Below are positions 1-64,000 of a stretch of DNA of 64,000 bases, piece after piece. A program made the position numbers and the translations under genes. The stretch lies in the NCBI GenBank assembly GCA_005954745.1, contig CP040678.1, positions 2,046,001 through 2,110,000 of the forward strand, in the 5' to 3' direction. The number at the start of each line of letters is the position of its first letter. Positions within the stretch are counted from its first letter, which is position 1. The notes below the pieces were generated by a model. That model saw nothing but the letters and a program-made list of their open reading frames with translations. It was not told where the DNA came from and made no database searches. The DNA comes from Halostella pelagica. GTDB lineage: Archaea > Halobacteriota > Halobacteria > Halobacteriales > Natronoarchaeaceae.

Positions 1-1
1 C

Positions 2-313
2 GCCGTCGCCGTCTGGCCCTTCGTCGACTACCACGAGGATCCGGTCCACTTCACGGCGAACCCGCTCGACCGCCCGTGGCAGACCGCGGTCGGCGTCGCG
101 GCCATCCAGATGATCATGGTGGCCTCCATCGCGGGCATGAACAACCTGCTCGCACGCGCGCTGGGCGTCGGAACCGAGGTGGTAAATCAGGTTCTCACCG
201 TTGCGCTGCTGGTCGTCCCGGTCGCCTCCGGCCTGCTTACCTACCGCGTCCTTCAGGGCGACGACGAGCGCAGCGAAACGGACGACGCGGCGGAGGTGGC
301 CGACGATGACTGA
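2..313 (+). CDS. Cytochrome b subunit of nitrate reductase complex, C-terminal part (NarC-like, partial)
   Basis: This is the 3' end of a gene that begins upstream of the window; the reading frame is open from base 2 to a TGA at 311-313. The visible ~103 residues contain a [18 protein letters not shown]-like soluble stretch, then one long hydrophobic helix and a second one, ending in an acidic tail. This resembles the C-terminal domain of cytochrome b (b6/bc1 type), which in described haloarchaeal nar operons (narA-narB-narC-orf4-narG-narH-orf7-narJ) precedes the small orf4 and narG. It would carry electrons from the quinol pool through a Rieske partner to NarGH on the outer face of the membrane. 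The identity rests mainly on position in the operon; the sequence alone would support only a membrane protein tail. It overlaps the next gene by 8 bases. Confidence 0.65.
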
Positions 314-518
314 CGCCCGCACCGCCGCGGACTGGCCGACCGAGGTCAGACTGTCGGCTCGGACGTATCGATATCTCGACCGCGCGAGCAAACTCCTCGG
401 AGTCGGGTTGGTCGCCCTCGGTCTCGAAGCCGGCGGCGACACGCTCGCGGGAGTGACACTCGGCGCGGTCGGCGTAGCACTAGCGCTGACGACCGTTTTC
501 GTACGGAAAGACGAATGA
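306..518 (+). CDS. Small two-helix membrane protein of the nar operon (orf4-like)
   Basis: A 70-residue protein starting at ATG 306, inside the end of the cytochrome b gene, and ending in the ATGA that starts narG. The N-terminal ~28 residues are hydrophilic and two hydrophobic helices follow (around [15 protein letters not shown] and [17 protein letters not shown]), ending with a charged RKDE tail. Haloarchaeal nar operons have an unnamed small gene at exactly this position between the cytochrome b gene and narG. I infer a structural or assembly role at the membrane; no catalytic residue is visible. The tight overlaps on both sides argue that it is translated with the nitrate reductase subunits. 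Confidence 0.75.
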
Positions 519-3466
519 ACAGAAACGACACACCGCAGAACGACGACGAGAGAACAGAGAAACCGGACCGCGAAGACCCCGAGATCGATGGACCTGCAGT
601 CGGCGACCCGCCGGGTGACCCGACGGACTCCGACGGGTCCGTGTCCCGCCGAGGCTTCCTCGAAGGCGTCGGCATCGCGTCGCTGCTCGGGATCGGGGGC
701 GCGTCCGCCGTCGGCGACGGGCTGTTCCAGATGGACGGGCTACAGACCGTCGACGACCCCATCGGCGACTACCCGTACCGCGACTGGGAGGATCTCTACC
801 GAGAGGAGTGGGACTGGGATTCGGTCGCGCGCTCGACCCACAGCGTCAACTGCACCGGCAGTTGCTCGTGGAACGTGTACGTGAAAAACGGGCAGGTCTG
901 GCGCGAGGAGCAGGCTGGTGACTACCCGCGCTTCGACGAGAGCCTGCCCGACCCGAACCCCCGCGGCTGCCAGAAGGGGGCCTGCTACACCGACTACGTC
1001 AACGCCGACCAGCGTATCAAACATCCGCTCAAGCGCGTCGGCGAGCGCGGCGAGGGGCAGTGGCAGCGCATCTCGTGGGACGAAGCGCTCACGGAGATCG
1101 CCGAACACGTCGTCGACGAGGTCCAAGACGGTCGCTACGACGCCATCAGCGGGTTCACGCCTATCCCGGCGATGAGCCCAGTCTCGTTCGCAAGCGGCTC
1201 CCGGCTTATCAACCTTCTCGGCGGTGTCAGCCACTCGTTCTACGACTGGTACTCGGACCTGCCGCCGGGCCAGCCGATCACCTGGGGGACCCAGACCGAC
1301 AACGCCGAAAGCGCCGACTGGTACAACGCGGACTACATCATCGCCTGGGGGTCGAACATCAACGTTACGCGCATCCCCGACGCGAAGTATTTCCTCGAGG
1401 CCGCGTACGAGGGCACCAAACGGGTCGGCGTCTTCACCGACTACTCACAGACGGCCATCCACACCGACGAGTGGATCAGCCCCGACTCCGGCACCGACAC
1501 TGCGCTGGCGCTGGGGATGGCCCGAACTATCGTCGACGAGGAACTGTACGACGAGGCCCACCTCAAGGAACAGACCGACATGCCCCTTCTGGTCCGCGAG
1601 GACACCGGGAAGTTCCTCCGCGCGAGCGACGTGCCCGCCGTGGAGACCGACGCGGACCGACCCGAGTGGATGCTCCTCATGGTCGACGCTGACGGCCGAC
1701 TCCGCGAAGCGCCGGGGTCGCTCGGCGAGCGAGACGGCCAGAAAGACTACTCGAAGAGCATCGACCTGGATTTCGACCCGCGCCTCGACGCCGAGCGGAC
1801 GGTCGAGACGACGGACGGCACCGTAGGCGTCCGGACGGTGTGGAACGAACTCCGCGACGAACTGGCCGAGTACGACCCGGAGACTGTCCACGAGGAGACC
1901 GAGGTCGGCAGGGAGACGTACCAGCGGGTCGCCCGCGAGTTCGCCGAGGCGGAGAAAGCGAAGATCATCCACGGGAAAGGCGTCAACGACTGGTATCACA
2001 ACGACCTGGGCAATCGCGCTATCCAGCTACTCGTCACACTGACTGGCAACCTCGGCGAGCAGGGGACTGGCCTGGACCACTACGTCGGTCAGGAGAAGAT
2101 CTGGACGTTCCACGGCTGGAAGACGCTCTCGTTCCCGACCGGGAACGTCCGGGGCGTGCCAACGACGCTGTGGACGTACTACCACGCCGGTATCCTCGAC
2201 AACACCGACCCCGACACCGCCGCGAAGATACGGGAATCTATCGATAAGGGGTGGATGCCCGTCTACCCCGAGGAGCGCGAGGACGGCTCCCGTCCGGACC
2301 CGTCGACGATGTTCGTCTGGCGCGGCAACTACTTCAACCAGGCGAAAGGGAACGTCGCCGTCGAGGAGGAGCTGTGGCCGAAGCTCGACCTCGTCGTCGA
2401 CATCAACTTCCGGATGGACTCGACGGCGATGTACTCGGACATCGTGTTGCCGACCGCGAGCCACTACGAGAAACACGACCTGTCGATGACGGACATGCAC
2501 TCCTACGTGCACCCGTTCACGCCCGCGGTCGAGCCGCTGGGCGAGTCGAAGACCGACTGGCAGATCTTCCGCGAACTCGCCGCGAAGATCCAGGAAGTGG
2601 CGACAGAACGTGGTGTCGACCCCGTGCAGGACCGGAAGTTCGACCGCGTGATCGATTTGACCACTATCCACGACGACTACGTCCGTGACTGGTCGACCGA
2701 CGAGGCGGACGCGCTCGCGGAGGACCGCGCGGCCTGCGAGTACATCCTCGAACACTCCGAGGAGTCGAACCCCGCCGACAGTGACGAGCAGATCACGTTC
2801 GCCGACACGGTCGAGCAACCCCAGCGACTGCTGGAGGCGGGCGACCACTGGACCTCGGACATCGAGGAGGGCGAGGCCTACACCCCGTGGAAGGACTACG
2901 TGCAGGAGAAGAACCCGTGGCCCACCGTCACCGGCAGACAGCAGTATTACATCGACCACGACTGGTTCCTCGAACTCGGCGAGGAGCTTCCGACCCACAA
3001 GGAGGGACCGACGAACACGGGAGGTGACTACCCGATGGAGTACAACACGCCCCACGGCCGGTGGTCTATCCACTCGACGTGGCGGGACAGCGAGAAACTG
3101 CTCCGCCTCCAGCGCGGGGAGCCCGTCGTCTACCTCCACCCCGAAGACGCCGCCGAGCGCGGCATCGAGGACGGCGACGCTGTCGAAGTGTTCAACGACC
3201 TCTCGACGGTCGAGTTGCAGGCGAAGATCTATCCGAGCAGCCAGCGCGGTACGGCCCGGATGTACTTCGCCTGGGAACGGTTCCAGTTCCCCGATGACAC
3301 CGATTTCAACTCGCTCGTGCCGATGTACATGAAGCCGACCCAGTTGGTGCAGTACCCGGAGGACACCGGCGAACACCTCTACTTCTTCCCCAACTACTGG
3401 GGACCGACCGGCGTCAACAGCGACGTCCGGGTCGACGTGCGGAAGAAGGGAGGTGACGGCGAATGA
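515..3466 (+). CDS. narG: Respiratory nitrate reductase alpha (molybdopterin) subunit NarG
   Basis: Catalytic subunit that reduces nitrate to nitrite at a bis-molybdopterin site. 983 residues. A twin-arginine export signal (SRRGFL, Arg45-Arg46) lies after an acidic leader, so the enzyme faces outside the membrane, as known for archaeal pNarG. The FS0 cluster ligands His109, Cys113, Cys117 and Cys152 keep the NarG spacing (His rather than Cys first). The segment YDWYSDLPPG around Asp244-Asp248 matches the region that supplies the aspartate ligand to Mo in NarG. The C-terminal ~150 residues form the molybdopterin dinucleotide-binding domain. It overlaps the preceding gene by 4 bases (ATGA) and narH by 4 bases, so it is translationally coupled in the nar operon. 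Family assignment is very secure. Confidence 0.97.
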   Translation: MNRNDTPQNDDERTEKPDREDPEIDGPAVGDPPGDPTDSDGSVSRRGFLEGVGIASLLGIGGASAVGDGLFQMDGLQTVDDPIGDYPYRDWEDLYREEWDWDSVARSTHSVNCTGSCSWNVYVKNGQVWREEQAGDYPRFDESLPDPNPRGCQKGACYTDYVNADQRIKHPLKRVGERGEGQWQRISWDEALTEIAEHVVDEVQDGRYDAISGFTPIPAMSPVSFASGSRLINLLGGVSHSFYDWYSDLPPGQPITWGTQTDNAESADWYNADYIIAWGSNINVTRIPDAKYFLEAAYEGTKRVGVFTDYSQTAIHTDEWISPDSGTDTALALGMARTIVDEELYDEAHLKEQTDMPLLVREDTGKFLRASDVPAVETDADRPEWMLLMVDADGRLREAPGSLGERDGQKDYSKSIDLDFDPRLDAERTVETTDGTVGVRTVWNELRDELAEYDPETVHEETEVGRETYQRVAREFAEAEKAKIIHGKGVNDWYHNDLGNRAIQLLVTLTGNLGEQGTGLDHYVGQEKIWTFHGWKTLSFPTGNVRGVPTTLWTYYHAGILDNTDPDTAAKIRESIDKGWMPVYPEEREDGSRPDPSTMFVWRGNYFNQAKGNVAVEEELWPKLDLVVDINFRMDSTAMYSDIVLPTASHYEKHDLSMTDMHSYVHPFTPAVEPLGESKTDWQIFRELAAKIQEVATERGVDPVQDRKFDRVIDLTTIHDDYVRDWSTDEADALAEDRAACEYILEHSEESNPADSDEQITFADTVEQPQRLLEAGDHWTSDIEEGEAYTPWKDYVQEKNPWPTVTGRQQYYIDHDWFLELGEELPTHKEGPTNTGGDYPMEYNTPHGRWSIHSTWRDSEKLLRLQRGEPVVYLHPEDAAERGIEDGDAVEVFNDLSTVELQAKIYPSSQRGTARMYFAWERFQFPDDTDFNSLVPMYMKPTQLVQYPEDTGEHLYFFPNYWGPTGVNSDVRVDVRKKGGDGE

Positions 3467-4524
3467 CCGCACAGGATGCGGATGCGGGCGACGAAACGGT
3501 CGACATTGCGGAGGGGATCGACCACCAGGTCGCGATGGTGATGGACCTCAACAAGTGCATCGGCTGTCAGACGTGTACGGTCGCGTGCAAGTCGCTGTGG
3601 ACGGAAGGCGGCGGGCGCGACTACATGTACTGGAACAACGTCGAGACCAAGCCCGGGAAAGGGTACCCGCGCGACTGGGAGGAGTCCGGTGGCGGCTGGA
3701 AATCAGACGAGCACGGCGAGCGCCAGCCCGGGCAGATCCCCGACCAGGAGGACTACGGCGAGGCGTGGGAGTTCAACCACGAGGAGATCATGTACGACGG
3801 GAGCGACCAGCCGCTCCGGCCCGACGGCGACCCCGAGTGGGGACCGAACTGGGACGAGGACCAGGGGGCCGGCGAGTATCCCAACTCGTACTACTTCTAC
3901 CTCCCGCGCATCTGCAACCACTGCACGCACCCTTCCTGCGTCGAAGCGTGTCCGCGCAAGGCTATCTACAAGCGCGAGGAGGACGGTATCGTCCTGATCG
4001 ACCAAGAGCGCTGTCGCGGCTACCGCTACTGCGTCGAGGGCTGTCCCTACAAGAAGGTGTACTACAACGCGACGCAGAAGACATCAGAGAAGTGCATCTT
4101 CTGCTATCCCCGGATCGAGGGGGAAGGGCCAGAGGGCGAAACGTTCGCACCGGCCTGTGCGGAAGACTGTCCGCCGCAGTTGCGCCTCGTCGGCTTCCTG
4201 GACGACGAGGAGGGGCCCATACACAAACTCGTCGAGGAGTACGAGGTCGCGTTGCCGCTCCACCCTGAGTACCGGACGCAGCCGAACGTCTACTACATCC
4301 CGCCGTTCGCGCCGCCACAACACTCCGAGGACGGCGAAACGGTCGACGTCGACCGCATCCCGCGAACGTACCTCGAAGAGCTGTTCGGCGAGGGGGTCCA
4401 CGACGCGCTCGACACTATCGAGCGGGAGCGCGACAAAGTGGACCGCGGCGGATCCAGCGAACTGCTCGACATGCTCACGGACACGAATCCCGCACGCAAG
4501 TATCGGTTGGAGGTGTTCGACTGA
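3463..4524 (+). CDS. narH: Respiratory nitrate reductase beta (iron-sulfur) subunit NarH
   Basis: Electron-transfer subunit, 353 residues, with four cysteine clusters. The first is Cys32/35/38/42 (KCIGCQTCTVACK). A second group is at Cys151/154/159/163, and a third at Cys184/190/194, where Tyr187 stands at the position occupied by Trp in bacterial NarH. That missing cysteine marks a [3Fe-4S] centre. The fourth group follows the SEKCIFC segment. There is no signal of its own, so it is presumably exported together with NarG through the Tat pathway. A full Shine-Dalgarno GGAGGTGA sits at 3449-3456, six bases before the ATG, and the start overlaps the narG stop. The next gene follows after a 49-base gap. 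Confidence 0.97.
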   Translation: MTAQDADAGDETVDIAEGIDHQVAMVMDLNKCIGCQTCTVACKSLWTEGGGRDYMYWNNVETKPGKGYPRDWEESGGGWKSDEHGERQPGQIPDQEDYGEAWEFNHEEIMYDGSDQPLRPDGDPEWGPNWDEDQGAGEYPNSYYFYLPRICNHCTHPSCVEACPRKAIYKREEDGIVLIDQERCRGYRYCVEGCPYKKVYYNATQKTSEKCIFCYPRIEGEGPEGETFAPACAEDCPPQLRLVGFLDDEEGPIHKLVEEYEVALPLHPEYRTQPNVYYIPPFAPPQHSEDGETVDVDRIPRTYLEELFGEGVHDALDTIERERDKVDRGGSSELLDMLTDTNPARKYRLEVFD

Positions 4525-4573
4525 TGCGAGCGAAGTCGCGCTCGCCGGAACGGAGTTCCGGGGGTGTTCGACA

Positions 4574-5455
4574 ATGAGCGAGAACCGGGAGCCGGGAAAC
4601 GACTCGGAAACGCGAGCGGGCCGTTCCCGGGAGCGACGGTCCGTCGCTGTCGGAGCGATCGCCATCGCCAGTCTGATCGTTGTGACGACCGCGCTCGCAC
4701 CCATGCTGGTGTCCGCCCGCCCGGCGAACCAGATCCCGGTCGAGTCGGTGTCCGTCGACGACGAGCCACAGGACCCGACGAGCGATGCGTGGGACACCGT
4801 CCCCGCCGTCGACATCCCGCTGGCCAGCGCGCCGAGCGGCGTTCCCAACGCGAGCGACACGACCACCGAGACGGTCAGCGTTCAGTCGGCTCGAAGCGAC
4901 GAGCGGTTCTACCTCCGCCTGTCGTGGAGCGACGAAACGGCTGACAGCAACGCCACTGACCCGCGAGCGTTCGTCGACGCGATTGCGGTTCAGGTTCCGA
5001 AAAACACCAGTGCCCGGCCACCCATCGCCATGGGAAACACTGAGAACCCCGTGAACCTCTGGTACTGGAGCGCGGACGGCGAGACGGAGGAACTGCTCGC
5101 CGGGGGACCGGGGACGACGACCGAGTTCGAACAGGCAGCAGTGAATACGTCGGCGAGCCACGATAACGGGCGCTGGACGGTCGTCATGTCGCGGGACATC
5201 GAGTCCGACGCGACGAACCGGACCTCGCTCGCGGTCGACCGCGATGTCGACGTTGCGTTCGCGGTGTGGAACGGGTCGAACATGGAACGGTCCGGCCAGA
5301 AGTCGGTCAGCGAGTGGTACCACTTCCCGCTCGGATCCGGCCCGCAGGGACCGCCGTACGAGGCGATCCTGTGGACCATTGCCGGACTCGCGATCACCGG
5401 CGTGGCGCTGGTGACGATCCACGCGGTGCGAAACACCAGAGGTGAGACGAGATGA
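4574..5455 (+). CDS. Haem-b binding subunit of the ethylbenzene-dehydrogenase gamma type, membrane anchored (nar orf7-like)
   Basis: 293 residues from ATG 4574. A long upstream extension of the frame runs through narH and is not credible. An N-terminal hydrophobic segment (about residues 24-46) is followed by an extracytoplasmic domain and a second helix near the C-terminus (about 262-283). The soluble part has the pattern of the EbdC/DOMON haem-b domain: repeated short beta segments, FYLRLSWSDETADSNA, a PIAMGNTENP segment that could supply the axial methionine, and a VSEWYHFPLGSG segment near the end. In haloarchaeal nar operons an unnamed orf7 sits between narH and narJ. I infer that it relays electrons from membrane cytochrome to NarH. 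Residues for haem ligation are proposed by pattern, not proven. Confidence 0.75.
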   Translation: MSENREPGNDSETRAGRSRERRSVAVGAIAIASLIVVTTALAPMLVSARPANQIPVESVSVDDEPQDPTSDAWDTVPAVDIPLASAPSGVPNASDTTTETVSVQSARSDERFYLRLSWSDETADSNATDPRAFVDAIAVQVPKNTSARPPIAMGNTENPVNLWYWSADGETEELLAGGPGTTTEFEQAAVNTSASHDNGRWTVVMSRDIESDATNRTSLAVDRDVDVAFAVWNGSNMERSGQKSVSEWYHFPLGSGPQGPPYEAILWTIAGLAITGVALVTIHAVRNTRGETR

Positions 5456-6216
5456 ACACAGACAGGAACGGCGAAGCGGCGGACTGCTCCGGCGAGGTAT
5501 CACGTGACAGCGAAGCAAGCACCGACGAACCGCCGGTGGCCGAGCGACTCGACGCAAAGCGGGTCGACCGTCAGGCGGCCGCCCGCGGCGGGGTGTACGC
5601 GCTCCTCGCCGCGCTGTTTGACGAGCCGGACGAGTCGACGTACAGACGGATCGCGGCGGGCGATGTCGACGCAACCTGCCGCGACCTGCTCGATGCGACC
5701 GGTCTGGCAGTCGAAACGCCGGAGCTAACCGTCGAGGACGACCACGAGACGCTTTGCGCGCGGTTCAACGACCTGTTCACGGTCGGGTACGCGGAGTACG
5801 AGGACCGGACCGACGGCTCGCTCGACAGCCAGGGGCCGCCGGTATCGCTGTACGAGACGGCGTACCGGCCCGAGGCGTCGTGGAACGACGTGAACCTCGA
5901 CCTGGCGAGGGCGTACGACTACTTCGGCCTGGAGGTCGACCAGTCTGCCCGAGACAACCACGACTACCTCCCGTACCAGTTGGAGTTCGCGGGGTACCTC
6001 GCGCGCCGCGAGGCCGAGTCGTCGGCCGACGCCGCGCGGGCCAGGCTCGACCTTCACGACCGACATCTCCACGTCGTCGCCGGCGGCCTCGCCGACCGTA
6101 TCGACGAGGAGCACGGTACGGGCCTCTACGGCGAACTCGCCGACTTTCTCGACCGGTTCGTGACCGCCGACCAGACCGCTCTCGCCGAACGGTTCGAGGG
6201 AGGTGACGGCGGGTGA
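5452..6216 (+). CDS. narJ: Nitrate reductase assembly chaperone NarJ (TorD/DMSO-reductase chaperone family)
   Basis: A 254-residue, all-helical acidic cytoplasmic protein of the TorD/NarJ family, which holds the apo-catalytic subunit and helps molybdenum cofactor insertion before Tat export. The family features visible are the RGGVYALLAALFDEPDES-type first helix, a FNDLFTVGY segment in the middle, and PPVSLYETAYRPEA before a DYFGLEV motif. The Shine-Dalgarno GAGGTGA lies at 5439-5445, before the ATG at 5452, which overlaps the stop of the preceding haem subunit gene. The position directly behind the nar structural genes supports NarJ rather than a chaperone for another molybdoenzyme. Confidence 0.9.
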   Translation: MNTDRNGEAADCSGEVSRDSEASTDEPPVAERLDAKRVDRQAAARGGVYALLAALFDEPDESTYRRIAAGDVDATCRDLLDATGLAVETPELTVEDDHETLCARFNDLFTVGYAEYEDRTDGSLDSQGPPVSLYETAYRPEASWNDVNLDLARAYDYFGLEVDQSARDNHDYLPYQLEFAGYLARREAESSADAARARLDLHDRHLHVVAGGLADRIDEEHGTGLYGELADFLDRFVTADQTALAERFEGGDGG

Positions 6217-7106
6217 GCGGACGCCGAGCCGACGAGATGGCCGACAGCCGTCTCGAAGCGGTCGTCGCCCGACTCTCGACGGAGTCGCCGCTTTCGACAC
6301 GCACCGCCGCGGGGGTGCTGGCGCTTCTCTCGGTCGCAGCGACGACGCTGTACCGTATCGCTCACAACGCACCCGGAACGCTTCCCGACCCGCTCAGAGA
6401 GTTCGTAACCGTCTTGCTCCCGGTCGGCGTCGCCGGCCCCGCGTTAGCGGGACTGCTCCTCGCAACGACTGCGGACGCACCCGGCGAGCGTATCGGTCTC
6501 GCCTTCGCCGGCGGCTTCGGGCTGGTCGCACTCGCGTCGCCGATGGCGTGGCTTCCCGCCGCTACCGGCGTCGTTTTCGGAGGCGGGCTCGCCACGGTCA
6601 GCCGTGTCCGGCGGCTCGGGCGAGATGCGAGCGTCGCCTCGATTCGCCGCGCAGGCGTCGTGACCGTCCTCACGGCCGGCGTCGTCGTATCGCTCGCGGC
6701 GACGGCGGGCGTTGAAACCGTGACTCTCCGTCCGCTCGGCTCTGGGCTCGCGCTATTCGGCGTTGCGCTGGTGCCGCTTCTCGTCGGTATGGACCGAGCG
6801 AGTCTGACCGTCGGCGCGCTCGCTGGCCTCCTGACGTACGGGACCGCAGCGAGCATCCCGTACGTGATGGGCGCAGTGCTGCTCGTGGGTGTCGGGGTCG
6901 TCGGCGCACCCCTCGCGCTCGTCGTCCTCGCCGTCGGGGGCGGCGTCGCCGGACTCGCTCACACGCTCCGCCGGGGCCGGGTCGACGCCGCGCTCGGTAC
7001 CGGGTTACTTCTCGCGGCCGGCGTCCCCGGGACGCTGATCCGGGCGCTGGGAGTCGTCGTCGCCGTCGCGCTACTGGTCGACTCGCGAGGGGGTGAGACA
7101 GCGTGA
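6213..7106 (+). CDS. Polytopic membrane protein co-translated with narJ
   Basis: 297 residues starting at GTG 6213. The start is chosen because it overlaps the narJ stop (GTGA) and lies six bases after a perfect GGAGGTGA (6199-6206). An in-frame ATG at 6237 is the alternative. The protein is dominated by Ala/Val/Leu/Gly helices; I count roughly eight membrane segments, with short charged loops containing arginines. I do not recognise a named family or any metal- or haem-binding motif. Its strict coupling between narJ and the HEAT-repeat gene suggests that it serves nitrate respiration, for example as an accessory anchor or a transporter-like protein, but that is inference from position only. 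Confidence 0.7.
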   Translation: MSGRRADEMADSRLEAVVARLSTESPLSTRTAAGVLALLSVAATTLYRIAHNAPGTLPDPLREFVTVLLPVGVAGPALAGLLLATTADAPGERIGLAFAGGFGLVALASPMAWLPAATGVVFGGGLATVSRVRRLGRDASVASIRRAGVVTVLTAGVVVSLAATAGVETVTLRPLGSGLALFGVALVPLLVGMDRASLTVGALAGLLTYGTAASIPYVMGAVLLVGVGVVGAPLALVVLAVGGGVAGLAHTLRRGRVDAALGTGLLLAAGVPGTLIRALGVVVAVALLVDSRGGETA

Positions 7107-7933
7107 GAGACGAAGAAGAAGCGACCGACGGGCCGCCGGACCCGCAACTCCACCCCGAACAGAGTCCCGGGTTCGACGAGGAGCCCGAAGGACTGGAAGA
7201 CATCGAGGTCGACCGCGACGTGACGATCGGCGAGGCGTCACCGGAGGAACTCGCGGCCAGTGACACCGAACCCGTCGAAGACGATGCCAGGGGCGACCTG
7301 CTCGCGGCGCTCGCCGGAGATGATGTCATCGAGCGTCGTCGCGCTGCGCTCGAACTCGCGGAGCGAACGTACGACGACCGCACGGTCCGCGCACTGAGCA
7401 AGGCTGCGACGACCGACGACGACGCCGAAGTACGGCAGTTCGCCGTCGAGGCGCTGGCGAAACTCGGCGGGGAAGTGGCCGCCGAGACGGCGCTCGCGCT
7501 GACCGACGACCCAGAGCCGTGGGTCCGCGCGGAGGCCGTCGTCGCCTTGGACCGACTCGACCGAGCCGAACACGAGGACCCCATCGAGTCCGCGCTGGAC
7601 GACGGGCATCACGCCGTCCGCCGGAACGCCGCGGTGTCCCTGTTCAAACACCGTGGCGAGGGCGCGCTCCCCGTGCTCGTCGAGGCGGCCGACGACCCGA
7701 GCGAACGGGTCCGAGAGTGGGCCGCGCATCTGCTCGGCGGTATCGACGACGAGCGGGCGCACGAGACACTGGACCGACTGGCCGACGACGACAGCAGCAT
7801 CGTCCGCGAGACCGCCGTGCGTGCGCGGGAGGTCGACGCCGGCAGCTTCCGCCGGCAGTTCAGCGGCACCCTCGACGAATCGGACCGCACGCTCCCGGGA
7901 GAAGACGACCTCAACCGAACGCCGAACCTCTGA
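7103..7933 (+). CDS. HEAT-repeat protein in the nar cluster
   Basis: 276 residues from GTG 7103, overlapping the previous stop (GTGA) and preceded by GGGGGTGA ending at 7096. After an acidic ~60-residue leader come about five tandem helical repeats of the PBS-lyase/HEAT type (for example RALSKAATTDDDAEVRQFAV, then ALALTDDPEPWVRAEAVVAL and ALDDGHHAVRRNAAVSLF). Such repeats are protein-protein interaction scaffolds. There is no signal peptide or catalytic site. Lying between a membrane protein and an Mrp-type ATPase in the nar run, it could be an assembly scaffold for the reductase or its Fe-S clusters; this is inferred from context. The repeat assignment itself is clear. Confidence 0.8.
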   Translation: MRDEEEATDGPPDPQLHPEQSPGFDEEPEGLEDIEVDRDVTIGEASPEELAASDTEPVEDDARGDLLAALAGDDVIERRRAALELAERTYDDRTVRALSKAATTDDDAEVRQFAVEALAKLGGEVAAETALALTDDPEPWVRAEAVVALDRLDRAEHEDPIESALDDGHHAVRRNAAVSLFKHRGEGALPVLVEAADDPSERVREWAAHLLGGIDDERAHETLDRLADDDSSIVRETAVRAREVDAGSFRRQFSGTLDESDRTLPGEDDLNRTPNL

Positions 7934-7935
7934 CC

Positions 7936-9279
7936 ATGACTGACCACTCACACCCGACGACCGACGCCGACCAAACCGCGTCCGACGATACGGCCGCGGC
8001 TGCGGACGAACGCACCGACACTGTCGACTCCGATGCCAACAGTCTCGAAGACCGGGTCGAATCCGCTTTGCGTGCCGTCCGCGACCCCGACGCCGACGTG
8101 ACCGTCTTCGAGGCGGGACTTGTGGAGTCGATACGGATCGAGGGGGCCGACGTGACCATCGAAGCCGCCGTCGCCGAGTTCGACGAGGAGAACGCGACGA
8201 ACGTGATGGGCGCGATGTTGCGCGCGGTTCGCGACGTTCCCGGCGTCGATAGTACCCACGTCGAACCGGTCGCCCCGTCGGCAGGTGACAGGAACCTCGG
8301 CGTCGCCGGGTTCGATACGGTGATCGCCGTCGCCAGCGCGAAAGGGGGCGTCGGTAAATCGACCGTCTCGACCGGTCTCGCTTGCGCGCTCGCGGCCGGC
8401 CGGCCGACGGGACTGTTCGACGCCGACATCCACGGCCCGAACGTCCCGTCGCTCCTCGACGTGTCCGGCCCCGTCCGCTCGGACGACGAGGGCCACCCCC
8501 TGCCCGTCGACGCGTCCACTCCCGACGCGGAACTCGACGTAATGAGCGTCGGCCTGATGGAGGACGGAGCCCCGCTCGCCTGGCGCGGTGCGATGGCCCA
8601 CGACGCGCTGACGGAACTGTTCGAGGACACGGCGTGGCGCGCCGAGGACACGCTCGTCATCGACCTGCCACCGGGCACCGGCGACATCGTCCTCACCACG
8701 CTTCAGGAGGTTCCGGTCGACGGCGTCGTCGTCGTGTCGACTCCGTTCCCGGCGAGCCTCGACGACACCGCTCGGAGCATCGAACTGTTCCGGGACAACG
8801 ACGTGCCGGTCCTCGGAGCAGTCATCAACATGGGCGGGTTCACCTGTCCGTCCTGCGGTGACGAACACGACCTGTTTCCGGGAAGTTCGCCAGCCGACAC
8901 GCTGTCCGCGCCGGTCCTCGCCGAAATCCCGTTCTCGACTGACCTCCAAGAGACCCCCGTCCCCGGCGCTACACCGACGGAGATGGGCCGTCTCGCCGAC
9001 GCCGTGGCCGACGCGGCGGCGACCGCGTGGGACCTCGACGTACCTGACGACGCGGTCGATATTCGCGGCGACCCCCCGGAGAAACGGCGCGAACGCGTCG
9101 CTGAACGGTTCGAATCGCTAGACAGCGGGGCGACGTTTACGCTCGTCAGTGACAGAGACCCGTCGCCCGTCAGAGGGTACCTTGCTGAGGTCGTTGACCG
9201 CGATCCGGCCGCTATCGACTCGTTCGAGGTTGACCGACGGACTCCGGACGATTGGGTCCTCACGGCCGTCCGCCCGTAA
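7936..9279 (+). CDS. Mrp/ApbC (Nbp35-type) Fe-S cluster carrier ATPase with N-terminal MIP18 (DUF59) and C-terminal DUF2249-like domain
   Basis: 447 residues. After a disordered acidic leader, a MIP18/DUF59 domain spans about residues 36-112. The deviant Walker A (SAKGGVGKST, about 134-143) begins the P-loop domain. The CPSC pair Cys304/Cys307 is the conserved site at which ApbC/Nbp35 proteins hold a transferable 4Fe-4S cluster. The last ~75 residues (from PPEKRRERVAERFESL to the end, including TLVSDRDPSPVRGYL) look like a DUF2249 domain. The fusion is unusual; ordinary haloarchaeal Mrp proteins end earlier. It starts two bases after the HEAT-repeat gene. I infer that it matures Fe-S clusters for the many-cluster NarGH complex. 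Confidence 0.88.
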   Translation: MTDHSHPTTDADQTASDDTAAAADERTDTVDSDANSLEDRVESALRAVRDPDADVTVFEAGLVESIRIEGADVTIEAAVAEFDEENATNVMGAMLRAVRDVPGVDSTHVEPVAPSAGDRNLGVAGFDTVIAVASAKGGVGKSTVSTGLACALAAGRPTGLFDADIHGPNVPSLLDVSGPVRSDDEGHPLPVDASTPDAELDVMSVGLMEDGAPLAWRGAMAHDALTELFEDTAWRAEDTLVIDLPPGTGDIVLTTLQEVPVDGVVVVSTPFPASLDDTARSIELFRDNDVPVLGAVINMGGFTCPSCGDEHDLFPGSSPADTLSAPVLAEIPFSTDLQETPVPGATPTEMGRLADAVADAAATAWDLDVPDDAVDIRGDPPEKRRERVAERFESLDSGATFTLVSDRDPSPVRGYLAEVVDRDPAAIDSFEVDRRTPDDWVLTAVRP

Positions 9280-9293
9280 CCGAATCGTCGAGC

Positions 9294-9794
9294 ATGACCC
9301 GGAACGTTCCTGACCCGCGAACGGGTTCCGAGCGAGATACTGGTCGCGACGGCGGCGCGACCGTCGATATCATCGGCAAGAAGTGGTTAGAACTGACTCG
9401 CGACGACCTTGGCGCGCTCCCGACCGTCGAACGCGAATGTTCGGTCGTCTGTGCGTCCGGCGACCGAACCGTAGCGACGTGGACAGGCGTTCCCGTTCGG
9501 GACCTTCTCGCGATCGCTGGCGCTCCGCCGTCGACGACGCATCTCCACCTGAGTAGCGCCGACAATTACCACGTCTGTGTCAGGATCGCCGCCGCATTCG
9601 ACGCGCTGGTCGCCGTCACTCGCGACGGAGCGGACCTGGCAAACGGGAACTGCGGTACGCGGTTCGTCGGGACACAGATCGACGGAAAACAGTCGATTAA
9701 AGCGGTCGCACGGATCGAACCAGTTTCGATCGAACCTGGCAATGACCCGGCGGAACAGGTGATGCGACCTGTGACCGATCGGGAGAACGGATGA
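9294..9794 (+). CDS. Small sulfite-oxidase-type molybdopterin-domain protein
   Basis: 166 residues from ATG 9294, 14 bases behind the Mrp gene. The fold signature is that of the oxidoreductase molybdopterin-binding domain: a beta strand ending in Cys, then VATWTGVPVRDLLAIAG, a HLHLSSADNYHVCVRI strand, LVAVTRDGADLANGNCGTRF, and an IDGKQSIKAVARIEPV ending. It is a minimal single-domain version without a signal peptide or dimerisation domain. Whether it binds molybdopterin is uncertain because the residue context around the first Cys is diverged. Its place at the end of the nar run suggests a molybdenum-cofactor or reductase-maturation role, by inference. Its stop overlaps a further ATG (ATGA). 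Confidence 0.75.
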   Translation: MTRNVPDPRTGSERDTGRDGGATVDIIGKKWLELTRDDLGALPTVERECSVVCASGDRTVATWTGVPVRDLLAIAGAPPSTTHLHLSSADNYHVCVRIAAAFDALVAVTRDGADLANGNCGTRFVGTQIDGKQSIKAVARIEPVSIEPGNDPAEQVMRPVTDRENG

Positions 9795-9904
9795 CCGCTC
9801 TGGTCGCCACCGTCGTCTCCGCCACCGGTGAGACCGACCGCTTTACGACAGTTCGACTGCGAGGCAACGACCGGCAAGGATCGTCAGAGCCGACCTCTCT
9901 ATGA
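9791..9904 (+). CDS. Short ORF of 37 codons coupled to the molybdopterin-domain gene
   Basis: ATG 9791 overlaps the previous stop in an ATGA, like all the other gene junctions in this run, and the frame begins with MTALVATVVSATGETDRFTT before stopping at 9902-9904. It may be a real micro-protein, the surviving start of a gene lost when DNA was rearranged next to the tRNA-Val integration site, or chance. Nothing in the 37 residues identifies a family. The rest of the interval up to attL at 10006 shows no coding frame that I can support. Confidence 0.25.
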   Translation: MTALVATVVSATGETDRFTTVRLRGNDRQGSSEPTSL

Positions 9905-10005
9905 GTGTCGTTGGACTGGCACCAGGATTGAACGGCGACACACCAGCATCTGGTGAATCGTTCCGTGCTTCGACGGAGAACGTTCTCGCACCGCTCGTCG
10001 TTGCA

Positions 10006-10044
10006 AGGAATCAGAAATGGGTTGGGGCGGATTCGAACCGCCGG
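10006..10044. repeat. attL: direct repeat copy of the tRNA-Val 3' end
   Basis: 39 bases identical to 19544-19582, beginning AGGAATCAGAAATGGGTTGG and running through the T-arm sequence (GGATTCGAACC on this strand). The five bases GTTGC before it also match on both sides, with one mismatch between. No anticodon arm or 5' half follows, so this is a remnant and not a tRNA gene. Confidence 0.92.
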
Positions 10045-10092
10045 AGGGCGGCCCCGCCGCCCTCCGAGGTTCGCGTCGGAGCGACGCGAACC
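10043..10092. repeat. Two perfect hairpins directly abutting attL
   Basis: The first inverted repeat is GGAGGGCGG/CCGCCCTCC (10043-10051 and 10057-10065, 5-base loop). The second is GGTTCGCGTCG/CGACGCGAACC (10068-10078 and 10082-10092, 3-base loop). After them, GAACCGCCGACCTGC (10088-10102) repeats the GAACCGCCG of attL and resembles the continuation of the intact tRNA (GAACCGCCGGCCTGC). The hairpins could be recombinase arm sites, a terminator pair, or a small insertion into a formerly longer tRNA copy. Confidence 0.7.
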
Positions 10093-10175
10093 GCCGACCT
10101 GCAATAGCAATCTGTGTAGACTCTCGCCACTTTCCGGGCGACCTCGTCTCGCTGCCGCACGATTCCGTGATCCAA

Positions 10176-11183
10176 ATGTCGCCGGAACCACTCACACCAA
10201 CCGACGCAGTCGACCAATACCTCGCGTCACGCCAAGCCGACGCCGCACAGTCCACGATCCAAAATCATCGGTACCGCCTCAAGCAGTTCCTCCGCTGGGC
10301 CGACCAAACGGGGTTGGACGACATGACCGAAATGTCGGGGCGGAAAGCGGAGCAGTACAAGAATTGGCGGCTCACCTCCGGCGAGGTCAATACTGTCACC
10401 CTCGAACAACAACTCCGAACCTTCCGGGTCTTCATCCGCTGGTGCGAATCCAACGACGCCGTCGAATCAGGTGTCGCCGAAAAGATCCTCGTTCCTAAGG
10501 TGGCCGAGTCCGAGAAAGTCCGCGACGACTACATCGACTATGACACTGCCGAGACGATCATCGACTATCTCATGCAGTTCCAGTATGCGACTCTCTCTCA
10601 CGTCGTCTTTCATCTCCTCTGGCACACTGGAATGCGCCGCGGTACGTTGCGCGCTCTCGATAAAGAGGACTGGTACCCCGGCGACTCCTACCTACGCGTT
10701 CGGCATCGAGACGAAACACCGCTTAAACTCGGCGACAATGGCGAACGCAATATCTCGATCTCGGACGAACGGCTAACGACGGTTCTCTCCGACTACGTTG
10801 CACACACCCGCCACGACGTAATGGACGACCACGGACGAGAACCACTCATCACCACGCCGTACGGCCGTCCAGCAAAGACCACTCTCCAAAGCCACGTCTA
10901 CCGTGTCACCCGGCCCTGTTACTACGCCAACGAGTGTCCGCACGACCGTGACCCGGATAAATGCGAAGCGACCGAGCACCCTTGGTACTCGAAATGCCCG
11001 TCGTCGGTGTCACCCCATCCAGTACGGCGAGGCGCGATCACTGCACACCTGAACCGTGATGTCCCAATGGAAATTGCCTCCGAACGGATGAACGTCTCCG
11101 TTGACACACTCGAACTCCACTACGACGCGCGTTCCTTGGAGGAGAAACGCCAAAATCGCAAACAGTACCTCGATAACCTCTGA
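10176..11183 (+). CDS. Tyrosine recombinase (integrase)
   Basis: 335 residues from ATG 10176; the frame stays open upstream through attL, but that part reads the tRNA remnant. An N-terminal SAM-like core-binding domain (about residues 10-110, with STIQNHRYRLKQFLRWAD) precedes the catalytic domain. Visible catalytic residues are Arg154 in HTGMRRGTLRAL, His281-x-x-Arg284 in SPHPVRRG, and nucleophile Tyr316 in LELHYDAR. Between them, cysteines 248, 254, 263 and 274 form a probable zinc-binding insert, common in haloarchaeal integrases. It catalyses site-specific insertion and excision at the tRNA-Val repeat. It lies 132 bases from attL, pointing inward. The gene is not split by integration, unlike SSV-type integrases. 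Confidence 0.93.
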   Translation: MSPEPLTPTDAVDQYLASRQADAAQSTIQNHRYRLKQFLRWADQTGLDDMTEMSGRKAEQYKNWRLTSGEVNTVTLEQQLRTFRVFIRWCESNDAVESGVAEKILVPKVAESEKVRDDYIDYDTAETIIDYLMQFQYATLSHVVFHLLWHTGMRRGTLRALDKEDWYPGDSYLRVRHRDETPLKLGDNGERNISISDERLTTVLSDYVAHTRHDVMDDHGREPLITTPYGRPAKTTLQSHVYRVTRPCYYANECPHDRDPDKCEATEHPWYSKCPSSVSPHPVRRGAITAHLNRDVPMEIASERMNVSVDTLELHYDARSLEEKRQNRKQYLDNL

Positions 11184-11364
11184 TTTACTTTCTTACGTTT
11201 CCGTGAATCTCGTATGGAAATCATCTAACCGTAAAAGATTCTTCACCCACGGGGACACAATCCACTACTGATGTCGTAATCACTCTTTGTCGTTCCCACG
11301 AACACGCGGTGAAGTAGACAAACCGCGAGAGACCACGGCCGGGGGTCCTGAAGCAGGATCGACG

Positions 11365-12333
11365 TTACAGTTCACTACGGAGCATCGATGTGAGATAGTG
11401 ACCCATCCGGATCTGTTTCCATGCATTCGGATTGCGTGTGGACATACCGCCTGTAGACAGAAGGTCAGCATCGCGACAGAAATCACAGTGTTGGGTCTGC
11501 CACTCATTCCAGTCCGTCAGGTCATCCGATGCCCCTTCGTATGTTGACCCATCGAATTCTCTGACAACCGACTGACTGGGATGATAATGGCGGATGATTA
11601 CTGTATCCCCTTGGTATCCGTTTCCGGGATACCGTACATTGATCGCAAAGTCACCAAACCCGTCCATGCCGAACTCCTCGGCAACGTAGGGGGTGCGGTT
11701 TGTACCATCTCCATCAAACGGGTTAAACACGTTCAACACTCCCAGTTGATTATCCGAAAACGTTCTCGACAGAAATCGCAAATTTTCACGAAGACCGTCG
11801 CTATAACCGGTATCCGGAATGTCAAACAACACCTGATCCGTCGGTCGGAGGGACTCTGCCAACGTGGAAATTGATTCTCGCTGGGAATCAGTAAGCGGCC
11901 CGGTCAATCGGATCATCAACCGATGTACAACTGTACGAAAGTAGTCCCGTAACGCTTGCTGCTGGATGTGGTGGATATCATAGTCCACCGGCGTTTCAAT
12001 GCGCCCGGAAACAACCGGTCGGTCAATACAGTCCGCATTCGCTTGGTAAAACCCAACCCGCCCATCGTACTCTGTTACCGCTGATTCCACAGCGTTACCA
12101 AACGAGGTATCACGAGCCATCTGATAGACGGGGAGATCTACGAGTACCCCGTTACTCGCGTCCACAAAGGGGTCGAGATCATTGAGGTCGGTATCACCGC
12201 CGATCTCGATTATTGGTTCTAGGTCAATAACGCGGTCATTGGTGTGCTCAAAGTGAGTCAATCCGCCAAATGATTGGACGACATCCCGTTCATTTTGCTT
12301 GTTACGGAGGATCGGATGGTATATTTGGGGCAT
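11365..12333 (-). CDS. Beta-protein family (T4 beta-like, PF14350-type) protein
   Basis: 322 residues. The start MPQIYHPILRNKQNERDVV and the following VIDLEPIIEIGG fit the N-terminal signature of the beta-protein family (Y-P-I-L-x-x-K-x-x-E ... l-x-P-i-i-E-i), named after a phage T4 protein. The middle has repeated strand-helix units (LVDLPVY, FYQANAD, LRPTDQVLFDIPDTG) suggesting a TIM-barrel-like fold. A CDFC pair lies near the C-terminus. Family members of unknown biochemical function often lie in mobile elements and defence loci. Here it is the distal gene of the minus-strand cargo, separated from the restriction-modification gene by 163 A/T-rich bases with a hairpin, so it probably has its own promoter. 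I infer a defence or counter-defence role. Confidence 0.7.
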   Translation of the reverse strand: MPQIYHPILRNKQNERDVVQSFGGLTHFEHTNDRVIDLEPIIEIGGDTDLNDLDPFVDASNGVLVDLPVYQMARDTSFGNAVESAVTEYDGRVGFYQANADCIDRPVVSGRIETPVDYDIHHIQQQALRDYFRTVVHRLMIRLTGPLTDSQRESISTLAESLRPTDQVLFDIPDTGYSDGLRENLRFLSRTFSDNQLGVLNVFNPFDGDGTNRTPYVAEEFGMDGFGDFAINVRYPGNGYQGDTVIIRHYHPSQSVVREFDGSTYEGASDDLTDWNEWQTQHCDFCRDADLLSTGGMSTRNPNAWKQIRMGHYLTSMLRSEL

Positions 12334-12435
12334 TATTGGCAGTTCCCCTGATGTTTCGCAATTGGGGATGGGAAAAATGACAACAAGTTATCGGAAATAA
12401 CTTTCGGCGAGTTTAATTAGATATTATTATTGAAT

Positions 12436-12458
12436 GGGGGAACAATGTTTGTTCCTCC
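12436..12458 (-). terminator. Hairpin behind the type IIG gene
   Basis: GGGGGAACAA/TTGTTCCTCC (12436-12445 and 12449-12458, one mismatch, 3-base loop) lies 39 bases beyond the stop of the restriction-modification gene. In the direction of its transcription it is followed by ATTCAATAATAATATC. A weaker CCCC-GGGG hairpin lies at 12467-12480. It could end that transcript, or act as an operator for the beta-family gene downstream. Confidence 0.5.
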
Positions 12459-12496
12459 CATCCTGTCCCCGCACGTGGGGTGAGAAATTTTAATGG

Positions 12497-15400
12497 TCAA
12501 AACACGTCGAGGTATTCCTCCACAACCTCGCGCTCATCGGCTGTGAGGTCAAACAGGTCGTACACGGCATCATCGATCTCGGCCTCCAGCGCCTCGATGT
12601 CGATGGACTCCACCGAAGCCCGGTCATCCTCCACCCGGCGCAGGAGCGTCCGCACGCCGTCGTCAGTCCGAGGGATGGGAATAGTCATCACCTCACCGCT
12701 CTTGACGTTACGACCGTCGACAGCAGCGTGTACGTACTGCGCTCGGTCCCTCCGCGCGTCGCGGTCGTCGGAGTACATTGCCGGGTCACTGATCGTGTCC
12801 GACCGTCCCGCCTGAACGGTAAATTCGCCATCCACGTCACCCTGTACCTCGGCAGACACAGGATACCGACGCGTCTGCCACTCGTACCGGATGGTATCCA
12901 GTTCCCCGTCGAATTCGCCGAGGTACGCTTCCGGGAATCGATCAATCTTGTTCTGGGTATCAAGAGCGGTTAGTATCGGGTGGACATTTTGTTCCAATTC
13001 CTGTCCGATGGATCCACTTTTCAAATCAGCATAGGGTAGTTGAGTGAGATACCGAGATTGGTACCTGTATTTCCCTCCCAAGAGCATCGGAGCAATATGC
13101 TTCAAGTAATAGTCGGACACTTTCGAATTTACCAAGCAAGCAACACGATCCGTCTCGGATTGGAGATTGTCCTCTAGATAGATACCATAAGGTGTCTTGA
13201 AGTACCACGCTCCAGTTTCATCAATCATGAACCGTGCATTGCTCGCCATGTCCGCATTGATGAGTTTAGGACGTCGGAATTTCTCCAAGTTTTGAGGACG
13301 TCCGAACTCCCACCAGACATCACTATTCTCCCAACGGCCACCTTCTCTGCCCCGAAGCGTGTCCTCGTGTTGTTTGAAGAAATCCCATGTTTTCGGGTAG
13401 TTTTCCTTCATCTCATTTTCCTTATAAAGGTGCGGTTCGAACTCTCCGTTTTCCTCTCTTTCGAGACGATAGGGGAAAATCACGTGCTGGCCGGCCCAAT
13501 CACCACGCCAACGCTGAACGTCAATCCCCTGTAGCCACGGACAAAGCAGGTCCGTTTCAATCTCATACTCCTGTGATTCACCCAGTGGAACGACGCGTAC
13601 GGTCCCACCTTCATCCTCAGGTTCGATTCGGTCTGCATCTTGGGGGATTACCAAATAGACGTTATTTGCACTTGTTTGAGTCCCTGATGATATCGATTCT
13701 GTCACGTCCCCCAATTTTGCCTTGCTTTCATCACTTAACTTATTGAATACTTTGAGTTCCTCGGGCGGCATCAACGACCAAAACTGTTCGTCCAACTCGG
13801 CTTGGGGGAAGTCAAATACGTCAATGAACTCGTCGCTGTATCCGGGATCGTTCCGGTGTTCCCGAACGGTAGTTACGACTTCCTCGTCGAGTTTGTTTTG
13901 GCTGTACTCGCTGATATTGGACTTGACCCGAACGGAGCGAATGACATTCTCTTGTCGTACCTCGTCGTCCGGTTCGTCCCTGGCAAACAGGATCACGGGG
14001 AGGTTTGCGGCGTCCTCAAACACGCCGGAATCGCGGAAGTCATACACTTCTTCGATGGCGGCTTCCTCCAGAAGCACTCGGCGTATTCCCTCTCCATAAT
14101 ATGTCAATAAGAATTGGTTTGAGGTGATATAGCCCAGTTTCCCAGTTTCCTCGTTCAGAAGTTCGAGCCCCCGTTCATAGAATGTACAATAGATGTCGTA
14201 GTTCCCCGTCGTCGAGTCGTACAGTCGGTCAAGGTATTCCTTTTGCGAGTCCGGGAGGTGTTGGACGCGGACGTACGGCGGGTTCCCGACGACGTAGTCG
14301 TACTCCATGTAGTTCTTGACGACCAGCGCCAGCACGGTGTCCTCGAATATCTTGAACAGGCGGCCGTCGTTGTGCTCCTCCTGGAGGTACCGGACGTTCT
14401 CCAGCATGTCGTCGACGTACGGCTCGAAGAACTCCTCGACGCCGCTGTACTCCTGCCGCGTGTAGTGGTTGACACGATCCTCCAGCCCGCTCTGATACGT
14501 CCAGTCGAAGTCGTCGCCGAACTCCTCGGCGAGTTCCATGTGCGCTTTGACCGTGTCGAGCACCCCCTGAAGGGCGGCGAAATACTCGCCGAAGTTGCCC
14601 ACGCCGGTCTCCAACTGGATCGTGTCGAACAGGGGCATCCGGATCCGGCGGACTAGGAACCCGTCCTCGGTCTCGGGGACCTCGTCCTCGTCGACCTCGA
14701 TCGGCAAGGGGACGGGGATCCGAACGTCCTGCTCGTCCTCGGTCATCGCATCGAACGTCATCTGTCGCGTCCCGTCATCGCCGAGGTCCGCGCCGGTGAG
14801 TTCCCGCTCGTTGCGGAGCGTATCCGTCCGGTAGATGGGGAGCCGGCGGAGCGTGAACTGGGGGTCTGTCTCTTTCGCCTTCCGGTAGGCGGGCAGGATC
14901 GCGACGACGAAGCGGATCTGTGCCATCAGGACGGCGAACGGGTGGATGTCGAGGCCGACGATCCGCGGTCGGGTACAGAGGTCCTGAAGGTGGTCCTGCC
15001 AGTCCGGGTCGTCGTGGTAGTTCTCCACGTCGTCGATGTATCGCTCGACGGCTTCGACGAGAAACGTCCCGGACCCACACGACGGGTCGATGAGGCGTTC
15101 GTTCGACACGCCGCGGTCGTAGTCGACGCCGTCCATGATGTAGTCGATCACCGGCTGGGGGGTGTAGAACTCGCCGAGTGCCTTCCGGGTCTCGGGGTCG
15201 AAGTACCGCTGGTAGAGGTCGCCGAGCAGGTCGCCCTCCACGTCCTCGAAGTCGAACCGGAGGACGTTGAAGAACACCTCGGCGACGGCCCGGCTGAATC
15301 GATCCCGAGTGGGGGCGCTGATCCGCTCTACGTCGCCGGTCCCCTTCGCGACGGACTCGAACTGGCTCGCACCGGTGTCGTGTCCCCGTGCCAGTTGTTC

Positions 15401-16405
15401 GGCGTAGCCGTCGGTCCACCAGACGAAGATGTCATCTTGGAACAGCCCCTCGACGAGTTGGTCCTGCATGTCGTCGATGAGATTGTCAGCGGCGACCGGG
15501 AACGCGTCGAGATTAATGGTGTCCCCGAATCCTTGGAGCCCGCGGAAGTAGTCGTCCATCCCGCCGTAGCCCGTCCCGGCGAAGAAGTCGTGGTCCTCGG
15601 TGGCCTTCGCCAGCAGGAGTCGGGCGAGCAACGCGTGGCCGCTTTCGAGACAGAACATGAAGTCCCTGAGCGACTGATTACCGTCGATGAACGGCTCCCA
15701 CGAGGACGGCACGTCGTCGGGCTCACTGGCGTACGTGGCCTCCCAGAAGTCGTATGCGCCTTTCACGAACTTCGCTTCTTGTTCGTCGCGGAGTTCGTGG
15801 AGGAGGTCCATCATCCCCGTGACGAGGTCGGCGAACGGGCTGTTGTCTTCCAGTCGGAATGTATCGAAGAAGTGTTCCTGTCCGAGTTCGGCCTGCTTGT
15901 CGAGTGGGATCGGTTCGAGATCCGCCAGGAACTGGTTCACGTCGTCGGGGTCGGTGAGGTCGAAATCCCGCTTTTGGAGGGCGCTAACGAGGTCACGGGC
16001 GTGGCTTTCGGTGGCCGACGCAGTGGCAACCACCATGACCGGCGAGTTGGTTCCCTGCTGGTAGAGCCGGATCTGCTCGCCGTTCGTGAGGACACCGTAC
16101 TCTGCCCGGAGGTGGTCCATGTAGTGGAACAGTTGGGACTCATGGGGGCCGAGGTCGCGGCCGGTGGTTTTGAACTCGTAGACGGCGGTGACGGCCTCGT
16201 TCGTGTCGAGCGTAATGTAGTCGGGGCGTCGGTCGTCAGGGAGCGTAAACTCGCTCCGGATGTCGGTGCCCGTTCCCTCGTAATCGAGTGCGTCGTAGAA
16301 TCCCTGTTCGAGAAACAGGTTCTCCACATCCCGTTCACTCATGTCATCGGTGGTGCGGTCCGCGATTGCACGAATTGAATCGTAGAGGGCGACGGCATCG
16401 GGCAT
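12497..16405 (-). CDS. Type IIG restriction-modification enzyme (PD-(D/E)XK nuclease + N6-adenine methylase + specificity domain)
   Basis: A single 1302-residue polypeptide. The N-terminal ~170 residues resemble a type I HsdR-like nuclease with Asp62 in RRPDYITLD and the Glu78-x-Lys80 pair in VYEFKTT. A helical spacer leads to the gamma-class methylase: LGEFYTPQPVIDYIM (motif X, about 408), DPSCGSGTFLVEA (SAM motif I, about 437) and VVGNPPYVRV (catalytic NPPY, about 705). The region beyond about 850 carries target-recognition-like features and ends in a coiled, acidic tail. Such enzymes both methylate adenine and cut unmodified DNA, protecting their host or the element. No separate restriction or specificity gene is nearby. 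BREX PglX is the main alternative, but the nuclease domain and absence of other brx genes argue against it. A TATA-like box lies ~25 bases upstream. Confidence 0.88.
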   Translation of the reverse strand: MPDAVALYDSIRAIADRTTDDMSERDVENLFLEQGFYDALDYEGTGTDIRSEFTLPDDRRPDYITLDTNEAVTAVYEFKTTGRDLGPHESQLFHYMDHLRAEYGVLTNGEQIRLYQQGTNSPVMVVATASATESHARDLVSALQKRDFDLTDPDDVNQFLADLEPIPLDKQAELGQEHFFDTFRLEDNSPFADLVTGMMDLLHELRDEQEAKFVKGAYDFWEATYASEPDDVPSSWEPFIDGNQSLRDFMFCLESGHALLARLLLAKATEDHDFFAGTGYGGMDDYFRGLQGFGDTINLDAFPVAADNLIDDMQDQLVEGLFQDDIFVWWTDGYAEQLARGHDTGASQFESVAKGTGDVERISAPTRDRFSRAVAEVFFNVLRFDFEDVEGDLLGDLYQRYFDPETRKALGEFYTPQPVIDYIMDGVDYDRGVSNERLIDPSCGSGTFLVEAVERYIDDVENYHDDPDWQDHLQDLCTRPRIVGLDIHPFAVLMAQIRFVVAILPAYRKAKETDPQFTLRRLPIYRTDTLRNERELTGADLGDDGTRQMTFDAMTEDEQDVRIPVPLPIEVDEDEVPETEDGFLVRRIRMPLFDTIQLETGVGNFGEYFAALQGVLDTVKAHMELAEEFGDDFDWTYQSGLEDRVNHYTRQEYSGVEEFFEPYVDDMLENVRYLQEEHNDGRLFKIFEDTVLALVVKNYMEYDYVVGNPPYVRVQHLPDSQKEYLDRLYDSTTGNYDIYCTFYERGLELLNEETGKLGYITSNQFLLTYYGEGIRRVLLEEAAIEEVYDFRDSGVFEDAANLPVILFARDEPDDEVRQENVIRSVRVKSNISEYSQNKLDEEVVTTVREHRNDPGYSDEFIDVFDFPQAELDEQFWSLMPPEELKVFNKLSDESKAKLGDVTESISSGTQTSANNVYLVIPQDADRIEPEDEGGTVRVVPLGESQEYEIETDLLCPWLQGIDVQRWRGDWAGQHVIFPYRLEREENGEFEPHLYKENEMKENYPKTWDFFKQHEDTLRGREGGRWENSDVWWEFGRPQNLEKFRRPKLINADMASNARFMIDETGAWYFKTPYGIYLEDNLQSETDRVACLVNSKVSDYYLKHIAPMLLGGKYRYQSRYLTQLPYADLKSGSIGQELEQNVHPILTALDTQNKIDRFPEAYLGEFDGELDTIRYEWQTRRYPVSAEVQGDVDGEFTVQAGRSDTISDPAMYSDDRDARRDRAQYVHAAVDGRNVKSGEVMTIPIPRTDDGVRTLLRRVEDDRASVESIDIEALEAEIDDAVYDLFDLTADEREVVEEYLDVF

Positions 16406-16429
16406 AGTCCCCGACTTGTCCGACGAGAT

Positions 16430-16440
16430 GATAAAAGTGA
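16430..16440 (-). promoter_or_regulatory. TATA-like box of the type IIG gene
   Basis: On the minus strand CTTTTATCAT lies about 25-35 bases before the ATG at 16405, the spacing of a haloarchaeal leaderless promoter. It lies between the long dyad at 16468-16504 and the gene. Confidence 0.5.
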
Positions 16441-16467
16441 TGACTGTCTACGGAGTCACCGGGCCCC

Positions 16468-16504
16468 CGTGGTGCGAAGATTCTTAAAGAAATTTCACAC
16501 CACG
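16468..16504. promoter_or_regulatory. 37-bp imperfect palindrome upstream of the type IIG gene
   Basis: Left arm CGTGGTGCGAAGATTCTT and right arm AAGAAATTTCACACCACG around a central A; 15 of 18 positions pair. It sits between the stop of the primase-polymerase gene (16544) and the TATA-like box of the type IIG gene, about 28 bases upstream of that box. It is longer than a simple terminator and has no T-run, so an operator for a dimeric repressor is the more attractive reading. The sequence GGTGCGAA recurs in the gene-free region near attR. Confidence 0.55.
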
Positions 16505-16543
16505 TGGACTCGAAAACCCTCGGTAGTTGATAATAGTCCGTTG

Positions 16544-17515
16544 TCAAATATCGGCGTATTCCCCATAGTCCCCCTCAAAGATGTCATTCTGAATCCGTTC
16601 CGCTGAATCAAGTTCCCATTCGAGCCAGGTAGATTGACCACGCGGGTCATCCCATTTGGGCCGTGGACGGTCCGAATCCCAGATCACCTGTTCGACAAGA
16701 TCCCGATCCCCTTTGCACCAGAAGAAGCAGTGAATAAAAAAGGCAGCATCGGACTCACTTTTTGATTTGTGGAGGGTTCTTCCTTCGTATAGATCTCGAA
16801 ACTCACGCTTACCGTAATCTTCCGCTGTTCGGACTACTTGACGGGAAGAGACATTAGTGCTGTCGAACGAGTTAGGTGAAGAAACAGATTCAGTACGGTT
16901 GCATCGCGGGTCATTGTACTCTTTCTGTAAGGTTTGAAATTCGTCACCGGATTTGGTGATCTGTTCTGGTAGTCCGGTAACACGCTCCCCGGTTGTCGCG
17001 AAGTACTGGTTTTTATCGTAGAACTCGATTCCTAAATTAGTGTCCTTCTGCTTATGTGATGGATCTAGCCCATTTGGAGCACGTCCAATGATGTGGAGAC
17101 CTGTTCCGCTTTGGGAAACCTCTGTGTATGAATTCATGGTGGCTGCGATATCACGAGCAGGTTCCGAGATGTTTCCCTCTGCACTGACACAATCATCAAG
17201 ATCGATGCCAACGTATGGATCGTCAGGCGTGAAGACGAAACCGACACCATCCAATGCTTTGTCGTCTGGTAAACTACGATTAGTCACTTCCACGAACTCT
17301 TGTGCAGTTTCGTAGTCCGCCCACTGTTTCTGTGATGCTGTTCCAGTCGTCACGAGTTGTTTCCCGGTTGGACTCCAGTGCGGTGCCTTCGGGCATTTCT
17401 GATCCCTCTCGGCACTCGAATCCCATTCTATTCGATAGCACAGCCATTGATTCTGTCGCTTCAGTTCCTCTGGGACCGAATTCGACGAAATCTCGCTTAT
17501 CTTTTGTTTATCCAT
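16544..17515 (-). CDS. Primase-polymerase of the archaeo-eukaryotic primase superfamily (phage NrS-1 polymerase-like)
   Basis: 323 residues. The PrimPol catalytic core is visible: a VPEELKRQNQWLCYRIEW start, Asp105-x-Asp107 in YVGIDLDDCV, and SGTGLHIIGR with His141, the strand-motif order of AEP primases. G-IEFYDKNQYFATTGERV follows. The C-terminal ~80 residues (SESDAAFFIHCFFWCKGD ... RPKWD) match the helical PrimPol-C domain. It would synthesise primers and/or DNA for element replication. No helicase domain is fused; the ATPase encoded just upstream may supply it. An A-rich TATA-like stretch (ATCATAAAAAAAAA on the minus strand) lies within ~25 bases of the start, suggesting its own promoter. 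Confidence 0.82.
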   Translation of the reverse strand: MDKQKISEISSNSVPEELKRQNQWLCYRIEWDSSAERDQKCPKAPHWSPTGKQLVTTGTASQKQWADYETAQEFVEVTNRSLPDDKALDGVGFVFTPDDPYVGIDLDDCVSAEGNISEPARDIAATMNSYTEVSQSGTGLHIIGRAPNGLDPSHKQKDTNLGIEFYDKNQYFATTGERVTGLPEQITKSGDEFQTLQKEYNDPRCNRTESVSSPNSFDSTNVSSRQVVRTAEDYGKREFRDLYEGRTLHKSKSESDAAFFIHCFFWCKGDRDLVEQVIWDSDRPRPKWDDPRGQSTWLEWELDSAERIQNDIFEGDYGEYADI

Positions 17516-17670
17516 ATCTCTGTGGTGGTTTTTTTTTATGATAGATCCCGATATCTAAATCCGGGGAGGGTAGACGAGGTCAGAGTTTGTATGGTGAAAC
17601 TACCCAGTTTCTGATATAGAAAACAACCCTATGTGAATTTATTTAGTATATTAAACTCATGTTATAAATA

Positions 17671-18966
17671 TTACGTGAATCTCGGGAATTCGATCTCTGG
17701 AGGCCAAGCCAAGTCATCATCTAACTCTAATTTCTTTGTTCCCCGACCGTCTTCCTCTTCAATTGTTCCGAGTCCGATTCCTTCCAATAACTCCATCCGA
17801 TCGAGTATCGTCGGTTTACTCTCACTAACCCCATGACTCTCGAAGTCACTCGCAGTGAGAGCATCGTTAGTTTCTGGATCCAATAGTATCTGGACATATC
17901 GACGGCGTTTTTTGGGCATTGTACTCAGTGTGACACGAGCGGGAACCTGAATATCAGTCATCTGCACCTCGGTCCGACCCTCCAGAAGTGCCCGTCCATG
18001 CGCGAGATCTACAAGAGTTTGAGCAATACGCCAAACACCCTCTGGTTGGTCATCCTCGCTTGGTGTACGGGCGTGTTTCACTATGTCAGACAATGTAGCG
18101 ATCGAACTCAGTGCCTCTTCGGGTGGTTGTGTCTTCTCGACACTTCCATAACCTCCAAACTGCTCCCATCGTTGATCCAGAAGATCGTGGACAGCGTCAG
18201 AACACCGTTGCTTCTCCGCTTCATAGGATGTCCCCTCGCGGAGTTTCTGGACTACATCATCCTGAGTGGTAGTGTCTGGAATTTGATGTAGGACAATGCG
18301 GTTTCCAGTATGCCCCATCACATCCCAAACACGATGATCCAACGGGACAGTAGCACCCAAAATATTAAATCGGAAATCCCCAGTATATCCGCGCCGACCA
18401 TGAGCACCGGTGTCGCGACTGTATCCATCTCCATCTAGTACTCTAACAAGAGTTGACATCCTGTCCCGTATTCTGGATCTGTCACCGGAGAACCAATTTG
18501 CCATGTCTTTGCTCATGAGCGTCTGGTGGCGAACTTTCTTTAGGAGATCGACATCCTCTAGTTCCGATTCGCTAAGAGACGCATCGTGAGATACGAAAGA
18601 CGCAGGGGTGAACTCATCGGATCGGTAGACCGTGCTGTGGCAAGCAAGGAGATCCAGTACAGTCGACTTACCGGTGCCCGAGGGCGCAGTAAGAACAAGA
18701 CACCGGGGTTCCGTATCTTTCAACAAAAGTGTCATATGGGTGGCAAGTGCGGCCTCCGTTGCTTTCCAGGATGCCGCCCCGAAATCATCCCGGACTCGAT
18801 TTTCGACCGTGCGGAAGTGATCCGTTCCTGACTTACCTTGACTCACTCCACCTAGTTGGTCGAGTTGCTTCTGACGAATCCGGTTTGCTTCCTCTTCTCC
18901 CACGTCTTGCTCTAAAGACGGTCCCTGTTGGAATTCGATATCGTCGCCGTTACCACGCTCACTCAT
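17671..18966 (-). CDS. P-loop ATPase with C-terminal winged-helix-like domain, probable element replication helicase/initiator
   Basis: 431 residues. After an acidic leader comes Walker A APSGTGKST (about residues 94-102). The conserved block TLMSKDMANWFSGD, then GYSRDTGAHGRRGYTGDFRF and NILGATVPLDHRVWDVMG, resembles the ATPases of phage and plasmid primase-helicase systems, in which SKD/KD and the later G-A-T-x-x-x-D act like Walker B and sensor elements. The C-terminus (TASDFESHGVSESKPTILDRMELLEGIGLG) looks like a winged helix for DNA binding. It precedes the primase-polymerase gene by 155 bases. I infer a helicase or loader for element replication; no biochemical assignment is certain. Confidence 0.65.
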   Translation of the reverse strand: MSERGNGDDIEFQQGPSLEQDVGEEEANRIRQKQLDQLGGVSQGKSGTDHFRTVENRVRDDFGAASWKATEAALATHMTLLLKDTEPRCLVLTAPSGTGKSTVLDLLACHSTVYRSDEFTPASFVSHDASLSESELEDVDLLKKVRHQTLMSKDMANWFSGDRSRIRDRMSTLVRVLDGDGYSRDTGAHGRRGYTGDFRFNILGATVPLDHRVWDVMGHTGNRIVLHQIPDTTTQDDVVQKLREGTSYEAEKQRCSDAVHDLLDQRWEQFGGYGSVEKTQPPEEALSSIATLSDIVKHARTPSEDDQPEGVWRIAQTLVDLAHGRALLEGRTEVQMTDIQVPARVTLSTMPKKRRRYVQILLDPETNDALTASDFESHGVSESKPTILDRMELLEGIGLGTIEEEDGRGTKKLELDDDLAWPPEIEFPRFT

Positions 18967-19120
18967 TATCCATACCTCCCAACCGTGGAGTCGTGGATTG
19001 ACTGCATTGCATACCCGTAGAGGTGGAACAGTATTCAGCAGGACAACGGCATACGTCGTAATAGTCCGAAGCCGTTGTCGTCGCTTCAGTACGCTCCCGT
19101 TGGAACCTGTGTTTCGTCAT
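18959..19120 (-). CDS. Small cysteine-containing protein overlapping the ATPase gene
   Basis: 53 residues from the ATG at 19120, starting MTKHRFQRERTEATTTASDY and containing Cys-Arg-Cys and two later cysteines that could form a small zinc site. Its TGA overlaps the start of the ATPase gene by 8 bases, which supports translation coupling. The frame also extends upstream to 19324 without a stop, but that part lacks coding character. A TATATA stretch at 19190-19197 lies ~70 bases before the ATG. Function unknown; small cysteine proteins at this place in haloarchaeal elements often act as regulators. Confidence 0.5.
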   Translation of the reverse strand: MTKHRFQRERTEATTTASDYYDVCRCPAEYCSTSTGMQCSQSTTPRLGGMDNE

Positions 19121-19543
19121 CGCGTCACCTGTTCGTAGCGGAGGGAGACGTAAAGCGTTTTCGGTAGAGTTATTAGTAATGCGTGCGGGGTACATATATA
19201 CCTTACTATCGCGCCAGTGGGCCCCGGTGCGAAATCCCCCTCCGGCGTGGCCTCTCGCGGTATTCCTCCCAACCAGTAACTCGGTAGCCCAGTGGGGCGT
19301 TGGTGGTACGACAGGAAGCGTCAACGGCCGAGTGGTCTAGTGGGGCCCACTGATCACGTGACGCGAGGTGGTACGGAGTCGGGGCCGAGATGGATCGGCG
19401 AATGATTTAGGGAAGTCGGCGTTCTCCTTTCGGATGGAATCGCCATTCGGCAGCGAGGCGGAGTTGGTTGCCACATCGATTGGGGCAGACGGTCAAGAGG
19501 GAGTTTAAATACACACCTCTGCCGGGTGTTCCTTCGAGTTGCG
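19121..19543. other. Gene-free region of the element, candidate origin and promoter region
   Basis: About 420 bases without a supportable gene. It contains three related motifs: CAGTGGGCCCC (19215-19225), CCAGTGGGGC (19289-19298) and the perfect palindrome AGTGGGGCCCACT (19339-19351). GTGGTACG occurs twice (19303-19310 and 19368-19375). A TATATA box (19190-19197) faces the minus-strand operon. Repeats next to the replication genes of an element are what an origin with initiator-binding sites would look like; the function is inferred. Confidence 0.45.
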
Positions 19544-19582
19544 AGGAATCAGAAATGGGTTGGGGCGGATTCGAACCGCCGG
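19544..19582. repeat. attR: direct repeat at the 3' end of tRNA-Val
   Basis: 39 bases identical to attL. They cover the 3' acceptor strand and T-arm of the tRNA (19556-19582) and 12 bases beyond the tRNA end. Recombination here restores the tRNA gene, which is the usual strategy of tRNA-targeting integrases. Confidence 0.92.
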
Positions 19583-19630
19583 CCTGCTCCGTGTGAAGGA
19601 GCCGTCATAACCTGGCTAGACCACCAACCC
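19556..19630 (-). tRNA. tRNA-Val (anticodon CAC)
   Basis: 75 bases on the minus strand fold as a tRNA. The acceptor stem GGGTTGG pairs with CCAACCC, with discriminator A. The anticodon stem GCTCC/GGAGC holds the loop TTCACAC, giving anticodon CAC. The T-arm is GGCGG-TTCGAAT-CCGCC. There is no intron and CCA is not encoded. It reads GUG valine codons. Its 3' end is the integration target of the adjoining element. Confidence 0.95.
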
Positions 19631-19676
19631 GCAAGAAAGCGTACCCGCGGGCCGGTGAAAAACGTTCCGGAACCGA

Positions 19677-19931
19677 TCAGTTCGGGCGTTGTCCGCGGAT
19701 ACGTCGCCGCGCCTTTGCGAGGGCGTCTTTCGCCTCTCCTTCAGCACGGTCCTCGATAGCTTCGAGTTCTTCGCGGACGTTGTTGAGGCGACTCGGTTCG
19801 GGTTCTTGCTCACTACCGGTCAACTCCCGGAAGCGCTCCTCGACGGGTTCGAGTTCCTCCGTAACGCCTTTCTTAGCGTGTTCACCGGCTCGCTTGATGT
19901 AGTACCGTGCATCTTCGAAGTGCTTGTTCAT
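19677..19931 (-). CDS. Small conserved haloarchaeal coiled-coil protein
   Basis: 84 residues, MNKHFEDARYYIKRAGEHAK at the start, followed by alternating acidic and basic heptad-like helices ending RRRIRGQRPN. It is highly charged, without membrane segments or cysteines. Proteins of this kind are common single genes in haloarchaea (I believe the family is DUF7553, stated from memory) and have no known function. It lies 46 bases beyond the 5' end of tRNA-Val, on the same strand. Confidence 0.75.
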   Translation of the reverse strand: MNKHFEDARYYIKRAGEHAKKGVTEELEPVEERFRELTGSEQEPEPSRLNNVREELEAIEDRAEGEAKDALAKARRRIRGQRPN

Positions 19932-20037
19932 ACCTATCTGTTGTCTTCGAAAGGATATAACCTTTGTGGAGGGACAGAATTCACAGTCGACATTTCTTCG
20001 CAGAGTATGAGTCCGCGACTGACACTGACATCAGCTT

Positions 20038-20086
20038 TTAGGCTGGCCGAAATCAGTGGTTTTATGTATTTCTTAGGCGTGCCTAA
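20038..20086. promoter_or_regulatory. Pair of DtxR-like operator boxes flanking a TATA-like element, without an obvious gene
   Basis: TTAGGCTGGCCGAA (20038-20051, near-palindromic) and the perfect palindrome TTAGGCGTGCCTAA (20073-20086) are centred 35 bases apart, with TTTATGTATT between them (20061-20070). TTAGGC-n2-GCCTAA is the pattern bound by DtxR/SirR iron- or manganese-dependent repressors. The whole 362-base interval 19932-20293 has no gene I can support, and the next gene begins 207 bases on. It may be the promoter of a lost gene or of a small RNA. Confidence 0.55.
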
Positions 20087-20293
20087 AACCGTGCGGGGCG
20101 GCGAACCGTCCGAGTATGTCACTGGTCATGCCGCCTTGACGATTAGCTACCGCCGCAGTCCGGGCACCATTGCCGTCCCGCCGACTCTGTAAGGGAACGT
20201 AACCGTGGGCATCGGTACCGACCCAGCTGATCCGTCTTTTCGTATCGCCGGTTCACAAACAGTTTACCCGCGGACCGTCTTACCGAGCGTGTG

Positions 20294-21241
20294 ATGTTCA
20301 AGCGGCTTTCGATCCCGACGCCGTTTCAGGTCGGTCCCGTCAACGCCTACATTTCGGGACGGACCATAGTCGACCCCGGCCCGGACAGCGAGGAGTCCTG
20401 GTCGACGATGCTCGACGAACTGGAGAAACGCGACCTCTCGCCCGCGGACATCGAACAGATACTCGTGACGCATCCGCACCCGGACCACTTCGGGTTAGCG
20501 AGACGGTTTCGCGACGACGGAGCGAGGGTGCTCGCGAGTCCCGCAACGTCCCGGATCATCGAGAACTTCGAGGGGCGTCTGGCGTACGAACAGTCGTTTT
20601 TCGTCGACTGCTTCGAGCGCCACGGAATGGCCCGTTCGACGGCCGAAACCGTGACCGAACTCCCAGAAGTGTATCTGGAGTACTCGCCGTCGTGTGAAAC
20701 CGACCGACTACTGGAGGAGGGCGAGAAACTCACCGTCGCAGGCGAGACGGTTCGGGTACGCGACGCCGCGGGGCACGCGCCGGGCGAACTGGTGTTCGAG
20801 TACGAGCACGACGGCGACGAGGAGGCTATCGTCGGCGACCAGATACTCCCCGATATCACGCCGAACCCGCTCTTGCAACCCCCGGCGGAAGAGGGGGACC
20901 CGCGTCCACGAGTCCTGCCGGCGTTCAACGACTCTCTCGACCGACTTCGCGGCCGGGAGTACGACCGCGTGCTCCCCGGCCACCGGGAGGTGATCGACCG
21001 CCCATCGGAGCGAATCGGCGAGATACGCGAGTCCCACGATGAACGCACCGAGAACGTCCTCGAACTCGTCGACGGCAAGACAACGGCGATGGACGTGATG
21101 GAGGGTCTGTTCGGCGACCTGCCGCTGACCGAGTACTTCCCGGGGATGAGCGAGGCGGTCGGCCACCTCGACGTGCTTGAACGTCGCAGCGAAGTACAGC
21201 GATCCGAACGCGGCGGTGTCGTCGTGTACGAACGAACATGA
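20294..21241 (+). CDS. Metallo-beta-lactamase fold hydrolase
   Basis: 315 residues from ATG 20294 (a GTG lies three bases earlier). The zinc-binding motif THPHPDHFG (His60, His62, Asp64, His65) follows the first strand pair (VNAYISGRTIVDPGP). Later metal ligands are suggested by DAAGHAPGELVF, DQILPDI and VLPGHREVI. A helical C-terminal domain (ALVD-like helix with ERRSEVQRSERGGVVVYER) resembles the winged-helix tail of LACTB2-like MBL proteins, many of which hydrolyse thioesters or RNA. There is no signal peptide. Its stop overlaps the start of the adenine-deaminase-like gene by 4 bases, so the two are probably co-expressed. The substrate cannot be named. Confidence 0.85.
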   Translation: MFKRLSIPTPFQVGPVNAYISGRTIVDPGPDSEESWSTMLDELEKRDLSPADIEQILVTHPHPDHFGLARRFRDDGARVLASPATSRIIENFEGRLAYEQSFFVDCFERHGMARSTAETVTELPEVYLEYSPSCETDRLLEEGEKLTVAGETVRVRDAAGHAPGELVFEYEHDGDEEAIVGDQILPDITPNPLLQPPAEEGDPRPRVLPAFNDSLDRLRGREYDRVLPGHREVIDRPSERIGEIRESHDERTENVLELVDGKTTAMDVMEGLFGDLPLTEYFPGMSEAVGHLDVLERRSEVQRSERGGVVVYERT

Positions 21242-23019
21242 ACGGGAACAACCGAGACGAAGACCGGACGGAACCGACGAACAGACAACGTGAACAGGCA
21301 GTGGCACTCGGCGCAGACAGCGCGGACCTCGTCATCGAGAACGGCCGCGTTCTGCTCGCCGAACTCGGCGAGTTTCGCGACCGCGACGTGGCGGTCGTCG
21401 GCGACCGGATCGCCGCCGTCCCCGAGGACGCGGGCGGGGTCGTCAGCGACGACACGACGGTCGTAGACGCCGACGGGCGTGAGGTCGTTCCGGGATTCGT
21501 CGACGCGCACACGCACGCAGACATCTTTCAGACTGTCGAAACCTCGTATCACCGGATCCTCGAAGGCGGAACGACGACGCTCGTCACGGAGGCGACGGCG
21601 TTCGGCGGGGTCAGCGGTGCCGACGGCGTTCGGGAACTGCTTGCCGCCAGCGCGGACCTGCCGGTCGACCTCCGCGTGACCGTCCCGCCGCTTGCGTTTT
21701 TCGACGCGTTCGGCGCTCCCGCAGACGAAGCCACACGCGACGGCATCATCGACCTGCTCGAAGACGAGCGCGTCGTCGGCGTCGGCGAGTCCGACTGGGT
21801 GCAGGTCGTCGGCCGCGACTCCCTCGCCGGGGAACTCTACGAGCGAGCGCGGGAACTGGGGCTCCGTGTCGTCGGTCACGGTGCCGGTTGTTCCGGCGAG
21901 AAACTGACGGCTTACGCCAACATCGTCGACAACGACCACGAGGCCATCACGGCCGACGAGGTGACGGCGCGTCACGAACGCGGCATCCACCCCATCGGTC
22001 GCAGCGGATCGATCCGCGACGACAGCGAGGCGATCGCCGAGGCGGTACGGGAAAACGACATCGACGCTTCCCTGTCGACTGACGGTGCCTGGCCGGACGT
22101 ACTCGCTACGGGCGAAGCGATGGACGCTGCGGTTCGCCGCGTGATAGACCACGGCGTCGCCCCGGAAACGGCGATCGGGATGGCGACGCACGCGCCGGCC
22201 AACCACTTCGGCCTGACCGACCGCGGGAGTATCGCGCCGGGCAACGTCGCGGACCTGCTCGTCCTGGACGACCTCGAATCGGTTACCGTCGGTTCCGTCG
22301 TCGGCGACGGCGAGGTCGTCGTCCGGAACGGCGAAGCGGCCGTCGGCCCGCGAGAACACGACTACTCCGCGGAGTTTTACGACTCGGTGGACATTGACCC
22401 GACCGCGGCGACGTTCCGGGTCCCGACGAGTGCGGCCCGCGACGGTTCGGTCCGAGCGCTGGAGTATAGCCACGGCCTCATCACGACCGAAACGACTGTT
22501 AGTCCCTCTGTCGACGGAGATGCGCTCGTCGCAGACCCGTCCGACGATATTGCCAAGGCCGCGCTGCTGGACCGCCGGAGCGGTGTCGACGACGCCTTTA
22601 CCGGCTTTCTCACTGGGTACGGCATCGATGAGGGCGCTGTCGCGACGAGTCTCACCTGGGAGCAAGCGTCGGTCGCCGTCGCCGGCGTCGACGACGCGGC
22701 GATGGCCCGTGCCGCATCTCACGTCGCCGACGCCGGCGGCGGATTCGCCGTTGTCCGGGACGGCGAGGTGCTCGCGGACCTGCCGTTGGCAGTCGCCGGC
22801 GTCGCCGCGGACACGCCTCTCGACGAGACAGCGGAACGCATGGACGACGTTCGGGCGGCGCTGAGGGCCGTAGGCGTCGATGTCGAACGGCCGCTGCTTC
22901 CGATTCAGACGCTCACCTTCTTCGGGGTGCCGTCGCTGAAACTCACGCCGCGGGGCTACGCGGACATCTTCGGCCGGCGCGTCGTGGGATTGACGCCGCC
23001 GGGAGACGGCGGGAAGTGA
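21238..23019 (+). CDS. Adenine-deaminase-like amidohydrolase
   Basis: 593 residues, the length of the AdeC family. Amidohydrolase landmarks are [11 protein letters not shown], the metal motif [13 protein letters not shown] (His91, His93), [16 protein letters not shown] (like the GHAPG-LSG-LNAY block of adenine deaminases), [21 protein letters not shown] and an [15 protein letters not shown] end of the catalytic domain. The C-terminal ~200 residues ([12 protein letters not shown] ... [11 protein letters not shown]) match the AdeC C-terminal domain. The active-site segments differ from classical AdeC (HTHAD for H-H-IES; TDG for TDD), so the substrate may not be adenine. Translationally coupled to the MBL gene. 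Confidence 0.8.
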
Positions 23020-23031
23020 TCTCGTCCGCAG

Positions 23032-23565
23032 TCAGTACGTCGGGTTCTCCTCGGGGACGCCGTCACGCTCGTTTACCGCGCGGCCGAAGGTAAACAGCGC
23101 GTCCGACAGGCGGTTGAGATACTCCACTGTGTGTTCGTTGACCTCCGATTCGCCGGCGAGCGCCACAACTCGGCGCTCCGCCCGCCGACAGACGGTGCGG
23201 GCGTGGTGGAGACGGGACCCCGTCTCCGACCCGCCAGGGAGGATAAACGACTCTAGCGGGTCGAGTTCGTCATCGTAGGAATCGATCCAGTCTTCGACTT
23301 CGGCGACGTGAGCCTCGCGAACGACCGGGTCGCCGTCGTCGGGGTCCGGGTTCGCCAGATCCGCCTGCACGATGTGGAGGTGGTTCTGGACGCCGGAGAG
23401 CTGTTCGTCGATGTCGTCGTACCCCGTCGGAACGATGGTCCCGATCAGAGCGTTCAACTCGTCTACCGTCCCGTACGACTCGATCCGGGGGCTCGTTTTC
23501 GAGACGCGCGACATGTCTCGCAGGTCCGTCATTCCCTCGTCGCCGCGGCCGGTGTAGATTTTCAT
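23032..23565 (-). CDS. Cob(I)alamin adenosyltransferase, PduO type
   Basis: 177 residues from the ATG at 23565 ([17 protein letters not shown]), which fits the normal start of the family; the frame extends 13 codons upstream. The N-terminal [10 protein letters not shown] segment is the ATP-binding motif. [11 protein letters not shown] and the later [23 protein letters not shown] with [13 protein letters not shown] are the signature blocks of PduO-type ATR. It transfers the 5'-deoxyadenosyl group of ATP to cobalamin to give coenzyme B12. Convergent with the adenine-deaminase-like gene, 12 bases apart. No other cobalamin gene lies in the window. Confidence 0.93.
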
Positions 23566-23733
23566 ACGATCACGGTCGCCTCGGACCCACTTAGTATCAA
23601 TCACGAACGCCGAGTTTAGTCGCCGCGGCTTGGAGAGTCCGAGGGGTTTGATATATCACTATGGGGTTTAATTGGGTGCGTAAGTCCGGGGGGAAACCAG
23701 TATGTTAAACAACGCTCGTAGAAACGATCGAAT

Positions 23734-23910
23734 ATGGCCCTCGAACTCGACCACTACTGTCCGGACTGCGAGAAAGACCGGACGTTCTGGCGTGCCGCGA
23801 GCACGACGCTCCATCTCGGAGAGAAAACGAAGTGGCGATGCCCCGAGTGCAACTACTCCTTCGTCACGATCGACGGCATCGATTCCAGCCAGTCCGACAT
23901 CGAAGCGTAA
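23734..23910 (+). CDS. Small zinc-ribbon protein
   Basis: 58 residues (MALELDHYCPDCEKDRTFWR at the start). Two CxxC knuckles, CPDC and CPEC, 28 residues apart form a zinc ribbon, ending VTIDGIDSSQSDIEA. Such short proteins recur in haloarchaeal genomes without a known role; nucleic-acid or protein binding is likely. It is too short for many gene callers, but the spacing of the cysteines and GC-biased third codon positions support it. Confidence 0.8.
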   Translation: MALELDHYCPDCEKDRTFWRAASTTLHLGEKTKWRCPECNYSFVTIDGIDSSQSDIEA

Positions 23911-24922
23911 CACTGGTTCCCGCCTGTTCTCCGCGACCGATCACCCTCGAATCAGTGTCGAAGCTAGCCTGTTCTGGACCGTACCCCCGGGGTAACGTGT
24001 CCAGTCCATCGATCTCTCCGGGCTGTTCTCATCGGTCCGGGTGTAAGAGTAGAGGAATATCCTCCGGCACACCGATTTTGAAGACTGCTAGTAGCTGAAA
24101 CGAGCGCCGCCCACAACAGGATCAGTCGGTGTCGTCCGACCGAGGGTCGATGTGGTGGATTGCATGCCGAGACGAGTCTGCCGGTGGGAAGTTCGACCCA
24201 TCCGTACAAGCGGACCAAACACCTCCTCGCGAAGGACGTTCTCCCGGGCGAGATCACCGTACGACTGGCGATTCGTACTCCCCGAGCAGTGGACCTCGCC
24301 CTAATCTACTATCGGATCAGTCCTCGCAGAGGCTATACAGTGGATTCGACGGAGAAAATAACACAAGCATAGTCCATTGCGGTGAGGAATAGCCCCGCAT
24401 CCGTGGTCGGATCCAGGACAGGCTGGCTTGATCTCGACAGGTCGTCCGCGTGCCAGGGCGGTACTCATGAACTGCTTGAGGTTGAGGGCTCTGAGAGTCA
24501 TCACCCGTCGTCCCTGCACTCGGAGAAGACCATTTAGTTCAGTGAATTCCCCTGGTCTGGGCTGGACGCTTCCTGTCACACACTTTCGGACTGCGTTGGT
24601 AAGTGTGATAGCCACAGTTCTCTCGTCACGTGGTACCCCTGGCTTGAGCGCCTGAAGAACCTCGCAACAACGTCCCGGGAAGTCGTCATCAGGGCGATCA
24701 AATAAACCATTAAACGCGATATCAAATACACCCCTCTCCGGTTGGCGGCGGTATACCGCCGTCCGTTCACCACAAACAGCGATAGCGACTTGTCCTGAGT
24801 CCGGTTCCCATCCGAGCGGCTCTGGAGGAACTGAACACGAGTCGTGAAAGAAAGTGACTGCACAGGAAGAAACTGTTCGAGAGAACGCCGCCGACCGAGA
24901 GATCAGACGCCGCGGAGTACGA
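23911..24922. other. About 1 kb without a convincing gene
   Basis: Both strands have short open frames, the longest on the minus strand from 24301 into the end of gcvPB. None has an identifiable motif, a start with ribosome site, or the acidic composition of neighbouring proteins. The sequence is less G/C-biased than the flanking genes. It may be decayed mobile DNA or hold untranslated RNA; I see no terminal inverted repeats and no tRNA-like fold. Confidence 0.4.
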
Positions 24923-26350
24923 TCAGTCCCCGTCCAGGGAGTGCCAGGAGAGCCGCAGGTCTCGCGCGGCGGACGTCTGGTCGATCCGGCGTGCGGTCGT
25001 GCGCTCGGGGGCATCGGCGAGCGTCGAGTCGTCCTCGCCGGCGACGGCGTTGAACGCGGCCGCTAGCTGGTCTAACGTCTTGCGGTTCTCGATCTCCGTC
25101 GGTTCGGTCATCAGCGCTTCCGGGACGATCTCCGGCCACTTCGTCGTGGGCGGATGGACGCCGTAGTCGAGCATGCGCTTTGCCACGTCCGCGGCGTCTT
25201 GGTCGCCGGCACTGGCGACGAACTCGTGGTGGTACGGACCGTACGGCACGTCGTAGTCGGTCCGTTCGCCGAGGTAGTTGGCGTTCAGTACGGCCTTCGC
25301 GCTGGCGTCGCGGAGGCCGGGATCGCCCAATCTGGCGATGTAGGCGTAGGCTTTCACGAGGACGAGCCAGTTGCCCTGGAAGCCGTGGACTTTGCCGACC
25401 GTCTCCTCGGGTTCGAACAGTTCGTACGCTCCGCTCTCGGCCTGGCGGACTCGCGGCGTCGGCAGGTACGGTTCGAGGTCCGAGACGACGCCGACCGGTC
25501 CCGCACCGGGGCCGCCGCCGCCGTGGGGCGTGGCGAACGTCTTGTGGACGTTGTAATGCATGATGTCGAAGCCCATGTCGCCCGGGCGCGCTCGGCCGAG
25601 CAGGGCGTTGAGGTTCGCGCCGTCGTAGTACAGCAGGCCGCCCACGTCGTGGACCATCTCGGCTATCTCCTCGATGTCGCGTTCGAAGAGGCCGAGCGTG
25701 TTCGGATTGGTGAGCATCAGCGCCGCCGTATCCTCCGAGAGTGCCGCTTCGAGCGCGTCGAGGTCGACCCGGCCGTCGTCGCCGCCCGGGAGTTCGACCA
25801 CATCGTACCCGCCGAGAGCAGCGCTGGCGAAGTTTGTGCCGTGGGCACTCTCAGGAACGATCACCTCGTGGCGGTGGCCCTCGCCGTTAGCTTCGTGGTA
25901 CGCCTCGGCGAGGAGGATACCGGTGAACTCGCCGGCCGCGCCGGCGGGGGGCTGGAGCGTCACGGAGTCCATGCCGCCGATACGGGCGAGGTAGTCCTGC
26001 AGGTCGTACAGCAGTTCGAGCGTCCCCTGTACGGTGTCCTCGGAGCGGTCCGGGTGGACCGCAGCGTCCGGGATAGCGGCCACGTCCTCGGTGAACTTGG
26101 GATTGTACTTCATCGTACAGGAACCAAGCGGGTACGGCCCGTTGTCGATGCCGTAGTTCATCTCCGAGAGCCGCGTGTAGTGCCGGGCGAGTTCGGGTTC
26201 GGAAAGCTCCGGCAGGTCGAGGCTGTCCCGTGTCAGGTCGTCGGGGAGCGGCGAGTCGTCGATTTCGACCTCGGTCCCGTCTTTCTCGGAGAGGAGGGGT
26301 TCGTAGCGGCCGCCATCGTCGTCGGTCCATCGCGCCTGGTCGAATCTCAT
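24923..26350 (-). CDS. gcvPB: Glycine dehydrogenase (decarboxylating) subunit 2 (P-protein C-terminal half)
   Basis: 475 residues from the ATG at 26350. PLP-dependent half of the two-subunit P-protein that decarboxylates glycine and passes the aminomethyl group to the lipoyl arm of GcvH. Family blocks are [58 protein letters not shown] and the PLP-lysine motif [18 protein letters not shown]. The alternative longer frame upstream lies in gcvPA. Its start overlaps the gcvPA stop by 4 bases. The last ~40 residues ([14 protein letters not shown]...) are a haloarchaeal acidic extension. Confidence 0.96.
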
Positions 26351-27687
26351 TCTGCCACCTCCGCGAGCGCGGCGACCAGATCGTCTGCCTTCCGGGCGTT
26401 GGCGTCGGTCACACAGATCTGGAGTTCGTGGTCGGAAAGCGCATGCACCGCGAATCCCTCTGTTTCGAGATCCGAGGCGATCGCCGGCGCGGGCTGGTCG
26501 GTCCGTGCGACGAACTCCCGGAAGTGATGCCGGTCGTGAACGGGAGCGCCGACGCCACTGATATCGTCGACGCGTTCGGCGAGGTCCTGGGCCTCGGTGA
26601 CGCACGTTTCGGCCAGGTCGACGAGACCAGAGGGGCCGAGGTCCGCGGCGTGAATCGCCGTCCGGAGCGCGACCCACGCCTGGTTCGTACAGATGTTGCT
26701 CGTGGCGCGCTCCTTGCGGATGTGCTGTTCCCGGGTCTGGAGCGTCAGCGTGTACGTCCGGTTGCCGGCTTCGTCCTCGCTCGCGCCCACGAGACGGCCG
26801 GGAACCTGTCGGACGAACGAGTCCCGCGTGGCGAACAGGCCAAGCCCCATCCCGTAACTCGTCGGAAGGCCCAGCACGCTGGCGTCGCCGATAACAACGT
26901 CGGCACCGACCTCGGACGGTTTCTGGAGCAGTGAGAGCGCGACGATGTCGGAGCCGAGCACGAACAGCGCGTCGTTGTCGTGTGCGATGTCGGCGATGTC
27001 GGCGAGTCCTTCCTCGACGGTCCCGCGGACAGACGGGTTCTCAGCGTACACCATCACGGTGTCGCCGTCGACCAGGTCTGCGAGCGCTTCGACGTCGATA
27101 TTACCGTCGTCGCTCGGCACCGTCTCAACGACCATCTGGGTTCCGGCGACGTAGTTCTCCAGCACTTCGCGGCGCTCGTCACGGAGCAGTTCTGGCACGA
27201 GCACGCGGTGGCCGTCGGTGGCACGGACGCGGGAGGCGAGCGTCGCCGCCTCGCCGAGCGCAGTCGCGGCGTCGTACATCGAGCAGTTCGCGATCTCCAG
27301 TCCGGTCAGTTCGACCAGCAGCGACTGGTACTCGAACAGGACCTGCAGGAACCCCTGGGTGACCTCGGGCTGGTACTGCGTGTACGAGGTGAGAAACTCC
27401 GAGCGCAGGGAGAGGTGGTCGACGAGCGACGGCACGTAGTGGTCGTAGTGACCGCGTCCGAGAAACTCCGTCAGGTCGTCGTTGTCACCGAATGTTTCGC
27501 GCAGTTCGCGCTTGACCGCGCGTTCGCTTCGTTGTTCGATCCCGAACTCGCCGTCGAATCGAACGGCCTCCGGAATGTCGAACAGTTCGTCGACGTCGTC
27601 GGCACCGATCGCGTCGAGCATCGCCTCGGTTTCGTCCGGCGTGTGCGGCGCGAACGGACTGCCAGTGGTTGTGTCGTGTCCAGTCAT
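26347..27687 (-). CDS. gcvPA: Glycine dehydrogenase (decarboxylating) subunit 1 (P-protein N-terminal half)
   Basis: 446 residues. The non-PLP-lysine half of the bipartite P-protein. It contains the start motif [55 protein letters not shown] and [20 protein letters not shown], all diagnostic for subunit 1. It forms an operon with gcvPB (4-base overlap). The other genes of the cleavage system (gcvT and gcvH) are 1 kb away on the same strand, separated by a divergently oriented cupin gene, so the two gcv transcripts are separate. Confidence 0.96.
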
Positions 27688-27862
27688 GGTTGCGTGGGAC
27701 TCTCGTGTTCGAGGGAAAAGCGTCGCGTAACCCGCGGCGACCCGCGGAGAGTGGTCGAAAGCACAGGTATTGCGTACTTACGACCCGCCCCTTATCACAT
27801 CCTCGGTTTCTCCGGTGTACGGTCCTGGGACCGACGGAACCGCCGTCTCAGTCTTCTCCCCA

Positions 27863-27871
27863 ATGTATAAG
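27863..27871 (+). promoter_or_regulatory. TATA-like box of the cupin gene
   Basis: TGTATAAG ends about 25 bases before the ATG at 27896, the arrangement expected for a leaderless haloarchaeal transcript. The 208-base region between this gene and gcvPA must hold both divergent promoters. Confidence 0.5.
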
Positions 27872-27895
27872 TTCGGGTTTACCGTCGGTGAAAGT

Positions 27896-28489
27896 ATGAG
27901 CCGGCAAACGGCGCCCGAATCAGACCCTAACCCGCTAGTTCGCGAGGTGTACGACGAACTCGGCGAACTACTTCAAAAGGGAGACGACGCGTTCATCGAG
28001 AAGGGGCCCACCCGCTTAGCTGACGCCATCGAACAGGACGGCTTCTTCGAGAACGTTACCACGGACCCGGCCGCACCCGACGAGTACACGCGAGAGAAAG
28101 TCATCGGCGACCCCGGCGAACACGTAATCCGGTTCATGGAGTGGCCGCCCGAATACACGTTGATGCCTCACGAACATCACGGCCGGCCCTGTTTCGAGGT
28201 GCTGGTAGACGGCCATCTCACGCTCTCGAATCTCGAACGCACAGAGGTCGGAGACGGCGAGTACGCCTTCGATGTCGTCGACTCGGAGGTCACGGAACCC
28301 GGAGAACCGGCGGTTGTCGACCCGCGGAAAAACGAGATCCACGCCGTGTACAGCCCCGTCCGTAGCAGGTCGCTACACGTGTACCCGAGCGACAACTGGC
28401 GGGCGTTCGGGTACGTTCCGAAAGACGACACCCCCGACAACGACGTGTACGAGCGTCGGGAGTTCACGTTGCGGGAACCCGGCGACTGA
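27896..28489 (+). CDS. Cysteine-dioxygenase-like cupin protein
   Basis: 197 residues from ATG 27896. A double-stranded beta-helix (cupin) protein with the metal-binding His pair in TLMPHEHHGRPCFEVLVDG and the second-motif His in NEIHAVYSP, followed by RSLHVYPSDNW. This is the layout of the CDO/ADO type (cysteine or thiol dioxygenases with a three-His iron site). An N-terminal helical segment precedes the cupin, as in CDO. It is placed between the two halves of the gcv system but on the opposite strand; a link to sulfur amino acid or glycine metabolism is possible but unproven. Confidence 0.75.
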   Translation: MSRQTAPESDPNPLVREVYDELGELLQKGDDAFIEKGPTRLADAIEQDGFFENVTTDPAAPDEYTREKVIGDPGEHVIRFMEWPPEYTLMPHEHHGRPCFEVLVDGHLTLSNLERTEVGDGEYAFDVVDSEVTEPGEPAVVDPRKNEIHAVYSPVRSRSLHVYPSDNWRAFGYVPKDDTPDNDVYERREFTLREPGD

Positions 28490-28649
28490 CTCGTCTCGTG
28501 TGGTGACTGGGCATCCGCGCGTCGGACATCCCGCGAAGGCAGAGCGCGGTTCACCGTCGAAGCGGAGCTACGTTCCGTGAGGCGGCTTTCGGTCGTGCTT
28601 GACGCTTCGAGCGGTCACACCGTGCGAAACCAGAGGAAAAAGGTCGCTT

Positions 28650-29033
28650 CTACTCGATCTGAGCTCTGTACTCGTCCGCGGACATGAGGTCGTCGAGTTC
28701 GCTCTCGTCGGCGGCGTCGACTTCGAGCATCCAACCGTCACCGAACGCGTCCTCGTTGACGAGTTCCGGCGTGTCGAACAGGTTCTCGTTGACAGCCGTC
28801 ACCTCGCCGGAGACGGGCGCGTACAGGTCCGAGACGGCTTTGATGCTCTCAATGACGCCGAACTCCTCGCCCTCGCTGATCGTGTCGCCGACGTCCGGCA
28901 GTTCGACGAAGACGACGTCGCCGAGTTCGTCCTGCGCGAAGTCGGAGATACCGATCCGGACGGTTCCGCCGTCGTTGTGTGCCCATTCGTGCGATTCCAG
29001 GTAGCCGTGGTCGTCAGGTACGTCGAAGCTCAT
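28650..29033 (-). CDS. gcvH: Glycine cleavage system H protein
   Basis: 127 residues, the usual length. Lipoyl carrier of the glycine cleavage system. The lipoylated lysine is in [48 protein letters not shown] is the typical N-terminal hammerhead fold. The C-terminus [22 protein letters not shown] is typical too. It directly follows gcvT with a 4-base overlap (ATGA), which places the shuttle protein together with the aminomethyltransferase. Confidence 0.97.
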
Positions 29034-30148
29034 TGGTCGATGAAAGGTGTGTTCGTGATCTGCGCGTTTTTCGGTCGGTCCCGGACGACGACCCGTACGT
29101 CGGTGCCGGGGTCGTCGTACTCGACGGGGACGTAGCCGAGTCCGATCGGCTTGTCCAGTGTTGGACTCATCGTACCGCTGGTGACGGTGCCGATGACGTC
29201 TCCGTCAGTATCCGTGATGTCGTACCCGTGACGCGGAACGCCGCGTTCTGTGAGTTCGAAGCCGACGAACGCTTCGTCGACGCCGTCGGTCTTCGCGCGT
29301 TCGAGCGCGTCCCGGCCGACGAACTCGGTGTCTAACTTGACGGTGAAGCCAGCGCCCGCTTCGTACGGGTTCCGCCGGTTCTCCTCCTGGTCGAAGTCCT
29401 GCCCCGAGAGGAGGAACCCGGCCTCGATGCGGAGCGTGTCGCGCGCGCCGAGGCCGCAGGGCTGACAGTCGAACGCCGCCCACACCGTCTCGGCGGACTC
29501 CTGCGGAACGACCAGTTCGAAGCCGTCCTCGCCGGTGTAGCCGGTGCGAGCGACCCAGCACTCGACGCCGGAGACGGCCGCCCAGCGGGCCTCGAACCGG
29601 GAGAGGTCAGTCATCTCGTCGTCGGCCGCCTCGGACACGAGGGCTTCGGCGTCCGGTCCCTGAACGGCGAACATGCCGTACTCCTCGGTTCGGTTCTCGA
29701 CGGTCGCGTCCAGGGACCACTCGTCGCGGTAGCCCGTCCACCGGTCGTACGCCTCCTCGTCGTGGCCGGCGTTGGGGACAAAGAGATACGACGCCTCGCC
29801 GGCCCGTGACTCCGTCCGGATCTCCCCGTCGTCGGGGAGGCGGTACACGACGGTGTCGTCGATGATGCTACCGTCCTCGTCGGTGATCATCGCGTACTGC
29901 GAGTCACCGGGCGAGAGCGCCGTCACGTCGTTCGTGACGAGCCGTTGCATCAGCGCCGTCGCGTCGGGACCGCTCACTGTTATCTCCCCCATGTGCGAGA
30001 CGTCGAAGATGCCGGCGGACTCTCGGACGGCGGCGTGTTCCGTCTTGATCGAGTCGAACTCGACGGGCATCTCCCACCCGCCGAACCCGGTGAATGACGC
30101 ACCGCGATCGTCGTGGACCGCGTGCAATGGTGGCCTCCGTCGGGACAT
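29030..30148 (-). CDS. gcvT: Aminomethyltransferase, glycine cleavage T protein
   Basis: 372 residues. Transfers the methylene group from the H-protein-bound aminomethyl to tetrahydrofolate (or its archaeal equivalent) with release of ammonia. Signature segments: [55 protein letters not shown] followed by [21 protein letters not shown], and [21 protein letters not shown] at the C-terminus. The start [16 protein letters not shown] agrees with the family. First gene of a two-gene operon with gcvH. Confidence 0.96.
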
Positions 30149-30299
30149 ACCCCAACGGTCGACCGCCTGTAAGTAAGGTTTTGGTATTACGGTCGGACCC
30201 GGGCGAGAACCACGCTGGACTGTAGTCCGGGACGCCAGTTACGCCGGTCGCGAAAAAAGAGACGGAACGACAGTGACACGGAGCGGTTCGGATGACGGC

Positions 30300-32141
30300 T
30301 TATTGGCCGATCTCTTCGACAGAGAGGGTGTAGCTGCCACTCCCGCTGTAGGAGTCGACGAGGATACCGAGTTCGGTGCTGCTGTCGACGTCTTCGGCGA
30401 CGACTGTTTCCTGGCTGTCGCGCGTGATCGAGCGCTTGTCGTAGTCGCTCGTCGACGGCGTACGGCCGTCGAGGGTCACGTACAGGTCGAAGTCGGCGTT
30501 AGAGGGGCCGTCGAGCGAGACGGTGACCTGACAGGGGTTGGCCGTGTCCGTCCCGTAGGTGTAGCTGTCCGAATCGGAGTAGCCGGACAGACTCCCGTCG
30601 ACGCTCCCAGTTTCAGTTTGGCTTCCGCACTCTCCGCCGCCACCGCCGTCCCCGACAGTCACGGCGACGGAGTCGGTGGTGGACGCGCCCTTGTCGTCGG
30701 TAACTGTCAGCGACACGGTGTAATCGCCGGACGAGTCGTAGGTCTTCGTGACGACCTCGCCGGTGTCGGTGGTGCCGTCGCCGAAGTCCCACTCATAGCT
30801 CGTGATAGTGCCGTCGGGGTCGGAGGACGCGCTACCGTCGAACGTGACCTCCTCGCCGACGTTGACGGACGCGGAACTGGCGTCGATAGACACCGTCGGC
30901 GAGTCGTTGCCGCCGCCACCGCCGTTGCCGACGATGTTTCCGGCGTCGACTCGGCCGGACCCTTGCTGGTCGCTGGAGAGTCCCACGTCGACCGCGGTCT
31001 GTTTGAGGTGCTGGCGCAGTTCCGTTGCGGACAGCGACGAGTCCACCGCTTTGCCGAGCGCGGCGACGCCGGCGGCGGCCGGACAGGCCATCGAGGTACC
31101 GGAGATCCGGTTGTAGTCGCTGGTGGTCCAGGCGGAGAGGACGTCCACGCCCGGCGCGGCGACGTCGATCTTGTCTCCGTACTGTGAGAAGTCCGCGAGG
31201 TTCTCGTTCTGGTCCAGCGCGGAGACGGCGACGGTCTCGTCGTACCCCGCGGGGTAGGAGACGCCGCGGGAGCCGTTGTTACCGGCCGCACAGATGACGA
31301 GCGCACCGTTGTTCGTCGCGTAGGAGACGGCGTTTTTCATCGTGTTCGTGTAGCCGCCGCCACCCAGGGACATGTTGATCACGTCCGCGCCCTGGTCGGT
31401 GGCCCACTGCACCGCGTCGGCGATGTCCGCAGTGGATCCGCCGCCATCTCCGAGCGCTCGGGCCGAGAGGAGGCGCGAGTTGCTGATGCCCGCGACGCCC
31501 GTGCCGTCGTTCGTCGTCGCCGCGGCGATGCCGGCGACGTGAGTACCGTGATATTCGTTTTGTAGGTCCGTGGGGTACGGATCGCCGTCGTTGTCAACGA
31601 AGTCACGTCCCTTGTTGCTCCCGAACTGGTCGGCCAGGTCGGGGTGGTCGTATTTGACTCCCTGGTCGACCACGGCGACGGTGACGCTCTCGGAGCCGAG
31701 TGTGGTGTCCCAGGCCGCGGGCGCGTTGACCTGCTGGGGCGCGTACTGGTCGTTGAACCGGGGGTCGTTCGGTTCGGCCAGCGGGTGATGGGTCGAGTTG
31801 TCCTCCGCGTATCGGACGCCGTTTCGGTTTTCCATCGCGGATTTCACCGAATCGCGTGCCTGCGTGCCCGCGCGATCCGGCAGTCGTACCGCCATGTAAC
31901 CGAGCGTCTCGTTCCGGTGAACGACCTCCGCATCGTCCGGAATATCTCGCTCGACCTGTGTCTGAACGTCATCCATCGTCGACGCTGCGGAGACGCCGAC
32001 GAGGATCTCGTCCTCCCGTGGACCGGGAGATCTCCCCGGGGTTGCCGAGGAGACACCGCTGAGGGCGCCTATCGCCCCCATCGTACCGGTTGCTTTGATA
32101 AACGATCGTCGTGACCATGATGGGTTGCCATTATTTGACAT
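30300..32141 (-). CDS. Secreted subtilisin-like serine protease (halolysin type) with PKD domain and C-terminal beta domain
   Basis: 613 residues. A twin-arginine signal ([10 protein letters not shown], Arg11-Arg12) starts the precursor. An inhibitor-like propeptide spans about 43-118. The catalytic triad is Asp159 (VAVVDQG), His198 (YHGTHVAG) and Ser350 (SGTSMACP), with oxyanion Asn288 (AAGNNG). A glycine/asparagine linker leads to a PKD domain (about 405-490, with [14 protein letters not shown] and [13 protein letters not shown]). A glycine-rich linker then precedes a PPC-like beta domain (about 505-613, [11 protein letters not shown] ... [11 protein letters not shown]). The enzyme would be exported folded and act outside the cell. 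Halolysins usually have a shorter tail; the PKD domain suggests substrate or surface binding. Confidence 0.93.
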
Positions 32142-32162
32142 GGCGGTGGCAATTTTTGCAGT

Positions 32163-32203
32163 ACTTTAATTTAAACTTTTCCAAATAATATATAAAGTGA
32201 TGA
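32163..32203 (-). promoter_or_regulatory. A/T-rich promoter region of the protease gene
   Basis: On the minus strand two TATA-like stretches, TTTATATATTATTT and TTTAAATTAAAG, lie about 55 and 30 bases before the ATG at 32141. The nearer one fits a leaderless start. The 243-base interval to the NYN gene is strikingly A/T-rich next to the protease and otherwise empty. Confidence 0.5.
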
Positions 32204-32384
32204 TAGGTATAAAAATTCAAGGGTAATTCATCGGATGGACGACTCAGTCCCACGATCTGGTCCAGATAGAAACGTACTGATAATTTTTAAATCTGCCAAC
32301 GTGTACCGAAGGCGACGCGGGGAGAGGCGGACCCGCTGACGCGACACCGCTACGACTATCGGGGTAAGCAGTCAACGGCGATCC

Positions 32385-32840
32385 ATGAACGGACTACTGC
32401 GCCGTCTGGTCGGCGGCGACGAGAGTCGGACGAGGGTCGGGCTGTTCGTCGACGGCCCGAACGTCCTCAGAGACGAGTTCGACGTCGACCTGGACGACCT
32501 GCGCGACATCGCGGCCGAAACCGGCGACCTCGCGGTGACGCGGTTGTACCTCGACGAACACGCGACGCCGGGACTCATCCAGGCCGCCGAGGCGCGCGGC
32601 TACGAGGTGATCGTCACGAGCGGCGACGTGGACGTAAAACTCGCCGTCGACGCGGCGGCGGCGGTCGTCGACGGGACGATGGACGTACTGGCTATCGCCT
32701 CGCGGGATACGGATTTCAAGCCGGTCGTCGAAACCGCCGGGAAACGCGGGGTCCGGACGCTCGCTATCGCTCCGGGCGAACACGGGAAGTCCGATGCGCT
32801 CGGGAACGCGGCCGACGAAGCGCTCGTCGTCGACGCCTGA
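32385..32840 (+). CDS. NYN-domain (PIN-like) putative ribonuclease
   Basis: 151 residues. A compact NYN domain: VGLFVDGPNVLRDEF provides the first acidic residue, VTSGDVDVKLAVDA and DVLAIASRDTDFKPVV the others that would bind a catalytic metal. GVRTLAIAPGEHGKSDALGN is the usual C-terminal block. Such proteins (LabA-like/TIGR00288) are predicted RNases or RNA-binding proteins in archaea. The target is unknown. It stands alone; the next gene is 113 bases away. Confidence 0.85.
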   Translation: MNGLLRRLVGGDESRTRVGLFVDGPNVLRDEFDVDLDDLRDIAAETGDLAVTRLYLDEHATPGLIQAAEARGYEVIVTSGDVDVKLAVDAAAAVVDGTMDVLAIASRDTDFKPVVETAGKRGVRTLAIAPGEHGKSDALGNAADEALVVDA

Positions 32841-32953
32841 TAGGAACTGCGACGGGCGTCCGTGACGCCGCGCGCCGGAGGCGAGCCGTCGCGAGCGAGG
32901 TCTCGCGCGCGGGACCGACCCCTTTTCGGTGCTGGAACGCCCACTGCGGACCG

Positions 32954-33805
32954 ATGACCGATCTCGACACGCCGGTGCTCGACAATCACCTCCACATCGA
33001 CCCCGACAACGGGCGCGGGATCGAGGCCGTACAGGACTTCGCACGCCTCGGCGGCACGCACCTGCTCGTCGTGAACAAGCCGTCCTGGCATCTCGGCGTC
33101 GAACCCGAGGTCGGCGAGGACTTCCGGGCGGTGTTCGAGCGGACGATAGAGGTCGTCGACCGCGCGAGCGAAGTCGTCGACGGCACGGCATGGCCCGTTC
33201 TGGGCGTTCACCCGGGCCTCGTCACGCGTCTCGTCGACGACCGCGGGTTCGCGCCCGAAGACGCGCGTGACCTGATGCAGGCCGGCATCGATGTCGCCGC
33301 GGAGTACGTCGCGGACGGTGCCGCAGTCGCGCTGAAATCCGGTCGCCCGCACTACGACGTGAGCGAGGCGGTGTGGGACGCGTCGAACGATGTCATGCGC
33401 CACACCTTCGCGCGCGGCGCGGACGCGGACTGCGCCGTCCAGTTGCACACGGAAGCGAGCGAGGAGATGACCGCCGTTGCGGAGTGGGCCGAGGCCGCCG
33501 GCCTCCCCCGCCACCGCGTCGTCAAACACTATGCGGGCGGCCGCCTCGTCGGCCCGACGCCGAGCGTGATGAGCGAGAAAGAGCGGCTAACTGTCGCCGC
33601 CGAATCGGGGGAACCGTTCCTCATGGAGACGGACTTCGTCGACGACCCCGACCGGCCCGGCGCGGTGCTGGGGCCGAAAACCGTGCCGCGCCGGGTGCGC
33701 TGGATGCTCGAAGAGGGGTACGACGACGCCGTCGAGCGGGCACACGTGACGACGCCTGGCCGCGTGTACGGCCTCGACACCGTCGCCACGCTCGACGGAG
33801 ACTGA
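32954..33805 (+). CDS. TatD-like metal-dependent hydrolase
   Basis: 283 residues. The family's metal motif appears as LDNHLHIDPDNGRG at the N-terminus. GVHPGLVTRLVDD and AVALKSGRPHYDVS follow, VQLHTEASEE and RVVKHYAGG supply later histidines, and LMETDFVDDP the terminal aspartate. These are the barrel-strand positions of TatD/YjjV-type phosphoesterases, although the segments are more diverged than in bacterial TatD. It may be a nuclease or another amidohydrolase-fold enzyme. No partner gene is evident. Confidence 0.8.
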   Translation: MTDLDTPVLDNHLHIDPDNGRGIEAVQDFARLGGTHLLVVNKPSWHLGVEPEVGEDFRAVFERTIEVVDRASEVVDGTAWPVLGVHPGLVTRLVDDRGFAPEDARDLMQAGIDVAAEYVADGAAVALKSGRPHYDVSEAVWDASNDVMRHTFARGADADCAVQLHTEASEEMTAVAEWAEAAGLPRHRVVKHYAGGRLVGPTPSVMSEKERLTVAAESGEPFLMETDFVDDPDRPGAVLGPKTVPRRVRWMLEEGYDDAVERAHVTTPGRVYGLDTVATLDGD

Positions 33806-33956
33806 TAGGTTTTTGCACCTGTATGCCGGTCCGCGCCGACCCCGCGTCGGCGCACGACCGAACTGAATTACAACTGTCCGTATGAGGAAGTGTCGGTTCG
33901 GCCCAACGCACCGGTGAGAGAGAAAGGCATTTCAGGCGGCCAATGTACCCTCATGT

Positions 33957-34541
33957 ATGAGCGAACCGCCGCAGGAGTTCTACTCCGAGGAACGCTGGCA
34001 GAACTGGGTCGACCGCATCAAAGACGAGGAGATCGATCCCGAGGACGAGGACTCCGCCCGCCTGCTGTTGAATCTGCAGGACGACGCGGCTATCGCCGTG
34101 GCGAAAATCGTCTCCGCGTACGACGACGAAACTCTCGACCAGGAGACGGCCCTAGAGGAGATCGCGGACATCCGCGAGATCGTCCTGAGCGAAGTCGACT
34201 TCGAGGACGAGGAGAAACTCATGCTCATCGACGGCGTGCAGACCAGTCTCGTCTGCGTCTTCTACGCCGCCGAGGAGTTCATCGCCAACGGCCCCGCCGA
34301 GGAGGCGAGCGTCGAGGAGTACATCCGCGCGGCCGCTGACGCCGAGGCCGAGGAGGACTTAGACGCCGCACTGGGGTACGTCGCCCAGGCCGGCACGCGT
34401 ATCATCGACGGCGACGAACTCGACATCTCGATCGCCGAGGAGGTCGAGTACGGTCTCGTCACTGAGTGGGTGAACGGTCTCGACAGCCTACAAAGCGCCA
34501 TGAGCGACCCGGAAGTCGTCGAGGAGGACGAAGCGGAATAA
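33957..34541 (+). CDS. DUF2150 family protein
   Basis: 194 residues, very acidic, predicted all-helical, starting MSEPPQEFYSEERWQNWVDR. It contains the hydrophobic helices LLNLQDDAAIAVAKIVSAYD and LIDGVQTSLVCVFYAAEEFI that mark DUF2150, a family that I know from haloarchaea with no known function. No membrane segment, cysteine cluster or nucleotide site is visible. It is monocistronic. Confidence 0.82.
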   Translation: MSEPPQEFYSEERWQNWVDRIKDEEIDPEDEDSARLLLNLQDDAAIAVAKIVSAYDDETLDQETALEEIADIREIVLSEVDFEDEEKLMLIDGVQTSLVCVFYAAEEFIANGPAEEASVEEYIRAAADAEAEEDLDAALGYVAQAGTRIIDGDELDISIAEEVEYGLVTEWVNGLDSLQSAMSDPEVVEEDEAE

Positions 34542-34605
34542 CCATCACGGAGGCGACCTGTCTCCGGCAACAAGTGTTTTACTCTCCCCGTCTCTAGGTG
34601 TGCCC

Positions 34606-37600
34606 ATGCAGTTCGGGGACGACGAGCGCGCAGCAGCGATCCAGGTCGGAGCGACGCTGCTTTTCGGTATGCTCATCATTTCGATGGCGCTCTACCAGGC
34701 CACTGTCGTCCCCGACCAGAACAAGGGAATCGAGTTCAACCACAACCAGAAGGTGCAGGGCCAGATGCAGGACCTCCGCAACGCCGTCGTCTCCGTCCCC
34801 GGCGGCGGTAACGGGGGGTCAGTCACGCTCGACCTCGGGACGACGTACCCGTCGCGGACGCTGTTCTTGAATCCCGGCCCGCCGTCCGGATCGCTGCGGA
34901 CGGTCGGGACGAACGAGGAGAACGTGAACGTCAGCGTTGCGCACGCGGTGGCGACCGACGGCGAGGTCGAGGACTTCTGGAGCGGCGACGCTCGGAACTA
35001 CACGACGGGCGCGCTCGTCTACGAACCCCGCTACCACGAGTACCAGAACCCGCCGACGACAGTGTACGAACACTCGTTGCTGTACAACAAATTCCGAGAC
35101 GCCAACCTCACGGTGTCGGACCAGACCATCGTCAACGACCGACAGATAACGCTCGTCACCCTCGATGGCAACCTCTCGGAGAACGGAATGGGAAGCGCGT
35201 CGGTGACCGCCCGGTCCGTGAGCGCCTCGACCAACACCGTCGCCGTCGAAGCTGATAGCGATCCGATCAACATCACCGTGCCGACGCGCCTCGACAACGA
35301 CACGTGGAGCGAGGCGCTCAGGGAGGAGTACGCGAGCAACGGGGGCCACATCGTGGGGCAGTATCACGAGGACGTAAGCGGCGCACCGTACGCGCTACTG
35401 ACGATAGAACTCGAAGAGGGCCCGACATACGACCTGCAGATGGCGAGAGTCGGCGTCGGGACAGGCGCGTCGGCCGGGTCGGCGGAGAGATACATCACGG
35501 ACATCGAGGGCGGCGGGTCCGTCCAGACCGGTAGCACGCAGGAAGTGACGGTCGAGGTTCGCGACACGTACAACAACCCGGTGAGCGGGAAAATGGTGAA
35601 CCTGAGCGCGACCGGCGGCGAGTTCGAAAACGCCTCGGGTCCGCCGGCGGCGGATATCACTCGGACGACGAACAGTGACGGCCGGGTGACGGTCACGTAC
35701 AACGCGCCCGATAGCAAGGGGACCGACACCGTTACCGCGAACGTCAGCGCGTCGCCGAACGCGAGCGAGAAAGTCGAGTTCGAGATGAACGTGGAGAGTT
35801 CGGGGGGTGAAGCGTCGTTAGGAGTCGGATCGGGCGGAACGTCCGTCTACTCCCCGAGTTCGAACACGGCACGGATGTCGGTCGCAAACGGAAAGTGGAC
35901 GGCGATCACGAAGACCGACCAGTTGATCCTCAGTGACACAGACCCGGTGTACGTCAGCGGCGACGACTACGTGAAGCTCCGGTACTCGGTTGAGAACCGG
36001 ACGACATCGTTCGATATCACTGTCGAGGCGTTCCGTGAACCGGACGGGTCGAACCCGGGCGGGAGTGTCGAGATCTACTCTAGCCGGACCGGCTCCTCGA
36101 CAACAGCCAACCTCAACGACGGGGCCGTAGACGCGATATTAGACAGTGACAGGTCGTACGACGGGACCGATATCATCAATCGGGAGAGCTACCGGACCCC
36201 GTCGGCCGGGTTCGTCGACAGCCTTCGTACGATAGCGGATCTCGACAACTCGTCGACGACGTACACCACCACGACGATCAACGGGCAGGTGAATGCGACC
36301 TACCGCGGCGAGGCGTTGCTCACTGCCGTCGAGCCGGATCCCAGCACGACGAACGACCGAACCGAGTTCGTTCAGATTCACTTCGAGAACTCGACGGAGA
36401 CTTCGGGCTGGACCATCGCTGACAGCGACCAGTCTGAGACGCTTCCCGCCGAACGACTGCAGGGCGAGTACTTCCTGACTAAAAACGAGACGGCCTTTCT
36501 CAACGCCCACGGGTCCGTTTCAGCGAACCGCGTCTACGAGACCTCGCTAAGCCTCGACAACGGAGGCGAGGCGCTGACGCTCACCGACGCGAACGGCGAA
36601 CTCCGAGACGAAGCGGCGTACGGGTCCGAAAGCACGTCGAACGGCTGGAGCGTCTCGGTTGGTACCAGCGAGGTCGGGTATCGTACCGCTTACAGTGACG
36701 AGGGCTACCGGGAGACGGACGAAAGGAGCGATTGGGGCACGCAGTCCGAGAGCGTGTTCTTCGGCGGCAGTAGCGGACAGGTACGGTACAACGGCGACGG
36801 CTACGCCTACGACGACGACGGGTCGGTCGGGATCCGCGAAGGAGTTACGTTCAGTGTCGAAAACACGGCAACGACTGACGTGACGGTCACCGATGTCACA
36901 GTCGATCCGGCAAACGCCAACATCGACGAACTGAGCGACCCCGTCGCAGGCAACGGGATAAACGAGAGCGAACTGTACATCGAAACGAGCAACACCGATG
37001 GGGTCGCTGACGCCGACAACGGTGTGACACTCCCGTCGACCCTTGACCTGAGCGGCGGGAGCGGTTACAACGGCGCACAGGAAGCTGTCATCGGAAGCGG
37101 TGACGGCGCACGGTTCTGGCTGTACCGGTTCCTCCAGAACGGCGGGGAACACGACATGGTCTGCGAGGAGGTCGAAATCACGGTCGAGTTCGAGAACGAG
37201 CCGAGTCAGACGTTCACCGTCACCCCCGAAGACGGTGTCGGCGGGGCTTGCGATGCGACCGGATCACCGACGGAGGGCATCGCCTTCCGCGGAACGGATA
37301 ACAGCCTCAAGACGATCGATTCGAACGGCCGTCTCAACGACTACAGCCCGAACAAGCCACTGAGTACGGGGCCGATGACCGCCGACCTCGACGACGATAG
37401 CGCGACAGACCTCCCGTACATGGACCAGAACAACAACATCGAGATAACGGACCTCAACGGCGACGTGAGACGACTGGTCGACGGGGGTAGCGTGACCCAG
37501 ACGCGTCTGGCGGTCGGCACTTGGGACGGAGATACCTCTGTCTTCTTCGTCAACGGACAGGGGGACCTGTCCAGAGTTACTGGTGGCAACTCCGCGCAAG

Positions 37601-38112
37601 CGATCGATAAAAAGCCGTCTAACAGCAACAATTTCAAACCGATAGCGGCGTCCTCTGCGGTCGGCGTCGCCGACATGAACGGCGACGGAGACGCTGATCT
37701 GGTGTTCGTCAACAGCGATCAGGACCTGGTGTTCGTCGAGGACAAGAAAAACGGCGGTAGGGAAGTCATCAACACGGGAATCAATCTCAACACCGCTGAC
37801 GCCACCGGCGCTCCGGCAGAGTACGACGCCGACGGAGCGCCGGAAGTTCCGTACGTAGACGGGAACGGGGTCGTCAACCTGGCGGACGAGACCGGTAACG
37901 ACCGGGCGCTTACGTCGGGCAGTATCGAATCCCCGGTCGGAACCTTCGACTGGACCGGTGACGGGACTCCCGAAGTGATTTACGTCGGCCTCGGCCCCAA
38001 CGGTAACAACTACTACCTGAAATACGCGACCGATTCCGGCGATGTCGGATACGTCCGCGATACGAACGGCGACAAGGTAAGGGTCAACGACAACGGCGTC
38101 GGTGCTTCCTGA
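34606..38112 (+). CDS. Giant pilin-like surface protein with Big, lamin-tail and FG-GAP-like domains
   Basis: 1168 residues from ATG 34606. The N-terminus DDERAAAIQVGATLLFGMLI is a charged head and hydrophobic helix of the kind found in archaeal pilin-like and vermiform membrane proteins (residues ~6-32). A long beta-rich ectodomain follows: an Ig-like (Big_1-type) domain about 297-395 (VRDTYNNPVSGKMVNLSATG ... DGRVTVTYNAP), a lamin-tail-like domain about 588-675 (QIHFENSTETSGWTIADSDQ ... ALTLTDANGELRDEAAYG), a cysteine-containing beta domain, and a C-terminal beta-propeller-like region of FG-GAP/VCBS repeats about 889-1150 (DLDDDSATDLPYMD, DMNGDGDADLVFVN). It is probably anchored at the surface and involved in adhesion. 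Exact domain limits are estimates. Confidence 0.8.
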   Translation: MQFGDDERAAAIQVGATLLFGMLIISMALYQATVVPDQNKGIEFNHNQKVQGQMQDLRNAVVSVPGGGNGGSVTLDLGTTYPSRTLFLNPGPPSGSLRTVGTNEENVNVSVAHAVATDGEVEDFWSGDARNYTTGALVYEPRYHEYQNPPTTVYEHSLLYNKFRDANLTVSDQTIVNDRQITLVTLDGNLSENGMGSASVTARSVSASTNTVAVEADSDPINITVPTRLDNDTWSEALREEYASNGGHIVGQYHEDVSGAPYALLTIELEEGPTYDLQMARVGVGTGASAGSAERYITDIEGGGSVQTGSTQEVTVEVRDTYNNPVSGKMVNLSATGGEFENASGPPAADITRTTNSDGRVTVTYNAPDSKGTDTVTANVSASPNASEKVEFEMNVESSGGEASLGVGSGGTSVYSPSSNTARMSVANGKWTAITKTDQLILSDTDPVYVSGDDYVKLRYSVENRTTSFDITVEAFREPDGSNPGGSVEIYSSRTGSSTTANLNDGAVDAILDSDRSYDGTDIINRESYRTPSAGFVDSLRTIADLDNSSTTYTTTTINGQVNATYRGEALLTAVEPDPSTTNDRTEFVQIHFENSTETSGWTIADSDQSETLPAERLQGEYFLTKNETAFLNAHGSVSANRVYETSLSLDNGGEALTLTDANGELRDEAAYGSESTSNGWSVSVGTSEVGYRTAYSDEGYRETDERSDWGTQSESVFFGGSSGQVRYNGDGYAYDDDGSVGIREGVTFSVENTATTDVTVTDVTVDPANANIDELSDPVAGNGINESELYIETSNTDGVADADNGVTLPSTLDLSGGSGYNGAQEAVIGSGDGARFWLYRFLQNGGEHDMVCEEVEITVEFENEPSQTFTVTPEDGVGGACDATGSPTEGIAFRGTDNSLKTIDSNGRLNDYSPNKPLSTGPMTADLDDDSATDLPYMDQNNNIEITDLNGDVRRLVDGGSVTQTRLAVGTWDGDTSVFFVNGQGDLSRVTGGNSAQAIDKKPSNSNNFKPIAASSAVGVADMNGDGDADLVFVNSDQDLVFVEDKKNGGREVINTGINLNTADATGAPAEYDADGAPEVPYVDGNGVVNLADETGNDRALTSGSIESPVGTFDWTGDGTPEVIYVGLGPNGNNYYLKYATDSGDVGYVRDTNGDKVRVNDNGVGAS

Positions 38113-38149
38113 CGCAGTTCGACGATCGTCGATCGCCCAGACGACAATA

Positions 38150-38158
38150 ACTTATACC
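38150..38158 (+). promoter_or_regulatory. TATA-like box of mvaS
   Basis: CTTATACC ends about 21 bases before the ATG at 38179, so the transcript is probably leaderless. It lies 38 bases behind the stop of the surface-protein gene, so mvaS has its own promoter. Confidence 0.5.
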
Positions 38159-38178
38159 ACTGTTTCGTTGGTCGGGGT

Positions 38179-39516
38179 ATGACCGCAGTCGGTATCGACG
38201 CCATCGAGATCCGGACCGGGAATCTCAAGCTCGACCTCCCGAACACCTTCGCGCCTGCGAAAGGCGAGGAGCCGGGCAAGTACACGAAAGGGCTGGGCTT
38301 GAACGCGAGTTCGTTCCCGGACAGTTACGAGGACATCGTGACGATGGGCGCGAACGCCGCCCACCGCCTGATGGAGCGCAAGGGGCTGACCCCCGACGAC
38401 ATCGGCCGGATCGACGTCGCGACCGAAAGCGCGTTCGACAACTCCAAACCCGTCTCGACGTACATCGCCGGCTGTCTCGAAGACGTGTACGGCGAGAACT
38501 TCCACCACGCGAACAAGGGCGAGCGGAAGTTCGCCTGCATCGCGGGCACTCAGAGCTTAGACGACGCGTACAACTGGATCAAGGCGGGGCGTAACCGCGG
38601 ACGCGCGGCCCTAGTCGTCGCTACTGACACCGCCCTGTACGCGCGCGGCGACGACGGCGAAGCCACGCAGGGTGCCGGTGCCGTCGCCATGCTCATAACC
38701 GAGGACCCGTCGGTCGTCGAGATGAGTACAGAGCAGGGGTACGGCAGCGCGGACGAGACTGACTTCCTCAAGCCGAACCAGCAGTTCCCGAGCGTCGACG
38801 GCAAGCGCTCGGTGCAGGTGTACCTCTCTCGCATGCGCGAGGCGCTGGAGGACTTCGAGAGCGTCGCGGGCGACACACATCCCGACGACTACGCGTACAT
38901 CCCGTTCCACACGCCGTTCCCGGGTATGGTCCGAAAGGCCGGCCTCCTCGGATATCGGCACATGATCCGCGACACGTCCGTCGAGGACGAACTCGCCGAG
39001 GAGATCGGTCGCCAACCCCGCCGCGAAGCGTTCGACAACGACGAGGCCTACGAGGACGCCGTCCTCGAGTACATGGACGCACTGAAAGAGACAGACGCCT
39101 ACCGCGAGTGGTACGCGAACACGATCGACCCGACGCTCACCATCTCCCGCGAGGTCGGGAACTGGTACACCGGCTCGGTCCACGTCGCCCGCGCCAGCGC
39201 GCTTCGACACGCGCTGCAAAACGACGTCGACCTTGTCGGAAAGCGCCTGCTCATCGGGTCCTACGGCAGCGGCGCACAGGCCGAAATCCACGCCGAGACG
39301 GTCGTCGAGGGGTGGGAAGAGGAGGTTCGCGCGCTGAACGTCGAGGAGCAACTCGCGGACCGCCACGACCTCTCGTACGGCGAGTACGAGTCGATCCACG
39401 ATTCTCACAACCACGAGAAGGACACGGACATGGACGCCCTGACCGTCCCCGAGGAGGAGTTCACCTTCGACGGGTGGGGTCGGATGGGCGAGCGGAAGTA
39501 CCGGTACGTGGAGTAA
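38179..39516 (+). CDS. mvaS: Hydroxymethylglutaryl-CoA synthase
   Basis: 445 residues. Condenses acetyl-CoA with acetoacetyl-CoA to give HMG-CoA, the first committed precursor of the mevalonate pathway and archaeal lipids. The catalytic Cys120 is in RKFACIAGTQSL. Glu83 in ATESAFDNSK and the His in YAYIPFHTPFPGMVRKA complete the thiolase-fold triad. VATDTALYARGDDGEATQGAGAVAML and GNWYTGSVHVARASALRHAL are typical. The length is close to that of eukaryote-like HMGCS, larger than the small archaeal forms. There is no operon partner. Confidence 0.95.
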   Translation: MTAVGIDAIEIRTGNLKLDLPNTFAPAKGEEPGKYTKGLGLNASSFPDSYEDIVTMGANAAHRLMERKGLTPDDIGRIDVATESAFDNSKPVSTYIAGCLEDVYGENFHHANKGERKFACIAGTQSLDDAYNWIKAGRNRGRAALVVATDTALYARGDDGEATQGAGAVAMLITEDPSVVEMSTEQGYGSADETDFLKPNQQFPSVDGKRSVQVYLSRMREALEDFESVAGDTHPDDYAYIPFHTPFPGMVRKAGLLGYRHMIRDTSVEDELAEEIGRQPRREAFDNDEAYEDAVLEYMDALKETDAYREWYANTIDPTLTISREVGNWYTGSVHVARASALRHALQNDVDLVGKRLLIGSYGSGAQAEIHAETVVEGWEEEVRALNVEEQLADRHDLSYGEYESIHDSHNHEKDTDMDALTVPEEEFTFDGWGRMGERKYRYVE

Positions 39517-39682
39517 GCCGACGACCCTTTTTCCCGGTATCGTCGAAGTATTCGCGACCGAGCGGCCCTCTGTCGCGAGTGGTTTCCGAGCCGAGCGGGC
39601 CCAATGGTTCCGCTGTCCGTGCGTACGAGCGCGGCCTATGAACGGAGAGTGGTCGCCGGAGATGACCCGACGAAAACGGCCG

Positions 39683-40396
39683 CTACGGCAGTTCCCGCAT
39701 CGCGTCGAGCATCTCGTCTTTGTCGGCGTCCGTCACTGCCAGCGCGAAGTCGTCGATGGTAGCGAGGTCGGGAGCGTGTTCCCATAGCTCGTCTTCGGTG
39801 ATCCCGTGGAGGACAACGGCGTTCGGGGTCGGGTTGACGACGCGCATGGCGACCAGCGGCGACTCGCCGCGGGTGATCCCGGTGAACACGAGCGCGCGGT
39901 TCGTACTCTGCCCGTAGAGGCGATAGAACTCCTCGCTGGAGAGGCGGGTGATCGCCTCGATGGAATCGATGACCGTGTGGCCGCTTATCCGGTCTTGCGT
40001 GCCGCGAACGAGTTCGGTCGCGCCGACGGTTTCGTAGAACCGCCCCAGCGAGACGGTCGTCGAATACTCGCGGAGGTCCTGGACGATGTCGCTTTCGAAC
40101 CCGGCCGAGAGGACGCGCGCGTACTGCCGGATCCGACCGCCGCCCCGGCGCTCGTCGATGTCGAGCAGACCAGTGACGACCCGTTCGATGACGCCGATTC
40201 CGGGGCTCTTGCGACGGCCGCTCTCGTAGTCGCTGATGACGGACGAGGAGACGTCGAGTTCGTCCGCGAGTTCCGTCTGCGAGACGTCGAAATCGGTACG
40301 CCATTTCCGGAGCGTCGCGCCCGGATCATCGCTCAGGGTTATCTCGCCGGCGATCTTTTCGGCGAGGTCGCGCCGTGCCCCGTTCGTCCGTGCCAT
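39683..40396 (-). CDS. Helix-turn-helix transcriptional regulator (XRE type) with C-terminal effector-like domain
   Basis: 237 residues. The DNA-binding domain (about residues 28-83) has the recognisable LRKWRTDFDVSQTELADELDVSSSVISDYESGRRKSPGI arrangement, although I quote it only as the XRE-type SQTELADELDVSSSVIS core. A further ~150 residues (GRFYETVGATELVRG, FTGITRGESPLVAMRVVNPT) form an unnamed domain found with this HTH in haloarchaeal regulators. It is transcribed toward the end of mvaS. Targets cannot be inferred; mvaS is only a positional neighbour. Confidence 0.85.
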   Translation of the reverse strand: MARTNGARRDLAEKIAGEITLSDDPGATLRKWRTDFDVSQTELADELDVSSSVISDYESGRRKSPGIGVIERVVTGLLDIDERRGGGRIRQYARVLSAGFESDIVQDLREYSTTVSLGRFYETVGATELVRGTQDRISGHTVIDSIEAITRLSSEEFYRLYGQSTNRALVFTGITRGESPLVAMRVVNPTPNAVVLHGITEDELWEHAPDLATIDDFALAVTDADKDEMLDAMRELP

Positions 40397-40536
40397 GGTA
40401 CGGGGGTGAAGAGAGCGGGTAATAGCTCTACCGAAACCACCGTTCGACAGACGACGAAGACGAGCGGCGGGAGACCCGACCGCTCCGGTCTAAGGAACGG
40501 GAACGCTGATAGGTTCGGCACACGTGGTGTGTGGGT

Positions 40537-41178
40537 ATGCCGTCGACCGTCGTCCACGTCGCGCTGGCCGGTCTCGTCGGGACAGCACTTCTTGGGGACG
40601 AGTTCGACGCTCGCGCGATAGCGGTCGTGATGGTCGCAACGGCCTGTATCGACCTCGACGTTTTCCTGGGCTGGTACTTCATCGGGACCCACAGGGCCGC
40701 CTTCCACACGTTGCTTTTGCCGCTGACGGCCGCCGCAGTCGTGTACTACGACACTCGGATGAGCGAACAATCGCGGATCCGGACGAGATGGGGTCCGTAT
40801 GGGTCCCGCGTTGCCTGGTCGACTATCGCGGCCGTGACACTCGCGGGTATCGGCCCAGACCTGACGTTCAACGGCGTGAATCTGTTGTATCCCCTACACG
40901 ACCAGTTCTACGCGTTTGACGGCGAACTGTACTACTCGACGGACGGCGGTATCGTCCAGACGTTCGTCGACCTCGAAGAGTCGGCGCGCGGAACGACTCA
41001 GGAGACGCAGTTCTACACCGGCGTCGATCCTGAACCCGGTAGCACTGGCGCTGATGCCGGCGGCGACGGCGGGTCCCCGGAACGGATCTTCCCCGTCGTC
41101 GCGAACGGCGACCAGTTGATAGTCGTCGTGGCGGGAGTCGTCACGGTCGCGGCGCGCCTGTTTGAGCGGCGGACGTGA
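40537..41178 (+). CDS. Membrane-bound metal-dependent hydrolase-like protein (YdjM/DUF457 type)
   Basis: 213 residues from ATG 40537. The start PSTVVHVALAGLVGTALLGD, then ACIDLDVFLGWYFIGTHRAAFHTLLL, has the conserved His-Asp-His-His pattern of the YdjM-type membrane proteins annotated as metal-dependent hydrolases. About four membrane segments are visible, the last at the C-terminus after a loop with an Asp/Gly-rich disordered insert. An alternative upstream start at 40531 adds two residues. No substrate is known. Confidence 0.8.
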   Translation: MPSTVVHVALAGLVGTALLGDEFDARAIAVVMVATACIDLDVFLGWYFIGTHRAAFHTLLLPLTAAAVVYYDTRMSEQSRIRTRWGPYGSRVAWSTIAAVTLAGIGPDLTFNGVNLLYPLHDQFYAFDGELYYSTDGGIVQTFVDLEESARGTTQETQFYTGVDPEPGSTGADAGGDGGSPERIFPVVANGDQLIVVVAGVVTVAARLFERRT

Positions 41179-41257
41179 CCGACAGTCCCGGCGGCAGACA
41201 GACGAGCGCGTTGGTCGGAACCGCACAGATAAACAGGATCGGGCGAGGAGATGTGGT

Positions 41258-41746
41258 ATGGACGTTCGAGCATACGACTCCGACACCGACGAGAACGACC
41301 TCTGGAGACTCAAGCGCGCCTTCGAGCGCGGTCTCGGCGCGAACACCGGCGGCGAGGAGAAGGAAACAGCCTACGAGGACAAACTCACTGACGACTACCG
41401 CGAGCGGTATCTCGACTGGGTCGAGCGCTGTACCGAAGACGATCCGGACTGTGTGACCGTCGCAGCGCTGGACGGCGGTCTCGTCGGCTACGCGTTCGTC
41501 CTCCCCGAACGTCTGGCGATGATCTGGGACGCCGCCGTCCTCAACGAGATATACGTCGCCCCCGAGTATCGGGGGTCGGGCGTCGCCGACGACCTGATCG
41601 CGGCGGCGATTGGTACGGCCCGCGACCAGGACCTACCGCTTGATCGGATCGTGCTTGACGTGGACCCGAAAAACGACCGCGCGCAGGCGTTCTACGATAA
41701 CTACGGTTTCGAGCCCTGGGGCGAGATGGTCGCCCGGCCGCTGTGA
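41258..41746 (+). CDS. GNAT family N-acetyltransferase
   Basis: 162 residues from ATG 41258. Acetyl-CoA binding motif A is INEIYVAPEYRGSGVADDLI (written here from LNEIYVAPEYRGSGVADDL) with R-G-S-G-V, followed by LDVDPKNDRAQAFYDNYGFE, the motif B of single-domain GNATs. The N-terminus MDVRAYDSDTDENDLWRLK is the usual substrate-side region. Acetylates an unknown amine (amino acid, polyamine or protein N-terminus). The next two genes, on the other strand, are also GNAT proteins but from a different subgroup. Confidence 0.9.
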   Translation: MDVRAYDSDTDENDLWRLKRAFERGLGANTGGEEKETAYEDKLTDDYRERYLDWVERCTEDDPDCVTVAALDGGLVGYAFVLPERLAMIWDAAVLNEIYVAPEYRGSGVADDLIAAAIGTARDQDLPLDRIVLDVDPKNDRAQAFYDNYGFEPWGEMVARPL

Positions 41747-41791
41747 TGACCGTCACGACCGGTACGGCCGGCCGTTCCCATCGCCGGCCCG

Positions 41792-42415
41792 TCACGCCGT
41801 CGCCTCGCAGTACTCCTCTCTCCGGATCGTGTAGCGGTGCTGGTCGTGGGCCTCGCCGGACTTGACTTCCCAGTTGCGAACGGTCCCGTCGTAGGAGCCG
41901 CCGAACCGGTCAGCGTACTTCTCGATCGCACGCTGAGATTTCTCGTTCCCGGCCTGATGTTCGACGGCGACGACATCGAGGTCGAGTCGGTCGAACGCGA
42001 GGCGCATGAACGCCGAAGCACGCTCACCGGAATACCCGCGTCCCCAGAAGCGCTTGCGGAGCCACACGCCCAGCGTCCCGGTCTTTTGCTCCCAGTCGAA
42101 CGTCATCCCGGCTCCGCCGGCGATGTCGCCTGAACCGTCTTCGTTCTCACGCGGCCTGAGCAGATAGGCGGCGCTGTCGCCGCGTTCCCACTGTCGCTCG
42201 ACCATGTCGACGTACTCTCTGGTCTCGCGGATCGACTCGTGCGGGTCCCACGACAGGTACTCCGTCACCTCGTCGATGGCCTCGTCCGAGGAGCAGATCC
42301 GATAGTACTCCGGCAGGTCGACGGTCTCGTGAGAGAGGCGTTCGATGCGCAGGCGGTCGGTTTCGATGGTTTCCGGAAACGATTCGTTTCGCCGCCGTTC
42401 GAGGAGTTCACCCAT
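41792..42415 (-). CDS. GNAT family N-acetyltransferase (RimJ/RimL-like), distal of tandem pair
   Basis: 207 residues. Begins with IETDRLRIERLSHETVDLPE, the start of RimJ/RimL-like proteins, and has the acetyl-CoA loop LGVWLRKRFWGRGYSGERASAFMRLAF and VVAVEHQAGNEKSQRAIEKY. The C-terminus DGTVRNWEVKSGEAHDQHRYTI closes the domain. It overlaps the neighbouring GNAT gene by 8 bases and shares most of its motifs, so the pair is an evident tandem duplication. Substrate unknown. Confidence 0.9.
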   Translation of the reverse strand: MGELLERRRNESFPETIETDRLRIERLSHETVDLPEYYRICSSDEAIDEVTEYLSWDPHESIRETREYVDMVERQWERGDSAAYLLRPRENEDGSGDIAGGAGMTFDWEQKTGTLGVWLRKRFWGRGYSGERASAFMRLAFDRLDLDVVAVEHQAGNEKSQRAIEKYADRFGGSYDGTVRNWEVKSGEAHDQHRYTIRREEYCEATA

Positions 42416-43025
42416 CGCGGAACACCAGATGGTCGTCCGGCCGGTTCGCCTCCCACTGCTCCTGAGTGACCGTGTAACGATACAGGTCGAGTACCTCGTC
42501 CCCGTCGGGCACCCAGTTCCGCAACAGGCCGTCGTAACCGCCGCCGACGCGGTCGACGTACTTCTCGATCGCCTGTTTCGATCGCTCGTTCCCCTCGAAA
42601 TATCCGGTCGAGACGAGGTCGAGGTCGAGGCGGTCGAACGCGAGTCCCATGAACGCGATAGCTCGTTCGCCGGCGTACCCGCGGCCCCAGAACCGTTCCT
42701 TGAGGACGAGGCTGAACCGCGCGCTGCGACGGTCCCAGTCCGGCGTCAGCGCCGCCATCCCCGCGAATTCGCCGGCGTTCGGTTCGCCTTCCCGCGGGAA
42801 GACGGCGTACCGGGCCTTCTCGCCGTCGTCCCAGTTCCGCTCGGCGGCGACGAAGCGGTCCCGGGTGTCTTTCAGCGTGTCGTCCGGAGTCTTGGTGACG
42901 TGCTGTAACTCGCGCTCCGTCTGCTCGTCGCGCGACAGCGCCTCGTAGACCGGTTCGAGGTCGACGTGGTCGCGACTGAACTGGACGAGGCGCAATCGCT
43001 CCGTCTCGATTTCCTCCGGGAACAT
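42408..43025 (-). CDS. GNAT family N-acetyltransferase (RimJ/RimL-like), proximal of tandem pair
   Basis: 205 residues from the ATG at 43025 (MFPEEIETERLRLVQF); the open frame continues upstream without coding character. The key block LVLKERFWGRGYAGERAIAF and STGYFEGNERSKQAIEKYVD parallels the next gene almost residue for residue (FWGRGY-GER-AF; GNE-S-QAIEKY-DR-GG-YDG). First gene of the pair; the second starts inside its 3' end. Both presumably arose by duplication and have since diverged. Confidence 0.9.
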   Translation of the reverse strand: MFPEEIETERLRLVQFSRDHVDLEPVYEALSRDEQTERELQHVTKTPDDTLKDTRDRFVAAERNWDDGEKARYAVFPREGEPNAGEFAGMAALTPDWDRRSARFSLVLKERFWGRGYAGERAIAFMGLAFDRLDLDLVSTGYFEGNERSKQAIEKYVDRVGGGYDGLLRNWVPDGDEVLDLYRYTVTQEQWEANRPDDHLVFRDG

Positions 43026-43198
43026 CAACTGATTCCGGAGGTTCCGGCCGTGGTGTGATAAGCGTTCTGGAGGCACGAGAGCGTTCGGCGAGGCGACATG
43101 GCCGGGTGATGACAGCCGGAAACGTGTCGTGAAGCGTATACCACGATATGAAATCGGGTCAGTAGTCAGGACGCTGTTGCGTATACACGTTTCGCGGG

Positions 43199-43957
43199 CT
43201 ATTCGGATTCCCCAGACGACCCCGGCCCGTCCGTCACAGCCAGATTCGCACTGATCCACTCGACCGCCGCCGCGACCTCGTCGGCGTCCGTCCCAGACAG
43301 TTTCAACCGCCCCGGCGTCTCGCCTTTGCCCGGATAGCTTCCGACGGAGACGTCGAAGCGTTCGTCCACGGCGTCGATGATATCACCAAGCGCGCCTTCC
43401 GGCGTCGGCGTCCACACCGTCTCCGAGACGGCGTCGCCGACGAACTCCGCTTCGACCAGGTCGAACATCGCCCGCATCTCGTCCGGGAACCCAGGGAACA
43501 CGTAGACGTTCTCGACGGCGCAACCCGGCGCCCACCCCGCGTCCGTCGCGAGGGCGCGAGCGTCCTCGGGGAGCGACGCCGCCGCGTCGAAATCGAGGTC
43601 CAGATCGTACTCCTCGGCCAGTCCGGGGTTCTCCTCACGGAACTCCCGGGCCTTCTCGACCAGTCGCCCGCGCTGATCCTCGTCGAGGAGCATGTCGCGC
43701 TCCAGTGCGTCGGCGACTGCCTCCATCGTCACGTCGTCAGGCGTCCCGCCGAGACCGCCCGTGACGACGACGGCGTCGAAGCCACCCGACCACTCGCGGA
43801 CGTGTTCCGCGATGACATCGCGGTCGTCGGGGACCGTGAGGATCCGCCGTACTCGTCCGCCGCGGTCCGTGATCTCCTCGGCCAACCACGACGCGTTGGT
43901 GTTCGTCGTATCGCCGGCGAGTATCTCGTCGCCGACGGTGAGAATAGCGACGTCCAT
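43199..43957 (-). CDS. CinA/MoaB-like molybdopterin-binding domain protein
   Basis: 252 residues. MDVAILTVGDEILAGDTTNTNASWLA and VVVTGGLGGTPDDVTMEAVADAL are the MoCF-fold motifs of the CinA/competence-damage protein N-terminal domain. PGCAVENVYVFPGFPDEMRAMFD and the VGSYPGKGETPGRLKLSGTD C-terminus match the archaeal stand-alone form. Bacterial relatives hydrolyse NMN or ADP-ribose with a separate C-terminal domain, absent here. Whether it acts in nucleotide repair or molybdopterin binding is not determined. Confidence 0.85.
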   Translation of the reverse strand: MDVAILTVGDEILAGDTTNTNASWLAEEITDRGGRVRRILTVPDDRDVIAEHVREWSGGFDAVVVTGGLGGTPDDVTMEAVADALERDMLLDEDQRGRLVEKAREFREENPGLAEEYDLDLDFDAAASLPEDARALATDAGWAPGCAVENVYVFPGFPDEMRAMFDLVEAEFVGDAVSETVWTPTPEGALGDIIDAVDERFDVSVGSYPGKGETPGRLKLSGTDADEVAAAVEWISANLAVTDGPGSSGESE

Positions 43958-44042
43958 GCGCTAGATCGGTGGAGTACGACTGTCCGTCTTTCGCAACAGC
44001 GCGGGCGCGTTTACTTGCGGCTCGATGTCGTCGTACCAGACG

Positions 44043-45056
44043 ATGGCCGAGAGCGACGGGACGGACGGGACCGGCGCTGCTACGGGAGGGTCGCGTACAC
44101 GACCGAAGGAGGCTGTCCGGTGGGTTCTCCGTACCGGCAGTCGCCGACTGCTAGCGGTGCTACTGTTGGTCACTATCCTCCTATCGCTCGTCACCGTCGG
44201 AACCGTGTGGGAACTGGAGATGCAGACGCTGGTCGACGAAACTCGAGCGGTCCAGACGCTGTTCAACACGCTCCTCGGCGGAATCATCCTCTTCGTCTCA
44301 GTCGTCCTCTCGATCAACACTGCCGTCATCTCTGACGAGTTCGGACCCCTCGAAACGAAACAGTCACACGTCGAGGAGTCGATCGAGTTCCAGACGGAAC
44401 TCGAGGGGATGGGAACGGGGATCAGCCCCGCCGGGTTCGGCGATTTCTACCTGTTTGTCCTCGAGACGCTCGACGAGGAGGCCGACACCTTGCGGCGAGA
44501 GGCGAAGGCGCTCCTCGACGAGGGCGACCGCGGGGACGTCGTGGCGATCGCTGAGGACGTCCAGGAGGAAGTCGCGCTCATCGAAGAGCGGATCCAGTCG
44601 TCCGACCGCAGCCTGTCCGCCGTCGTCGTGGCCGGTCTGGACTACGACTACGCCCGACATATCAACGCCGTTCGTCGACTCAGAGCGACTCGCGGCGACA
44701 GATTTCCGGAGCCCGTACGCCAGACGCTCGACGACCTCATCTCCGTTCTCACCATCTTCGCCTCCGGTCGGGAGTACTTCACGACGCTCTACTACAAACG
44801 CGAAGTACGGGCGCTGTCGGGCGACCTCCTCGTGCTCTCGCTTCCCGTCATCGTGTTCACCTCGTTCGTGTTGCTTGCCATCGACGCGGGCCTGTTCCCC
44901 CCGTTCACGGTGTTCGACATCCAGCGACGCCTCCTCTACGTCAGTATCGCCTTCGTCGTTGCGCTCTCACCGTACGTCCTGCTCAGCGCGTACATGGTCC
45001 GGATCCTCACCGTCTCGAAGCACTCGCTCGATCCGGGCGGTTTCACCGCGGAGTAG
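44043..45056 (+). CDS. Haloarchaeal four-helix membrane protein with coiled-coil loop
   Basis: 337 residues from ATG 44043; an in-frame ATG at 44025 is the alternative. The TTTACTT stretch at 44012 better fits a leaderless start at 44043. Two N-terminal membrane helices (RLLAVLLLVTILLSLVTVG and LLGGIILFVSVVLSINTAV) are followed by a ~140-residue helical cytoplasmic region. Two C-terminal helices (LLVLSLPVIVFTSFVLLAID and LLYVSIAFVVALSPYVLLSA) complete it. No enzymatic motif is visible. The layout occurs repeatedly in haloarchaea as uncharacterised membrane proteins. Confidence 0.75.
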   Translation: MAESDGTDGTGAATGGSRTRPKEAVRWVLRTGSRRLLAVLLLVTILLSLVTVGTVWELEMQTLVDETRAVQTLFNTLLGGIILFVSVVLSINTAVISDEFGPLETKQSHVEESIEFQTELEGMGTGISPAGFGDFYLFVLETLDEEADTLRREAKALLDEGDRGDVVAIAEDVQEEVALIEERIQSSDRSLSAVVVAGLDYDYARHINAVRRLRATRGDRFPEPVRQTLDDLISVLTIFASGREYFTTLYYKREVRALSGDLLVLSLPVIVFTSFVLLAIDAGLFPPFTVFDIQRRLLYVSIAFVVALSPYVLLSAYMVRILTVSKHSLDPGGFTAE

Positions 45057-45168
45057 TGAGCCGAGAAGCGCCGGGCGACTCCCGGTACCTAGAAGCTAGG
45101 AAGCGCTCCCGGAGAGATCCCCGACGGGTCCGCAACCACTAAACGCGGTTCGTCCGTACGACCGAGCA

Positions 45169-46635
45169 ATGACTGACTGGACGGAGAAGTACCGCCCCTC
45201 GACGCTCTCCGAGGTCCGCGGGAACAACAAGGCCCGCGATAAGCTAAAAGAGTGGGCGGAGACGTGGGAGGACCACCGGAAGGCCGCCATCGTCCACGGC
45301 AGTCCCGGCGTCGGCAAGACATCCGCGGCGCACGCGCTAGCAAACGACATGGGGTGGCCGGTGATGGAACTCAACGCCAGCGACTCGCGCACAGGGGACG
45401 TGGTCGAACACATCGCGGGCGAGGCTGCGCAGTCCGGAACGCTGACCGCGGGCGAATCCGGCCGCCGACTTCTGATCTTGGACGAGGCCGACAACTTCCA
45501 CGGCAACGCCGACTACGGTGGCTCGCGGGCCGTCACTGGCGTCGTCAAGGAGGCCGACCAGCCGATAGTCCTCGTCGCCAACGAGTTCTACGACATGAGC
45601 GACAGCCTCCGGAGCGCGTGCGAGGAAATCGAGTTTCGAGACGTCTCCTCGCGCTCTATCGTCCCCGTTCTCCGGGATATCTGCCGACAGGAGGGCGTCG
45701 AGTACGAGGACGACGCGCTCGATGCTATCGCCGACAACACGAGCGGCGACCTCCGGTCCGCGATCAACGACCTCCAGGCGCTCGCCGAGGAGACCGAACG
45801 GCTCACCGAGGACGACGTGGTCACTGGCGCACGCGACGAGACCGAGGGCATCTTCGATTTCCTCGACGACCTGATCAAGAACCTGGACGCCCAGGACGCG
45901 CTGTACGCCTCGTACGACGTGGACGAGACGCCGGACGACATGATCAACTGGATCGAGGACAACATGCCGAAGGACTACCACGGGGCGGAACTCGCGGACG
46001 CGTACGGGTTCCTCGCGAATGCTGACCGCTGGCTCGGTCGCGTCCGCGCCACGCAGGACTACTCGTACTGGCGCTACGCCGGGGACAACATGACCGCCGG
46101 CGTCGCCGCCGCCCGGAAGGAGAACAAGGGCGGGTGGACTCGATACGGGCCGCCGAGTTACTGGTCGAAGTTGGGGCGCACGAGCGCGACGAGGAAACAG
46201 CGCGACCGCATCGCCCGCGAGATAGCCGAGCGGTCCGGCACCAGCATCGGCACGGCCCGGCGGGAGATCCTCCCGTTTCTCGCGACGATGACACATCACT
46301 GTAAGAACCGCGAACTCACCGTCGCGATGGCCGCAGCCTACGACTTAGACGAGAGCGACGTTTCATTCATCACGGGAAGCGGCGAGACGACGAACAAGGT
46401 CCAGAGCGTCGTCGAAGACGCGCGAGAGCGCCGCGACGAAGCGATCGAACACAACGCGGGCGGCGCGTTCGAAGGAGCAGTACGGGATGCTATCGACGGG
46501 GCTACCGAGGGCGACTCCGACGATGGTGACGCGGACGATACGGGCGGGCCGAACCCGACGAACGGCGACGAGGTCGACGATGCCGCCGACCCCGCCGCGT
46601 CGGAGGACCAGTCCGGCCTCGACGACTTCATGTGA
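45169..46635 (+). CDS. rfcL: Replication factor C large subunit
   Basis: 488 residues. Clamp loader large subunit that opens PCNA on DNA. MTDWTEKYRPSTLSEVRGN starts the AAA+ domain. Walker A is HGSPGVGKTSAA (about 43-54), Walker B LLILDEADNF, and the arginine-finger region is EIEFRDVSSRSIVPVLRDIC. The collar domain follows, and an acidic low-complexity tail ends in the PCNA-interacting motif QSGLDDFM. The tail is longer and more acidic than in non-halophiles. Located alone; the small subunit is not in the window. Confidence 0.97.
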   Translation: MTDWTEKYRPSTLSEVRGNNKARDKLKEWAETWEDHRKAAIVHGSPGVGKTSAAHALANDMGWPVMELNASDSRTGDVVEHIAGEAAQSGTLTAGESGRRLLILDEADNFHGNADYGGSRAVTGVVKEADQPIVLVANEFYDMSDSLRSACEEIEFRDVSSRSIVPVLRDICRQEGVEYEDDALDAIADNTSGDLRSAINDLQALAEETERLTEDDVVTGARDETEGIFDFLDDLIKNLDAQDALYASYDVDETPDDMINWIEDNMPKDYHGAELADAYGFLANADRWLGRVRATQDYSYWRYAGDNMTAGVAAARKENKGGWTRYGPPSYWSKLGRTSATRKQRDRIAREIAERSGTSIGTARREILPFLATMTHHCKNRELTVAMAAAYDLDESDVSFITGSGETTNKVQSVVEDARERRDEAIEHNAGGAFEGAVRDAIDGATEGDSDDGDADDTGGPNPTNGDEVDDAADPAASEDQSGLDDFM

Positions 46636-46680
46636 CCGTCGGCAGAGCGGGGGTACTCACTGCCGTCAGACCGGGTTCGT

Positions 46681-47115
46681 TCACCAGGGGCGGACCGGGA
46701 GCAAATCCTCCGCGCGGACTTTCACTGCGTCTCCCTCCCGTGGAATTATCACGTCGATATCCTCGCCGTAGTCGACTATCATCTCCCGACAGACGCCGCA
46801 AGGCGGGATCAACTGTATCTCTTCCGCATCGTGTTCCGGCATCGGATAGCTGACCGCCGCGATCGCATCGAACTCGTCCTCGCCGTCCGCGATAGCTGAC
46901 CCGATAGCGACCGGCTCGCCGCAGCCGGACGCCCGACCGATGCTCGCCGGAACGCTCACCCCGTCGTACATGGCTCCTGACGACGTTCTGAGCGTGGAAG
47001 CGACGATATGCGCGCCGCCGAACTTCTCGTGGTCGACGCAGTCGGCGACCGTCTCCGATGCCCGGTCGATCAGGTCCCGGTCGGCCGATGAGAGAGATCT
47101 CGTTTCCATAGCCAT
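46681..47115 (-). CDS. Cytidine-deaminase-family enzyme (blasticidin-S/cytidine deaminase-like)
   Basis: 144 residues. Zinc site Cys65-x-Glu67 in SGCGEPVAIGSA and Cys106-x-x-Cys109 in PPCGVCREMI, the layout of CDA-fold nucleoside deaminases. The usual C-A-E is C-G-E here. A second ATG two codons on (METRSLSS) is also possible. It would convert cytidine/deoxycytidine (or a related compound such as blasticidin S) to the uridine form. The 258 bases upstream contain no gene that I can support. Confidence 0.85.
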   Translation of the reverse strand: MAMETRSLSSADRDLIDRASETVADCVDHEKFGGAHIVASTLRTSSGAMYDGVSVPASIGRASGCGEPVAIGSAIADGEDEFDAIAAVSYPMPEHDAEEIQLIPPCGVCREMIVDYGEDIDVIIPREGDAVKVRAEDLLPVRPW

Positions 47116-47373
47116 CTCGACCGAGGAGTGGAGAATAAGTCTTCGGGTGACGCAAGGGTTTATACTCGAAGGGGCGGCCAGAACCGCCGTGATCTGACCG
47201 ACCCGCCGCGAAGCGGTCCGCGGTCGTGCGGCCGCCCGCTTCGCGTACGCTACGGCCGCCTGTTCGCCATCGCAGTTATCGAGTTCGTCGCCTCTCGTGC
47301 TGTCGGGCAGAGGTCTGAAGACTGTCGAGATACCAGGGTGTCGACTCCCGTCACGACGGGACGTTCGACAGTA

Positions 47374-48048
47374 TCACCCGTTTAACGCACCCGCAGGTAG
47401 TACCGACGTCGGCAGGTGCTCCCGGAGTTCGTCGACCGCGTCCGCGGGTTCGGAAAAGACAAGCGGCGGTACGGTGTGTACCGGCACGCCAGTCATCCGC
47501 TCCAGTTCCGCCGGGTTCGTCCGTTCGGCGACGCTCGCGCCCTCGAACTCGTTTAGAACAACGGCGTGAACGTCGACGCCGCGGCGCTCCAGCGCGCTCA
47601 CCGACAGCGCCGTGTGGTTCAGTGTCCCCAGCCCCGACCGCGCGACGAGAACCGCTGTACAGTCGAGGTCTGAGACGAGGTCGATCACCTCGCGTTCGCC
47701 CGCAAGCGGCACTCGAAGGCCGCCGATCCCCTCGACGATCCCGACAGTTGTCGTATCGAGTTCGCGCTCGCACCCGTCGCGGATCACGTCGTAACCGAGT
47801 GTGACGTCCTCGCGCTCGGCCGCGACCCGCGGTGCGAGCGGAGGCTCTAACCGCCGCAGACAGGTCGCAGCGTCCGCTGTACCGCAGGCCTCGGCGACGA
47901 ACGCCGCGTCGTCGTCTGGCGGATAGCCGGTCTGGGCCGGCTTGACAGCACTCGCGTCGACCCCTTCCTCTCGAAGCCACCCCGTCAGTCCGGCGGTGAC
48001 GACGGTCTTTCCGACTCCGGTGTCGGTGCCGACGACGGCGAGTCTCAC
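47374..48048 (-). CDS. bioD: Dethiobiotin synthetase
   Basis: 224 residues. Carboxylates 7,8-diaminopelargonate with CO2 and ATP to dethiobiotin. Walker A VVGTDTGVGKTVVTAGL begins the P-loop, followed by KPAQTGY for substrate binding, EGIGGLRVPL as the second nucleotide motif and LVARSGLGTLNHTALSV. Fourth and last gene of the biotin operon, overlapping bioF by 4 bases. Confidence 0.96.
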   Translation of the reverse strand: MRLAVVGTDTGVGKTVVTAGLTGWLREEGVDASAVKPAQTGYPPDDDAAFVAEACGTADAATCLRRLEPPLAPRVAAEREDVTLGYDVIRDGCERELDTTTVGIVEGIGGLRVPLAGEREVIDLVSDLDCTAVLVARSGLGTLNHTALSVSALERRGVDVHAVVLNEFEGASVAERTNPAELERMTGVPVHTVPPLVFSEPADAVDELREHLPTSVLPAGALNG

Positions 48049-49274
48049 AGTATCCCGACCTCCGTGCCGGCCTCTCGAAAGACGTCAACACAGTGCGCGA
48101 TGTCCGATTCCGTGTGAGTTGCCATCGGTGCGACGCGGATACGACTCGTTCCGTCCGGCACCGTCGGCGGGCGGATCGCCGGTGCGGCGACACCGCGTTC
48201 GCGGAGAGCGGCAGCTAGATCGAGTGCGTCGTCGCGGTCACCGATCATGACGGGTAGGATCTGCGTTTCGCCCCTCACGTCGTAGCCCGCGTCCGTCAAC
48301 CTGTCGCGGAGCATGGCGGCGTTCACCCAGAGCGCGTCGCGGCGGTCGTCCGCACGGGCGATCTGGAGCGCCTTGCGAGCGGCCGCCGCGGCGGGCGGCG
48401 CGAGTCCCGTCGAGAAGACGAACGAGCGCGCCGCGTTGACGAGATGCTCGACCAGAGCCTCGTCACCGGCAACGTATCCGCCCTGACTGGCGAGCGCCTT
48501 CGAGAGCGTTCCCATCTGTACGTCGACGCGGTTTTCCAGTCCGTCTCGCTGGACGATGCCGCCGCCGTCCCGGTACAGGCCCGTCGCGTGAGCCTCGTCG
48601 ACCATGAGCCACGCGCCTGACTCATCGACGACATCGCAGAGTTCGGACAGCGGCGCGACAGTACCGTCCATACTGAAGACGGAATCGGTGACGACCAGCC
48701 ACGACTCGTCGCCCGCTGCGTCCGCGGAACGGCGGTCCATCCGCTGTGACAGGTCGGCCGGGTCACAGTGGTCGTACACAACCGTTTCGGCGTCGGCGAG
48801 CCGGCACGCGTCGACGATGCTAGCATGGTTGAGTTCGTCCGAGAACACTACGTCCGGGGCGAGCGCTGTGATCGTGCCGACGTTGGCGGCGTAGCCGGAC
48901 GAGAACGCGAGCGCTCGCTCGGTCCCCTTGGTATCAGCGAGCGCACGTTCCAGTTCCCGATGAACCTCGGTGTCCCCGGTGAGAAGCCGACTCGCGCCGG
49001 CCCCGGTTCCGACCGAATCGATGGCCTGTGCCGCGGCATTCCGAACGCGTTCGTCGGTCGTCAGTCCGAGGTAGTTGTTCGCCGCGAAAACCAGCAGTTC
49101 GTCGCCGGTGAACGACGGAGGGCGGCCGTTCGGGTCGGCGGCCATCCGCGATCGCTCGGCGACGCGGTCGACGGGTTGGAGGTCGCGGCGAAGGCCGCGT
49201 CGGTCTCGTTCGTCGAGACGCTCCGCGAGGTCGAACCCGCGTTCGTCACCGGGAGTACGGTCGCAGTCGGCCAT
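48045..49274 (-). CDS. bioF: 8-Amino-7-oxononanoate synthase
   Basis: 409 residues. PLP enzyme condensing pimeloyl thioester with L-alanine. Motifs: ANNYLGLTTDERVRNAA, GAGASRLLTGDTEVHRELE, FSSGYAANVGTI, FSDELNHASIVDACRLADA, the PLP aspartate block LMVDEAHATGL and the Schiff-base lysine in QMGTLSKALASQGGYV. The N-terminal ~45 residues are an acidic extension. It overlaps the preceding bioU-like gene by one base (TGATG). Confidence 0.96.
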   Translation of the reverse strand: MADCDRTPGDERGFDLAERLDERDRRGLRRDLQPVDRVAERSRMAADPNGRPPSFTGDELLVFAANNYLGLTTDERVRNAAAQAIDSVGTGAGASRLLTGDTEVHRELERALADTKGTERALAFSSGYAANVGTITALAPDVVFSDELNHASIVDACRLADAETVVYDHCDPADLSQRMDRRSADAAGDESWLVVTDSVFSMDGTVAPLSELCDVVDESGAWLMVDEAHATGLYRDGGGIVQRDGLENRVDVQMGTLSKALASQGGYVAGDEALVEHLVNAARSFVFSTGLAPPAAAAARKALQIARADDRRDALWVNAAMLRDRLTDAGYDVRGETQILPVMIGDRDDALDLAAALRERGVAAPAIRPPTVPDGTSRIRVAPMATHTESDIAHCVDVFREAGTEVGIL

Positions 49275-50326
49275 CAGAACTCCGGTAGCAGGTCTGCGGG
49301 GCCGAACACGCCGTATTCGCCAGCACGGTTACGCCGGACTCCGGCCTTTAGGTAGCCGAGTGCGGGACCGTTGACGTTCGCGGCCATGCTTGTGTCGTCG
49401 TCCAACTGGAACGTGTTCGTCCCGCGTTCGCCGTCGAACGTTCGGCCTGTCACGCTGACGGTGGTCGTCGTCGGCTTTTCGTCGCTGCGGACGTCGAGGA
49501 TGCCGCCGACGCTGACGTCGTCTGCGTCGCAGATGCCCGCCCGTTCGAGCAGTACGTCGTCGGCGTGTTCCATGTCTTCGAACTCGATGATGCCGTCGTG
49601 TTCGTCGACGATCGCTTCGATCTCCTCGTCGGAAAGGTCGCGCGCGGTCTCGATATCGTAGCCGTCGAGGTGTGCGATGTCTTCGCGGACGGTGCCGCGG
49701 TTGTCCTCGTAGCCGGATTTGAGGCCGACCCCCCACCATATCTCGACCTCCTCGACCTCGACGAACGACTGGGCGGCAAGCGCCGCCGCGCCTGTGAGGA
49801 ACCCGGGGGTCGCGCCCGCGCCGCAGACGAACGTGATGCCGCTTTCCTCGAACTCGTCGGCGCGGTCGTCGAGCATCCCGATAACCCGGGAGCGCTTGAG
49901 CACGTCCACGAGGACGCCCTCGTAACCCGCCTTTGCGAACTGTTCGCCCACGCGCGGGATGAAATCGTGTTCCAGGTTCGGCAGTGCGATCAGGACCGCG
50001 TCGATAGCGTCGCTATCGGCGATTATGTCCTCGATCGGCGTCTCCGTAAGCTCTGCCTGTGCCGAGGCGGCGACGCCCGCGTCCTCGCCTCTCTGTTTGA
50101 CGGCCGCCGTCCCCCCGTCGGTGACGGCCCCGTCGTCCGGACCGCTGGCGATGTTCCCCTCGGTCGCGTCCAGCAGTTCGTCCACGTCGAGGCCGCCGTG
50201 GTCGACGGCGATGCCGTTTCGGTCGCAGGCCGCGACGGGAACGAGCGCGTCCTTGTCCTTCGAGACTTCGAGCGTCCGTCTGCCGATACCGCCGGTGCCG
50301 AGTACCGCGAAAGTGATTTCGTCCAT
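49274..50326 (-). CDS. bioU: BioU-type (S)-8-amino-7-oxononanoate synthase/DAPA-forming dehydrogenase
   Basis: 350 residues. Rossmann N-terminus AVLGTGGIGRRTLEVSKD and the overall form of a saccharopine-dehydrogenase-like oxidoreductase. Lys144 in VDVLKRSRVIG is the best candidate for the sacrificial lysine that BioU uses as amino donor; FVCGAGATPGFLTGAAAL and EIWWGVGLKSGYEDNRGT are other conserved-looking blocks. It lies between bioB and bioF with 2- and 1-base junctions, and no BioA-like aminotransferase is encoded here. BioU was described in cyanobacteria as the enzyme replacing BioA, with homologues in haloarchaea. The assignment relies on context plus fold; Lys144 is my alignment-free guess. 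Confidence 0.75.
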   Translation of the reverse strand: MDEITFAVLGTGGIGRRTLEVSKDKDALVPVAACDRNGIAVDHGGLDVDELLDATEGNIASGPDDGAVTDGGTAAVKQRGEDAGVAASAQAELTETPIEDIIADSDAIDAVLIALPNLEHDFIPRVGEQFAKAGYEGVLVDVLKRSRVIGMLDDRADEFEESGITFVCGAGATPGFLTGAAALAAQSFVEVEEVEIWWGVGLKSGYEDNRGTVREDIAHLDGYDIETARDLSDEEIEAIVDEHDGIIEFEDMEHADDVLLERAGICDADDVSVGGILDVRSDEKPTTTTVSVTGRTFDGERGTNTFQLDDDTSMAANVNGPALGYLKAGVRRNRAGEYGVFGPADLLPEF

Positions 50327-50328
50327 AT

Positions 50329-51477
50329 CTAATCCTGTGTCGCGTTGCTGGTCGCAGACCCCGCAGCGGTCTCGGCGGCCGCGTCGTCGCCGTCCGTCGA
50401 CCGCTCTTTCACCCGTTCGGGGTCGAATTCGTTCGCGTCGGTGTTCGGTTCCATCCCCGCGCGTTCCATCACTTCTATGTCGTCGCCGGGGGACTGGCCG
50501 CCAGTCGTGAGATAGTCGCCGGTGAGGATCCCGTCAGCGCCCGCTTCGAACGGGAGATGCTGCTCATCCGGCGAGAGGTTGACCTCGCGACCGCCGGTCA
50601 GGCGGACGCGGGCCTCCGGGTGGAGCAGTCGGTACACAGCGACTGTCTTGACGATTCCCTCGGTTGTGATGTCCGCCGCCGGAGTGCCGTCTTCGGCGGC
50701 GCTAGTTACGTCTCGGGGCTCCTCGCCCAGCGGAGTCCCCGCCACGGGATTGAGCACGTTCACCGGAAGCGATGAAATCCCGATGTCCTGTAGCGCGACG
50801 GCCGCCTCCACGCGGTCGGTCGGCGACTCGCCCATGCCGAGGATGACCCCCGCACAGAGGTCCATCCCGGCCTCTTTGGCGATTTCGAGCGTCTTCACGC
50901 GGTCCTCGAACTCGTGGGTGCCGACGATTTCGGGGAAGTAGCGCGGCGACGTTTCGATGTTGTGATTGTAATGGTTGATCCCCTCGTCGGCGAGAATAGC
51001 GGCCTCTTCCTCCGTGAGGATGCCGAGCGAGGCGTCTACTTCTACGTCCGTCTCGTCGCGGACGAGGCGGATCGCCTCCAGCACTTCGTCCCACTCATCC
51101 GGTCGGTGCTCTTTCGAGACGCCTTTCTCGGCCACGACGATACCGAACCGCTGAGCGCCGTCTCGCTCGGCGCGTTTCGCCGCCTCCAGTATCTTCTCGG
51201 GCCCGAGAAAGCCGTAGGTGTCGATGCCGGTGTCGAAATGCACCGACTGCGCGCAGAACCCGCAGTCCTCGGCGCAGTCGCCCGCCTTCGCGTTCACGAT
51301 GGAACAGGCGTCGACCGTGTCGTCGCCGAACTGCGAACGCACGTAGTCGGCGGCCGGCGCGAGGTCGTCGACCGGTTGCGCGTAGAGCGCCAACCCGTCG
51401 CGCCGGTCGAGTTGTTCGCCGGCGAGGACACGTTCGACCGCGTCGTCTACCGTCCGATTACCCGTTTCGTAAACCAC
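50329..51477 (-). CDS. bioB: Biotin synthase
   Basis: 382 residues from a GTG at 51477. Radical-SAM enzyme inserting sulfur into dethiobiotin. The SAM-cluster cysteines are in AKAGDCAEDCGFCAQSVHFD. The [2Fe-2S] ligand region INHYNHNIETSPRYFPEIV and VILGMGESPTDRVEAA, LPVNVLNPVAGTPL and VRLTGGREVNLSPDEQHL are typical BioB. An acidic ~45-residue tail follows the barrel. It is the first gene of the operon bioB-bioU-bioF-bioD; a transcription start should lie in the ~150 bases to the ABC transporter genes. Confidence 0.96.
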   Translation of the reverse strand: MVYETGNRTVDDAVERVLAGEQLDRRDGLALYAQPVDDLAPAADYVRSQFGDDTVDACSIVNAKAGDCAEDCGFCAQSVHFDTGIDTYGFLGPEKILEAAKRAERDGAQRFGIVVAEKGVSKEHRPDEWDEVLEAIRLVRDETDVEVDASLGILTEEEAAILADEGINHYNHNIETSPRYFPEIVGTHEFEDRVKTLEIAKEAGMDLCAGVILGMGESPTDRVEAAVALQDIGISSLPVNVLNPVAGTPLGEEPRDVTSAAEDGTPAADITTEGIVKTVAVYRLLHPEARVRLTGGREVNLSPDEQHLPFEAGADGILTGDYLTTGGQSPGDDIEVMERAGMEPNTDANEFDPERVKERSTDGDDAAAETAAGSATSNATQD

Positions 51478-51632
51478 GCTCTAGCGGTCAGTTGACGAGA
51501 CTATAATAGTTCGGGATCCAAGGTCGTGGAAACTACCGACACAGTGCAGGGCGGTTCTCCTAGTAGTTATATCAGAAACATGAACGAAAGTTTCGAGCTG
51601 AGGAGACTACTGTCGCGACGCAGGAGGACTGT

Positions 51633-52538
51633 CTACTGGCGTCCCTTGATTCGGCCGACACCGGGGATGGACGTCCGGCGTTCGACGGTCTCCATCAGTT
51701 TCGCGGCCGATATCACCAGCGCGAGATACAGCACGCCGGCCAGGGTGAACACGGCGGTGTACCGGAAGTTGTTCGACGATATGTCCTGTGCCTGGTGGAA
51801 CAGTTCGGGGACGGTGATGAACGCCGCCAGCGAGGAGTACTTGATGAGGTAGACGAGTTCGTTCGTCCACCCCGGGATGGCGTAGCGAAGGCCCTGCGGC
51901 AGAACCACGTACCGGATGCCGTCGAGTTTCGACAGTCCGATAGCTCGCGCGGCGGTCAACTGGCTCTCTTCGACGCTGATGAGCGCCGATCGAATGTACT
52001 CTGCCTGATAGGCGGCGCTGTTTATCGTGAAGCCCACGATGGCAACCCACACCGCCTCGTCGGGAACCCAACCCTGACCGACACCGGGTAGGCCGCCGAG
52101 GAACGAGGTCAAACCGATACCGTAGTAGAGGACGAACAACTGGACGAGCAGCGGCGTCCCACGGATCAGTTCGGTGAACGCGAGCGAGAGATACGACGAA
52201 GTGGTCCCGTACACGCGGGCGATCGAAAGCGGCACTGCGAGGACGAACCCGAACGTGATACCGGCGACGGTCAGCACGACGGTGAGATAGACGCCGCTTG
52301 CCATCTGCGGGAGGAACTCGACGGCGAAGGCGACCCACTCAGGGATCCACTCGGGAAGGCCGGCGGGGTCGACGAACGGTTCGTCGGGCGCCGCGCCGGC
52401 GTCGACGACTCCCCAGTCGTTCAGCAGGCGGACGGCGAGCCATCCCCAGAACAGGATCCCCGCCGCGGCGGTAACGACCTGGCCGGGCGAGAGCGACCGA
52501 AATATGCCCGTGCGGGAGCGCGTCGCCGTCTCGCTCAT
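51633..52538 (-). CDS. Polar amino-acid ABC transporter permease (second permease)
   Basis: 301 residues. The membrane domain has the HisMQ-type pattern: FIRGTPLLVQLF-like motif (ELIRGTPLLVQLFVLYYG), the long coupling helix region YQAEYIRSALISVEESQLTAARAIGLSKLDGIR and VVLPQGLRYAIPGWTNELVYLIKYSSLAAFI. A longer N-terminal extension (about 85 residues, one extra helix) distinguishes it from the other permease. Last gene of the four-gene transporter set, with a 4-base overlap to the ATPase gene. Confidence 0.92.
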   Translation of the reverse strand: MSETATRSRTGIFRSLSPGQVVTAAAGILFWGWLAVRLLNDWGVVDAGAAPDEPFVDPAGLPEWIPEWVAFAVEFLPQMASGVYLTVVLTVAGITFGFVLAVPLSIARVYGTTSSYLSLAFTELIRGTPLLVQLFVLYYGIGLTSFLGGLPGVGQGWVPDEAVWVAIVGFTINSAAYQAEYIRSALISVEESQLTAARAIGLSKLDGIRYVVLPQGLRYAIPGWTNELVYLIKYSSLAAFITVPELFHQAQDISSNNFRYTAVFTLAGVLYLALVISAAKLMETVERRTSIPGVGRIKGRQ

Positions 52539-53290
52539 GGCTGCGCGTCACCGTGGCGGGCCGTGATCCGACTGAGGAACTCTCTCGTTCGTTTCCGCTC
52601 CGATCTGTCGAAAAGCTGTTCCGGCGGGCCGCGCTCTACTATTTCCCCCTGGTCGAGGAACGTCATGGTGGAGGCGGCCTCTCTGGCGAAGGTCATCTCG
52701 TGGGTAACGACGAGCATCGTCATCCCGCCCGACGCGAGATCGCGCATCACTTCAGTCACCTCGCCGATGAGTTCGGGGTCGAGCGCGCTCGTCGGTTCGT
52801 CAAACAGAATCAGTTTCGGGTCCATCGCGAGCGCGCGAGCGATGCCGACACGCTGTTTCTGCCCGCCGGAAAGCTCCGCCGGGTAGGAGTCGGCCTGGTC
52901 CCCCAGACCTACTTGGTCGAGATGCTCCATCGCCTTCTCGCGGGCCTCGACCTTGCCCATGCCGCGGACGCGTCGTAGGCCGAGAGTCACGTTGCCCAGC
53001 GCCGTCTTGTGCGCGAAGAGGTTGAAGTCCTGAAACACCATCCCGACGTCGCGCCGGAGTTCGTTCACGTCGGTGTCCGGGGCGGTCACCCGGTCGCCGT
53101 CGAGATAGATGTCGCCGTCGTCGATTTCCGTGAGGCGGTTGACACAGCGCAGTAGCGTCGATTTGCCGCTCCCGCTGGGACCGACGACGACCTCCACGTC
53201 GCCGACCTCCATATCGAGGGAGACGCCGCGCAGTACCTCCTCGTCGCCGTAGCTCTTGTACACCGAGTCGAGACGTAGCAGTGGATTCAT
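52535..53290 (-). CDS. Polar amino-acid ABC transporter ATP-binding protein
   Basis: 251 residues from the ATG at 53290. Walker A VVGPSGSGKSTLLRC, Q-loop MVFQDFNLFAHKTAL, signature LSGGQKQRVGIARAL, Walker B LILFDEPTSALDPELIGEV, and H-loop VVTHEMTFAREA. This is a typical GlnQ/HisP-class ATPase. It couples ATP hydrolysis to import by the two permeases and the lipoprotein encoded on both sides. Starts inside the 3' end of the upstream permease gene (4-base overlap). Confidence 0.95.
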   Translation of the reverse strand: MNPLLRLDSVYKSYGDEEVLRGVSLDMEVGDVEVVVGPSGSGKSTLLRCVNRLTEIDDGDIYLDGDRVTAPDTDVNELRRDVGMVFQDFNLFAHKTALGNVTLGLRRVRGMGKVEAREKAMEHLDQVGLGDQADSYPAELSGGQKQRVGIARALAMDPKLILFDEPTSALDPELIGEVTEVMRDLASGGMTMLVVTHEMTFAREAASTMTFLDQGEIVERGPPEQLFDRSERKRTREFLSRITARHGDAQP

Positions 53291-53991
53291 ACTGATTCCT
53301 CCGTGGGGATACCGTAGTACTGGCCGAGGTAGTCGAGTCCGCGGTTCGTCGTGAACGTCAGCACGAAGTAGATGGCGCTGGCGAACAGGAACACCTCCAT
53401 CACGGCGGTCGTCTCCTGGATGAACAGTTCGCGACTCAGCGTCAGGAGTTCCGCGACGCCGATGGCGTACGCGATCGAGGTGTCCTTGAGGACGATAGTC
53501 ATCTCGTTCTGGAACCCGGGGATCGAACGACGGAGCGCCTGCGGCACGACCACCCACCGGATCGCTTCCAGTTTCGACATGCCGACCGAGCGGGCCCCCT
53601 CCATCTGGCCCTCGCTCACGCTCTGGATGGACCCGCGGAATATCTGGGACTGATACGCGGCGCTTCGCAGGCCGAGACCGACGATCGCCGTCTCGAACGC
53701 GCCCCCGAAGCGAAACACGAAGTAGCCGAAGAAGAAGATCACCAGGATCGGGGTGCCACGCAACACGACGCCGGCCGTCCCGACTATCGCACGCAGCACG
53801 CGACCGCCGTACACCTCGACCACCCCGGCGGGAAAGCCGACCAGAAAGCCGAGCAGGACGCTCGCCACGGTGAGCAACACCGTCGTCAGCGTCCCCTCTA
53901 GCAGATAGTCGGCGTTTTCGAAGACGAAACCCCAGTCCCCGCTCTGGAGGACCACGGCCCCGAACGACGCGTCGGCGAGGGCCTGTAGCAT
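53287..53991 (-). CDS. Polar amino-acid ABC transporter permease (first permease)
   Basis: 234 residues. The HisMQ-type pattern is complete: LLEGTLTTVLLTVASVLLGF, VLRGTPILVIFFFGYFVFRFG, SAAYQSQIFRGSIQSVSEGQMEGARSVGMSKLEAIR and VPQALRRSIPGFQNEMTIVLKDTSIAYAI. It is shorter than the second permease, so the transporter probably uses a heterodimeric membrane domain as in HisQM. Follows the binding-protein gene with 4 bases between. Confidence 0.93.
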   Translation of the reverse strand: MLQALADASFGAVVLQSGDWGFVFENADYLLEGTLTTVLLTVASVLLGFLVGFPAGVVEVYGGRVLRAIVGTAGVVLRGTPILVIFFFGYFVFRFGGAFETAIVGLGLRSAAYQSQIFRGSIQSVSEGQMEGARSVGMSKLEAIRWVVVPQALRRSIPGFQNEMTIVLKDTSIAYAIGVAELLTLSRELFIQETTAVMEVFLFASAIYFVLTFTTNRGLDYLGQYYGIPTEESV

Positions 53992-53995
53992 CGAA

Positions 53996-54775
53996 TTACT
54001 CCGAGGCGAACCACTTGTTCGTCAGTTCCTCGTACGTGCCGTTGTCCCGGACTGCCTGCAGTCCCTCGTTGAGAGCGGTCCGAACGTCGTCGGCCCCCTT
54101 CTGAACGGCGAACCCGTACTCCTCGTCGGTCTCGAAGACGAAGGCGACCTCGACGTCGCGGTTGGATGCGAACGTGTTAGCAACAGGGTCGTCAAGCACG
54201 ACGGCTTCGATGTTGCCGTTCTCCAGGTCTTCGACGGAGAAGACGTAGTTGTCGTAGGTGTTGTAGTTAGACTCCTCGTACGTGCCGTTCTCGATCCGGT
54301 CCTGGATCAGCCCTTCGCCGGTCGTCCCGCCCTGTGCACCGATGTCGTGGCCGGCGAGGTCGTCCATCGACTCCGGCGAGAAATCGCTCCCCTCCTGTAC
54401 GAGGACAGCCTGATCCGCGCTGTAGTAGGGGTCCGTGAAGTCGACCGTCTGTTTTCGCTCGTCGTTTATCGTCATCGCGGCGGCGACGACGTCCGCCCGG
54501 TCGTTGTCGAGTGCGGGGACGAGCGACGTGAAATCGAACTCCTGCCACTCGCCGAGTTCGTACTCGGTTTCGTCGATAACGGCGTTGAGAAGGTCCACGT
54601 CGAAGCCGACGAGTTCTCCGTTCTCTTTCATCTCGAACGGTGCGAACCCCGGATTGGTTGCGGGCGTGAGAGTCTGGTCGTCGTCACCGCCACCGGTGAT
54701 CGAGTCGAGACAGCCGGCGATTCCTAGTCCTGCGACGGTACTTACCGATGTTTTAAGATACGTACGTCGATCCAT
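53996..54775 (-). CDS. Amino-acid ABC transporter substrate-binding lipoprotein
   Basis: 259 residues. MDRRTYLKTSVSTVAGLGIAGCLD is a twin-arginine/lipobox signal; the lipidated residue would be the Cys at about 22. The mature protein has the family-3 solute-binding pattern: FAPFEMKENGELVGFDVDLLNAV, VPALDNDRADVVAAAMTINDERKQTVDFTDPYYSADQAVLV and an ETDEEYGFAVQKG tail with WFASE. Binds a polar amino acid outside the cell. First gene of the operon. Confidence 0.94.
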   Translation of the reverse strand: MDRRTYLKTSVSTVAGLGIAGCLDSITGGGDDDQTLTPATNPGFAPFEMKENGELVGFDVDLLNAVIDETEYELGEWQEFDFTSLVPALDNDRADVVAAAMTINDERKQTVDFTDPYYSADQAVLVQEGSDFSPESMDDLAGHDIGAQGGTTGEGLIQDRIENGTYEESNYNTYDNYVFSVEDLENGNIEAVVLDDPVANTFASNRDVEVAFVFETDEEYGFAVQKGADDVRTALNEGLQAVRDNGTYEELTNKWFASE

Positions 54776-54922
54776 ACCGAAAAAGCAGTGGCTATACCTA
54801 TGTAAATGCTTTAATTCGTGTTCGTCAGGGAAGTGCGTCGGATAACAGGGTTTACGACGACTTCCGGAACGGCGAGGCCGACCCGACCTGTCCGGACGGG
54901 TCCGACGGCGTGGCGAGTTGCG

Positions 54923-56050
54923 CTACTCGACGGCGGCGGAGCGACCGCCGGGCGGGTCCGAGCCGTCCCGTCGTGAACTCAATCGGAACGCGGCGAGCGT
55001 GGCGACGAGGACGACGAGGTTGAGTCCGACGGCCACTGCCACCGTGTTACCCGTGAGCCAGACGCGACTGATCAGCAACTGGACCGCGAGCGTCACCGCG
55101 GCGGCGAACGAGACAAGCCGGACGTGCGATTGTCCGGCGACGTTGACGTCCCCCAGCCACAGACCGGCGGCGAACAGGGCGGCTAACGCGGCCAGGCTCG
55201 CGGCGTAGTAGCCGATAGTCGCGCCGAGAGACGTGAGTATCAGTCCGGGCGTGAGCACGACACCGAGCAGGAGCAACGGGAGCGACCCGCCGAGCGCTAT
55301 CCGCGATCGCGAGCGGCGCGTCCCGCCGGCGAGGCGTCGAACCGCCGGGCCGGACGCGAGTGCGAAGGCGGCGAGGGGGACGGCCGTAGCCGCGACGAGA
55401 CCGGCGCGGTCGACTGCCGGGCCGTCCGAAAACGACCAGGCGGCGACGGCCACCGGAACGCCGAGTATCACCGGCGGGAGGGCAGCGATCCGGGCCAGTC
55501 GGGCGGCGTCTCTGCGCTCGCCGTCGTCGCTTGCGTCGGCGTTTCGGTCGTCTCCGGCGCGGGTAGCGGCCGTCCCCTCACCGCGTGTCGTGTCACCGTC
55601 GGCGAGCGCCCAAGCCGCGACCGCGGTCACGGGCAGAAAGATCAGCAACGCCGTGGCGAAGTGCGCCGCGAGGATCAGGAGTTCGTACTCGGTGACGGTG
55701 AGCGCCCCGAGAACGATCTGCGTCGGCAGGACGAGCGTCGCCGTCGCCGCCGCGTACCGGACTCGACGGGAGCGACCGCCCCGCCAGGCGGCGGCGGTCA
55801 GGCCGAGGATCATGAACCCCGTTGCCATCGCCACCAGCCGGTGGAACCACTCGACGAAACTCCCCCAGTTGGCCGGGAACAGGCCGAACACTGCCCCGTC
55901 GCAGAATGGCCAGCGCGTTTCGCAGGTGAGACCGAACCCAGCCGTCGCCGTGTAGAGGCCGATCAGGATCAGGAGGAACGTCATGATCGCCGTGGCGACG
56001 GCGAGGCCCCGAAAGCGGTCCGTGCCGTTCGACCCGGAAGTCGAGGACAT
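54923..56050 (-). CDS. ctaA: Haem A synthase-like membrane protein (CtaA/Cox15 family)
   Basis: 375 residues with about eight helices. The start FLILIGLYTATAGFGLTCET and the pair of cysteines (CETRWPFCDG) in the first loop, FVEWFHRLVAMATGFMILGL with the haem-ligand His, VLGALTVTEYELLILAAHFATAL with two more histidines, are the marks of CtaA. A ~50-residue disordered insert follows helix 4. Oxidises haem O methyl to give haem A for terminal oxidases. The 5' region shares a ~126-base gap with the divergent M24 gene. Confidence 0.85.
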   Translation of the reverse strand: MSSTSGSNGTDRFRGLAVATAIMTFLLILIGLYTATAGFGLTCETRWPFCDGAVFGLFPANWGSFVEWFHRLVAMATGFMILGLTAAAWRGGRSRRVRYAAATATLVLPTQIVLGALTVTEYELLILAAHFATALLIFLPVTAVAAWALADGDTTRGEGTAATRAGDDRNADASDDGERRDAARLARIAALPPVILGVPVAVAAWSFSDGPAVDRAGLVAATAVPLAAFALASGPAVRRLAGGTRRSRSRIALGGSLPLLLLGVVLTPGLILTSLGATIGYYAASLAALAALFAAGLWLGDVNVAGQSHVRLVSFAAAVTLAVQLLISRVWLTGNTVAVAVGLNLVVLVATLAAFRLSSRRDGSDPPGGRSAAVE

Positions 56051-56176
56051 TGTTTAGAAATCAGTCGCTCGCGCACTTATGTCACGCGGTTTCGGCGAGT
56101 GATTACCCGCGTTTAGGGCCGCGGAACCCGACAACCGTCCGGTGGCTTCAAGAACGGGTACGGACTGGTAGCGAGC

Positions 56177-57253
56177 ATGAGAGAGGAGCGACTCGACGCG
56201 TATCTGGCGGAGAACGACCTCGAATCCGTCTGGTTCGCGCAACCGAACAGTTTCGCGTGGCTCGCCGGCGGCGACAACGTCGTGGACCGCTCTGCGCCCG
56301 TCGGCGTGGCTGCCGCCGGATACGACGGCGAGAGCGTCACCGTCGTCACGGACAACATCGAAGCGCCGCGTCTCGCCGCCGAGGAACTCGACGACGACGT
56401 GACCGTCCACGAGACTGAGTGGTACGACTCCTCGCTGGCCGACGGCGTCCGGGCCCACGCGACGGAGCCCGCGGCCGCGGACTTCGACGTTCCCGGGTTC
56501 GAGACGGTCGACGCTTCGTCGCTCCGGCAGCCGCTGACCGAGGCCGACATCGAACAGTACCGCGAACTCGGGCAGAAGGCGGCCGCCGCGCTGGAGGCGG
56601 TGTGCAAGGAGATCGAACCGGAAGACACGGAGCACGAAGTCGCCTCCGCGCTCCGGGTCGCGATGTCGGCGCGGGATCTCGAAGCGCCGGTGGTGCTGGT
56701 CGGCGGCGCGGAGCGCGCCCAGACGTACCGTCACTACACGCCGAAACGGGAGGAACTCGGGGCGTACGCACTCGTCTCGATCACCGCGGAGAGCGGCGGT
56801 TTACACGCGAGCCTCACCCGGACGGTCGCGTTCGACCCCCCGGAGTGGCTGGAGGAGCGCCACGACGCGGCGATGACCGTCGAGGCGACGGCGCTCGCCG
56901 CGACGCAGGAGGCGGCGGCGAACGGTGACGCCGCAGGGACCGTCTTCGACGCGGTTCGGGACGCCTACGAGGCCGTCGGCCACGAGGGGGAGTGGAAACG
57001 CCACCATCAGGGCGGTGCCGCCGGGTTCGCCGGACGCGAGTGGATCGCGACCCCGGGCCACGACGGCCCGGTGACGACGCCGATGGGCTACGCCTGGAAC
57101 CCGACGGTTCAGGGGGCGAAAAGCGAGGACACCGTTCTCGTCACCGAGGACGGCTTCGAGGTCCTCACGCGGACCGGTCGGTGGCCGACCGAGGTCGTCG
57201 CGGCGGTCGACCGCGACGTGACTGTCGACCGCCACCGCCCGCTTTCGCCGTGA
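56177..57253 (+). CDS. M24 (pita-bread) family protein, probably without metallopeptidase ligands
   Basis: 358 residues. An N-terminal creatinase-like domain (about 1-125) precedes the pita-bread domain. The family's first metal motif, normally with two Asp in a VDxGA ... SDxTRT pattern, here reads VSITAESGGLHASLTRTVAF, so both Asp positions appear substituted. The motif near the end, GAKSEDTVLVTEDGFEVLTR, keeps the E/E context, and HHQGGAAGFAGREW has a His pair. If the ligands are lost the protein may be a binding protein or use another chemistry, as creatinases do. Start ATG 56177. Confidence 0.78.
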   Translation: MREERLDAYLAENDLESVWFAQPNSFAWLAGGDNVVDRSAPVGVAAAGYDGESVTVVTDNIEAPRLAAEELDDDVTVHETEWYDSSLADGVRAHATEPAAADFDVPGFETVDASSLRQPLTEADIEQYRELGQKAAAALEAVCKEIEPEDTEHEVASALRVAMSARDLEAPVVLVGGAERAQTYRHYTPKREELGAYALVSITAESGGLHASLTRTVAFDPPEWLEERHDAAMTVEATALAATQEAAANGDAAGTVFDAVRDAYEAVGHEGEWKRHHQGGAAGFAGREWIATPGHDGPVTTPMGYAWNPTVQGAKSEDTVLVTEDGFEVLTRTGRWPTEVVAAVDRDVTVDRHRPLSP

Positions 57254-57286
57254 TTTCGACGAATGACGAACTGTCGTTTCGTCAAA

Positions 57287-57297
57287 GTTTATAACGG
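57287..57297 (+). promoter_or_regulatory. TATA-like box of the malic enzyme gene
   Basis: GTTTATAACGG ends about 23 bases before the ATG at 57320, placing the transcription start next to the start codon (leaderless). Confidence 0.55.
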
Positions 57298-57319
57298 CTG
57301 ATGGCGACGTTCTCCGTAC

Positions 57320-59578
57320 ATGGGACTCGACGAGGACTCGCTAGAGTATCACCGCGAAGAACCACCCGGCAAGATAGAGATATCCACGACGAAACCGACG
57401 AACACGCAGCGCGACCTCTCGCTCGCGTACTCGCCGGGCGTCGCCGAACCGTGCCTGCGGATCAGTGAGAACCCGGAGGATGCCTACAAGTACACGGCGA
57501 AGGGGAATCTTGTCGGCGTCGTGTCGAACGGGTCGGCCGTGCTCGGACTCGGCGACATCGGAGCGCAGGCGTCGAAACCCGTCATGGAGGGGAAAGGCGT
57601 GCTGTTCAAGCGGTTCGCCGACATCGACGTGTTCGACATCGAACTCGCCGAGAACGACCCGCACGAGTTCGTCGACACCGTCGTACAGATGGAGCCAACG
57701 TTCGGCGGGATCAATCTGGAGGACATCAAGGCTCCGGAGTGTTTCACCATCGAGGAGGAACTCCGGGAGAAACTGTCTATCCCCGTGTTCCACGACGACC
57801 AGCACGGCACGGCCATCATCAGCGGCGCGGCGCTGCTGAACGCCGTCGAGATCGCCGAAAAGGACCTCTCCGACCTCGACATCGTCTTCTCCGGAGCGGG
57901 GGCGAGCGCGATCGCCACCGCCCGGTTCTACGTCTCGCTGGGCGCGAGCAAAGAGAACATCACGATGTGTGACTCCTCGGGGATCATCACCGAGGAGCGC
58001 GCCCGACACGGCGACGTCAACGAGTACAAACAGGAGTTCGCCCGGGACGTTCCCGAGGGTGACCTCGCGGACGCGATGGACAGTGCTGACGTGTTCGTTG
58101 GCCTCTCTATCGGCGGCATCGTCGACCAGGAGATGGTCCAGTCGATGAACGACGACCCGATCATCTTCGCCATGGCGAACCCTGACCCGGAGATCGGCTA
58201 CGAGGAGGCGAAAGCGGCCCGCGACGACCACGTTATCATGGCGACCGGTCGCTCGGACTACCCGAATCAGGTCAACAACGTTCTCGGGTTCCCCTTCATC
58301 TTCCGCGGCGCGCTCGACGTGCGGGCGACGGAGATAAACGAGGCGATGAAAGTCGCCGCCGCCGAGGCGCTTGCGGACCTGGCGAAACAGGACGTACCGG
58401 ACGCCGTGGTGAAGGCGTACGGCGACCAGCCGCTCCAGTTCGGCCCGGACTACATCATCCCGAAACCGCTCGACCCGCGCGTGCTGTTCGAAGTGGCACC
58501 CGCAGTCGCAAGGGCGGCGATAGAAAGCGACGCGGCCCGCGCGGAACTCGACGAGGAAGCGTACGTCGAGCGGTTAGAGGCCCGCCTGGGCAAATCCCGC
58601 GAGATGATGCGCGTCGTGCTCAACAAGGCCAAGTCCGACCCGAAACGCGTCGCGCTGGCCGAGGGCGACGACGAGAAGATGATCCGCGCGGCCTACCAGA
58701 TCCAGGAACAGGGGATCGCCGAGCCGATACTCCTCGGCAACGCCGACAGCATCCGGACGACTGCCCGGCGACTCGGACTCGACTTCGAGCCCGAGATAGC
58801 CGACCCGCGCAGCGGCGATTACGACGACTACACCGACCACCTCTACGAGATCCGCCGTCGGAAAGGGATCACGGAGAACGAGGCCGAGGAACTGATCCGC
58901 GGCGACACGAACTACTTCGGCAGCGTCATGGTCGAACGCGGCGACGCCGACGCCTTGCTCACGGGGCTGACCCACAATTACCCGTCGGCGCTACGGCCGC
59001 CGCTACAGGTGATCGGAACCGCCGATGACGCCGATTACGCGGCCGGCGTCTACATGCTCACGTTCAAGAACCGCGTCGTCTTCTGCGCCGACACGACGGT
59101 CAACCAGAACCCCGACGAGGACGTTCTCGCCGAGGTCACCCGCCACACCGCCGAACTCGCGCGCCGGTTCAACATCGAGCCGAGAGCGGCGATGCTGTCG
59201 TATTCGAACTTCGGCAGCGTCGACAACCAGGGGACGCGCAAGCCCCGCGAGGCCGCTCGCCGCCTCCGCGAGGACAACAGCGTGGACTTCGCCGTCGACG
59301 GCGAGATGCAGGCCGATACGGCCGTCGTCGAAGACATTCTCGAAGGGACGTACGAGTTCTCTGACCTCGATGACCCTGCAAACGTGCTGATCTTCCCGAA
59401 TCTTGAGGCGGGCAACATCGGCTACAAACTCCTCCAGCGCCTCGGCGGCGCGGAGGCCATCGGCCCGATGCTTGTCGGCATGGACAAACCCGTCCACGTC
59501 CTCCAGCGGGGCGACGAGGTCAAAGACATCGTGAACCTGGCGGGCGTCGCGGTGGTCGACGCACAACAAGAGGATTGA
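57320..59578 (+). CDS. maeB: Malic enzyme fused to a phosphotransacetylase-like domain
   Basis: 752 residues. The malic-enzyme half (about 1-430) has [26 protein letters not shown] with catalytic Asp/Lys context, [34 protein letters not shown] and [17 protein letters not shown] (NAD(P) loop). The C-terminal ~320 residues match the PTA domain ([57 protein letters not shown]). PTA domains in MaeB proteins are usually regulatory, sensing acetyl-CoA, rather than catalytic. Decarboxylates malate to pyruvate for gluconeogenesis or anaplerosis. Confidence 0.95.
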
Positions 59579-59736
59579 CATCTTCCCCGCCCTGACGGGC
59601 GGAACTTTCTCCTTGATTCTCCGTAACGAACGCGAGCGGCCGACTCCCGGGGACGGCCCCCGTCGAGGTTGTCCCGACGGCGTGTTTTGGCCCGTAGAGA
59701 TAGGTCTTCGCCGGCGTGCGGACAGCGGTGTCCGGC

Positions 59737-60381
59737 TTAGTCGCTCGCCTCGTTCGCGTGGCGGTCGGCACGCGACGGCGGCGGGAACCGCGGATCGGCC
59801 GCGGCGTCCGGTTCGTGCGTTTTCGGCAGGACGCAGCGGGCGGATTCGCGGTTGACGTGCTCGTAGTGGTCCGGCGTGTTGGCGAGCGGGTGGGCCGGGT
59901 TCTGCTCGCTCCGGATGCGCGCGGCGCGGATCTCGCCGAACGTCGCGAGGCGCGCCCGAATACCGCGCCAGTGGTTGGCGCTCCCGTCCGGGACCGAGTA
60001 CGGTCGGGGCGGGTCGTTGTCCGGGTGACGCGCGGCGAGTACCGCGGCGTTGACGTTCTCGGCGAGGTCGTCGTGGTCCAACAGGAGACCGACCCGCGCA
60101 TCGGGCGGCGCGCGAGCGTCGAGCACGTCGAGTCCGAGATGGAGCGCACGGTACTCGGCGACGTTGTTATCAGGAGCGCTATCCGGGAGGGAAAGCCGCG
60201 TCACTTTCGTCCCGTCGCGAGTCTCGATGACGACGCCGAGTCCGCCCGGATCCGAGGCTCTGAACGAACCGTCGGTGGCGACGTAGAAGTCCCGATGATG
60301 AGTTTCGGGTGGATGGGCGATGTGTGGCGTCGGTGACTCGTCGAAGAGATCCCGCAACGCGGGCCGGCCATGAACGGCCAT
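59737..60381 (-). CDS. rnhA: Ribonuclease HI-like protein
   Basis: 214 residues. The active-site carboxylates are in FYVATDGSFRASD (Asp37), NNVAEYRALHLGL (Glu76) and ARVGLLLDHDDLAENV, in the order of type 1 RNase H. The ~30-residue N-terminal extension and a C-terminal acidic tail are typical of haloarchaeal members. Cleaves RNA in RNA-DNA hybrids. A TATTTATACGG box (60403-60413, minus strand) lies ~25 bases before the start. Confidence 0.87.
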   Translation of the reverse strand: MAVHGRPALRDLFDESPTPHIAHPPETHHRDFYVATDGSFRASDPGGLGVVIETRDGTKVTRLSLPDSAPDNNVAEYRALHLGLDVLDARAPPDARVGLLLDHDDLAENVNAAVLAARHPDNDPPRPYSVPDGSANHWRGIRARLATFGEIRAARIRSEQNPAHPLANTPDHYEHVNRESARCVLPKTHEPDAAADPRFPPPSRADRHANEASD

Positions 60382-60626
60382 ACCGTTACAAGGACCCGTT
60401 TCCGTATAAATACACCGGGCGAACCCGCTCCTTGTCGGATACCGTGGATTTGCTTGGGGTACCGACTGAGTCGGGTCGTTGTAATCCCGCGCTCGGACAC
60501 AGGCGTTGGATATACTGGATATCCGGGTTCGATCCCCACGATATCTAAACTGAAAGGTGGGATAGTTCGGGACAGTACGGTGTTACGGATCGAAACATTC
60601 AGTCCGGTGTGTGTAAAACGGCCAGT

Positions 60627-61550
60627 GTGACCCGCTATCGAAACGTGTTGCTGTTCGTCGTACTGGCGGCCGTCTGGGGGACGGCGTTTATGGCGATCAA
60701 GGCCGGATTGGCGTATTTCCCGCCCGTGCTGTTTGCGGCCATCCGATACGATATCGCCGGGGTGTTGATGCTCGGCTACGCCGCGTACGTCGTCGATGAC
60801 CCGTTCCCACGCGGGCGCGGCCAGTGGGCTCTGGTCGCCGTCGGCGCGTCGCTGATGATCGCCGCCTACCACGCCTTGCTGTTTATCGGCGAACTGAACA
60901 CGACGAGTGCGGCCGCCGCAGTGGTCGTCTCGCTCTCTCCCGTTCTAACGGCCGGATTCGCCCGGATGCTGTTACCGAGCGAACGCATGACGACTGCCGG
61001 CATCGCCGGCCTCGTCCTCGGCCTTCTCGGCGTTGCTATCCTGGCGCAACCCGACCCGTCGAACCTGCTGGCCGAGGACGTGGTCGCGAAACTACTCGTC
61101 TTCGGCGCGGCGGCGGCGTTCGCCCTCGGAAGCGTCTTGACGCGTCGGATCGAGGCCGAACTCCCTATCGAGACGCTGGAGGCGTGGTCGATGGTCTTCG
61201 GCGCGTTACTGATGCACGTCCTGAGCGCCGCGTTGCCGAACGAGTCGTTCGCGGCGATAACCTGGACCGTCGAAGCGGTCGCGGCCGTCGCCTATCTCTC
61301 GGTCGTCGCGAGCGCTCTCGGCTTCCTCGTCTACTTCGATCTGCTCGAGCGTCTCGGCCCCATCGAGATCAATCTCGTGTCGTACGTCGCGCCGATATTC
61401 GCCGCAGTGTCGGGGTGGCTGTTCCTCGGTGAGATAATTGGCGTCCCGACGGTCGTCGGCTTCCTCGTTATCTTCGCCGGGTTCGTCCTGATAAAGCGGC
61501 GGGCGCTGACCAAGGAGGTCGAAGGTATCAAGCGAGCCGTGGTCGACTGA
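60627..61550 (+). CDS. EamA-type drug/metabolite transporter
   Basis: 307 residues from GTG 60627 (a GTG at 60609 is possible). Ten hydrophobic helices in two EamA repeats: NVLLFVVLAAVWGTAFMAIKAGL ... VVVSLSPVLTAGFA and LLVFGAAAAFALGSVLTRRI ... LGPIEINLVSYVAPIFAAVSG. The repeats place a positive-inside arginine cluster. Function is export or uptake of an unknown small metabolite. The 245 bases upstream contain promoter elements but no other supportable gene. Confidence 0.9.
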   Translation: MTRYRNVLLFVVLAAVWGTAFMAIKAGLAYFPPVLFAAIRYDIAGVLMLGYAAYVVDDPFPRGRGQWALVAVGASLMIAAYHALLFIGELNTTSAAAAVVVSLSPVLTAGFARMLLPSERMTTAGIAGLVLGLLGVAILAQPDPSNLLAEDVVAKLLVFGAAAAFALGSVLTRRIEAELPIETLEAWSMVFGALLMHVLSAALPNESFAAITWTVEAVAAVAYLSVVASALGFLVYFDLLERLGPIEINLVSYVAPIFAAVSGWLFLGEIIGVPTVVGFLVIFAGFVLIKRRALTKEVEGIKRAVVD

Positions 61551-61621
61551 CCGCAAGACGAGGGACCACAGGGGACGATAGAAGATGGCGTCAGCAGGGG
61601 ATTTCGGGGCCGCGACTGCCG

Positions 61622-61897
61622 TCAGGTCGTGTTGTACGGATGGCCGATCAGAAGCGCCACCATATTGACGACGAGTAGCCCGAGGAAGGTGATCGTCTGT
61701 GACGGATCTGTCAGACCGCGGAGGAGTAACGGCACGTGGAGGAACGGGAGGGCAACGGCCATCCAGAAGCTAATCATTCTGATCGGCGCGGTGAACAGGG
61801 ACGAATCGAGTCGGTCGAGCACCGACTGTCGACCGTTGCGGTTGTCACTCGCGTCGGAGGGTGCTTGTTCGCTGTGGAAGGGGGAGGGACGTGACAT
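61622..61897 (-). CDS. Small two-helix membrane protein
   Basis: 91 residues. A disordered polar N-terminal ~35 residues, then two helices (MISFWMAVALPFLHVPLLLRG and TITFLGLLVVNMVALLIGHPY). It lies between the EamA gene (convergent) and the Ig-like surface-protein gene. Similar small membrane proteins occur widely in haloarchaea without a known role. Confidence 0.65.
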   Translation of the reverse strand: MSRPSPFHSEQAPSDASDNRNGRQSVLDRLDSSLFTAPIRMISFWMAVALPFLHVPLLLRGLTDPSQTITFLGLLVVNMVALLIGHPYNTT

Positions 61898-62050
61898 TGT
61901 TGTCGCGCTTGAACAGTCCTACAGTACGTCAGACCATATAACCGTCAGAGCGTTCGCTTTATTTCGCTCCGTTTTACGGATCGTACCAACCTCCTACTAC
62001 GTTTCACGACGCACTGAGAGGCGGCGAGATCCTTTACAACAGCCTATGAG

Positions 62051-63655
62051 TCAATATATCGAGTTTACAGTCAGAACGAGCGCGCGAGCGGCTATCGTCT
62101 CGGTCGTGTCCTCTCGCTCCGCGACCGTTATCGTCGCCTCGATATCCGTGTCGTCCGACACTACGCCATGAGAGTACTCGCCGGTCGACGCGTTCTCAGC
62201 GACCCGCGTCGTTAGATCGACCGTCCGCGGCTCTCCGGCGTTTAGTCTGACGTACTCACGGTCGGCCACGGCGTCGTCGAACCGGTATTCCACCCACTGG
62301 CCTCCCGGTTCGTTGCCCGCGTTCGTCACCGTCGCCTCGACCGTGACGTTCTCACCGCGCGCCACTTCGTCGGGAGCGTCGAGCGACGAGAGGGTGAAGT
62401 CGGCCCCGCGGACGGAGACGGTGTAGCCGTCAGCGTCGAACGTCTCGGTCGCCGTGTCGGTTCGCAGGCCGCGGACGGGTACGGTCCCGGGATCGTCGAA
62501 CGTCACGTTCACCGTCCCGTCCGCGCCGGTTGCGTGGGTCGCGTTACCGACGGACAGTGAGCCGTCGACCGGTTCCCCGGTGTCCTCGCGGGTCAGATCG
62601 AACCGAACCACCGCACCCTTCTCGACGCGAGTCCGGTTCGCCGCGAGCGCCAGCGACACCGTCCGGCGGTCGACTGCGACCGTCAGTGCGGCGTCGTCGA
62701 ACGTGACCGCGGGCGTGTCGGGCGCGCTGGCGGTGAACGCAACCTCGCCAGCGGCTTCGACGGTGACGTTGACGATGCCGTCGTCGTCCGTCTCGTACGT
62801 CTTCCCGTCGACGGTAACTGTCGCGTTGGCCGGGCCGCCGGTGTCGTCGCGGGTCACACGAACCCGGACCGGTTCGTGGGCAACGGGGTCGTCCTCGACG
62901 GTGAGCGAGAGCGACGCTCGCCGGCGAGTGACCGATACGTCGACCGAACTCCGGTTGAATCGCGTCGTCGGAGTCCGGCCTTTGCTCGCCGTCGCGGTGA
63001 ACTCGCCCGCTCGCTCGAAGATGACGACGACGGTGCCGTCCGCGCCGGTTGTGTGTCCCTTCCCGGCGACTTCGACGGTCCCCTCGACCGGATCCGTCCC
63101 GTCCGTGACGGTAAATCGGACCGCATCGCCGGCCGTCGCACGAGACGCGTTCGCCCGGATGTCCAGGTCGGTGACGTACCGCTCCACCATGACCGTTCGC
63201 CGCGCGTCGATGAAGTTGATCCCGTCAGCTGACGCCGTTGCCCTGACCGTGTACTCGCCGCCGCGGTCGAACCGTACTGTGACGGTCCCGTCGTCGCCGG
63301 TTCTGTACCGTTCCCCGCCGACGCGCAACGACGCGTTCGCGACCGGGTCATTCCCCGCGCGTTCGACGGTGAACGTAACGGCGTCGCCGGGTCTGCTCGT
63401 CGACCTGTTCGCGTCGATCCGAAGTTCGACGGCCGTCGCCGAGTCGCCGTCGTCGAGGTCGGGGAACGGGAAGACCGGCCCGCTCTCATTTCCAGCCACC
63501 GCACCCGGACCGCCCAGACCGATAACCATGGCGACAAGCGTGCCACAGACGATGCCGACGAGGATCACGATCGTCGGGTCCCGGAAGGCGCTGTACGGGT
63601 CCTCGCCGCCGGTGAGCGCGTCTTCGTCCGGTTCGCCGGGCGATCGTCCCTTCAC
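62051..63655 (-). CDS. Membrane-anchored protein with tandem Ig-like domains
   Basis: 534 residues. One N-terminal helix (about residues 28-49: TIVILVGIVCGTLVAMVIGL) acts as signal anchor. Four tandem ~90-residue beta domains with a repeated T-x-x-DGTVxVxF core (TGDDGTVTVRFDRGGEYTV, TTGADGTVVVIFERAGEF, ETDDDGIVNVTVEAAGEV, ATGADGTVNVTFDDPGTV) are followed by a CARDB-like domain (EVARGENVTVEATVTNAGNE, about 425-510). Acts outside the cell, presumably structural or adhesive. Repeat number and borders are read by eye. Confidence 0.82.
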   Translation of the reverse strand: MKGRSPGEPDEDALTGGEDPYSAFRDPTIVILVGIVCGTLVAMVIGLGGPGAVAGNESGPVFPFPDLDDGDSATAVELRIDANRSTSRPGDAVTFTVERAGNDPVANASLRVGGERYRTGDDGTVTVRFDRGGEYTVRATASADGINFIDARRTVMVERYVTDLDIRANASRATAGDAVRFTVTDGTDPVEGTVEVAGKGHTTGADGTVVVIFERAGEFTATASKGRTPTTRFNRSSVDVSVTRRRASLSLTVEDDPVAHEPVRVRVTRDDTGGPANATVTVDGKTYETDDDGIVNVTVEAAGEVAFTASAPDTPAVTFDDAALTVAVDRRTVSLALAANRTRVEKGAVVRFDLTREDTGEPVDGSLSVGNATHATGADGTVNVTFDDPGTVPVRGLRTDTATETFDADGYTVSVRGADFTLSSLDAPDEVARGENVTVEATVTNAGNEPGGQWVEYRFDDAVADREYVRLNAGEPRTVDLTTRVAENASTGEYSHGVVSDDTDIEATITVAEREDTTETIAARALVLTVNSIY

Positions 63656-63767
63656 GGATGTTACAACTGGCGTACGTATCAGACGTTTAAAACGTTATCG
63701 TCGATCCGCCGCGAAAACGTGTAGCGTGCTGGAAAAAGCGGTTCGCCTGCGAGAGCCGACGGTCGGC

Positions 63768-64000
63768 CTACTGGAATCCGATGCGACCGCCGGCTTTGTC
63801 GTGTGCAGGGTCGCCGGTGCCGCCCTTGAACTGGTCTTCCATCCGCTCGTAGTAATCGAGGATGTCCTCAGTTATCGTCGGCCGGACGTTTTCGAGCGCC
63901 TTGCGGAAGTGGCGCATCTCGACGGTTTCGGCGTCGTCGTCCTCGCGAAGCGCCTCGATAGCGGCCTCGCGCGCGATGCTTTCCAGGTCGCTCCCGACGT
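63768..64000 (-). CDS. CDC48-type AAA+ ATPase, C-terminal part (partial)
   Basis: The 3' end of a gene continuing beyond the window. The visible ~77 residues contain SDLESIAREAAIEALRED, VEMRHFRKALENVRPT and ITEDILDYYERMEDQFKGG, the C-terminal alpha-domain and tail of the second AAA module of archaeal CDC48/VCP unfoldases. No Walker motifs lie in the window. The stop (TAG) is at 63768-63770. Confidence 0.85.
   Translation of the reverse strand, partial: VGSDLESIAREAAIEALREDDDAETVEMRHFRKALENVRPTITEDILDYYERMEDQFKGGTGDPAHDKAGGRIGFQ

What the first reader, a model, noticed from the sequence alone, without database searches (positions are those of the whole stretch)
10006..19582. 9.5-kb element in tRNA-Val(CAC) with replication genes and restriction cargo
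Seen: identical 39-bp repeats, an intact tRNA at one end, an integrase beside the other, and six further intervals on the opposite strand. Known: tyrosine integrases of archaeal elements use tRNA 3' ends. Inferred: the combination of PrimPol, ATPase, type IIG enzyme and beta protein without structural or transfer genes is a compact defence-carrying replicon, possibly a satellite, and is the most likely new system of the window.
Basis: partly seen in the sequence, partly recalled or inferred. Interest (0 to 1): 0.8.

Follow-up and report, generated by a model that had tools for sequence, protein, structure and literature searches.

The report
tRNA-integrated haloarchaeal element carrying restriction cassette
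A 9.5-kb mobile DNA element has inserted itself into a tRNA gene of a salt-loving archaeon, bringing its own integrase, two likely replication genes and a restriction enzyme; it is one of a family of small, modular elements that spread such defence genes between haloarchaea.

Summary
A 45-bp direct repeat (44/45; 39 bp exact) bounds 10000-19582; one copy lies in an intact tRNA-Val(CAC), the other beside an intact tyrosine integrase. Inside, on the other strand, are a 53-aa ORF, an AAA+-like ATPase, a PrimPol, a type IIG restriction-methylase and a beta-type protein. In all nine genomes of the family this tRNA neighbourhood is conserved; three relatives carry other integrase-bearing inserts there and four show none, so it is a hotspot. 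The ATPase has no named family and no plasmid or phage relative found, and occurs in 17/391 haloarchaeal genomes. In six relatives it sits in a 5.6-12.7-kb tRNA-bounded element with a related integrase; in three of these it is fused to a PrimPol whose catalytic motifs are lost. The IIG enzyme is travelling cargo: 13 of 29 homologous loci are tRNA-bounded islands versus 0 of 20 control loci, on two unrelated integrase chassis, one shared with tailed haloviruses (HF2), which carry the same enzyme at 65% identity. This is a haloarchaeal 'cryptic integrated element' of an apparently undescribed lineage, not demonstrably a satellite and not a new defence mechanism. Excision and replication are untested.

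The parts
10000..10044 (.). Distal attachment site: copy of the tRNA-Val 3' end plus 18 nt of downstream sequence
   Evidence: 44/45 identical to 19538-19582; att plus outer flank is 91% identical over 67 nt to the distal att and flank of the element in relative G001
10176..11183 (+). Tyrosine integrase, 335 aa, catalytic residues R154, K184, H281, R284, Y316 intact
   Evidence: phrog_1 integrase E 1.7e-25; the residues are invariant in 18 aligned integrases; closest relatives (57-65% identity) include ones at tRNA-Val(CAC) in other genomes
11365..12333 (-). P2, beta-family-like protein, 322 aa; candidate accessory gene of the restriction cassette
   Evidence: 8 of 391 genomes; directly beside an IIG homologue in G268 and G192; PF14350 in 2 of 7 homologues
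12497..16405 (-). Type IIG restriction enzyme-methyltransferase, 1302 aa (nuclease-type N-terminal domain + N6-adenine methylase + TaqI-like specificity domain)
   Evidence: Pfam Eco57I 2.6e-30, N6_Mtase, HSDR_N, TaqI_C; 64.7% identity over the full length to type IIG enzymes of haloviruses HF1/HF2/HCTV/HRTV
16544..17515 (-). PrimPol (NrS-1-like archaeo-eukaryotic primase-polymerase) with helix-bundle domain; motifs DLDD and SGTGLH intact; no helicase domain attached
   Evidence: phrog_13901 6.9e-59, PF22763 NrS-1 HBD 2.3e-12, PDB 7ola 5e-26 and 6a9w 3.9e-17, alignment
17671..18966 (-). AAA+-like ATPase of an unnamed haloarchaeal family, 431 aa; candidate replication initiator/helicase
   Evidence: No Pfam family at its cut-off; 17 of 391 genomes; alignment with Walker A and GATTPL/GNR motifs; fused to PrimPol in L053-L055
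18959..19120 (-). Possible 53-aa cysteine-containing protein, overlapping the ATPase start codon; first gene of the leftward gene row
   Evidence: Read from the sequence; no convincing family match; low confidence
19191..19200 (-). TATA-like sequence tatatatgta, possible promoter of the leftward gene row
   Evidence: Read from the sequence; inference only
19538..19582 (.). tRNA-proximal attachment site
   Evidence: Direct repeat of 10000-10044
19556..19630 (-). Intact tRNA-Val(CAC), the integration target
   Evidence: ARAGORN; conserved with DUF7553, MBL hydrolase and amidohydrolase genes in all nine family genomes

Best explanation
The interval is a site-specifically integrated, non-conjugative mobile element (a haloarchaeal 'cryptic integrated element'). 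Its tyrosine integrase recombines a 45-bp attP with the 3' end of tRNA-Val(CAC); the element's copy restores the tRNA, and the displaced 3' fragment marks the distal end beside the integrase gene (shown by anatomy; recombination itself inferred). When excised, the circle would be replicated by the ATPase and the PrimPol, probably acting as one machine since relatives encode them as one polypeptide (inferred). The type IIG enzyme, with the beta-type protein as a possible partner, is exchangeable cargo that methylates the host genome and cuts unmodified incoming DNA; it would protect the host, compete with other elements and perhaps penalise loss of the element (inferred from family knowledge).
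For: Repeat, tRNA and integrase geometry. Same tRNA with conserved flank genes in nine genomes, other integrase-bearing inserts there in G001 (9.6 kb), G007 (about 21 kb) and G008 (2.3 kb), and no integrase homologue in the 20-kb loci of G002, G003, G005, G006. Integrase relatives of 57-64% identity in elements at tRNA-Val(CAC) elsewhere (L141, L143). Six ATPase relatives in 5.6-12.7-kb elements bounded by tRNA-Phe, -Lys or -Arg 3'-end repeats with the related integrase at the distal end. PrimPol-ATPase fusions in L053-L055. Cargo exchange: GmrSD/HEC-05, type II methylase, Eco57I-like methylase with PLD nuclease, HNH nuclease. IIG homologues in tRNA-bounded islands in 13/29 loci against 0/20 control loci, Fisher p 2.6e-4; a tRNA within the 20-kb locus in 24/29 against 3/20, p 2.8e-6.
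Against: No excised circle, joined attP or empty site with identical flanks was found: the genes left of the element lie on another contig in G001, so the left border cannot be checked by long-range synteny. The AlphaFold model of the ATPase was poor (pLDDT 53.6), so 'helicase/initiator' rests on sequence motifs and on the fusions; hhalign gave no link to a phage primase-helicase. The PrimPol domain of the fused relatives has lost its catalytic motifs and several ATPase elements have no PrimPol, so PrimPol is not essential to the family.
Confidence: 0.8

Rival explanations
1. The element is a former mobile element now fixed as a chromosomal defence island: integrase and replication genes are remnants and only the restriction cassette matters to the host.
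For: Synteny on its left is not conserved. Relatives include remnants such as L068 (1.5 kb) and islands reduced to the IIG gene alone (L153) or the beta gene alone (L136).
Against: All genes are open, the integrase catalytic residues and PrimPol motifs are intact, and the repeats are still 44/45 identical.
Confidence: 0.15
2. The element is a satellite of tailed haloviruses, packaged by a helper such as an HF2-like virus, with the IIG enzyme excluding competitors.
For: The IIG enzyme is shared with HF1/HF2-type viruses. The HF2 genome carries its integrase and IIG gene side by side, and a 9.9-kb island with an HF2-type integrase plus IIG exists (L148). The PrimPol's best solved relative, 7ola, is, from my memory, a primase-helicase of a staphylococcal phage satellite.
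Against: The element's integrase is not HF2-like. No ATPase relative among phage records or found in IMG/VR. No packaging or capsid-interfering gene was recognised. NrS-1-like PrimPols are widespread on haloarchaeal plasmids and in bacterial phages, so PrimPol says nothing about satellites.
Confidence: 0.04
3. The element is a provirus with an unrecognised capsid gene.
For: Elements of similar size with viral genes are known in archaea (ArcVen-P3, 9.5 kb; PMC4158269).
Against: Every ORF over 300 aa except P2 has an enzymatic assignment or motif; P2 and the ATPase have no virus relatives found, and the beta-type P2 sits beside restriction genes in unrelated genomes.
Confidence: 0.01

Closest known systems
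Cryptic integrated elements (CIE) of Thaumarchaeota (Krupovic et al. 2019, PMC6563490)
   Same: Small integrase-bearing elements in archaeal chromosomes, often tRNA-targeted, some with PrimPol and restriction-modification cargo, no virion or conjugation genes
   Different: This element carries an unnamed AAA+-like ATPase in place of the SF3 helicase or MCM described there; PrimPol and ATPase are separate here and fused in relatives; att is 45 bp against a thaumarchaeal median of 17 bp
Primase-helicase plasmid-like integrated elements of archaeal dark-matter islands (Makarova et al. 2014, PMC4158269)
   Same: Small islands built round a primase plus ATPase/helicase
   Different: Those are described around arCOG07809 (primase, superfamily I helicase, HTH, Zn finger); relation to the proteins here was not tested
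Hafunaviridae haloviruses (HF1, HF2, HCTV, HRTV)
   Same: Carry a type IIG enzyme 65% identical over its full length, next to an integrase in HF2
   Different: The element has no recognised virus genes, another integrase and another target tRNA
SNJ2-type integrases and pleolipoviral proviruses of haloarchaea
   Same: Classical (non-splitting) tyrosine integrase acting in haloarchaea, per PMC8371274
   Different: No pleolipoviral gene recognised; membership of the SNJ2 integrase family was not tested

Membership tests
Archaeal cryptic integrated element (integrase-bearing integrated element without virus or conjugation genes) | Direct repeats (att) at both ends, one in a tRNA | tested here: met
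Archaeal cryptic integrated element (integrase-bearing integrated element without virus or conjugation genes) | Intact integrase gene beside an att site | tested here: met
Archaeal cryptic integrated element (integrase-bearing integrated element without virus or conjugation genes) | No virion, packaging or conjugation genes | tested here: met
   none among the recognised proteins; P2 and the 53-aa ORF remain unassigned in function
Archaeal cryptic integrated element (integrase-bearing integrated element without virus or conjugation genes) | Excision and reintegration | not testable with these tools
   needs cells or reads
NrS-1-like PrimPol | Sequence match to a solved NrS-1-type primase and conserved catalytic motifs | tested here: met
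   6a9w E 3.9e-17 and PF22763 2.3e-12; DLDD and SGTGLH motifs
Type IIG restriction enzyme | Nuclease, methylase and specificity domains in one chain, full length | tested here: met
Type IIG restriction enzyme | Cleaves and methylates DNA | not testable with these tools
   no assay
BREX PglX | Score above the curated BREX PglX cut-off and other BREX genes nearby | tested here: not met
   138 bits against a cut-off of 400; no other BREX gene in the element
Beta family protein (PF14350) | Pfam match above gathering score | tested here: inconclusive
   no match for the window protein; 2 of 7 homologues match, best E 0.0035
SF3-type phage primase-helicase ATPase | Profile similarity of the ATPase to the helicase part | tested here: not met
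   hhalign probability 1% against two phage primase-helicases
Phage or virus satellite | Packaging or helper-hijacking genes | tested here: not met
   no such gene recognised
Phage or virus satellite | Mobilisation by a helper virus | not testable with these tools
   needs infection experiments

The most novel reading that the evidence does not exclude
The ATPase marks an undescribed lineage of minimal haloarchaeal integrative replicons (5.6-12.7 kb, several tRNA targets) whose only shared genes are integrase and ATPase, in which a PrimPol was captured, fused and then catalytically lost, and whose defence cassettes also ride on halovirus-type integration modules, some as att-flanked islands without any integrase that depend on integrases supplied in trans by viruses or other elements.
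Probability: 0.3. Interest if true: 0.65.

Novelty: new variant of a known kind. Interest (0 to 1): 0.48.

Why it matters
Restriction systems in haloarchaea are known to be patchily distributed (PMC6471742), and that paper gives no tRNA or integrase context for the pattern. The element and its relatives give a direct vehicle: small tRNA-targeting elements and halovirus-type integration modules carry the same type IIG enzyme into many tRNA sites. The group also offers small candidate replicons, with an uncharacterised ATPase, that could be tested for autonomous replication in haloarchaea.

Tried and rejected
AlphaFold model of the ATPase: too poor to use for fold comparison, so no fold search was run. 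First genome contigs and IMG/VR scans with Walker-A-based patterns were uninformative; a second pattern gave five named genomes and no viral contigs. IMG/VR scans for P2, IIG and integrase found nothing, but for IIG this is clearly a limit of the single-sequence patterns, since haloviruses carry it. ATPase against PDB: only generic P-loop matches. ATPase against phage primase-helicases: no relation. HF2 integrase as source of the window integrase: rejected (E 0.004, 21% over 67 aa). BREX PglX as identity of the IIG gene: rejected. Clean empty site by flank synteny: not obtainable, flanks rearranged. Paper search for beta family proteins in defence: nothing relevant.
Full report
WHAT IS THERE. 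The window lies in a 3.9-Mb haloarchaeal genome. A 45-nt direct repeat, 44/45 identical, occurs at 10000-10044 and 19538-19582 and nowhere else in 9000-21000. The right copy comprises the last 27 nt of an intact tRNA-Val(CAC), 19556-19630 on the minus strand, and 18 nt beyond its 3' end. The left copy is 131 bp from the start of a 335-aa tyrosine integrase (10176-11183, +). On the minus strand, in one row starting at the tRNA end, are a 53-aa ORF (18959-19120), an ATPase (17671-18966), a PrimPol (16544-17515), a type IIG restriction enzyme (12497-16405) and a protein P2 (11365-12333). GC is 54.5% inside and 64.7% in the chromosome to the right.

THE PROTEINS. The integrase matches phrog_1 (1.7e-25); R154, K184, H281, R284 and Y316 are invariant among 18 aligned integrases. 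The PrimPol matches NrS-1-type primases in Pfam, PHROGs and PDB, with DLDD and SGTGLH motifs intact, and has no helicase domain. The 1302-aa enzyme has a nuclease-type domain (HSDR_N), N6-adenine methylase and TaqI-type specificity domains and is 64.7% identical over its whole length to enzymes of HF1/HF2/HCTV/HRTV haloviruses, several annotated as type IIG. It scores far below the BREX PglX cut-off. The ATPase has a Walker A motif but no named family. P2 has no match by itself; two of seven homologues reach PF14350 Beta_protein, best E 0.0035.

THE SITE. In all nine genomes of the family the tRNA-Val(CAC) neighbourhood (DUF7553, MBL hydrolase, amidohydrolase) is kept. At that tRNA, G001 carries a different 9.6-kb insert with a related integrase and a second att copy, G008 a 2.3-kb one, and G007 an insert of about 21 kb with two integrases, a PrimPol-like gene and another type IIG-like enzyme. 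G004 shows a row of four tRNA 3'-fragments about 120 bp apart, which I read as scars. G002, G003, G005 and G006 have no integrase homologue within the 20-kb loci. The distal att of the window plus its outer flank is 91% identical over 67 nt to that of the G001 element, which supports 10000 as a true boundary. However, the genes further left lie on another contig in G001, so an empty site with the same two flanks could not be shown. Among the integrase's nearest relatives, L141 (64%) and L143 (57%) lie in elements of 5.5 and 7.0 kb at tRNA-Val(CAC), the latter with a PrimPol, and L144 (56%) has a tRNA-Val 3' fragment beside it, so target choice appears to be inherited with the integrase.

THE FAMILY OF THE ATPASE. 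The ATPase occurs in 17 of 391 haloarchaeal genomes, in no plasmid of 72,556 and no phage record of 50,697, and was not found in IMG/VR. In six relatives the locus is a small element: L053 7505-15519 (tRNA-Phe), L054 7398-18272 (tRNA-Phe), L055/L140 12.7 kb (tRNA-Phe), L060 8274-15617 (tRNA-Lys), L061 5430-12560 (tRNA-Arg), L062 about 6258-11907 (tRNA-Phe), each with an integrase 43-49% identical to the window's next to the distal att; L068 is a remnant. In L053-L055 PrimPol and ATPase are one protein of about 590-620 aa, but the PrimPol part has lost the DxD and SGTGxH motifs. L060-L062 have no detectable PrimPol. The other ATPase relatives (L056-L059, L063-L067) were not found bracketed by tRNA repeats; the proteins tested near three of them gave no virion family. 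I infer that the ATPase is the constant replication gene and that PrimPol is an auxiliary part which in the window is still intact. Cargo differs: a GmrSD-type HEC-05 protein (L053), a type II methylase (L054), an Eco57I-like methylase plus PLD nuclease (L055), an HNH nuclease (L061).

THE CARGO. IIG homologues occur in 47 of 382 genomes. I fetched 20 kb around 29 of them besides the window. Thirteen are bracketed by a tRNA and a direct repeat of its 3' end, with targets including Ala(CGC), Thr(GGT), Thr(CGT), Glu, Gly, His and Leu, against none of 20 control 20-kb loci from the same genomes (18 placed by random draw, two shifted because the draw overlapped IIG loci) (p 2.6e-4); 24 of 29 against 3 of 20 have any tRNA (p 2.8e-6). 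The count treats loci as independent; L156 and L157 from one genome look like copies of one island. The integrases belong to two unrelated types: the window type (L150, L152, L156, L157, L161, L166) and the HF2 type (L148 at 72%; L155, L168, L170, L172 at 38-39%). L148 is a 9.9-kb island in tRNA-Thr with an HF2-type integrase and an IIG enzyme 83% identical to the window's; HF2 itself has integrase, a tRNA-Thr-like probable attP and the IIG gene in a row. L153 is a 4.3-kb island with IIG alone. P2 lies beside IIG in G268 (same strand, about 100 bp apart) and G192 (convergent), and alone in a 1.7-kb tRNA-Leu island in L136. So IIG, with or without P2, is a travelling cassette.

MECHANISM. Shown: geometry, intact catalytic motifs, hotspot, modular exchange. 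Inferred: excision and integration by the integrase at the 45-bp core; replication of the circle by ATPase and PrimPol; defence and possible post-segregational hold by the IIG enzyme. P2 as partner of IIG is a guess from adjacency in three genomes.

COMPARISON. The element works like, and meets the testable definition of, the cryptic integrated elements described in Thaumarchaeota, which also combine integrase, PrimPol and restriction genes (PMC6563490). It differs in its ATPase, att length and host class. Papers read here on haloarchaeal restriction genes (PMC6471742) and archaeal defence (PMC12988326) contain no mention of tRNA; subscription papers could not be searched. The satellite idea has no positive evidence beyond the shared IIG gene. 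I rate the finding as a new variant of a known kind, of moderate interest, most of it in the family-level pattern rather than in the single element.

Noticed in passing
L148:4546-14480: 9.9-kb island in tRNA-Thr(GGT) with an integrase 72% identical to that of halovirus HF2 and an IIG enzyme 83% identical to the window's, and no long ORF that would suggest virus structural genes.
   Followed up: partly
L153:8186-12544: 4.3-kb tRNA-Leu(TAG)-bounded island holding only the IIG gene and no integrase: possibly moved by integrases in trans.
   Followed up: partly
L136:9117-10862: 1.7-kb tRNA-Leu(TAG)-bounded island holding only a P2 (beta-type) gene.
   Followed up: partly
L053:8855-10627, L054:9387-11252, L055:9494-11260: PrimPol-ATPase fusion proteins whose PrimPol part has lost its catalytic motifs.
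   Followed up: partly
L073:9048-9440: Row of four tRNA-Val 3'-end fragments about 120 bp apart in relative G004, likely scars of repeated integration.
   Followed up: partly
window 1-9794 and L069: The genes left of the element are together in relative G001 but on a different contig from its tRNA-Val(CAC): a synteny break at the element's distal end.
   Followed up: partly
window 10017-10175: The integrase frame stays open upstream into the att repeat (ATG at 10017, antisense of the tRNA); the same happens in L078, but frame length varies among relatives, so probably chance.
   Followed up: partly
L058:3944-4004 and 13798-13858: 61-nt repeat of the 5' and middle part of tRNA-Ser(TGA) flanking an ATPase homologue, suggesting an integrase with a different crossover site.
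   Followed up: no
L156:6805-18275 and L157:1629-13100: Two apparently equal 11.5-kb IIG islands at tRNA-Thr(CGT) on two contigs of one genome; duplication or assembly artefact.
   Followed up: no
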